From positions 1 to 35,505 of the forward strand of contig JAVCCE010000017.1 of assembly GCA_030765645.1 (NCBI GenBank): a DNA stretch of 35,505 nucleotides, given 5' to 3'. This document shows, one piece after another, positions 1-35,505 of the stretch. The stretch's first letter is position 1, and every line of letters starts with the position of its first letter. The notes beneath the pieces were generated by a model, which made no database searches, had not been told where the DNA came from, and saw nothing but the letters and a program-made list of their open reading frames with translations. This DNA comes from Candidatus Hinthialibacter antarcticus. Its GTDB lineage: Bacteria; Hinthialibacterota; Hinthialibacteria; Hinthialibacterales; Hinthialibacteraceae. The translations under genes and the position numbers were made by a program.

Positions 1-194
1 ATTGCGTGAAGAGAACCGTCGCCTAAAGTTGGAGCGCGACATCTTAAAAAAAGCGACGGCCTTCTTCGCCAAGGAAACGCCTTTTGGTTCGCCGAAATGA
101 AGGCGTACCTCATTGCGATTCCTTGGCGAAGAAGGCCGTCGCTTTTTTTAAGATGTCGCGCTCCAACTTTAGGCGACGGTTCTCTTCACGCAAT
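1..194. repeat. 75-bp perfect inverted repeat with 44-bp loop
   Basis: Bases 1-75 are the exact reverse complement of 120-194, separated by 76-119. Both arms encode the same piece of OrfA (LREENRRLKLERDILKKATAFFAKE), once on each strand. The left arm runs on to a different end (KETPFGSPK, stop at 98-100). It touches the first base of the window, so the true arm may be longer. It could be two IS copies joined head to head, or an artefact at a contig edge. Confidence 0.9.
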
Positions 195-397
195 TGCTTC
201 ACTTCAGCGCCTGGCCCTTCACCCGGTTTGAACGCGGCGGCGTCTTCATCCTGCAACTGCTTCTTCCAGCGCCACAGCATGTTCTCGCGAATGCCCAGGC
301 TTTCGGCGGCTTGGCGTACCGTATAGCCTTGCTTGGTTACCAAACCCATGGCGTCCACTTTGAATTCACGACTGTACTTCCGACGATTCTCACTCAT
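110..397 (-). CDS. IS3-family transposase OrfA (HTH subunit)
   Basis: The 95-residue protein has the standard OrfA plan. An N-terminal HTH follows the motif RKYSREFKVDAM (about 6-17), with the recognition segment VRQAAESLGIRENMLWRWKKQ at about 27-47. A leucine-zipper-like stretch, EVKQLREENRRLKLERDIL, lies at about 65-83. The family's usual end, ATAFFAKES, precedes the stop. In intact IS3 elements OrfA binds the terminal repeats, and a -1 frameshift near the end gives the OrfAB transposase. Here the orfB frame survives for only about 12 codons, so this copy cannot make OrfAB from this window. Length is normal for OrfA. Confidence 0.85.
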   Translation of the reverse strand: MSENRRKYSREFKVDAMGLVTKQGYTVRQAAESLGIRENMLWRWKKQLQDEDAAAFKPGEGPGAEVKQLREENRRLKLERDILKKATAFFAKESQ

Positions 398-501
398 CTC
401 AAATCCTCGCTTTCACGCTCTAGACTCCCTTAAACCACTGTCCGTGAAAACGAGGGTGTCTAGCCCCCATTTTTCGTGCCAGTAGAAGTGAGGCTAGACA
501 C

Positions 502-843
502 ATACACTAAAGCTGAGCAATACGCTTCGCTTTACTCGGGACAAAGTTCTGAGTTGCAACGTACGGCAGGTATGTTGTTAGCAATGTTGATTTGAAAGTA
601 ATTTTTCTAAGGTTGACATTTTATAGGCTTCAATGTAAATACTTTTTTAACTAGTGACAACATGTTAGCATTTCGGGGCGGTCGTTCTGTACTTGTGCGC
701 TAGTCGTTCTGCTGCGAAGAAACTTCAGCGAAGCCACTGATACTAATTGCTGGAAGCGTTTGTTTCAAAGACGATCTAATCAACCAAACTGAAGACTAAA
801 TCATCAGCTTTCAAAGAGGAACGAACAAATTATTTATCTGGGT
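502..843. other. gene-free stretch between IS remnant and exonuclease
   Basis: No open frame with a ribosome site and no convincing RNA structure were seen. It is AT-rich compared with the cas genes. A GAGG at about 815 is too far from the ATG at 844 to serve as its ribosome site with confidence. Confidence 0.5.
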
Positions 844-1435
844 ATGCAAATAAAAGTGAACTCAAATATACAAAAAATTCTTTTTTTTTGACACTGAAAC
901 CACTGGTCTTTATCGTCAAAGCCTTCCACTTGATCATCACAACCAACCAAGAATTGTCCAGATAGCAGCGATCTTATCCGACTCTAGCCAAAGAATATTA
1001 GACAGCTTTTGCATTTATGTGAAAAGTGATGTATCAATCCCTATTTCTACTACAAAAATTCATGGAATAACAAATGGGATATTGGAAAAAAAGGGATTAT
1101 CACAAATAGATGCAATTAGAAATTTTGAAAAACTTGCAGAAGAATCTGATTTATTTGTTTGTCATAATGTCAATTTTGATTTGAACTTAATACGCGCAAT
1201 GTTCGCGCGGAATTCCATTAGTTTCCCATGGGAGTATAAGCCATCATTCTGCACGATGAAGGCTTATACTCCCATATGCAAGATCCCTGGTAATCATGGG
1301 GAATATAAGTATGCTTCACTTCTTGAAGCATACTACCATGTTTTTAAGGAAGATTATTCTGGCAGACATCATGCTTTAAACGATGTGAAAGCTACGATGA
1401 AATTATTTTATTCTTTGCGACCGCAACATAAGTAG
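844..1435 (+). CDS. DEDDh (DnaQ-like) 3'-5' exonuclease, frameshifted at a T9 run
   Basis: Read with one T removed from the run at 881-889, the ATG at 844 gives a 196-residue protein starting MQIKVNSNIQKILFF, then DTETTG. This is the classic ExoI start of DnaQ/exonuclease-epsilon domains. ExoII is the segment HNVNFDLNLI and ExoIII is HHALNDVKAT, so all DEDDh residues are present (D16, E18, the FD aspartate, and H and D of HALND). As sequenced, the ATG frame stops at 889-891. The catalytic frame is open from 860 but has no good start before a GTG at 1019, which would lose ExoI. The cause may be a homopolymer error, slippage expression or true decay. The stop lies 11 nt from the outermost CRISPR repeat. 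In other type I-E systems DnaQ-like exonucleases trim prespacers or are fused to Cas2, so a role in adaptation is a reasonable guess, not shown. Confidence 0.75.
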
Positions 1436-1446
1436 AAGCATGTTAC

Positions 1447-4400
1447 GGTTCATCCCCACATGCGTGGGGAATACAGTGTATAACCATTATTCTCTGGATG
1501 GTTTTTCGGTTCATCCCCACATGCGTGGGGAATACGCTACCCGCCGGGTAGTCAACCCCTTATCTTACGGTTCATCCCCACATGCGTGGGGAATACAACT
1601 CCACTTGGGCCTCGGTAGCCACATGGACCGGTTCATCCCCACATGCGTGGGGAATACTTGGTGTGGGTTGCCGCGCTCCGCGAGACCGTCGGTTCATCCC
1701 CACATGCGTGGGGAATACAAGAGAATCCGCAACAATCAAAGGAATGGTCTCGGTTCATCCCCACATGCGTGGGGAATACATTACGCCGGAACACCACGTT
1801 TCCAAGCATCTCGGTTCATCCCCACATGCGTGGGGAATACATCGCCTTTGGTTCCTTTGCGGGTTGCGCCGCCGGTTCATCCCCACATGCGTGGGGAATA
1901 CGCCTAGTTCGCCTTCGTCCCAATCTAAGTTTACGGTTCATCCCCACATGCGTGGGGAATACTTCCAACGCCGCTTGGAGAAGTTCAATCCGATCGGTTC
2001 ATCCCCACATGCGTGGGGAATACCACGTGGCCTATGCCGCTAGGGGTGGACTAGGCGGTTCATCCCCACATGCGTGGGGAATACCTTCACTGATGAATGT
2101 GAGTTGAAGGAACCGACGGTTCATCCCCACATGCGTGGGGAATACTTGTTCTGCATCACTGCGATCGTCGAATGATTCGGTTCATCCCCACATGCGTGGG
2201 GAATACGTTTTCCAACCCCGCAGAATTAACGGTAGCGTCGGTTCATCCCCACATGCGTGGGGAATACGGATTAGGTTTGGCTCTATTTGCGCCTCTTGCC
2301 GGTTCATCCCCACATGCGTGGGGAATACAACACACGCGGCGCCGTCATCCCACACTAATACTGGTTCATCCCCACATGCGTGGGGAATACACTCCCCATG
2401 GGTGGTTGCATCCTCAGACGAACGGTTCATCCCCACATGCGTGGGGAATACTTGGGCGGCGGTATCGCTCAGATGAACACATTCGGTTCATCCCCACATG
2501 CGTGGGGAATACACAAATCGCAGACGGTGTCATCGCAGGGGTCTCGGTTCATCCCCACATGCGTGGGGAATACTCGTCATTGTCGCTCAACACGGCGAGA
2601 ACGGTCGGTTCATCCCCACATGCGTGGGGAATACAACGCCTGGACGATGTTTTGCATACAATAGGTCGGTTCATCCCCACATGCGTGGGGAATACTCCTA
2701 TCTTATTCGGGATTGAACGCTCATAAACGGGGTTCATCCCCACATGCGTGGGGAATACACCGGGCGGGTGACGGAGCGGTCGCTGTTTATCGGTTCATCC
2801 CCACATGCGTGGGGAATACGGCGTTCCTGGCGCGAATACAGTCTATGCGTACTTGGTTCATCCCCACATGCGTGGGGAATACACCTGTTGCCCGACCGCC
2901 TAAAATTGCATGGTCGGTTCATCCCCACATGCGTGGGGAATACGAGGCTGGGTGAGGGCCGTTACGCCGTTCTCTCGGTTCATCCCCACATGCGTGGGGA
3001 ATACAACGGCTTGTCTTTGGAGAGTCTCACACAGCGCGGTTCATCCCCACATGCGTGGGGAATACGCGCTCATCCATGCGAGCGTTCGGTTCATCGGCGG
3101 TTCATCCCCACATGCGTGGGGAATACTTGCTTTAGAATCTTTTCGCCTTTTACCAAGACGGTTCATCCCCACATGCGTGGGGAATACACATTTCCGCAAG
3201 CGTTCGCGGCGAACGATACCGGTTCATCCCCACATGCGTGGGGAATACATTTTCGTTGCAGCGGCTATTGGCGCTGTATGCGGTTCATCCCCACATGCGT
3301 GGGGAATACGATTCCTATTGCGGTGGTAGAACGGAATGTTTCGGTTCATCCCCACATGCGTGGGGAATACCGTTAATGAAACAGGATTACAAAACCTTAA
3401 ACCGGTTCATCCCCACATGCGTGGGGAATACGCGTCGTTTGTTTCGTCATTTTGATACCTATCCGGTTCATCCCCACATGCGTGGGGAATACATCTCATC
3501 GAGTTGTTGGTCAAAGACATCGGCCGGTTCATCCCCACATGCGTGGGGAATACGTTGCAATATCAGTGAAATGGTGTCCAGGAGTCCGGTTCATCCCCAC
3601 ATGCGTGGGGAATACTTTTTAACGTCGTCACCGTCATTGTCGCCGTCCGGTTCATCCCCACATGCGTGGGGAATACTGTACATTGCGTGTTACCAATCAC
3701 CTGTTTGACGGTTCATCCCCACATGCGTGGGGAATACCGCCCGAAAACACAACCGGCAGCAAGTCCGCGCGGTTCATCCCCACATGCGTGGGGAATACAA
3801 ATCCCTTTTGGTTTCTCGTTCTCATTCATGCGGTTCATCCCCACATGCGTGGGGAATACTTGTGAAGACCGAGACCGAGGCGAGCGGATGGCGGTTCATC
3901 CCCACATGCGTGGGGAATACGCCTTGAGCGTCACTTATTCGGCGATGGCGACCGGTTCATCCCCACATGCGTGGGGAATACGCCGCCACGACGCTACCGA
4001 CGATGTCTTCGTTCGGTTCATCCCCACATGCGTGGGGAATACGGAGAATTTGGCGGGCTTGGGTTGTATGAAAACGGTTCATCCCCACATGCGTGGGGAA
4101 TACTTAGCCTCTTGTATCTTTTGCTTTACATTGACCGGTTCATCCCCACATGCGTGGGGAATACAAACGATGAATGGTTAGGCAAATTCATCAGCGCGGT
4201 TCATCCCCACATGCGTGGGGAATACGATGTTAATTGTGTTTGGCATAATGGGCCTCGCGGTTCATCCCCACATGCGTGGGGAATACGGTATTGCGATTTT
4301 CTTAGTGTTTGTCGGTGTCGGTTCATCCCCACATGCGTGGGGAATACGTTTACTGCAATCAGTTCTTTGGTCGCTTCCTCGGTTCATCCCCACATGCGTG

Positions 4401-4469
4401 GGGAATACCGTACCCCCGGATTCAACCCCACCTTTGACCTCGGTTCATCCCCACATGCGTGGGGAATAC
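1447..4469 (-). CRISPR. Type I-E CRISPR array, 50 repeats and 49 spacers
   Basis: I counted 50 repeats of 28 bp, all identical by eye. On the plus strand they begin GGTTCATCCCC and end GTGGGGAATAC, with the hairpin CCCCaCATGCGtGGGG. The locus is transcribed on the minus strand, where the repeat begins GTATTCCCC and ends GGGGATGAACC, close to known I-E repeats. Starts run from 1447 to 4442 with a 61-bp period. Forty-five spacers are 33 bp, two are 34 (before the repeats at 2363 and 3588) and two are 35 (before 2731 and 2855). The base just left of each repeat is C except before 2363 (T), 2731 (G) and 2855 (T), so the 29th repeat base is spacer-derived as in E. coli. The leader end is at 4469. 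The distal repeat is not degenerate. I noticed no duplicated spacers. Confidence 0.98.
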
Positions 4470-4526
4470 ACTTGAAAAACACAGAACTTAGCCCTCAATA
4501 TTGCGTCTAAGTCTTAATGCAATATT
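4470..4526 (-). promoter_or_regulatory. CRISPR leader with promoter-like boxes and inverted repeat
   Basis: This is the AT-rich gap between the cas2 stop and the first repeat, read leftward. The minus strand has TTGCAT (4522-4517), a 16-nt spacer, then TATTGA (4500-4495), which would start transcription about 20 nt before the first repeat. The two boxes lie within the arms of an inverted repeat, AATATTGC at 4497-4504 and GCAATATT at 4519-4526. The dyad could bind a host factor, as IHF does at other I-E leaders, but no clear IHF consensus was recognised. Confidence 0.55.
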
Positions 4527-4845
4527 AAGGGGTTATTTCGTGTATTGGTGAATTACTTTTCTCTTTATGTTTATCAGGTTTAGTGATCAGTTGCAACCCA
4601 TCCCAGTCTGTCACAATACGAGACGGGTCATTTCGGTAGTCAATTTTATATCCTTGTTCGGTGTTGGTTCTCCAAATCAACATACATGCGCCATTTTTTA
4701 CACGTTCACTCACTTTTGTCCACAGTTTTTCTCTGACCTTCGCTGACACACGTCCAACAAAAACGCCTGCTTTGGGTTCGATAAGCCATCTTGTGAGTTC
4801 GCCCCGAAGCGACGGTGACACTCGTTCAAGAATCATGACGATCAT
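4525..4845 (-). CDS. cas2: CRISPR-associated protein Cas2, type I-E
   Basis: The 106-residue protein starts MIVMILERVSPSLRGELTRW and has the Cas2e body (EPKAGVFVGRVSAKVREKLW, then GACMLIWRTNTEQGY). Cas2 dimers bridge two Cas1 dimers to form the spacer integrase. I chose the ATG at 4845 because GAAGGAGA precedes it by a normal distance and because family members begin here. A longer open frame upstream only overlaps cas1. It overlaps the cas1 end by 21 bp, so the pair is translationally coupled. There is no DnaQ domain fused at the C-terminus, in contrast to some I-E Cas2 proteins. A separate DnaQ-type gene sits at the other end of the array. Confidence 0.95.
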   Translation of the reverse strand: MIVMILERVSPSLRGELTRWLIEPKAGVFVGRVSAKVREKLWTKVSERVKNGACMLIWRTNTEQGYKIDYRNDPSRIVTDWDGLQLITKPDKHKEKSNSPIHEITP

Positions 4846-5803
4846 TATTGTCTCCTTCTTCAGAAGAATTTTCGCCATAGGCTTTTCCGCCTTCGACGCC
4901 TTTTGACTGCGCCGGGTCCCAGAGTTGACCAGGCAAGGCAGGGTCAGAATCAAATCCATAGTCATCATCAAGCGGAGGTTCGATATCAAAAACATGGTTC
5001 AAATCATCTGCGATTCGAGAGAGAAGTTTTGTCTCGGCAAAATAGTCGCGGCAGGCGTAGCGCGCTTTGCGCTCTACATTGGTTGGTTCAGCAGCGGCGA
5101 CTTCAAACGCGGTTGGGACGGTAATATCAGTTTTATACAGATCAGCCAGGTCATAGACAAACGAGAGTTGTTTGCCAAAATGGATGAACCCGAGCGCGGT
5201 TGAGAACCCCATGGCGATAATGGCCGCATGACACACGCCGTATAAGCACGAATTGGCGCATGACAGGGCTTTGTTGACCGGATCAGACTTGTTCCAGCCG
5301 TCTCGCTTATAATTACGGCCTTCCCAGGGTACGCCGGTTTCTTTAGAACATTTCGCATAGGTTGAGCGAACGCGAACGCCTTCCATCCCTCTGATTTGTT
5401 GAAGAGAGAGCGACTCATCGAGCGTTTCGTTAAAGCGCATGTCATAGAGCCGCCTGACGACTTTCATTCTCGAGGGGTGATGAGAAAATAAACGCGCTTG
5501 TTTTTCGAGATTGGCCGCGTTTCGAGTTTCGCCCATACCGGATGCATAAAATCTCACACCTTGCTCTCCACACCATGCGGTCAAACATCCACAGTCAGCC
5601 AGAGTCAGAATGGCGCTATGGGTGATTCGTGTGCCCGGCCCTAACATCAAGAGCGAAAGCGAGGCGCATGGAACGGGGGTGATGCCTGAGTCGTCGTGGA
5701 TGGCGATTGCCTTAGCGTCTTTATCGATCTGGGCGTGTTCCACATATAAGTAGCTCCAACTGTCTTTTACTTTGGGGAGTTCATGCAAATCTTGGATGCG
5801 CAT
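4826..5803 (-). CDS. cas1: CRISPR-associated endonuclease/integrase Cas1, type I-E
   Basis: The 325-residue protein starts MRIQDLHELPKVKDSWSYLY. Metal ligands fall at the same numbers as in E. coli Cas1: E141 (RGMEGVRVR), H208 (FIHFGK) and D221 (VYDLADLYK). The N-terminal beta domain is followed by the all-helical catalytic domain. The C-terminal tail from about 285 is acidic and low in complexity, as is common in I-E Cas1. The start at 5803 was chosen over an upstream in-frame ATG because GGAGG lies just before it and the upstream extension is unlike the family. Cas1 with Cas2 captures prespacers and inserts them at the leader end. A possible own promoter lies upstream. Confidence 0.97.
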   Translation of the reverse strand: MRIQDLHELPKVKDSWSYLYVEHAQIDKDAKAIAIHDDSGITPVPCASLSLLMLGPGTRITHSAILTLADCGCLTAWCGEQGVRFYASGMGETRNAANLEKQARLFSHHPSRMKVVRRLYDMRFNETLDESLSLQQIRGMEGVRVRSTYAKCSKETGVPWEGRNYKRDGWNKSDPVNKALSCANSCLYGVCHAAIIAMGFSTALGFIHFGKQLSFVYDLADLYKTDITVPTAFEVAAAEPTNVERKARYACRDYFAETKLLSRIADDLNHVFDIEPPLDDDYGFDSDPALPGQLWDPAQSKGVEGGKAYGENSSEEGDNNDRHDS

Positions 5804-5846
5804 TGTTTGCCTCCATCGTTGTGGTTGCGTAAAACGCCCCTCAGAC

Positions 5847-5875
5847 CCTTTAAAGCATTCAAACCTGATTGTCAA
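5847..5875 (-). promoter_or_regulatory. Possible internal promoter for cas1-cas2
   Basis: In the 110-bp gap between cas6e and cas1 the minus strand has a perfect -35 box TTGACA (5875-5870), a 17-nt spacer and a weak -10 box TAAAGG (5852-5847). This is the only sizeable gap among the cas genes. It would allow the adaptation genes to be expressed apart from Cascade. Confidence 0.45.
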
Positions 5876-5913
5876 AGAGCGAAGTCGCGTGCGCAACTTT
5901 TTTTAGCGATTTA

Positions 5914-6618
5914 TTAACTGCCCCGTTTGATTGAAAGCAAACCAAAGCCGTAGGCTTTCGCCGGTCCAATTCCCTTTCTGAGCGCATCTTGGAACAGGTC
6001 AACGTTCGTGATTCGCAAACGGCCTTCATACAAGACAGAGTGAAAGGTCATGCGGTGAGTGTTTTTCTCGCCCACCTGCATCGCAGTTTCGGTGAGTGAT
6101 CTCATATCAAGAACGTCTTGATTTAACGCGACTGAGAGCAAAGTGAAGCCAGCCTGATCTCCCTTGCGTTTGAGCCAATCGATTTGTTCGCGGTCGCCGC
6201 GAATAGGTTCCCGGCGTCCATTGGATTTCGTTCCATCAGGATTGGATTTGGTATTCACTTTTCGCGTTGGATTAGCGCGAAGACGAAACGATAAGACCTG
6301 CTCTTGTTTGAGGCCTTGATAAGCGCTCTCGACTGATTTAATGTCGCGAGCCTCTTCGTATGAAACAAAGTAGCGTTTGAAGCGTCCCTCAATATTTGAC
6401 CAGTCAGGCTTTATATTCGATTGCGCCAAGACGACCGGCATTCTGGCTCGCGGATCAATGTCGGTTCGGTGGAGCAATCCAACACTATTTCGTGGGAAAT
6501 CGCTTTTTTCATCAAACTCAAACGCCCGCAGTAACGTGCGATGAAGGTTGTGGCAGTCGCTCAGGTCTTTTTGGACTTGCCGGTTTTCAGGATTTAGCAT
6601 GAGACGCGAGAGATACAT
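5914..6618 (-). CDS. cas6e: Cas6e (CasE), pre-crRNA endoribonuclease
   Basis: The 234-residue protein starts MYLSRLMLNPENRQVQKDLS, typical of Cse3/CasE. The conserved helix DCHNLHRTLLRAF puts H26 where the T. thermophilus family catalytic His sits. The C-terminal glycine-rich loop is GIGPAKAYGFGLLSI. It cuts within each repeat below the hairpin and stays bound to the crRNA 3' stem in Cascade. The start at 6618 has AAAGGAGG about 6 nt upstream. An ATG 13 codons earlier lies inside cas5 and adds no family sequence. It overlaps the cas5 end by 32 bp. Confidence 0.95.
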   Translation of the reverse strand: MYLSRLMLNPENRQVQKDLSDCHNLHRTLLRAFEFDEKSDFPRNSVGLLHRTDIDPRARMPVVLAQSNIKPDWSNIEGRFKRYFVSYEEARDIKSVESAYQGLKQEQVLSFRLRANPTRKVNTKSNPDGTKSNGRREPIRGDREQIDWLKRKGDQAGFTLLSVALNQDVLDMRSLTETAMQVGEKNTHRMTFHSVLYEGRLRITNVDLFQDALRKGIGPAKAYGFGLLSIKRGS

Positions 6619-7315
6619 TGCGCTCCTCCTTTCCATCATCAATGGGGAAACCATCAATCAATTGCGATTTGACGTAGCGCAGCCGAAAGCAGCGGTCATG
6701 CTTGATAAACGAAACGGGGAGGTCCATGCGGGCGACGCCCTCATCAGGCTCGCACTCAATCACCATGCGTAGTTTGTCTTTTGGAGTCTTTAAACTTCGT
6801 TGTCGCCATGGGACTGCTTGTAGTACAGACGGACAATCGCCTTCTTTCACGCCAAGCGACAAGGGCGCCTCGGGCGGAAAGGCTTTGCGGCCCAGATAGA
6901 GCGGCCAATGAGGATTGAGCAACGCATGATGAATTTGGCGCAGCAACTCGTCGGGGCCTTCAAGCGCGACGTGAAATTCCGCATCGGCTAAGTAATAGCG
7001 ATTGGAGACGACCGTTTCGCCAACTTTGCCCTCTGATTTGAGAACGCCGTATTTCTTCACGCCGGGGATATCGCCGCCTCCGGCGGTTTGGTAGTCGCGG
7101 CTTATGATACCGTCATGGTCAATGCGCACCGCCATCTTTAGTTCAGCCAACGGGCGTATGCCGTCTTCGTCGGCGCGGTCGACGCCCAGCGCGGCGCAGA
7201 GCAATCCAACTACGCCGCTTTTTGACGGTTCGCGACCCGCGTCGCGTTCGGTGAAGCGGCTTTGCGTTCCCCAGGATTGCATGGGGGCCGCGAGCCGCAA
7301 TAGCAGGCAACTCAT
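6587..7315 (-). CDS. cas5e: Cas5e (CasD), Cascade subunit capping the crRNA 5' handle
   Basis: The 242-residue protein opens MSCLLLRLAAPMQSWGTQSR, the diagnostic Cas5e start. SKSGVVGLLCAALGVDR follows, then the family's thumb region (about 70-115, RDYQTAGGGDIPGVKKYG...SNRYYLADAEF) and LYLGRKAFPP. Cas5e binds the 8-nt 5' handle of the crRNA and contacts Cse1. It has AAAGGGG upstream of its ATG and overlaps cas7 by 4 bp (ATGA type), which implies coupled translation. Confidence 0.95.
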   Translation of the reverse strand: MSCLLLRLAAPMQSWGTQSRFTERDAGREPSKSGVVGLLCAALGVDRADEDGIRPLAELKMAVRIDHDGIISRDYQTAGGGDIPGVKKYGVLKSEGKVGETVVSNRYYLADAEFHVALEGPDELLRQIHHALLNPHWPLYLGRKAFPPEAPLSLGVKEGDCPSVLQAVPWRQRSLKTPKDKLRMVIECEPDEGVARMDLPVSFIKHDRCFRLRYVKSQLIDGFPIDDGKEERNVSLASHAKS

Positions 7316-8433
7316 GACAACGCCCCTTTGACCCGAGCGACGAGTTCATTGAAGTTGTCTACCTTGCCCTGAAGGTTGGCGGGTTCGATTTCTTCAAGCG
7401 AGCAAAACGCGCTGGCAGTCGGCTCGGCGCCGTACATGGCGGATAGTTTGCCCCAATAGGAATCCAGCGCTTCGATGGAATGTTTCGCCAAACCGCTGCC
7501 GTTGGCGCGGACGGGCGATTCAAACGCATTCGCCAGAGACCAGGGAGCGCCGCTATCGCGGACCACGGCGTAGACGAAACTCGGAGGATTGTGGGCTGCG
7601 AAAGTGTTTTGTTTCCCTGTCGGGATGGCTTCGGGCAAAGCGCGCAGGAAGGCTTCGACGGTATTCATTGCGAGTTCCTGATCGCCGCCCAGGTTTTTCA
7701 GAAGTTTTTTCCAATGGATAACGGCGTAGCGATAAAAGCAGGCGCTGTTAAACTCAACCACGCCCATCATGTCGGCGCCGGTTTCGCCGTCTTCTTGGAG
7801 GTCATCGACGGCGGTGAAGAAATCCATTTCTTGTTCGACTTTGTGGGTGGAAATCGCATGAGCAACCTGGCAAGCCGCGTCTATATTCATTTTCTGTGCA
7901 TTAGCAAGCATTCTACCAAAAAGAGCTATGTCTGGAGTTTGAGGGAATTTTTCGTAAGAATTTAAGAATTCTTTGGTGAATTTCTCTTTATCTGCTTTTT
8001 TCTTCGCTTTTGAAATGGCATCAAAGTTAGCATCAATAAAATTTATGAGGGAATTTAAATCTTCTTCTGTTAACCAACTTGTAGCTGCACATTTTTGATA
8101 CTCCTTCTCTTTCTCTTTGCCCTCTTTCTCATCGTTACTGCTCTTTATGAGTGAACTAATAAAATTGCCAAGGGTAGTTGCGATTTTTTTGTCTTTTGAC
8201 TTTGATTCAACGATCTCCTCTAGTTTAGAAATTTGCCATCTTGTTCTATTGGCAAGGTTCGTATCTAGAGTATTCTTAAAAATATCCTCGTGTCTTATGG
8301 CGCGTTTGATGCACTGACTGGAGATGCGGGCGCGGCGCACGCCGCCGAAGATGCAGTCTTTGGGCGTGTTGGTGTCGTCGCGATTCAAGCAGGATGGAGC
8401 GAAATTTTGAATGACGTGAGTTTCGATAAACAT
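7312..8433 (-). CDS. cas7e: Cas7e (CasC/Cse4), Cascade backbone
   Basis: The 373-residue protein starts MFIETHVIQNFAPSCLNRDD, then RRARISSQCIKRAIR, both hallmarks of Cse4. Six copies coat the spacer part of the crRNA in known I-E Cascades. The segment from about 85 to 165 is rich in Lys, Glu and Ser (SNDEKEGKEKEKEYQ) and is coded by AT-rich DNA unlike its flanks. It corresponds to the variable helical/finger insertion of the family. The C-terminal half has the usual ARXXGADMMGVVEFNS-like region (ETGADMMGVVEFNSACFYRY). The start has AAAGGGA 9 nt upstream. The gap to cse2 is 21 bp. Confidence 0.96.
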   Translation of the reverse strand: MFIETHVIQNFAPSCLNRDDTNTPKDCIFGGVRRARISSQCIKRAIRHEDIFKNTLDTNLANRTRWQISKLEEIVESKSKDKKIATTLGNFISSLIKSSNDEKEGKEKEKEYQKCAATSWLTEEDLNSLINFIDANFDAISKAKKKADKEKFTKEFLNSYEKFPQTPDIALFGRMLANAQKMNIDAACQVAHAISTHKVEQEMDFFTAVDDLQEDGETGADMMGVVEFNSACFYRYAVIHWKKLLKNLGGDQELAMNTVEAFLRALPEAIPTGKQNTFAAHNPPSFVYAVVRDSGAPWSLANAFESPVRANGSGLAKHSIEALDSYWGKLSAMYGAEPTASAFCSLEEIEPANLQGKVDNFNELVARVKGALS

Positions 8434-8454
8434 GGTCGTATCCCTTTCGGTCTT

Positions 8455-8970
8455 TTAGTTTTCGTTGGATTGGTCTTCGGTTTTTGAATACGCCCAGAAT
8501 GAGCGCGCCCATTGTTCTTGTACGGTCCGCCGGTCGCTGTCCCACCAGCGCAGATCGTCTAACAACTGCGCGTAATCGACGCCGACGCCTTTTGACTTCA
8601 GCAAACTGACGGCATGGCGCAGCCGTCCTGGCAATTCCTCACGATTGGCGTTGAGCAGGTTCACGAAACGCTTTTCAAGGCTGGAACTTTTTTCAGCGTC
8701 CATCCAGATGGAGTGAAAAGACGCACCCAAATTGCCGATGGTCTGGTGCTCGTCGTGCAGAGCGAACAACGACGCAACCAAATAGATCTCATCGCGTTCA
8801 CGCAACGTTGTCTTGTCGCCAAGAAAACGCCCGACGTATGGATAAACGTCGGCGACGGTCCCCGGCGGCTTACCAAGCCCACGGCGCAGGTGGGCGAGGG
8901 CGCCTCGGTTCTGCTGCTGTTTGAGCGACAGCAGGTAATCAATGAATGGATGACTTCGGTCACTGGGCAT
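8455..8970 (-). CDS. cse2: Cse2 (CasB), Cascade small subunit
   Basis: The 171-residue helical protein begins MPSDRSHPFIDYLLSLKQQQ and continues with GALAHLRRGLGKPPGT, the conserved Cse2 signature. Two copies form the belly of Cascade and steady the R-loop. A strong GGAGGAGG precedes the ATG inside the end of cse1, and the genes overlap by 11 bp. Length is normal for the family. Confidence 0.95.
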   Translation of the reverse strand: MPSDRSHPFIDYLLSLKQQQNRGALAHLRRGLGKPPGTVADVYPYVGRFLGDKTTLRERDEIYLVASLFALHDEHQTIGNLGASFHSIWMDAEKSSSLEKRFVNLLNANREELPGRLRHAVSLLKSKGVGVDYAQLLDDLRWWDSDRRTVQEQWARSFWAYSKTEDQSNEN

Positions 8971-10534
8971 AAGACTTTTCCTCCTCCATTTCGGACGATT
9001 GATGATTTTGTTCGGGGAACAATTGTTTGAGTTCGTAAGATAATTTGCGGCGGGCTTTGACGGCGGCTTGCAGCGAGCGCGCGGAACCGTCGAGACCGCG
9101 AAGGGTTATTTCGAGCGCATCGCGGGCCGTTTGCTGCAAGGCCTTCGCCCATTCGCTTTGGGCCGGTTCTATGTCATTCGGAAGGCCCAGATACAGATCA
9201 TAAAAAGCCGGTTCCAGTCGCGCCCAAAATTCCCGCGAGGAAGGGAAACTATTACGCAATTCCGTGACCTTGTTTCTGTCAGGCGTCCGGTCTGAACCGT
9301 CATACGGGGCGAGTAAATCAGATGCAAGAAACCAAAGTGTTTTGTTATGAAGCGACTTGTAAGTTTCTTCTGCAAGCGTGAGGTTTCGTTCGAGAGTAAA
9401 GACCGTGTTTTCGTCTTTGAGGTATACAATTGGGAGCGGGAACCGTTCATGACGCCAAATGTTGATTTTGGCTGCTTTACGATCATCCGGTTTGAAGCCG
9501 AGTATTTCGAGAGATATAGAGTGAAACTTCAGTTCTTTAAATTCAAATATAGCATTTTTGTATTGGCATACTGTTTCAGCAGGTTTTTTTAGTTGCGCTC
9601 CAATATGAATCAAGACAGAACTGTCGCGCCACAATGCTCTTTCTTCTTTTATTCGAAGTGGAATCCAACCGCTTTGTTCATCTTTTTTGACGTAACTAAG
9701 CATTGGGTCAAGCCATGGACCTTCTGTTATCGCTACACCTTGTTGAATTTGAACAGAATCGACTTTGCCTCTCTCATTGCAATTGAGTTTTAATCGTCTA
9801 GCGGGAATTGTCAGCAAATCCAGGTAGCCATACGGCAGACGTTTTTGTGGTACGATTTCATCCTGCTCCCAACTTGGAATATCTTTATACGTTGGGATAA
9901 TCGTTTCTGGATATTCTTCTCCATAGCAACAGACGAGATTTAAGCAAAACGTTTCAAAAAGCGTTTTGCCTTTTAGTAACACCAAAGAGCCTCTTACTAA
10001 TACTGCATGACTTAAAGGAAATGGTTTCGAGACGCCGCCTCCAACTGCAAAAGATTGAGTTGCAACAACATATCTTGCTGCATTTGCTGCGCTCCACTCT
10101 GGCGATTCGATAGATGTTGTGTGGTCAAATAATGTGTCATTGTTTCCCGACGCCATTTCTTGCGCTAATTTTGATAAAGAGTGCTTTTCTGCGTGAATCA
10201 CTTCATCATCAATAGACTGATAAAATGGCCGCTCAGGATGAAAGAGGTCGAATCGCTCTTTCCAGTTTTCAAAGTATGAGTCTAATACGCCATCATCGAA
10301 TTGGCCTTTTTGATAAAGCGCAAACCAACAATCCAAATCTTCAGGACCGAAGTTGCGATGAAGAATCGCAAGCAACAAGCGATGAAGCGAAGCCGTAACC
10401 AGGGGAGACTGATGACTGATTTCGCGCAATTGATGAGACTGCCGCAATACGTCGAGCAAGCCAAGTTCTTTTAGGTTCCCGTTTGAATCAATGCAGGGAA
10501 TCCAAGGCTCGTGAATGAGATTAAAAGACGCCAT
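8960..10534 (-). CDS. cse1: Cse1 (CasA/Cas8e), Cascade large subunit, PAM reader
   Basis: The 524-residue protein starts MASFNLIHEPWIPCIDSNGN, the standard Cse1 opening. It contains the conserved FHPERPFYQ (about 96-104) and a TLFDHTT segment (about 134-140). A four-helix-bundle C-terminal domain ends in QLFPEQNHQSSEMEEEKSYAQ. In I-E systems this subunit recognises the PAM and recruits Cas3. AAGGAGAAAGAGG precedes the ATG, and the gene overlaps the cas3 end by 14 bp. Confidence 0.96.
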   Translation of the reverse strand: MASFNLIHEPWIPCIDSNGNLKELGLLDVLRQSHQLREISHQSPLVTASLHRLLLAILHRNFGPEDLDCWFALYQKGQFDDGVLDSYFENWKERFDLFHPERPFYQSIDDEVIHAEKHSLSKLAQEMASGNNDTLFDHTTSIESPEWSAANAARYVVATQSFAVGGGVSKPFPLSHAVLVRGSLVLLKGKTLFETFCLNLVCCYGEEYPETIIPTYKDIPSWEQDEIVPQKRLPYGYLDLLTIPARRLKLNCNERGKVDSVQIQQGVAITEGPWLDPMLSYVKKDEQSGWIPLRIKEERALWRDSSVLIHIGAQLKKPAETVCQYKNAIFEFKELKFHSISLEILGFKPDDRKAAKINIWRHERFPLPIVYLKDENTVFTLERNLTLAEETYKSLHNKTLWFLASDLLAPYDGSDRTPDRNKVTELRNSFPSSREFWARLEPAFYDLYLGLPNDIEPAQSEWAKALQQTARDALEITLRGLDGSARSLQAAVKARRKLSYELKQLFPEQNHQSSEMEEEKSYAQ

Positions 10535-13205
10535 CCTCTTTCTCCTTTATCATATTTTTAATTGTTATTCCTAATTCAGGATCATATTCGAGTTGTTTGA
10601 TATCTGCGTCATAAATGCTGTTTTCAAATACGACGGCTCTGTAATGGCGCAATATCCGATGCGTCTTCCATTCATTGGGGATCAACCCTTCAGGCAAATC
10701 ATTTGTGCAGCCAAAGTACGATAATGAAACTGAAGATGAGATCAGTTGCTTGACTTTTTCAGATCGTGCTTTGCCCTCTTGCGGTAATTTTTTTTCATCT
10801 TCTGAAGCAAGGCAGACGATTTGAAGAGAGGGTGAAGTCAAACGCGTATCTGCTCGTAGTGAATGGTGTACATCGGGATTGTCTTCATCTAATTCGCGGT
10901 TCCATGAGGAAAGCGCATTTTTGCTTGATGGTTTTTTGATGGTTATACCGTTTGCTATGCTTTTGTGTTCATTTATTTTTTCTTCTGAACGGACTTTCGC
11001 ATCGCGCAATCGGTCATCGGCATCTTCGCTCAGGTCTCCGTAAACGCTTTCGATGAGGGATTCAAAATCGCCGGGAGAGGCGATGGTTGTGCGGTCGCGC
11101 AGCGCGCACCAACTGCGCAGCATAATGTATTCATCGTAGAATTTTGCGGAAAACACCGGGCCGTCGGTGCTATCGTTTGGCTTAACGATGCAGAGAGTTG
11201 GTTCGCGCAATGGCTTGGGACGCTTTTTGGCGTATTGTTTGTGACGGTGAAGGCGACCGGAGCGTTGAAGAATCAAGTCAACCGGCGCCATGTCGGTCAT
11301 CATGAAATCAAAATCTAAATCCAGGCTTTGCTCGACAACCTGTGTGGCAATCAGCACCGATTTCTTGGGGCGCGTTTCGCGGCGCTTACCGAACTGGGTC
11401 ACGAATTTTGTTTCTAACTCAAACCGCTTTCCCATAGGAAAACGGGCATGGAATAGCCCCAATTCAATCTCATCATCAATGAAAGACTGTTTGCAATGAC
11501 AGTAAACCTCTTGCGCCCGCGTGACTGTATTGCAGATGTACACTGCGCAACCGCCTTCGCGCAATGCCGTTTTTAAGCAGTCGCATATCTCGCCATATTC
11601 ATCTTCGACCCATTTTAAGCGCACAACGGATTTGCGTTCTTGCGACGCAGGAACATGGATGCACTCCACTTGATTATCTTCCGTGGTCAGCGTGACGCGG
11701 GGATACGGCGTTTCATTCGGGGATTCCAATTTTTTTGCGCCAAATGCGGCAATCATTTTCTCGCGCGTCTTCGCCGGTAGTGTGGCGGACAGTATGACGA
11801 CAGTGCAATTGAGCGCCGACAACCACTGCAACAGGCGCTCGAACAAAGTGAACATATATGCGTCATACGCGTGTACTTCATCAAAAATGATCGTTTTTCC
11901 CGCCAAGCCAAATAGTCGCAAAAACCCATGCCGCACTTGCAGGACCGACGTTAAGGCCTGGTCGACAGTGCCGACGGCAAACGGCGCTAACAGCCCCCGT
12001 TTTGGTTGAGAAAACCAATCCATTGCAGCAACGCCGCTATGATTGTCGCCATCTTGTTGAATCGCCGCCGCTCGCATGGTGTGATAGTCGTCATTCAGCA
12101 GCACATGGCTATGTAAAAGCAAGTTGTAGAATTCTTGCCCTGGGTGGCGCCTACGTAAGAATTCTTCGGTGCGGCTGTATAACTGGTTGCTGGCTGCCAT
12201 CGTGGGGAGCGCAAAATAGACTCCACTTTGATCACGTTCATTGCGCCAATATTCATGCAGAAACAATGCGGCTTCGGTTTTGCCTTCACCCATGGGTGAC
12301 TCAATGATAGCGAAGCGTGGTTGAGATTTTGTTGCATCCTTGGCTCGCGACTGGATTTTTTCCTGGAGCGGTCTCGGTGAAAAACTGAAGAGCGATTGGA
12401 AGATGACGGGTTGTTTTTCTAATGAATAACCCGTCCAGCGAATTTTATTTAATGCATCTTTGGCCTTTTGATTGCTTTGCTTCCAATAGTCTTCTAGGTT
12501 GTCGCAATCGGGTTGGTAACCGAAAAAAATGCTGTTCGATGCGATCCAATCAGCGAGACAAACAAAGCCCGCCAACCAAAACGCAGATGCGTTGTCCTCT
12601 TTTGTTAATGTCGGCCAATTATCTTGAGGGTGAATTATATCAAATAAACATTGAGTAACTTGTATTCTTGCATCGCTCCAAATTTTTGCCCGATCTTCTT
12701 TTGCTTTAAGATGTCTGGAAGTGTTATTAATGTCGCCTGGTCTTGGGAATACACCGTGATGTCCACCGAGAATGAATTGAATTTGACGTAATGAATCTCT
12801 TTTGCAAGATGCAAGGAGGCCGTCCAGACATTCCGGCAAAACCGCTGCCGAGACAAACCCGTGAGGGAGGCGATCATTAGATGAACTCGAAAGCGTTTGA
12901 TATGCATTTTGTTGAATGAGAAAATCTTGGGTTTGTCTCGGCGCGCAGTCCATGCATTGGAAGTAGGGATTTAACTTCCCTATATCATGCAACGCTGTGA
13001 TGAATGAAAGCCAATGAGGAGCGTATTCAATATTTGTATTCGTTTGGTGGGCCCAGTGTTGAACATCTGGTCGCAATCGTTCAGAATGGGCAAGTTGAAG
13101 ACCAACTGCAGCGGAATCAATCAGATGCAAGATTAATGAATGGAATTCTTCATCATCAGTCGTTTTGGCCCACAAACTAAATAAATCAATATCAAAAGTG
13201 TTCAT
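10521..13205 (-). CDS. cas3: Cas3 HD nuclease-helicase
   Basis: The 894-residue protein has an N-terminal HD nuclease (about 1-270) and an SF2 helicase. HD residues seen are H27 (LHLIDSAAVG), H73-D74 (ALHDIGK), H115 (RLPHGF), H149-H150 (GGHHGVFP) and D219 (LADWIASN). Helicase motifs are Walker A SPMGEGKTEA (303-312), DEVH (442-445), SAT (473-475) and motif VI QRSGRLHRH (647-655). All key residues appear intact, so interference is likely functional. Cas3 is recruited by Cascade to unwind and degrade the target. It is the first gene of the leftward operon. The upstream 176 bp has no clear promoter, and the ribosome site (AGGGATTGG) is modest. Confidence 0.97.
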   Translation of the reverse strand: MNTFDIDLFSLWAKTTDDEEFHSLILHLIDSAAVGLQLAHSERLRPDVQHWAHQTNTNIEYAPHWLSFITALHDIGKLNPYFQCMDCAPRQTQDFLIQQNAYQTLSSSSNDRLPHGFVSAAVLPECLDGLLASCKRDSLRQIQFILGGHHGVFPRPGDINNTSRHLKAKEDRAKIWSDARIQVTQCLFDIIHPQDNWPTLTKEDNASAFWLAGFVCLADWIASNSIFFGYQPDCDNLEDYWKQSNQKAKDALNKIRWTGYSLEKQPVIFQSLFSFSPRPLQEKIQSRAKDATKSQPRFAIIESPMGEGKTEAALFLHEYWRNERDQSGVYFALPTMAASNQLYSRTEEFLRRRHPGQEFYNLLLHSHVLLNDDYHTMRAAAIQQDGDNHSGVAAMDWFSQPKRGLLAPFAVGTVDQALTSVLQVRHGFLRLFGLAGKTIIFDEVHAYDAYMFTLFERLLQWLSALNCTVVILSATLPAKTREKMIAAFGAKKLESPNETPYPRVTLTTEDNQVECIHVPASQERKSVVRLKWVEDEYGEICDCLKTALREGGCAVYICNTVTRAQEVYCHCKQSFIDDEIELGLFHARFPMGKRFELETKFVTQFGKRRETRPKKSVLIATQVVEQSLDLDFDFMMTDMAPVDLILQRSGRLHRHKQYAKKRPKPLREPTLCIVKPNDSTDGPVFSAKFYDEYIMLRSWCALRDRTTIASPGDFESLIESVYGDLSEDADDRLRDAKVRSEEKINEHKSIANGITIKKPSSKNALSSWNRELDEDNPDVHHSLRADTRLTSPSLQIVCLASEDEKKLPQEGKARSEKVKQLISSSVSLSYFGCTNDLPEGLIPNEWKTHRILRHYRAVVFENSIYDADIKQLEYDPELGITIKNMIKEKEDGVF

Positions 13206-13381
13206 TATCCAATCCCTATTCGATTTTACATGACTCTATAACCTCCACCTGACATCTACTGTCACCCTAAAATAGAGAAGTCAATTTCAAACAGGAGTGA
13301 TACTGTTTAAAGTCCACTTTCAAATCTACCCATCGTTGCCATCCATGGCGCATTTATTATTAAACATGTAAAGGGAAAAGA
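13206..13381. other. gap between cas3 and abiEii
   Basis: The cas operon promoter should lie here on the minus strand. A TTGACT is seen near 13288, but no good -10 stands at the right distance. No terminator for abiEii was recognised, so read-through from abiE into the cas operon is possible. Confidence 0.4.
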
Positions 13382-14284
13382 TCAAGGTGAATTGAATAGT
13401 ATCTCTAAAGTCTTAAATTGCTCATCATATTTGGTTCGATTGCTTTCTTTTAATGTCCGTAGGTTTTGTAGTTTCCATTGTACGGCGGGGAATCGCTCGA
13501 AGTCGTATATCTCCCAGGCAGGTTCAAGATTCAATACGCTGAGCAGGAACGCTTTATCTTGATCTGACAGTGATTGATGAATGGTATTGATCAATGAGTC
13601 TCTTGTCTCACCGAATTCTTCATAAGAAAACAGTTCTTCAGACATCCCTTCAAACTGGGTGCTCATCGTTTTTCGTTGGTCAATCAAATTTGGATTCAGG
13701 ATTTCATGGAACGGCCTGTTGCTGCTCAGCAGAGTAAGAAGAAATCCTGTTTTCACTTCATCAGAAAAGCCTTCATTATTGAGCAAATACCGGACATCGA
13801 ATAAATCTCTGGGGTGTTGCCGATCTAGTGCAGCGCAGATTTTACTACCAAATAATTGTCCAAACGGCACAACCGGGATTACGCAATATGCGTTAAATTG
13901 TTCTTGCGCCTCTGGACAGAGAATTCGCTGCTCAGAGTTTGCCAACACACCTCGGTTAACAAGATTGATTTCAATTTTTATTGTTGAATGTTTTCTTGAA
14001 ATCAGAAGTTTGCCTACATCTGGCTTTTGCTGTACATGTGCGTCAGATATTACTTTTGACACGTTTTGCGTAATTCTCTCAAGCCCAATGGTAATTTGAT
14101 TAAGAGATGATTCTCTGTCCTCGAAGGGTACAAAGGTCAGGTCAATATCAACTGATAGCCTTGGCATATCACGAATGAACAAGTTAATCGCCGTGCCGCC
14201 ATGCAGAGCGAAGCAATCTTCTTTCGCGACTTCCGGCAAAACAGCCAGCAGCAGTTCAACTTGTTCTTTATAAAGTTGCTTCAT
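13382..14284 (-). CDS. abiEii: AbiEii/AbiGii-family nucleotidyltransferase toxin
   Basis: The 300-residue protein carries the DUF1814/AbiEii nucleotidyltransferase core. ALHGGTAINLFIRDM (26-40) holds the GG motif, and RLSVDIDLTF (42-51) supplies the two metal aspartates, D46 and D48. KIEINLVNRG gives the third strand. HPRDLFDVRYLL (about 155-166) matches the conserved C-lobe segment. In type IV toxin-antitoxin systems AbiEii acts as a growth-arresting toxin during phage infection. It overlaps abiEi by 17 bp on the same strand. All motifs are present, so the toxin is probably active. It stands directly upstream of cas3, as expected in a defence island. Confidence 0.88.
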   Translation of the reverse strand: MKQLYKEQVELLLAVLPEVAKEDCFALHGGTAINLFIRDMPRLSVDIDLTFVPFEDRESSLNQITIGLERITQNVSKVISDAHVQQKPDVGKLLISRKHSTIKIEINLVNRGVLANSEQRILCPEAQEQFNAYCVIPVVPFGQLFGSKICAALDRQHPRDLFDVRYLLNNEGFSDEVKTGFLLTLLSSNRPFHEILNPNLIDQRKTMSTQFEGMSEELFSYEEFGETRDSLINTIHQSLSDQDKAFLLSVLNLEPAWEIYDFERFPAVQWKLQNLRTLKESNRTKYDEQFKTLEILFNSP

Positions 14285-15050
14285 CGTTTCTGATCATTTC
14301 TGGCGGCAAAGTTATTTTGTATTTTGGTTCATAGACTCCATTTTCAACGATGCTTCGAACGCCGACTCCCATATCTATTTTTTCAGCATCTAATCTACTG
14401 AACCAGGCATGACCGGATTTTTCCGCCATAAACATGAAGAGCCTTTTGACTTTGATCGACTTGCATGTTTCGAGTAATGCCTGAACCTGGTCGGGCCTGA
14501 GGTTGTTAAGGCTTTCCATGATTTCATAGCATTCAGTGAGTTCTTGTTTTTTGGGGGCGAGATGGAGACATTCCAAGAGGGCGCGGATCGGGTTTGATAT
14601 CTTTATTTGAAAGTTATTAAAATTCAAATCAACCAGTCCTATTTCTGGCGGCAGAAAGTCAGACCTGTGATAACTTAGGTTCACTCCCCAGTTATGGTTT
14701 TTAAACCATTGAGGAAGTTTCTCGCCATTCTTACCAAACAATACAATGTTCTTTTGATCGAGTTCCAGGTATTGTCCTTTGCCGTGAATTGCCAGTGCTG
14801 TTCTACCGCCGGGATGGATTCGTGAGCCGATTTGTTTTTGTAGCGCATAGATGCCGCCTTCAAAACCAACTTGGTTTCCGGCGCGAATCAAGGCGCCATG
14901 CCCGATTGACTCAAACCAACCGTTTTTTTTGTAGACTTTTTGCAAATCGAGGCTATACCCTTGCCTGGTTAGCCAAGAGGATAGCAATACGGTTCCCGCA
15001 GGTTGGGAATCGAGAAGTTTCTTTAATTTTCTTCCGGTATTGGTATTCAC
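14268..15050 (-). CDS. abiEi: AbiEi-family antitoxin and transcriptional repressor
   Basis: The 260-residue protein has an N-terminal winged-helix region (about 1-70, LLSSWLTRQGYSLDLQKVYKKN...) and the conserved HPGGRTALAIHG segment (about 78-89). SNPIRALLECLHL (about 152-164) marks the C-terminal antitoxin domain. AbiEi proteins repress their own operon through inverted repeats and neutralise AbiEii. I take the GTG at 15050 as start. It lies inside a palindrome that matches a second one upstream. It overlaps abiEii by 17 bp. Confidence 0.87.
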   Translation of the reverse strand: MNTNTGRKLKKLLDSQPAGTVLLSSWLTRQGYSLDLQKVYKKNGWFESIGHGALIRAGNQVGFEGGIYALQKQIGSRIHPGGRTALAIHGKGQYLELDQKNIVLFGKNGEKLPQWFKNHNWGVNLSYHRSDFLPPEIGLVDLNFNNFQIKISNPIRALLECLHLAPKKQELTECYEIMESLNNLRPDQVQALLETCKSIKVKRLFMFMAEKSGHAWFSRLDAEKIDMGVGVRSIVENGVYEPKYKITLPPEMIRNDEATL

Positions 15051-15128
15051 AATACCATTTTAGGCCTTATTTCAAAGTAGAGCAATAGCATACTTTACTT
15101 TTATTCTCAAAAAGGTATTTCAAATACC
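15042..15128 (-). promoter_or_regulatory. abiE promoter with two matching operator palindromes
   Basis: Two palindromes share the same 6-bp arms GGTATT and AATACC around 3 bp: GGTATTCACAATACC at 15042-15056, over the GTG start, and GGTATTTCAAATACC at 15114-15128. Between them the minus strand has TTGAGA (15110-15105), 17 nt, then TATTGC (15087-15082). An outer pair, tttacttt at 15094-15101 and aaagtaaa at 15146-15153, encloses the upstream palindrome. This fits autorepression by AbiEi. Confidence 0.7.
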
Positions 15129-15159
15129 GATTAAGGAATAATTGTAAAGTAAAAATGAG

Positions 15160-15502
15160 AGTTGGAGGCATTTAAGAGATGATATAAACGCCCATCAGGT
15201 TCGTTGATGAGGTTAAATACGCAACCTTCCCTCGCGCGCGAAGGAGGTGCGTACTAATAGCGCACTTGCGTACTGTTTTAACACCAAAAGTTATAGTTTC
15301 CGTGCACTTAATCAAAGGAAACATTATTGAAATTGATTCTATCGTAAGTCTTTATTTATGAGAGAATTAGTAATTCGCTGAATTTGGAAACCATGTTCAA
15401 TGATAAGACTCAATTCAATGGTTTCCTATGATTCGTTAATACCCAAAAAGGGGCTAACTAATTTGCGCACTTTGCGTACCAATATTTATGATGTCTAACC
15501 AA
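15160..15502. other. gene-free stretch with repeated GCGCACTTGCGTACT-like motif
   Basis: No gene was seen. TGCGTACT occurs at 15248-15255 and 15267-15274, and TGCGTACC at 15473-15480. The last two are each preceded by GCGCACT, about 205 bp apart. A hairpin of 9-bp arms, GGAAACCAT at 15386-15394 and ATGGTTTCC at 15418-15426, lies between. These could be protein sites of the neighbouring element (an origin or att flank), but nothing proves it. Confidence 0.4.
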
Positions 15503-16297
15503 TTAAAGCATCTGGCTGGCGAGTAATTTACCGAATTCTACGCCCTCGTCATACAGCATCTGCGCGGCGGTTGCGGCTTCGCCCAGGTCTTTCATCCCGT
15601 TTAGGTCGGTTTCGATGTCAGGGTGGTTGAACCCGGTCGATACGCCATCCCGGTATTCCTGCGGCTGAGATAATAAATAATTTAACTCATCTGGCGGAAG
15701 AAAGACCGATTGACGGGGCGGGTTACCCAGCGCCTGCCGTGCAACGTCGTTACGCAGGTACAGGAGCGTATTATATTCTCGACGCTCCCGTTGTCGGGCG
15801 GCGCGGAAAACGGGGCGTAGGACGCCCTTCTCCATCCATTTTGACACCGTTCCTTTCTCGACGCCAAGGAAAGAACACACATCGCGGAATTCGACCAGGT
15901 CATTTTCCGTGAAACCCGACGCCTGCTGCATGATCGCATTATCTGTAGCCTCGTCTATCGTCGGCACCGGGCGCTCTCGGCCTGATATCTCACGACGGCA
16001 TAGCCTGTGGATCGCGCCGAACGAAAGAGCCTCGCGTTCGCGGATTTCGTCGATGTATCGGCGGAACACCCCATCGCTCACTTTCGCCAGCGTTTGACAG
16101 CGAGAAGCCAGAGTTTTCTCAATTCCTAAGTCCTTTAATTTAGGGATGTCTGGTGGGGTTGCACGGTGCAACTCCACCTCTTTTTGGTGTTGATTTCTCT
16201 CATCCCCTCGTGCGCCGTGTTGCTTTTCCATCTGTTGCAGATATTTACCCATTTCTCGCGATGCGTTGATATGGATTAGGCTTGCGTCATCGACCAC
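15503..16297 (-). CDS. Phage-type protein with LKDLGI motif and C-terminal HTH (copy 1, 5' end cut by amber codon)
   Basis: This is the only copy in the array with a long C-terminus (264 residues from a GTG). The N-terminal part (about 1-85) has INASREMGKYLQQMEK, then IPKLKDLGIEKTLASRCQTLAKV. That pattern is shared with a widespread uncharacterised phage/plasmid protein family (LGI..SSR.Q.LA). The segment at about 130-185 (ENDLVEFRDVCSFLGVEKGTVSKWMEKG...) looks like a MerR-like HTH. Sister copies show the gene once began about 45 codons earlier. Here a TAG at 16300-16298 replaces a CAG, so the GTG start is forced and has no clear ribosome site. Function is unknown, and a DNA-binding role is inferred from the HTH. 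It is probably a decayed gene. Confidence 0.6.
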   Translation of the reverse strand: MVDDASLIHINASREMGKYLQQMEKQHGARGDERNQHQKEVELHRATPPDIPKLKDLGIEKTLASRCQTLAKVSDGVFRRYIDEIREREALSFGAIHRLCRREISGRERPVPTIDEATDNAIMQQASGFTENDLVEFRDVCSFLGVEKGTVSKWMEKGVLRPVFRAARQRERREYNTLLYLRNDVARQALGNPPRQSVFLPPDELNYLLSQPQEYRDGVSTGFNHPDIETDLNGMKDLGEAATAAQMLYDEGVEFGKLLASQML

Positions 16298-16300
16298 CTA

Positions 16301-16470
16301 GCGGGTCAGATTGTGGGATTGCAGCAAATTGGTCAGTATCCGGGCGTAGTCCCTGATTTCTCTCAGGTCATCCAGGGATGCGGCAGCGTCGAGCGCCTGT
16401 TGCAAGCGTTCGATTATCGCTTCCGCGTATTTCTTCAACATAGCGTTCAAATACCACGTCCCCCACTTTT
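16301..16470 (-). pseudogene. Copy 1, severed 5' segment
   Basis: In the frame of copy 1 upstream of the amber codon the DNA still reads AIIERLQQALDAAASLDDL, then REIRDYARILTNLLQSHNLTR. This matches the start of copy 7 (MIGRLQLALDAAASLKDL...). It shares DNA with the out-of-frame tail of copy 2, showing where the two copies were joined. Confidence 0.6.
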
Positions 16471-16724
16471 GCCAGCGTTTGCACGCGAGAGGCTAGATTG
16501 TAGTTAATCCCTAAGTCCTTTAATGTAGGGATGTCTTCAGGCGCTCCCATCGTGGTAGTGCCGGACATTTGAACGCCGGGGTTTTTATCCATCTCCAATA
16601 GCATTTCGCCGATTGCCCGTGAGGCGTCCAGGTAGATAAGCGTGACTTCGTCGATGACTTCTTTGGTTTGCTGATGTTTTTTTAGAATTTTTCGGAGCGC
16701 GTCCGCGTGCGGTACGCGTTGCGG
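16368..16724 (-). pseudogene. Copy 2 of the LKDLGI phage-type gene, fragment
   Basis: The frame reads ADALRKILKKHQQTKEVIDE, then VTLIYLDASRAIGEMLLEMD, then IPTLKDLGINYNLASRVQTL. It leaves the family sequence after VEEIR and ends in an unrelated tail, because the DNA there is the 5' end of copy 1 in another frame. It belongs to a second sequence type (QTKEVIDEV) that differs from copies 1, 5, 6 and 7 (LTRQVVDDA). Its hairpin at 16538-16564 is decayed (8 of 11 pairs). Confidence 0.65.
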
Positions 16725-17010
16725 CGGTTATCTCGCGCTTGCAGAGCCGATGCACGGCAGCGAAGGTCAACGATTCGCCCGGCTTTTCGAGCAACTCATG
16801 GATATATCGGTCATAGACAGGGCGATTGACTCGCGCCAGCGTTTGAACGCGAGACGCCAACATCTTGTCTATCCCTAAGCCTTTTAATGTAGGGATGCTA
16901 TCGGGCGGTAACATCGTGTTACCGCCCGATACCTGATCTTGAATATTACCCTTGACGCCGGGGTTCTTTTCCATGTTGAGAAGAAACTCGCCGATTGACC
17001 GCGAGAGGCG
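16700..17010 (-). pseudogene. Copy 3 of the LKDLGI phage-type gene, fragment
   Basis: The frame reads IGEFLLNMEKNPGVKG, then GGNTMLPPDSIPTLKGLGID, then AVHRLCKREITAATR, so it extends past the junction used by copies 2, 6 and 7 into the region shared only with copy 1. It then runs out of frame into copy 2. It has the longest hairpin: arms TATCGGGCGGTAAC and GTTACCGCCCGATA at 16899-16931. The 5' end is missing where it meets copy 4. Confidence 0.65.
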
Positions 17011-17236
17011 TAAGTTTTCTCTATTCCTAAACCCTTTAATGTTGGGGGCTCAACCGGTAACACTCTGTTACCGGTTGAATTCTTTCCGCCGTTATTCTTT
17101 TCCGTTGCCAGTAACTTCTCACCGAATGCGCGTGAGTTGTCCAGGTGAATAATCGTGACTTCGTCGATCACCTCTTTGGTTTGTTGATGGGCGCAGAGGT
17201 GATAAAATGTGAGATAACTATTCTTATGTGATTCCC
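17010..17236 (-). pseudogene. Copy 4 of the LKDLGI phage-type gene, fragment
   Basis: The frame reads YHLCAHQQTKEVIDEVTIIH, then LDNSRAFGEKLLATEKNN, then PPTLKGLGIEKTYASR. It stops matching at both ends and is fused to copies 5 and 3. Copies 3 and 4 have hairpin centres 149 bp apart, and 149 plus the next gap of 212 equals 361, one normal period. A deletion within a former unit is therefore likely. The hairpin at 17051-17077 is perfect (arms CAACCGGTAAC and GTTACCGGTTG). Confidence 0.65.
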
Positions 17237-17510
17237 TAAGTCCTTTAATGTAGGGATGTCCTCCCGTGGTTGCATCGTGCAACCGCCGGACATTTGAACG
17301 CCTGGGTTTTTGTCCATCTGTTGCAAATATCTACCCATTTCGCGTGAAGCGTTGATATGAATGAGGCCTACGTCATCGACCGCCTGGCGGGTCAGGTTGT
17401 GGGCTTGAAGTAAATTGGTGAGTATCCGGGCTTAATCCCGAACCTCTTTCAGGTCTTTCAAAGACGCTGCCGCGTCAAGCGCTTGCTGCAAACGCCCGAT
17501 CATGGCGTTG
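17236..17510 (-). pseudogene. Copy 5 of the LKDLGI phage-type gene, fragment
   Basis: It starts like copy 7 (MIGRLQQALDAAASLKDL from 17503) but has TAA at 17434-17432 in place of the Tyr codon of RDYARIL. After IPTLKDLG it runs into copy 4 sequence. The same TAA occurs at the same codon in copy 6, so the nonsense change predates, or was copied during, the duplication. Confidence 0.65.
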
Positions 17511-17888
17511 GCGGATTTCATCGACGTAGCGATTGAATACCACGTCCCCCACTTTTGCCAGCGTTTGCACGCGAGAGGCTAGATTGTAGTCAATCCCTAA
17601 GTCTTTTAATGTAGGGATGTCTGGTGGGGTAACACGTTGTGACTCCACCTCTTTTTGGTGTTGATTTCTCTCATCCCCTCGTGCGCCGTGTTGCTTTTCC
17701 ATCTGTTGCAGATATTTACCCATTTCTCGCGATGCGTTGATATGGATGAGGCTTGCGTCATCGACCACCTGGCGGGTCAGGTTGTGCGCTTGAAGTAAAT
17801 TGGTGAGTATCCGGGCTTAATCCCGAACCTCTTTCAGGTCTTTCAAAGACGCTGCCGCGTCAAGCGCTTGCTGCAAACGCCCGATCAT
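17475..17888 (-). pseudogene. Copy 6 of the LKDLGI phage-type gene, with in-frame TAA
   Basis: It has the full N-terminal unit from MIGRLQQAL (17888), broken by TAA at 17819-17817. It then continues VDDASLIHINASREMGKYLQ, then IPTLKDLGIDYNLASRVQTL, and ends VDEIRQRHDRAFAASA when it slips out of frame into copy 5. A 97-residue open frame survives from a GTG at 17768. Its middle part is close to copy 1, including the KQHGARGDERNQHQKEVE stretch. Confidence 0.65.
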
Positions 17889-18249
17889 GGCGTTGGCGGA
17901 TTTCTTCGATGTAACGGTTGAATACCACGTCCCCCACTTTCGCCAGCGTTTGTACGCGGGACGCGAGCATCTTGTCAATTCCTAAGTCCTTTAATGTAGG
18001 AATATTCCCCGGCGGTTGCACGATGCAACCGCCGGACATTTGAACACCGGGACTCTTGTCTATCTGTTGCAGATATTTACCCATTTCGCGGGAAGCGTTG
18101 ATATGCACGAGGCTTGCGTCATCGACCACCTGGCGGGTCAGATTGTGCGCTTGCAGCAAATTGGTCAGTATCCGGGCGTAGTCCCTGACCTCTTTCAGGT
18201 CTTTCAAAGACGCTGCCGCGTCAAGCGCCAGTTGCAAGCGCCCGATCAT
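17860..18249 (-). CDS. Copy 7: intact N-terminal unit of the LKDLGI phage-type protein
   Basis: This 129-residue frame is the most intact 5' end in the array: MIGRLQLALDAAASLKDL, then EVRDYARILTNLLQAHNLTR, INASREMGKYLQQIDK, SGGCIVQPPGNIPTLKDLGI and VQTLAKVGDVVFNRYIEEIR. It then slips into an out-of-frame tail (QRHDRAFAASA) where the next copy begins, so the HTH half is lost. The frame is open upstream for about 40 more codons without an ATG, and no strong ribosome site was seen. It follows the 109-residue gene and may be translated by coupling. Function is unknown. Confidence 0.5.
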   Translation of the reverse strand: MIGRLQLALDAAASLKDLKEVRDYARILTNLLQAHNLTRQVVDDASLVHINASREMGKYLQQIDKSPGVQMSGGCIVQPPGNIPTLKDLGIDKMLASRVQTLAKVGDVVFNRYIEEIRQRHDRAFAASA

Positions 18250-18322
18250 CGCGTTCGCATCCGGTATGGTGATTTGCTTTTTTTCGGGTATTGCTGGTGG
18301 TTCTGTTGCCCTGCGCCGCTCT

Positions 18323-18652
18323 TCACAATTGCCGTTGAATCCTTGCGCGTTCTGTTTCGCTTGTTTCCCACTCGCTCAAGACACTTTCAAGTGCCCGGCG
18401 ATCTCCAGTCTTGGCGGCTTGGTTGATTGCATCTTGGGGCGCGATAGGTTCCATGCTTGGCGAGAAATTATCAGCAATGCGTCTCATAGTCATTGCAACT
18501 ATCAGACGCGCTTCGCCTTTTTTCAGAATGTCAGGGACGGCTAAAGCGGCTAATTGGCTAATCGGTTCTTCATTACTGGACTGGTTTAGCCGTTTAGCCG
18601 TTTTAGCCAGGGTGTCAGGTTGAAATTTGAATTTCTCAGGAAGGTTCAGCAT
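18323..18652 (-). CDS. Small protein of unknown function, coupled to the primase gene
   Basis: The 109-residue protein starts MLNLPEKFKFQPDTLAKTAK. I chose this ATG because it overlaps the end of the primase gene (ATGCTGA), a usual coupled start. An ATG five codons upstream is possible. It is polar and mainly helical, with AALAVPDILKKGEARLIVAM in the middle and an Arg/Glu-rich end. There is no known motif, signal peptide or membrane segment. By position it belongs to the mobile element. Confidence 0.6.
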   Translation of the reverse strand: MLNLPEKFKFQPDTLAKTAKRLNQSSNEEPISQLAALAVPDILKKGEARLIVAMTMRRIADNFSPSMEPIAPQDAINQAAKTGDRRALESVLSEWETSETERARIQRQL

Positions 18653-21012
18653 TGCATAACCTCCCATGCGTTTTGTCTTACGGCTCCATCTATCTTTAAT
18701 CCTTCCCTTACTTTCGATATATATCTGTGGTCTTCGAGAACCTTGATTGCTGCAAGTGCGGTTTGCTTGTCTCGAATTGGACGCGGGCCGCTTTGGTAGA
18801 CTTCGCTCAGATAGAAGGCTTTTCGACTATGCTGTTTTAACCACTCCAATAGGCGCTTTGCAAGCGTGATCTTTTCATCAATGACGTTTGCGCCATTCAA
18901 ACGCGACGCTTCATTCAGGAAGTAACTCGCCAGTTGAATCCCCGTGAGCATGGCGTCTCGATTGATTTCCGCCACGCCCTGATAGACTGCGATTGCTCCG
19001 GCAAGTCTCAAGGCATGTTCAGGCGCTTTGTTTGCGAAGGCTCGCAGTTCACTTAGTTCACCATCGGGCGCAAGTTCGACTTCGATCATGTTGTAATATT
19101 CAATCCAGGGTTTCTTTGCAGATACATCAAGTTTTAACGCTTGGCGTTGGCTCGGTTCAATTGTTTCGCCTTTGATTAGAAGTGAACGGATTGTTTCGCA
19201 ATAGCGCCGATATGAGGCGTCGTTCAACGGATTAAATTCACGATAGGTTCGAGTGCCGCAAGTGGATTCAGGAAAAGTAATCAGGCAGCGGCTAAGTAAG
19301 CCTTGGCTTTTAACTTCGTCATCGGCAAAGAGCGCCAATGCGATACGCGGCTGTAACATTAGACTCATTGATAGGCGCTTGTGTTGTAGAGTTATGATTC
19401 CGTCGCCTGCTCGGGCGCGGTTTATATCCCGTCCATTCCAAAGAGCGCTTAATCCGGCGGAAGTCTTGATCCGATTGTCTGGATTCATGGCGTGACCGTG
19501 AATAAAGCGCCCGCCTTCGTCAGAGAAAATTCCAGCGGACTCACAACCATTCGCAAAGTGAATGATTAGGCCTTCATATGTTGGCTCTTCAAGCAAAATA
19601 TGAGGCGGTTTCGGTTTATCCGGCGGTGCTTCAAGGTCATTAAGTGCTTGCCTTTTTTCCGCCAATGAGGTCTTCTTTGCGCCGATTGCTTCACTCTTGG
19701 CTTTCTCGAATAGTTCGAGTTCAACTACATATTTTGAAATGTCATCTTGATACGCTGTCAGTTTTTCACGCTCAAACTCTCGAACAGGATTTAAAGTTAG
19801 TTCATCAACTGCGCTCTTGCGTTCGCCCGTATCGCCGACGGCTACGAAAAAGTTACTCGTTGGGGTGGTGCGCCCGTCATTTTGGATATCTGCTATTGCT
19901 TGAGCGGCAAGCGTGACGCTTGCAATGACGCTTGTTGCACAGAGCGCAAGAGGCGCTTGTGTCGCTTGGTAAATGGCGTTGATAGCCGATGCGAGTTCTT
20001 CAGGCATTTGGTCAATCGGGAAAGGTTGTGAAGGTTCCGTTTCGCGTTGGAGCGGTAACGGTTGGAATTCAATCACTTCGACCGTCTCCATCGGCTCCCA
20101 CTCTGGCGCTTCATCGACAAGCCTATGCAATTCGTCAATTGCTCCGCCCGAGTCGAGCCAATCTGAAACGTCACCTTTCGGCGGCAAACCAGGCAATCGT
20201 ACAATTTTCACGCTTGCCGCTTTACCATAGAGTGACATGGCTACTTGTTGCGCGTGATCTATTCCAGGCTTGTCATTGTCCGGCAAGATTACAACTTGTC
20301 GGCTTTCGAACACTTTAAGCGAATCGGCGTCAATTAAATGCCACTTGCCAGCGCCGCCAGGGTTACAAGTTGCATATAGATCGTGATCGACAAGGGCGTG
20401 AACGTCGCGTTCACCTTCGACGATATGAATGGTTTCGCCTTTGGGCGCTTCGAGCAATTCAGTTAGCCGATAGAGAACACGCTTGACGCCATTAAGATTC
20501 CAAAGCCAGCCGCCGGAACCGTTGTGTCTTCGTTGACGAAAGTCTTTTGGTTCATATCGAACAACCTGAAAGAGCAATTTGCCGCGTTCGTCTTTATAAT
20601 CATACGTCGCGTTAATTGAACGCTTGCCATTTCCCGAAGAATTCGGCTTTGGCATTTCAATCCTTGTGTTTTGACCATTCAATTTGTGGCGCCAACCGCC
20701 CGCGCTGTCGATTCGTTTTTCAGATTCAACTTTTGTGCAAACAACGGCGTTTTCATCCGGCATGTAATAGCCGCCGCAACGAGACCCAGATTCACGCGAC
20801 AAGCCTTGATGACCGCCGCATATTGGGCAAGGAGTTGCGTTAGAAAAACGCTTGATTCCATTACTGCTTTGATTTATACTAAACATGTGTTCATTGCTGG
20901 GCATGATGAACCTTACCTTTGCCCCTGTTGCAGCAGGGGCTTTGTTTTTTCTGCCATATCCATAATCCAGGGCTATAGGTAACATGCGTGAAAAGTTATC
21001 ATTTGTGTTCAT
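18646..21012 (-). CDS. TOPRIM/DUF3987 primase-helicase-like replication protein
   Basis: The 788-residue protein has a zinc-ribbon-like start (C62-x2-C65, then C79 and C92). A TOPRIM-like domain follows, with E199 in HIVEGERD and D245/D247 in LPDNDKPG. The DUF3987 ATPase part has a Walker A-like loop, AVGDTGERKS (391-400). This arrangement is typical of primase-helicases of phages, satellites and integrative elements. The ATG at 21012 overlaps the stop of the upstream HTH gene as ATGA and has GGGAAAA before it, so I prefer it to the ATG three codons upstream. No frameshift was seen. It probably replicated the element, whose other genes are decayed. Confidence 0.8.
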   Translation of the reverse strand: MNTNDNFSRMLPIALDYGYGRKNKAPAATGAKVRFIMPSNEHMFSINQSSNGIKRFSNATPCPICGGHQGLSRESGSRCGGYYMPDENAVVCTKVESEKRIDSAGGWRHKLNGQNTRIEMPKPNSSGNGKRSINATYDYKDERGKLLFQVVRYEPKDFRQRRHNGSGGWLWNLNGVKRVLYRLTELLEAPKGETIHIVEGERDVHALVDHDLYATCNPGGAGKWHLIDADSLKVFESRQVVILPDNDKPGIDHAQQVAMSLYGKAASVKIVRLPGLPPKGDVSDWLDSGGAIDELHRLVDEAPEWEPMETVEVIEFQPLPLQRETEPSQPFPIDQMPEELASAINAIYQATQAPLALCATSVIASVTLAAQAIADIQNDGRTTPTSNFFVAVGDTGERKSAVDELTLNPVREFEREKLTAYQDDISKYVVELELFEKAKSEAIGAKKTSLAEKRQALNDLEAPPDKPKPPHILLEEPTYEGLIIHFANGCESAGIFSDEGGRFIHGHAMNPDNRIKTSAGLSALWNGRDINRARAGDGIITLQHKRLSMSLMLQPRIALALFADDEVKSQGLLSRCLITFPESTCGTRTYREFNPLNDASYRRYCETIRSLLIKGETIEPSQRQALKLDVSAKKPWIEYYNMIEVELAPDGELSELRAFANKAPEHALRLAGAIAVYQGVAEINRDAMLTGIQLASYFLNEASRLNGANVIDEKITLAKRLLEWLKQHSRKAFYLSEVYQSGPRPIRDKQTALAAIKVLEDHRYISKVREGLKIDGAVRQNAWEVMQC

Positions 21013-21209
21013 TTTTCCCATGTCGATTGTTTTTTATGGTCATCAATCCAATGGTGAAGATCGCAAATGTCGTAGCGAACGCAACGTCGTGAAATACTGA
21101 CAAAGGGCGGTCCATCGCCTCTTTGGCGCCAACATTCGAGCGTTCTTGGCTCAACCCCTATCAGGTCAGCGGCTTGGGTAGTGCTTAATAGTGATTTATT
21201 AGGTTCCAT
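21009..21209 (-). CDS. AlpA/excisionase-like HTH protein
   Basis: The 66-residue protein has a MerR-like winged HTH: STTQAADLIGVEPRTLECWR (about 9-28), then GPPFVSISRRCVRYDICDLHHWI. This is the compact form found in excisionases and AlpA-type regulators of integrated elements. It has CGGAGAGAA upstream of its ATG and its stop overlaps the primase start (ATGA), so it heads an operon. It could direct excision or regulate the operon. No integrase gene lies in the window. Confidence 0.8.
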   Translation of the reverse strand: MEPNKSLLSTTQAADLIGVEPRTLECWRQRGDGPPFVSISRRCVRYDICDLHHWIDDHKKQSTWEK

Positions 21210-21548
21210 TGATTCTCTCCGTTTGATGATGTGAATTACACGCTTTTAACGTGCTATGCATCATTAAACAGAGTGAGATAGAAAATTTTGAAAAATGGGT
21301 TTTTGGAAACTATGGAAATTACGAAGCAAGAAAAAGCAAAAGAACAAGATAGGGCATTTACGATAATTTTTGAGTGGATACTACTCAAAATTGAGTGCAG
21401 AATGACTAAGTATGATATGGTTTTGAATGGATTTTCAGTAATATGAGTGGTTTTTGAATCGGTTTGATTAATTCCTAACCAGTTGCATCGCACAACCAGT
21501 TGAATTCAAGCAATAGATGACTCTATGTACTTAACAAGTTCCCTTCGT
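21210..21548. other. Upstream region of the HTH-primase operon, no gene
   Basis: It is AT-rich with several short dyads built on GAGT/ACTC (for example CTCAA-AA-TTGAG near 21383). Near 21240 there is CACGCTTTTAACGTG, a weak dyad about 30 nt upstream of the HTH start. A 79-codon frame on the minus strand has no ribosome site and biased, unlikely composition. Confidence 0.4.
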
Positions 21549-21660
21549 TTAAAACATTTCACGATACTTGTGAGCGGTAATTCTGCAAATTCCTAAATCC
21601 TTATTTCTTAGTATGCTTTCAGGCGGTAACAACTTGTTACCGCCTGGATAAGTTTCCTTA
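21549..21660 (-). pseudogene. Copy 8: distant relic of the LKDLGI phage-type gene
   Basis: The minus strand reads FKETYPGGNKLLPPESILRN, then KDLGICRITAHKYREMF and a stop at 21549. This aligns with GGNTMLPPDSIPTLKGLGID of copy 3. It holds a perfect hairpin of the array type (arms CAGGCGGTAAC and GTTACCGCCTG, loop AACTT, 21620-21646). It lies 3.6 kb from the array, on the far side of the primase operon and about 110 bp from tRNA-Thr. Confidence 0.65.
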
Positions 21661-21767
21661 AAACGAAGCCTATTTTAAGGTAAGAAAATACACACCGTGT
21701 TAGCTATTTGTTAGCTTGTATATTATAGAAAGAGGGAGATTGGCAGGTAAGTTATTATTATTCAATG

Positions 21768-21840
21768 AGCTGGCGAAGGGATTCGAACCCGCGACCTGCT
21801 GATTACAAATCAGCTGCTCTACCAACTGAGCTACGCCAGC
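21768..21840 (-). tRNA. tRNA-Thr (anticodon UGU)
   Basis: The minus strand folds as a full cloverleaf. Acceptor stem is GCTGGCG/CGCCAGC, D-arm GCTC...GAGC, anticodon stem GCTGA/TCAGC with loop TTTGTAA (anticodon TGT), and the T-loop has TTCGAAT. The discriminator is U and no CCA is encoded. The 3' end faces the mobile-element remnant, as at many integration sites. Confidence 0.97.
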
Positions 21841-22039
21841 GTCATGAATACGTTTTTATCAGCGGAATATCATACTCAGTGTTGGGGCTTCATGCAAGAA
21901 TCACGCACTAAACTTAGTTGCATTCGCCGGGAACTATCTAAATCATATTTGATTGTTCGCTGAGTAAGGCACGGGTACAACTCTTCTCACTTCAGGGCGG
22001 GCTATTAGGCCCTTTTGCACAGGCGGCTTCGAGTCAAGT
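21841..22039. other. gap between tRNA-Thr and metW
   Basis: No gene was seen. The dyad GGGCTATTAGGCCC followed by TTTT (about 21999-22016) would act only on the plus strand, where no gene ends. Confidence 0.4.
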
Positions 22040-22666
22040 TTAATCGCCGTTTGACGACTCTAACACACAAACTGCTTCTTCGGCGAACAGGTTCGGCGCG
22101 GTATTCATTCGCTTTCCATTACGGATAAACACCGATTGCGAAATATGAAATCCTTCGCTGTCGCAAAAACGGAAAAAATCGCGGACCGTGAAAAAGTGCA
22201 AATTGGGCGTTTCCCACCAATCAAAGGGAAGCGCTCGCGTGATCGGCGAGCGTCCGTAAAGCATCAACTGAACACGCACCGACCAGTATCCAAAATTGGG
22301 GAAACTCACAACACATTGCTTACCAACCCGCAACATCTCTTTGATGACCAAACTTGGATGGCGGACTTCTTGCAGCGTATCGGTCAACAACACGTAATCA
22401 AACGACTTGTCGGGAAAATCAGCCAGGCCTTCGTCGATGTCGCCGTGAAAAACGGTCAGGCCTTTGCTGATGCACTTGTAGACTTTTCCTTGCGCCACTT
22501 CGACGCCGGTGCCCTGCGCCTTGTTTTTCCTCTTTAGCAGTTCAAGCAATTGGCCTTCGCCGCAGCCCAGGTCTAACACCTTGGCGCCTTGGTTAACCAA
22601 ATCGCTGATGACTTCGTGTTCATACCGGACGATTTGCTCCAGATATTCTTTTTCTTCTTCCGTCAT
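22040..22666 (-). CDS. metW: Methionine biosynthesis protein MetW
   Basis: The 208-residue protein is a class I methyltransferase fold. The SAM loop is VLDLGCGEGQLLELL (30-44), and the MetW hallmarks GVEVAQGKVYKCISKGLTVF and GDIDEGLADFPDKSFDYVLL follow. VRHPSLVIKEMLRVGKQCVVSFPNFGYW is also diagnostic. MetW pairs with MetX in many bacteria and is needed for efficient homoserine O-acylation. It starts 3 bp after metX, so the two form an operon. Confidence 0.95.
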   Translation of the reverse strand: MTEEEKEYLEQIVRYEHEVISDLVNQGAKVLDLGCGEGQLLELLKRKNKAQGTGVEVAQGKVYKCISKGLTVFHGDIDEGLADFPDKSFDYVLLTDTLQEVRHPSLVIKEMLRVGKQCVVSFPNFGYWSVRVQLMLYGRSPITRALPFDWWETPNLHFFTVRDFFRFCDSEGFHISQSVFIRNGKRMNTAPNLFAEEAVCVLESSNGD

Positions 22667-22669
22667 GAT

Positions 22670-23830
22670 TTATTCGCGGTCCTCCCAGGCATAGCGCAGA
22701 AAATCGCGGATCAAGCCTGTTTCCTGATCGCATTCCAAAAGGAAGGCGTCGTGACCATAGTCGGATGTGATTTCGCAATAGCTCACTTGCTTTGCGTTGC
22801 GTTTTAATGCGCTGACCACCTCGCGCGACTGATAGGGAGGATAGAGCCAATCGCTGCTGAACGACAAGATCAAAAAGCGCGCTTGAACGTCGCGCAATGC
22901 GGCGGTCAGCGACTCGTGGCCTTGCGAGAGGTCAAAATAATCGAGCGCTTTGGTGATATATAAGTAACTGTTGGCGTCAAAACGCTGCGTGAACGTCAAC
23001 CCTTGATGACGCAGATAACTTTCGACCTGAAAATCCATCAGCATTTCAAAACTTGGCTCCAAGCGGTCTTGCAGTTTGCGGCCAAATTTTTCGTGCATGG
23101 ACTTATCGCTGAGATAACTGATGTGCCCCACCATACGCGCCACCGCAAGCCCGTTGCGCGGCGGTTCGCCGTCGTAATAATCGCCGTTGTTCCAATGAGG
23201 GTCGGAAATAATCGCCTGGCGCCCGACTTCGTTGAGCGCGATGTTTTGCGCCGAATGCACCCACGTGGTCGCAATCGGGATCACCGTCTGCACCATGTCG
23301 GGATAGGTCACCGACCATTGCAGCGCCTGCATGCCGCCCATCGAGCCGCCGGTGACGCAGAACAATTTTTTGATGCCTAAACTTTCGACCAACCGTTTTT
23401 GCGCCCGCGCCATGTCGCGAATGGTGATAATGGGGAACTTCAATCCGTAGGGTTTTCCGGTTTCAGGATTTTCAGAGCCGGGGCCAGTTGAACCCAAACA
23501 TCCACCGATGCAATTCGACGAGATAATAAAATAGCGGTCGGTGTCGAAAGCCTTACCCGGGCCGATAAAAGTATCCCACCAACCGGGTTTGCGGTCGTCT
23601 TCTTTGTAGCGCCCGGCGGCGTGATGGTCCATCGACAGTGGATGCAAGACAAGTATCGCATTGTCTTTGGCGGCGTTGAGTTCACCGTAGGTTTCATACG
23701 CCAGCGTGATCGGCCCCAGGCTGCGGCCGCAATCAAGCGGCATTGCGTCAGGCCGTTCAAATAGGGTGATGAACTTTTCTTCGACAACCCCAACGGAGCG
23801 GGTTTCTTCGGGAATTTTAGTGCTGCTCAT
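22670..23830 (-). CDS. metX: Homoserine O-acyltransferase MetX
   Basis: The 386-residue alpha/beta hydrolase has the triad S163 ([12 protein letters not shown]), D327 (SSDWLYPP) and H360 (YGHDAFLL). The family segment [20 protein letters not shown] is present. The usual LTGD.H motif reads LSMDHHAAG here. It acylates homoserine to feed the MetY step. It may use acetyl- or succinyl-CoA: MetX sequence families overlap in specificity, so the donor is not settled by sequence alone. It is followed directly by metW and preceded by metY, all on the minus strand. Confidence 0.95.
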
Positions 23831-23859
23831 GGGTTATTGAGCCTACTCAAAATGATAAT

Positions 23860-23900
23860 GGGGATCGAGGGAAGGCGGTATGCCGTCCCGGCCGATCCCC
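23860..23900 (-). promoter_or_regulatory. Hairpin in the metY-metX gap
   Basis: GGGGATCG (23860-23867) pairs with CGATCCCC (23893-23900), with a second small stem inside. It lies in the 139-bp gap, about 30 bp before metX. It could be a partial terminator or an RNA-processing stem setting the metY:metX ratio. The run after it on the minus strand (ATTATCATTTT) is only partly U-rich. Confidence 0.45.
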
Positions 23901-23969
23901 AAGGAATAATCGTAGCCGAACATACAAAAAAATGAAACAGACGCCAACCTTACAGTCAGCGCCGGATCA

Positions 23970-25271
23970 TTAAATTTTTGCGAGCGCCTGGTCCAGATCG
24001 GCGATCAAATCGTCAGCATTTTCGATGCCGACCGACAAACGCACATAGTCAGGCGTTACGCCCGTCAAGGCTTGTTCATCTTCGGTCAACTGTTGGTGGG
24101 TGGTGCTGGCCGGGTGAATAATCAACGACTTGGCGTCGCCAATGTTGGCCAGGTGCGAGAAGATTTCGATGTTGTCGATCAATTTCTTGCCCGCTTCGAT
24201 GCCGCCCTTCACGCCAAAGCCCAACAACGCGCCAAACAAGCCGCGGTAGTGATATTTCTTCGCGGTTGCATAAGACGGATGGTCGGATAGACCGGGGTAA
24301 TTGACCCAGTTGACTTTGCTGTGTCCTTTGAGGAACTCGGCGATCTTCATGGCGTTTTCGCTATGACGCTCCATGCGCAGGTGCAAAGTTTCGAGGCCTT
24401 GCAAGAACATGAACGCATTGAACGGCGACATGGCAGCGCCAGTGTCGCGCAGCAATTGCACACGCGCTTTGATGCCGAACGCGACGTTGCCCATGCCGGG
24501 GAAGTCGGCGAAGGTTTCCCAAATGTTGAGGCCGTGATAACTGGGGTCTGGCTCAGAGAACATAGGGAACTTGCCGTTGCCCCAATTGAACTTGCCGCCG
24601 TCAATGATGATGCCGCCGATGGAGGTGCCGTGACCGCCGATGAACTTTGTGGTCGAGTGCATAACGATATCGCAGCCGTGGTCCATCGGTTTCACCAGGA
24701 ACGGCGTCGCGGCGGTATTGTCAACAATAAGCGGGACGCCGTTTTCATGGGCGACGTCAGCCACCGCTTTAATATCCAGCGTATCCAGTTTGGGGTTGCC
24801 CAAGGTTTCGGCGAAGATCGCCTTGGTTTTGGGCGTGATCGCTTTTTTGAAGTTTTCGATGTCGCCCGGTTCGCAGAAGTTCACCTTGATGCCCATTTTC
24901 GGCAGGGTGTAATGGAACAGGTTGTAGGTCCCGCCGTAGAGGCTGGTCGAGGCGAGAATCTCGTCGCCAGCGTGGGCCAGATTGAGGCAGATCAACGTAC
25001 AGGCCGCCTGGCCGGACGCGACTGCAAGAGCGCATGAACCACCTTCTAACCCCGCAAGGCGCTTTTCGAGCACATCGGTGGTGGGGTTCATGATGCGGGT
25101 ATAGATATTGCCGAATTCTTTCAAGCCAAACAAATTGGCTGCGTGTTCCGTGCTGTTGAATACATAGGATGTTGTTTGATAGATCGGCACCGCGCGCGCA
25201 TTGGTTGCGGGATCGGGTACTTGGCCGCCATGCAGGGCGACGGTTTCAAACCGTTGAGGCTGATCGTTCAT
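23970..25271 (-). CDS. metY: O-acetylhomoserine sulfhydrylase MetY
   Basis: The 433-residue protein is a PLP enzyme of the Cys/Met family. The Schiff-base lysine is K209 ([17 protein letters not shown]). Other hallmarks are YQTTSYVF (31-38), [20 protein letters not shown] (57-76), ASGQAA (85-90) and the C-terminal [14 protein letters not shown]. It joins sulfide to O-acetylhomoserine to give homocysteine, directly after MetX in the pathway. The ATG at 25271 has AAGGAGAGGAAAGG just upstream. Length is normal. Confidence 0.96.
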
Positions 25272-25433
25272 CCTTTCCTCTCCTTAAAAAGCAAAGTCCG
25301 TTGTCTTTCCGCCGACCATCGTCAAGGCGGAAGGCTAGACATTATCGCCGAATTTGTGTGGATCGAAAGCCTTGGCTCAGGCCATCGCCAGAACGCAGTT
25401 CATACTCGCAACGTAATGTCTACAAATAGTATA
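25272..25433 (-). promoter_or_regulatory. metY promoter and structured 5' leader
   Basis: The minus strand has TATACT (25433-25428), a likely -10. TTGAGT lies 15 nt further up, a short spacing. The leader of about 150 nt can form a stem of TTCCGCC and GGCGGAA (about 25298-25334) and a small GCCT/AGGC stem near 25370. It does not match SAM-I, SAM-II or SAH riboswitch signatures that I can recall. Confidence 0.4.
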
Positions 25434-26121
25434 GACGATCCACCGAAGACTCAACACTGCTTGAGACATTTTTGGTATATTCTTGATCTTATTTTAGATT
25501 GCGACCTCCGCTCTGGGAGAACCTGCCTACCGCAGGCAGAGGCGGAGGATTATGAGGGTTAAATCTGGCGGGCTGCTTCGCGAGCCCACCAGGCTTCTCT
25601 CAACCCAGTAGGATAGGCCGCCGTGATCCCCCCAGGTGATTATGAAACCAATCCCGTCGCGGTGAATGCCCCCCTTAAAAAAAAGGGGGGGAGGGCGTCG
25701 AAGACGCCGGGGGGATTCGGGCGCGAAGCGTTTTCTTTTCACGCGGCTCACCAGGAGGTTCGCCCTCCCCAGATCATTCGAAATATTGGTGGGCTATTAT
25801 CTACCGCTAATGATGATTGAAATATTGCATGGTGGGCTGCTTCGCGAGCCCACCCTACCAGGCAGGGCGGCAAGCCAAGACGACGCGTTAGCGCTAGGGG
25901 GGATTAGACAGGAGCGCGAGTATCTATAACTCGCATCGGTGAATGCCGTTGTGGACAACGGCGCTCCCAGGAAATTGGCTTTTCGATGGCAGGGTAGCAA
26001 GCCAAGGCCGCTTAGCGGGCAACCCTTGAATGCAATTGAGCGAAACGGAATCGAGCGGGCTGTGGGAGGGCGAGGCTCCCGCCGAGCCGCGAGAATACGA
26101 AACACTTTCTGCGCAAGAGGC
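25434..26121. repeat. Gene-free stretch with hairpins and a repeated 21-mer
   Basis: A 21-bp sequence starting GGGCTGCTTCG and ending CGAGCCCACC occurs at 25570-25590 and 25834-25854. It is itself a near-palindrome. Two nested stems lie at 25505-25548: CCTCCGC with GCGGAGG, and inside them CTGCCT with AGGCAG. A CCCCCCTT / AAGGGGGG stem around an A-run lies at 25669-25690. The frames through this area are short, lack ribosome sites and look like chance. Confidence 0.55.
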
Positions 26122-28212
26122 CTAATATGCGCCTTTGCCAAATAAGACCACGGGGACGGTTTTCAGCAGGATAATCAAGTCAAACAGCAGCGATTGGTTT
26201 TGAATATAATAAAAGTCGTATTCTAAATTGGAGTGCAGCGGCAAATCTTTGCGCCCGCTGATTTGCCATAACCCGGTAATGCCCGGCAAGACCGACAGGC
26301 GCTGGCGTTGCCAGGGTTCATACGAACTCACAATGAACGGCATCTCAGGCCGCGGCCCGACCATACTCATCTCGCCTTTAAACACGTTCCACAATTGCGG
26401 CAGTTCATCCAAACTGGTGCGGCGAAGAATGCGCCCAATCATCGGCAACACGCGCGGGTCGTCCTTACGGATAGGCGCTTCCTGATATTCATTCACGTTG
26501 CGGAACATGGTGCGAAATTTATACATAATGAAGGGATTGCCGTCTTTGCCGATGCGCTCGTGACGGAAAATAGACGGCCCGCTCGAACACAGGCGAATCA
26601 TCAAACAAATGATCGGAAAAAACGGCGCCGCCATCAATAGTAACGCGCCCGCACAGAAAAAATCCAAACTACGCTTGCAGGTTTGTTCAAAGGGAGAGAG
26701 TTGGCGTTTACGCAACGCCTTAAAGGGTATGTCATCCACGCTGTCAAACAAGGCGCGGTCGGTAATCATACCAAACATATCGGTGAGAATGTTAAATTGG
26801 CGCACGCTGGTTTGTTCGCCGCACGAAACCACCAAGTTGAGTAGGTCGCGTTTTTCCATGCGCGAGTCAGCGAAAAAGACCTCGTCAATCACCAGCGTAT
26901 TCGACCATTCCGGCAACTCCGCCGAAACGCCCAACACCGGACAATCTTTAATCGTCTCGCCGATGTCGTGCTCATCGGTCAGCAGCCCCAAGACTTCGTA
27001 TTTGCCTTGCGGTTGGGTGCGCAGGCTTTGAATCACGCGGCCCGCCGGCTCGCCGTCGCCCACCACCAGCGCGCGGATGCGGCCGATGCCTTCCTCAAAC
27101 ATTTTCTTTTCGAGAAAACTCCAAGTCATGCGCGAGGCGACGATCAAAAAAAACGCCAGCGCCGCCGACAAAATCAACACCGCGCGGCCCGGGTCGAGTT
27201 CCTTCAACAAAAAGGCGACCGCCATCGAGGTAATCATAAACAAGAAGACCATCTTGACGATGTTGGTCAATTCATCGAGCGCGGCGCTGAGATACTGGCG
27301 CCGATAGAGATCGAGCGAGGCGCAGATCAACACCCACACCGAGACAATCACGGGCAAGGCGTATAAATAATTCGCAAACGGGTTCAGGGGTTTTTGTAAA
27401 AAGTCGGGCAGGAAATCAAGCGTTGGAAACACATACGCGCGAATACCGTACGCCGCCACCCAGGCAATCGACGCCATCATTGCGTCAGTGAATACCAGGA
27501 TGCCGACCCGAAACGTAAATAAGATGTTGCCTAACAAATAGCGTTTCCACAGGCGTCCCGGCTCCAGACTCAAACGCCAGAGCCACTCCATCCCGGCTTT
27601 TCGCATCCACACGGGAGCGCGCTTAATGTCTTTCGCGGAATAATCGAGCAGCCCGCCGACACCCCACGCCACAGGGACGCCCAAGTCTTTCAAATTTTTC
27701 TGGATCCACAATTCTTGTTTGGGGGCGCCCATGCCGACGATTAAGATATCGGCGTTAGACTCGCGCACCTGAGCGATGACGTCCGCTTCTTCCTCTGCAG
27801 AAAAAAAGCCGTGATGATGACCGACGATTTGTAATTTGGGGTGTTTGCGCTGAAAATCATCCGCCGCCCGTCCAGCCACGCCCGGCTCGCCGCCCAGCAG
27901 ATAAATGCGATGGCCTTTGTTTTCAGCGCGGCGGCAAAATTCGGGCAGCAGGTCGTTCGCATTCAGGCGTTCCGGCAGTGGATGCCCGAACAATCGCGAC
28001 GCCCACACCACGCCCATCCCGTCAGCGTAGACCAAGTCCGAATCCGCGATGCTATCACGGTAAGCGCGGTCTGACCAACATTTATTGAGACAGTCGGCGT
28101 TTAGATACGCGATCTGATGCGGCGTTTTTGCCGTCACGTAATCATCAATCCGCCTTAAAAATTCCTCTGCGGTTAGCGGGTCGATATCAATGCCAAGCAG
28201 GCGGCTGCGCAC
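26122..28212 (-). CDS. Fused WecG/TagA glycosyltransferase and PglC/WbaP-type phosphoglycosyl transferase
   Basis: The 696-residue protein joins two cell-surface enzymes. Residues 1-235 are a WecG/TagA/CpsF domain: YLNADCLN (37-44), ADGMGVVWASRLFGHPLPER (63-82), GMGAPKQELWIQKNL (160-174) and WGVGGLLDYSAKDIKRAP. Residues about 236-365 hold several membrane segments, and about 378-500 a CoA-binding-like Rossmann domain (ALVVGDGEPAG). The C-terminus is a sugar transferase with YKFRTMF (564-570) and RTSLDELPQLWNVFKGEMS (598-616), including the catalytic D602-E603 pair, then PGITGLWQISGR. The second half would put the first sugar phosphate on undecaprenyl phosphate, and the first half would add the next sugar. 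The start is a GTG with GAAAGAA upstream. Confidence 0.92.
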   Translation of the reverse strand: MRSRLLGIDIDPLTAEEFLRRIDDYVTAKTPHQIAYLNADCLNKCWSDRAYRDSIADSDLVYADGMGVVWASRLFGHPLPERLNANDLLPEFCRRAENKGHRIYLLGGEPGVAGRAADDFQRKHPKLQIVGHHHGFFSAEEEADVIAQVRESNADILIVGMGAPKQELWIQKNLKDLGVPVAWGVGGLLDYSAKDIKRAPVWMRKAGMEWLWRLSLEPGRLWKRYLLGNILFTFRVGILVFTDAMMASIAWVAAYGIRAYVFPTLDFLPDFLQKPLNPFANYLYALPVIVSVWVLICASLDLYRRQYLSAALDELTNIVKMVFLFMITSMAVAFLLKELDPGRAVLILSAALAFFLIVASRMTWSFLEKKMFEEGIGRIRALVVGDGEPAGRVIQSLRTQPQGKYEVLGLLTDEHDIGETIKDCPVLGVSAELPEWSNTLVIDEVFFADSRMEKRDLLNLVVSCGEQTSVRQFNILTDMFGMITDRALFDSVDDIPFKALRKRQLSPFEQTCKRSLDFFCAGALLLMAAPFFPIICLMIRLCSSGPSIFRHERIGKDGNPFIMYKFRTMFRNVNEYQEAPIRKDDPRVLPMIGRILRRTSLDELPQLWNVFKGEMSMVGPRPEMPFIVSSYEPWQRQRLSVLPGITGLWQISGRKDLPLHSNLEYDFYYIQNQSLLFDLIILLKTVPVVLFGKGAY

Positions 28213-28319
28213 GTTCTTGTTCTTTCAACTAGTTTGTTTGGTCCCTCATTTTGGAACCGTAGTATATAATGCTTCGATGAGGGGTGAAGCGGCAAGCGGA
28301 GATGATCCTGTGAAAATCC

Positions 28320-28461
28320 TTGACTCAACGCCCCTGTCAGGTAAGATGTTATAGCTGTGTAGAGGCTAGAAGTCATAATAGGACGGCGCCCAACAACGCC
28401 GTAAAACGGCCCGGGAACCTTCCAGCCGTCCAACCGTCCTCTCTAGCAAGGAGAAAAAACA
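28320..28461 (+). promoter_or_regulatory. tatA promoter and structured leader
   Basis: TTGACT (28320-28325), a 16-nt spacer and TAAGAT (28342-28347) make a good sigma-70-type promoter. The leader then has nested stems: GGACGGC (28381-28387) with GCCGTCC (28425-28431), and inside them GCCGT (28398-28402) with ACGGC (28406-28410). AAGGAG at about 28449 is the ribosome site for tatA. Confidence 0.55.
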
Positions 28462-28674
28462 ATGCCTTGGAACATGGGCCCTTGGGAATTGGCCATTATA
28501 CTCGTGATCGTCTTGTTGCTTTTCGGCGCTAAGCGCCTGCCTGAAATGGGCAAATCACTCGGCACGGGAATTCGCGAATTCAAAAAGTCGATCAGCGCCA
28601 TTAACGAAGACGACAGCGAAAAGAAAGAGTCTGAAAAAGACGCCGCAAAGATCGAAGAGAACAAAGAAGCCTAA
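28462..28674 (+). CDS. tatA: Twin-arginine translocase subunit TatA/E
   Basis: The 70-residue protein has the TatA plan. A short N-tail is followed by one membrane helix (WELAIILVIVLLLFGAKRLP, 8-27) with the FGAKRLPE hinge, an amphipathic helix (MGKSLGTGIREFKKSIS) and a charged tail. TatA forms the pore of the folded-protein exporter in the inner membrane. AAGGAGAAAAAACA precedes the ATG. A terminator follows, so it is a single-gene unit; tatB and tatC are not in the window. Confidence 0.95.
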   Translation: MPWNMGPWELAIILVIVLLLFGAKRLPEMGKSLGTGIREFKKSISAINEDDSEKKESEKDAAKIEENKEA

Positions 28675-28701
28675 TCTTCGTCTTTGAATGACAACAAACA
28701 C

Positions 28702-28746
28702 AAAAAACCCCTGAGGCGCTTTTAAGCAACGACCTTGGGGGTTTTT
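28702..28746 (+). terminator. Rho-independent terminator after tatA
   Basis: AAAAAACCCC (28702-28711) pairs with GGGGGTTTTT (28737-28746), followed by C and a short T-rich stretch. The A-rich left arm makes it potentially active in both directions. Confidence 0.75.
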
Positions 28747-28837
28747 CGTCTCTTCGTATATGCAAAACGCTATTAGCGCTTCACGCAGGAGTGCTGATAG
28801 GCGATGATGATCGCGCTTAAGGTTTGAGGTTGCTGGC

Positions 28838-29590
28838 ATGGGCATGAAAATTCAGACGCAGCAGATCGGCGACGTGGCGGTTTTATCCATGTCGGGCGAT
28901 ATGGACTCGCGCAGCAACCAACTGCTCGATAAAACCCTCAAGGCGCTGATTCAAAGCAGTATCTATAAAGTGATTCTCGATGTTTCGATGCTGCGTTTTA
29001 TCGGCAACCAGACCATAAGCGTGTTAATTTCGAATATGAAAGAAATGCGCGCGGCGGGCGGAAATATCAAATTTCTCAACCCGCAACGCATGGTCATTGA
29101 ATATCTCAAGCAAAACCGCATTTTTGAAATTTTCGAGATCTATTCATCCCGCGCCGAAGCGGTAAAATCATACGCCGACGTGGTCACTCAAACGCCACCA
29201 AAGACGGCGATCAACTCCATAGACAACCCGCCAAACGACAAAACGGAAGCGAGTAGTACGCAGAGTCAGCAAAGGCAGCCCGCGCCCGCCCGGTCGTCCG
29301 CCGCTGACCGCTCGGCTTATATCGTGAACAACGCCAAAACCGCAAAACCCGCCGCGCCGGAGCAGCCCGCCGACTCCCCAAAGCCTAAACCGATTTCCGC
29401 CGGTGAAGCGCAAGTCATAAAGAACCGCTTTGAGACCGACGAAATCATCTATGCCAACAGTTGCATGTTGGTCACATTAATCAAAATATTAGAAACCAAG
29501 GGCATTTTAAACGCCGAAGAAGCGGGCGGATTGCTCGACCACGACATGCTGACGCCTGACGAACTCCAACGTTCCTTTTCAGCAAAATAA
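28838..29590 (+). CDS. STAS-domain protein with disordered middle and small C-terminal helical region
   Basis: The 250-residue protein has an N-terminal STAS domain (about 1-112), as in anti-sigma-factor antagonists: VAVLSMSGDMDSRS, KVILDVSMLRFIGNQTISVL and RAAGGNIKFLNP. The loop that usually reads D-S-(S/T)-G is G56-N57-Q58-T59, so the serine phosphorylated by partner-switch kinases is absent. Residues about 115-185 are rich in Pro, Ala and Ser and look disordered. The last 60 or so (NRFETDEIIYANSCMLVTLI...) form a separate helical part. A GAGG lies 8 nt before the ATG. Partners are not visible nearby, so the function is uncertain. Confidence 0.8.
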   Translation: MGMKIQTQQIGDVAVLSMSGDMDSRSNQLLDKTLKALIQSSIYKVILDVSMLRFIGNQTISVLISNMKEMRAAGGNIKFLNPQRMVIEYLKQNRIFEIFEIYSSRAEAVKSYADVVTQTPPKTAINSIDNPPNDKTEASSTQSQQRQPAPARSSAADRSAYIVNNAKTAKPAAPEQPADSPKPKPISAGEAQVIKNRFETDEIIYANSCMLVTLIKILETKGILNAEEAGGLLDHDMLTPDELQRSFSAK

Positions 29591-29698
29591 CTTTTATTTT
29601 CTTTAGGCCTTGTTCACTGAAATTCGCCACAATACTATTGTTGCGCCTGCTCCGCTTGGTTCGGGTCAATCTCCTCACGAAGCAAAGGAACATTAGCC

Positions 29699-30259
29699 AT
29701 GAGTCCACTAGCCAATCTCATTCCCAAACGTATGTTTTTCACCAAAGGCGTCGGCTTTCATAAAGAAGAGCTACGCTCGTATGAATTGGCCTTGCGCGAC
29801 GCCGGAGTTGAGATTTGCAACCTGGTGGCCGTATCGAGCATCTTCCCTCCCGGCTGTAAAATCATCACAAAAAAAGAGGGCGTCGCTGCGTTGAAGCCCG
29901 GCGCGATCACCTTCGCCGTTCAAGCGCGCGCCAGCACCAAAGAACCGCGCCGCCAGCCAGTTGCGTCCATTGGTTTGGCGTTGCCCAAACAAAAAGACCA
30001 TTACGGCTATCTGAGTGAATTTCACGGCTTCGGACTGAGCAACCAGGAAGCGGGCGACTACGCCGAAGACCTCGCCGCCGCCATGCTAGCGACAACGCTG
30101 GGCGTCGAGTTTGATGAAGATAAATCGTGGGACGAAAAAGAAGAAGTGTTTAAAATCAGCGGGAAAATCGTCCACACCCGCAATGTGACTCAGACCGCGA
30201 CCAACAAAAAGGGCGGATACACCACAGTCGTCGCGCTGGCGATTCTGTTGCTTGACTGA
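29699..30259 (+). CDS. Pyruvoyl-dependent arginine decarboxylase proenzyme
   Basis: The 186-residue protein matches PvlArgDC: FFTKGVGFHKEELRSYELAL (13-32), NLVAVSSIFPPGCK (41-54) and the C-terminal VHTRNVTQTA. Self-cleavage between S46 and S47 would give a beta chain and an alpha chain starting with the pyruvoyl group made from S47. It decarboxylates arginine to agmatine for polyamine synthesis or acid resistance. AAAGGA precedes the ATG, and a terminator follows, so it is a single-gene unit. The family is best known from archaea and is patchy in bacteria. Confidence 0.93.
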   Translation: MSPLANLIPKRMFFTKGVGFHKEELRSYELALRDAGVEICNLVAVSSIFPPGCKIITKKEGVAALKPGAITFAVQARASTKEPRRQPVASIGLALPKQKDHYGYLSEFHGFGLSNQEAGDYAEDLAAAMLATTLGVEFDEDKSWDEKEEVFKISGKIVHTRNVTQTATNKKGGYTTVVALAILLLD

Positions 30260-30283
30260 CGCAACGAAAAAAGCCGTTTAATC

Positions 30284-30317
30284 AAAACGCGCAGGCCTTT
30301 CGGTCTGCGCGTTTTTT
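30284..30317 (+). terminator. Rho-independent terminator after arginine decarboxylase
   Basis: AAAACGCGCAG (30284-30294) and CTGCGCGTTTT (30305-30315) form a strong stem with a 10-nt loop and end in a T run (30312-30317). With A's on the other side it could also serve the convergent gene that ends at 30343. Confidence 0.88.
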
Positions 30318-30342
30318 GTTTCGCTTCAACAATATCCGCCGA

Positions 30343-32415
30343 TCAATACAGCGCCCAATCGTGAACATTGGTTTCATCAAACGTCAGTTTGAAGATATCC
30401 AGCCCACGGTCGCGATGTGCGGCGTAAAGATAGTCGTCTTTGATGTCCATATCCCATACCTCTATGATGGGAAAGAAGCCCACTTCGATTAAGCCACCTT
30501 CGCTTGGCTGATATACGGTAACTCCACGCCCAAATTCATTGACGAACAAATAACCCTTAGACCAGATTTGTTCTCCGGGACTATACGTTGTTGGATTGTT
30601 CGTCGTCAAAGCCGCATCGTCAGCGTTGATGAGGTAGAAACCCGATTGTATCGCAAGCGCCAGCCAGTTTTCCTCTACCGATAGCGTCCTGTTCGCCCAT
30701 GCAGATGGATCCTCCGTCTCAAACGATGCCTGTGCAATTAACTGAGGGTTCGCTAAATCTCCTATCGTATAGACATGAAAATACAGGATAAAATATGGCG
30801 GCAGGAAAAAGTCGTCCGGCTGAATCTGTTCAAAACTGCTGACATATATCTTGTCGTCAAATAGCGCGTATGAATCGCCATTGAGAGGCATGTCGATCAC
30901 GCTGGCGGTTGCGTCAGATATTTGACCTGCATTGATTTCATACAAAAACAATTTAGGAAAATTATTTTTAAATGAATGCGAGATGGAACCATCAATGAAC
31001 TTCGCTGGCTGAATAAAAACCTTCTCATTCCAGATTGGTTGCAAAATTCCATCGTGATCAATGTTTTCGGGCAGCACTGGCGCCAATTGCTGTTCACCTA
31101 GCGACCCGTCTGGATTCACGGTGTTATAAACGCCATTTTTTAACCGCTCAATGCCAGGAGAGTACACCGCTAAAAACGGCGGATGGTTTTCCATCACATA
31201 GATTTCACCATCATCAGAAACAAATTGCGGAGAAGTACGGTCGCTTACATTCAGCGTTTTCATTCTATCATTTGCGCGGATATAGAGAAAATCGCCAGCG
31301 GCCTCGACTTCATCAATGGTTTCGGCTTCTTCAATGGGGAACTCAATCAATGTTAGCGACGCGCCGTCAGTAATATCATATACGATCAATTTGCCCGGGC
31401 CATATTGGATGAATAGTTCCGGCCCGAGAGCAATGCTTCTATAGGCGCCCGGTATCTGGGCGATGTCTGAAAAAGTACCATCCTGAAGCGTCAGGATATG
31501 ATATTTTCCATCGCTGGACAAATTCATGGCAACGCTTTCGGCGGTCATGGTTGATGAGAACCCGCTTCGAGGAACAGACCCAGAGAAAAGACGAACCGGC
31601 TCGCCGTCATCGCTCCATTGCCAAATGACAGCCTGGCCCGAATAGAAAAACAGCGCCAATGGACTGCGCGTTGAAACGCCGTGGACGATTTGCGCATTTT
31701 CGATTGGATAGAACGCCGTTTCATTTATCACCAGTTCGCCGCCTTCATCTAACTTTGCGCGAACCACCCCGTTATATTCATCTTCTTCATTTCCTGCGCC
31801 ATCGACGATTAAAATTTCTCCAGCGGCATAGCCCAGGTTAGATGCGCTGAAACCGCTCAGCGAAACGGTGTTGGTAAACTGCTTGACCGACAGGTATTCT
31901 TCACCAAACGACATCGAGACGAGAGTACTGTCAAATCCGGTACTGATCGCGTGAAAGGCGTGATCGTCAAAGGCAAATTCGCTGAGATTAACGTCACTCT
32001 CTATCTTCTCCTGCAAAATCGTCGCGTGTTCGCCGTCAACATGACGGACCCATACGAGGTCTTGGGACTCAGCATCAGCAAGTACCAACACCGTGACGGT
32101 TGCGTTGGCCTTGCTCCAGATAACACGTTTCTGGTTGAGTGGATCGTCTTCGAAGGGCGTTATCCGAAAGGCTTCCGAGACGGCGCCGTTGGCGTAGGCG
32201 TAATAGCGAACCTGCGGGGTATTGCCATCGCGCCCGATAACTGCGTAATACGGCTCAGCGTATACAACATCTTGAATAAAGAACGTCCCGCCCTCACCGA
32301 AATACGATGAGACGTAATCAACTTGAATCGGCTGGCTATACGCGGTCATTGTTATGCAGATTAAAGCAAGAAATACATACGCACTTCGGCTGTAACTTAT
32401 ATATTGTTTTTTCAT
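30343..32415 (-). CDS. Secreted protein with propeller-like repeats, function unknown
   Basis: The 690-residue protein begins MKKQYISYSRSAYVFLALIC, then ITMTAYSQ, a signal peptide likely cut near AYS-Q. I take the ATG at 32415 rather than one nine codons upstream because it gives a clean signal and has GGGGGAA before it. The mature part repeats blades of about 40-50 residues with patterns such as VIGRDGNTPQVRYYAYANG and LFIQYGPGKLIVYDITDG. It ends with VWDMDIKDDYLYAAHRDRGL DIFKL-type strands, like LVIVD/beta-propeller proteins. No catalytic motif was seen. It has no lipobox and no sorting tail that I recognise. Confidence 0.7.
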   Translation of the reverse strand: MKKQYISYSRSAYVFLALICITMTAYSQPIQVDYVSSYFGEGGTFFIQDVVYAEPYYAVIGRDGNTPQVRYYAYANGAVSEAFRITPFEDDPLNQKRVIWSKANATVTVLVLADAESQDLVWVRHVDGEHATILQEKIESDVNLSEFAFDDHAFHAISTGFDSTLVSMSFGEEYLSVKQFTNTVSLSGFSASNLGYAAGEILIVDGAGNEEDEYNGVVRAKLDEGGELVINETAFYPIENAQIVHGVSTRSPLALFFYSGQAVIWQWSDDGEPVRLFSGSVPRSGFSSTMTAESVAMNLSSDGKYHILTLQDGTFSDIAQIPGAYRSIALGPELFIQYGPGKLIVYDITDGASLTLIEFPIEEAETIDEVEAAGDFLYIRANDRMKTLNVSDRTSPQFVSDDGEIYVMENHPPFLAVYSPGIERLKNGVYNTVNPDGSLGEQQLAPVLPENIDHDGILQPIWNEKVFIQPAKFIDGSISHSFKNNFPKLFLYEINAGQISDATASVIDMPLNGDSYALFDDKIYVSSFEQIQPDDFFLPPYFILYFHVYTIGDLANPQLIAQASFETEDPSAWANRTLSVEENWLALAIQSGFYLINADDAALTTNNPTTYSPGEQIWSKGYLFVNEFGRGVTVYQPSEGGLIEVGFFPIIEVWDMDIKDDYLYAAHRDRGLDIFKLTFDETNVHDWALY

Positions 32416-32735
32416 GATGGTTCCCCCGTTGCATGAGAACATGCAACAAACTTCTACTCATTCTTTGTAACAATGAGTTGTTTTTTGAGTTAACTCTCAC
32501 TTCAATCCGGTTAGGATATTAATATCGTAGAGATGTATTTTTTGTCAACATATAATTCTGGCGCTTCGATTTTTCTGTTCTTGTGGAGGCGACATTGCGA
32601 GACGACGCACGGGGCGAATCGTTGTTCCATTGTTGGATTCGTTCTGGGTTCTATAATACAAAGTTCACGCATTTTCGCGGTCAGCTTTCAAACCAAGCAG
32701 ACCGCCCTATCTGACCCGATGCTTAGGAGAGTTTC
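32416..32735. promoter_or_regulatory. Divergent gap with two hairpins in the leader of the secreted-protein gene
   Basis: GTTGCATG (32428-32435) and CATGCAAC (32440-32447) form a stem right before the GGGGG ribosome site of the leftward gene. ACTCATT (32456-32462) and AATGAGT (32472-32478) form a second stem, followed on the plus strand by TGTTTTTT. No gene is in the gap. A promoter for the rightward DUF362 gene was not clearly seen. AGGAG precedes its ATG (about 32726). Confidence 0.5.
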
Positions 32736-34028
32736 ATGGCCCGCTCAAAAGTCGCCGTCTTGCGCACCACCCCGCAAACGGTGCTATCGGATTATCACGA
32801 ACTGTTAAATCTGGCCGATTATCAAGGCACCGTCGCCAAAGACGCCGACACCGGCCTGAAAATTAATATCAGCTGGCACCACTTCTACCCCGGCTGCTCG
32901 ACTACCCCCTGGCAACTCGAAGGCGTAGTCCGCGCCATGAAGGCCGACGGCTACAGCCCCGACCTGATTCACGGCTGCCATAACCGCACCGTGGTCATCG
33001 ACGCCCACCTCGGCGAGCGCGAAAACAAACAGATCAACGTCATCGAAGACCACGGCCTGCGCAATGTTCACCTCTATGAGGGTGAAGAATGGATCGATGT
33101 TCGCGAAGCAGTCGGCGACGTTGCCGATAAATTCATCTGCCTGAATGATGTATACCCGAAAGGCTTTTCGGTTCCCAAGCGATTTATCGGCGAGAACATC
33201 ATCCACCTGCCGACCGTGAAGACCCACGTTTTTACGACAACAACGGGCGCGATGAAAAACGCCTTCGGCGGCCTGCTCAACGAACACCGCCACTGGACCC
33301 ACCCGGTCATTCACGAGACGCTGGTTGACCTGTTGATGATTCAGAAAAAAATCCATCGCGGCGTATTCGCGGTAATGGACGGCACTCTCGCCGGCGACGG
33401 CCCCGGCCCGCGCTGTATGATTCCCCATGTGAAAAACGTCATTCTGGCATCCAGCGACCAGGTCGCGATTGACGCAGTCGCCGCCAAAATGATGGGCTTC
33501 GACCCGCTCAGCGACATGAAATTTATCCGCCTCGCCCATGAGATGGGGCTGGGCTGCGGCGACGTGAATGAGATCGAGATCGTCGGCGACCTCGAAGCCG
33601 CCGGGCAGAACTGGAACTTTGAAGGCCCCTTTAAAAACATGACCTTCGCCTCAAAAATGCAGCACCAGATTTATTGGGGCGGACTCAAAAACGCCGTCGA
33701 GTGGTCGCTCAAAACCTGGATGGCGCCCTGGGCGTACATCGCCAGCGTGGTCTATCACGATATGTATTGGTATCCGCGCTTTGGCACCAGCCGCGTCCAG
33801 GAAGCGCTACGCAGCGATTGGGGACGCCTCTTTCACAATTGGGAGAACCTCAAGGCGGACGAAAAGGGCTACCCCGAAGTGGGCGAAGCGCCGTCGAAGT
33901 TTGTGTTAGGCACGGCAGGCGTTTTGGCGAAGGGGGTCCGCATTTTGGGCGAGTGCATCAAAGAAGCGCCAGAAGTTTCGTCGCGCAAACGCCGCGCCGA
34001 GCGCGAGGCCTCAGCCAAAAACGCGTAA
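32736..34028 (+). CDS. DUF362-domain protein
   Basis: The 430-residue protein has the DUF362 core: INISWHHFYPGCSTTPWQLE (44-63), HLPTVKTHVFTTTTGAMKNAFGG (about 157-179) and GVFAVMDGTLAGDGPGPR (about 209-226). ASSDQVAIDAVAAKMMGFDP is a further family segment. DUF362 proteins are often fused to or beside 4Fe-4S ferredoxin domains, but no Cys cluster is present here. The activity of the family is unsettled. A basic tail follows (KRRAEREASAKNA). AGGAG stands before the ATG. It converges with the next gene, with 6 bp between stops. Confidence 0.85.
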   Translation: MARSKVAVLRTTPQTVLSDYHELLNLADYQGTVAKDADTGLKINISWHHFYPGCSTTPWQLEGVVRAMKADGYSPDLIHGCHNRTVVIDAHLGERENKQINVIEDHGLRNVHLYEGEEWIDVREAVGDVADKFICLNDVYPKGFSVPKRFIGENIIHLPTVKTHVFTTTTGAMKNAFGGLLNEHRHWTHPVIHETLVDLLMIQKKIHRGVFAVMDGTLAGDGPGPRCMIPHVKNVILASSDQVAIDAVAAKMMGFDPLSDMKFIRLAHEMGLGCGDVNEIEIVGDLEAAGQNWNFEGPFKNMTFASKMQHQIYWGGLKNAVEWSLKTWMAPWAYIASVVYHDMYWYPRFGTSRVQEALRSDWGRLFHNWENLKADEKGYPEVGEAPSKFVLGTAGVLAKGVRILGECIKEAPEVSSRKRRAEREASAKNA

Positions 34029-34034
34029 TGCGCA

Positions 34035-35018
34035 TCATGCGCCAGGCAGGGTTGCCTGGATGCGCTCAAAAATGCCGTCGGCGTGGCAGCGGCTGTTTTC
34101 AATAAACCAGCGGTTGGTTTGCATCCCCCCGCACACCACACCAGCGAGAAATACGCCCGGGCGATTGGTCTCATACGTTACCGGATCGTGAACCGGCGTC
34201 TGCATGGGATCATCGCCGATGGCAATGCCGATCCGCCGCATGAAATCATAATTGGGTTCATAGCCCGTCATGGCTAACACAAAATCGTTTTCGATTTCCG
34301 TCAGCGTCCCGTCCTGATGTTTGAGTACCACCGAATCCGGTTTAATTTCTTGGACGACCGTATTGAAGTAGCCTTTGATCTCGCCCAATTCGATGCGGTT
34401 TTCAATATCGGGTTTGATCCAGTATTTCACGCCGGGTTTGATGCCGTCGCCGCGCACCGCCAATGTGACCTCTGCGCTGTGCCGCCAACATTCCAACGCC
34501 GTCTGGGTCGCGGAGTTTCCATTGCCGACCACCAACACCTTTTGAAAGACGTACGGGTGCGGCTCCTTATAAAAGTGAACGACCTTCGCCAATTCTTCGC
34601 CGGGAACATTGAGCATTTGGGGTTTTTCAAAAAAGCCCGCCGCAACAATGACCTTGGCGGCTTGATAGGCGCCTTTGGGCGTCGTGAGTTCAAACTGCCC
34701 GTCTTCGCCCTTGATGTTCGCGACTTCTTCATACAAATGAATGCGTAATTTCTGGGTTTCGGCGACGCGGCGATAATATTCAAGCGCCTCCCAGCGGACG
34801 GGCTTTTCGTCGCGGCAGGTAAAAGGCAGGCCTCCAATTTCGAGCAAATCCGGGGTGGAAAAAAAACGCATCGAAGTCGGGTAGTGATAAATGGAATTCG
34901 CCAAACATCCCTTATCAAAAATACAATGAGAGAGTCCGCGCGCCTTCGCCTCTAATGCGCACGCCAACCCAATCGGACCGGCGCCAACAATCGCAATATC
35001 ATATCGGGGCGCTGACAT
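34035..35018 (-). CDS. ypdA: YpdA-family putative bacillithiol disulfide reductase
   Basis: The 327-residue flavoprotein has an FAD site IVGAGPIGLACALEAK (10-25) and the family segments FDKGCLANSIYHYPTSMRFF and STPDLLEIGGLPF. The NAD(P)H site is VLVVGNGNSATQTALE. GVFLAGVVCGGMQTNRWFIE is the YpdA C-terminal signature. It lacks the CxxC of thioredoxin reductases, as expected for YpdA. Proteins of this type reduce oxidised bacillithiol with NADPH. The presence of bacillithiol synthesis genes cannot be checked in this window. The ATG at 35018 begins MSAPRYDIAIVGAG. Confidence 0.9.
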   Translation of the reverse strand: MSAPRYDIAIVGAGPIGLACALEAKARGLSHCIFDKGCLANSIYHYPTSMRFFSTPDLLEIGGLPFTCRDEKPVRWEALEYYRRVAETQKLRIHLYEEVANIKGEDGQFELTTPKGAYQAAKVIVAAGFFEKPQMLNVPGEELAKVVHFYKEPHPYVFQKVLVVGNGNSATQTALECWRHSAEVTLAVRGDGIKPGVKYWIKPDIENRIELGEIKGYFNTVVQEIKPDSVVLKHQDGTLTEIENDFVLAMTGYEPNYDFMRRIGIAIGDDPMQTPVHDPVTYETNRPGVFLAGVVCGGMQTNRWFIENSRCHADGIFERIQATLPGA

Positions 35019-35150
35019 CGAATAACCTCACAAACAGATCGTCCCCGTGAGAAATAAACGAGGCGCACGTAAACAGATTTGAATGGATGGGATCAGTATA
35101 CTACTTCAATGATTCTACGACATAGGTTCAGTGAGAGAGAAATGAGGCGG
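35019..35150. other. short gap upstream of ypdA
   Basis: No gene was seen. It should contain the ypdA promoter on the minus strand. No box pair convinced me. Confidence 0.3.
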
Positions 35151-35306
35151 TTATTCGCTTGACGTACAAACAGGGTTATCACATGGGCACTGCATCTGTT
35201 TTCCCATGCCGCAATGAGTATCTTCTGGATTGAACGAATCCGGCTCTTTGTTAATCGTCACTTGCTCTAATACTTCAATGGCGCGGTCTAAAATAGAATC
35301 GTTCAT
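35151..35306 (-). CDS. Possible 51-residue Cys-rich small protein
   Basis: The minus strand encodes MNDSILDRAIEVLEQVTINK, then EPDSFNPEDTHCGMGKQ and MQCPCDNPVCTSSE, ending in TAA. The four cysteines are spaced C-x7-C-x-C-x4-C, suggestive of a metal or Fe-S site, after an acidic helical start. No good ribosome site precedes the ATG, so it may be chance. It is oriented with ypdA, 132 bp upstream, and could be a thiol or metal partner. That link is a guess. Confidence 0.4.
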   Translation of the reverse strand: MNDSILDRAIEVLEQVTINKEPDSFNPEDTHCGMGKQMQCPCDNPVCTSSE

Positions 35307-35379
35307 AATTTTGTATCAATCGTTTTGTCAGAATGGAAGCACTCATTGCTTGTTCCCTAAACTTCCTTGTTAGTAATGG

Positions 35380-35505
35380 TGACGTGCCCCTCTAGAATGG
35401 TTCCATGTGAAGTGAGAGAAATAATGAAACGGAAGGGATTTCTCTCATGTCAAAAAGCAAAGGCAAGCGGTACACGGAAGAACAGATCCTAGCGATCTTG
35501 AATGA
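35380..35505 (+). mobile_element. Left end of a second IS3-family element, cut by window end
   Basis: TGACGTGCCCCTCTAGAATG at 35380-35399 looks like an IS3-group terminal repeat (TGACxTGCCCC type). An orfA starts 67 bp inside it. It belongs to a different subgroup from the element at the other end of the window. The rest lies outside. Confidence 0.65.
35447..35505 (+). CDS. IS3-family transposase OrfA, N-terminal fragment (window edge)
   Basis: The frame starts MSKSKGKRYTEEQILAILN and runs to the window end. KRYTEEQI is the common start of OrfA in IS3 subgroups of the IS407/IS51 kind. GGAAGGGA lies 8 nt before the ATG. Only 19 full codons are visible. Confidence 0.7.
   Translation, partial: MSKSKGKRYTEEQILAILN

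Follow-up and report, generated by a model that had tools for sequence, protein, structure and literature searches.

The stretch analyzed here (the window) covers 35.5 kb from the start of contig 17 in the 5.1-Mb genome of Candidatus Hinthialibacter antarcticus. It carries a complete type I-E CRISPR-Cas locus on the minus strand, in which cas3, cse1, cse2, cas7e, cas5e, cas6e, cas1e, and cas2e are found all together (Table 1). By its gene set, this is a type I-E CRISPR-Cas system of the ordinary kind. The true start of cas6e probably lies about 40 bases downstream of the longest-frame start. A Cas1 search of genome contigs returned one relative, L020, on a contig without an array. An AbiEii/AbiEi toxin-antitoxin-type defense pair was seen upstream of cas3 (13382-15050, minus strand). 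At 15503-18249 (minus strand), several related, partly degenerate frames have VDDASLIHINASREMGKYLQQ in common and resemble decaying tandem gene copies. The contig end (window 1-400) holds an IS3-type transposase orfA-like frame, which follows an apparent inverted copy of part of itself; the two are possibly an assembly hairpin.

Table 1. Features of the type I-E locus and of the four over-length spacers (window positions).
Feature	Position	Strand	Remarks
DEDDh (DnaQ-like) exonuclease gene, adjoining the oldest repeat	844..1435	+	PADLOC DEDDh 2.4e-24; Pfam RNase_T
Type I-E CRISPR array, 50 repeats / 49 spacers	1446..4469	- (crRNA strand)	oldest end at 1446
Spacer 15 (35th from leader), 34 nt	2329..2362	-	crRNA start A-G; one extra PAM-side base
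Spacer 21 (29th from leader), 35 nt	2696..2730	-	start CC-G; two extra bases, non-AAG
Spacer 23 (27th from leader), 35 nt	2820..2854	-	start AA-G; AAG whole
Spacer 35 (15th from leader), 34 nt	3554..3587	-	start G-G, end C; ambiguous
Candidate leader, flanked by cas2 and the newest repeat	4470..4524	-	position and orientation
cas2e	4525..4851	-	Pfam PF09707 4e-32; PADLOC Cas2e 1e-36
cas1e	4826..5803	-	PADLOC Cas1e 1.5e-119; 42% identity with E. coli Cas1
cas6e (longest frame)	5914..6657	-	Pfam PF08798 3e-56
cas5e	6587..7315	-	
cas7e	7312..8433	-	
cse2	8455..8970	-	Pfam PF09485 5e-34
cse1 (cas8e)	8960..10534	-	Pfam PF09481 4e-97
cas3	10521..13205	-	Cas3 HD and helicase domains

The 28-nt repeat, GGTTCATCCCCACATGCGTGGGGAATAC, is identical in all 50 copies. 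Its crRNA-strand form, GTATTCCCCACGCATGTGGGGATGAACC, ends in CC and is directly followed by G, the 29th base, in 46 of 49 cases. Forty-five of the 49 spacers are 33 nt long including this G, which corresponds to the type I-E pattern of a 28-nt repeat, a G as 29th base, and spacers of 32-33 nt; two spacers have 34 nt and two have 35 nt. All 45 of the 33-nt spacers end in C on the plus strand, that is, they begin with G on the crRNA strand. Re-parsing of the array reproduced exactly the coordinates, lengths, and base readings of an earlier note on this DNA, which had pointed out that the four long spacers also have C at position 33 (2361, 2728, 2852, and 3586) and that the extra bases T, GG, TT, and C follow it.

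Next to the repeat, a base other than G was found in three of the four long spacers and in none of the 45 normal ones (Fisher p=2.2e-4, this array). Because excess length and the non-G start coincide, spacers 15, 21, and 23 can be taken as lengthened at their PAM end. In these three informative spacers, G stands at the predicted displaced position each time (chance about 0.016), and in two of the three the start agrees with a suffix of AAG (about 0.004 as the chance of two or more); all of these tests were framed post hoc and concern three spacers. The best reading of spacers 15 and 23 is PAM-side under-trimming of an AAG-type PAM. Among the over-length spacers of the whole set described below, only spacer 23 starts with AAG. 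The A signature is limited to spacers 15 and 23, which counts against under-trimming, as does the CC-G start of spacer 21, which is not a form of AAG. Spacer 35 has C at both positions 33 and 34 and is uninformative on which of its ends grew. A flipped insertion was considered as well but dropped, since a reversed AAG is not seen at the far ends of the long spacers.

The extra bases might instead have come from the repeat end, by a misplaced cut or slippage there, and not from the target. This is most plausible for spacer 21, whose CC duplicates the two terminal bases of the repeat; L210, with a repeat that likewise ends in CC, has a similar CC-G 35-mer. A repeat ending in CC cannot, however, yield A or AA, and all 50 repeat cores are identical. 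As an account of the long spacers, we consider such repeat-end events improbable. Spacer 21 in particular seems to reflect PAM-side imprecision, and miscutting at the repeat end is as likely there as a CCG flank, because the CC copies the repeat end and L210 contains the similar 35-mer.

For spacers 15 and 23, we propose trimming that stopped early. Each insertion would duplicate the 28-nt repeat, while the 29th base, G, would be supplied by the incoming fragment. In these two spacers, the PAM-bearing 3' overhang would have been trimmed too little before integration: a stop one or two bases short of the G of AAG would seal A or AA into the array. We infer that the extra bases derive from the target and that the PAM is AAG. 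In the alignment with E. coli Cas1, the residues R138, Y165, W170, Y188, K211, and Y217, which we take to be those lining its PAM pocket, are all identical in the Cas1 of the window, and the conservation of these six candidate PAM-pocket residues was counted in favor of under-trimming. In the E. coli type I-E system, the 33-bp fragment brings in the AAG-derived G that ends up as the final base of the new repeat; Cas1 protects the PAM end, and its late trimming follows the joining of the opposite end to the leader (PMC10011333). The guide of an under-trimmed spacer would begin one or two bases early, so that Cascade would see a shifted PAM. By analogy with slipped spacers, which have been argued to interfere poorly and may prime (PMC6568314), a guide shifted in this way would probably support poor interference and might still prime.

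For comparison, type I-E arrays were gathered from plasmids, from E. coli K-12, and from genomes throughout the bacteria, and an array was included if at least 70% of its spacers start with G. This rule left out a few small arrays in the wrong register (e.g., L190 and L202). The resulting set holds 52 arrays including the window, with 1,725 spacers between intact flanking repeats; 51 arrays and 1,676 spacers are from elsewhere, many of these arrays coming from one class that includes Thermus and Deinococcus, and identical spacers were discarded, which removes kinship only partly. In some I-E arrays (L165, L167, L172, L211, L212, L217-L219, L226, and L228) C or T, not G, was seen after the 28-nt repeat, which suggests PAM families without a final G.

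Spacers of at least 34 nt are common elsewhere (200 of 1,676). Since 184 of these 200 still start with G, most length variation is PAM-distal. The remaining 16 long spacers lack the G; 8 of them start with AG and 11 with A. Among the 1,476 normal-length spacers elsewhere, 72 do not start with G, and of these 13 start with AG and 19 with A. The difference between long and normal-length non-G spacers is significant for both starts (Fisher p=0.019 for AG and p=0.003 for A), and the AG share of the long ones (8/16) also exceeds the background of 8.4% (p=1.7e-5). The AG-starting long spacers are spread over seven loci. This A-G pattern was first spotted in the window and a first batch of arrays and was then checked on a second batch, which repeats the excess alone (5/11, p=0.0013). 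G at the exact displaced index was found in 8 of the 16 long non-G spacers elsewhere (p=0.07), which counts against under-trimming. Long spacers of the PAM-side kind are somewhat more frequent in the window (3/49) than elsewhere (16/1,676; p=0.015).

The G-starting long spacers have a property of their own. In the G-type arrays (L100-L228), 131 of 184 end in C, compared with 488 of 1,298 33-mers (p=8e-18), and the excess is kept when a subset not belonging to the Thermus/Deinococcus class is taken (22/33 versus 125/405), which points to a preference for a 3' terminal C in leader-side trimming or integration. With its initial G and final C, spacer 35 resembles the PAM-distal-long spacers elsewhere, and because of this it most likely belongs to the common class of PAM-distal lengthening. 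Two length errors can thus be told apart: lengthening at the PAM side is rare, whereas PAM-distal lengthening is common and mostly leaves a terminal C.

These data also bear on PAM-independent acquisition combined with ordinary length noise, in which spacers 15, 21, and 23 would be three long non-G fragments taken up without a PAM and their displaced G would be fortuitous. The 72 normal-length non-G spacers and the 200 long spacers found elsewhere show that both ingredients occur. In the window, however, non-G starts are confined to long spacers (3/4 versus 0/45), G is present at all three displaced positions, and A-G is enriched in other arrays. We regard this alternative as unlikely, though it keeps some weight. 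Two of the spacers are best read as rare under-trimming (a "minus slip"), and a third possibly so. The explanation as a whole, with spacers 15 and 23 as products of an under-trimmed AAG-type PAM, spacer 35 as a PAM-distal variant, and spacer 21 as a case of PAM-side imprecision, appears probable. The earlier note had read the four spacers as an apparent record of incomplete trimming of an AAG-type PAM, with CCG and GG as off-consensus or differently processed cases. Lengthening of spacers 15, 21, and 23 at the PAM end is upheld, and A-G and AA-G are still read as untrimmed AAG, a claim that gains from the A-G starts of long spacers elsewhere (8/16 against a background of about 8%). The trimming reading is not supported for spacer 35, where PAM-distal lengthening, the condition of 184 of 200 long spacers elsewhere, fits better, nor for spacer 21, whose CC-G is not an AAG form.

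A further candidate for the cause of incomplete trimming is the DEDDh exonuclease gene, which ends 11 bases from the oldest repeat and is not part of the cas operon, being encoded on the opposite strand. The catalytic motifs DTE, NxxFD, and HxxxxD are present in the alignment. From the ATG, the frame hits a stop at a nine-T run (881-889); no other A or T run of nine or more was found in the window. The gene is thus broken, slippery, or misassembled. An intact gene, as expected of a CRISPR-associated DEDDh exonuclease, was not found, since the frame is broken at 881-889, and a role in trimming is putative. A DEDDh-like gene was also seen in L170 (8300-8851, minus strand), directly upstream of cas3 and on the same strand as the I-E operon, as if it were an operon member.

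Decay of the array-adjacent gene by the T-run frameshift could have caused incomplete PAM trimming here. PAM trimming by a DEDDh exonuclease is known from a fused I-E system (PMC10284694), the gene adjoins the array with its frame broken, and PAM-side-long spacers are overrepresented in the window as given above. In contrast, the affected spacers are the 27th, 29th, and 35th from the leader, and the newest 26 contain none (a weak argument, P=0.19). The gene stands apart from the cas operon, and its frameshift may be an assembly error. A-G also occurs in arrays elsewhere, although the partial stretches of those loci that were covered have no DEDDh-like frame, such a frame being seen only in L165, L170, and L171. 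In E. coli, prespacer ends were the same when DnaQ and ExoT had been lost (PMC9699676). Taken together, decay of this gene is a very improbable cause. A more elaborate version, in which a CRISPR-dedicated DEDDh trimmer would switch phase by slippage at the nine T and the array would log its off phases as PAM-keeping spacers, including the whole AAG, is given the least credence of all.

Protospacers were sought for all spacers. Whole-array and spacer-only queries against phages and plasmids gave no credible protospacer for any of them: the matches were CRISPR arrays or were explained by the repeat, and the remainder was at chance level (E 0.3 to 7). The phylum is represented by 14 genomes in the collection used, and these contained no convincing protospacer. 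IMG/VR viral contigs were searched with pair-merged degenerate exact patterns that covered 16 spacers, the four long ones among them. Each contig obtained was examined again, and there was no true match; the best candidate (25/32 bases) had mismatches at the PAM-side end and was rejected as a chance match. In plasmids, the PAM-side-odd spacers from other arrays matched no sequence but the arrays they belong to, and in phages they had no credible match. The absence of protospacer matches is not evidence against under-trimming; it reflects thin sampling of the viruses of this host and the use of exact-match patterns.

If the proposed explanation is true, database arrays already record PAM-trimming errors. 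For uncultured I-E systems, the PAM and the fidelity of its trimming could then be estimated even where protospacers are lacking, from the tendency of long spacers whose G is displaced to read A-G.

Among known systems, the E. coli K-12 type I-E system is like that of the window in its gene set, its duplicated 28-nt repeat, and the G of AAG (PMC10011333, PMC9699676), and the window Cas1 is 42% identical to its Cas1 with the candidate PAM-pocket residues kept. It differs in that both long spacers of E. coli K-12 start with G, with no PAM-side case, and the AAG-type PAM of the window is putative. In the Megasphaera I-E Cas1-Cas2/DEDDh trimmer-integrase, the exonuclease removes the PAM late and is accurate to 1-2 nt (PMC10284694). 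Integrated products of this DEDDh-equipped integrase in vitro were sequenced without a PAM, which counts against under-trimming (PMC10284694). The Megasphaera DEDDh domain is fused to Cas2, whereas the window has a separate, frame-broken gene past the far end of the array, whose functional association with the system is putative. A close parallel for the length variants is the type I-F system of Pectobacterium atrosepticum, in which slips that retain the PAM correlate with longer spacers and other length variants mostly arise from the PAM-distal cut (PMC5059440). The same split between PAM-side and PAM-distal variants is seen here in I-E arrays, with the difference that I-E normally keeps one PAM base (G) and I-F keeps none. 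The P. atrosepticum data comprise millions of mapped acquisitions, whereas natural I-E arrays were read here without their targets. Slipping is an established error class, and the present finding is a natural, target-free example of it from an uncultured host.
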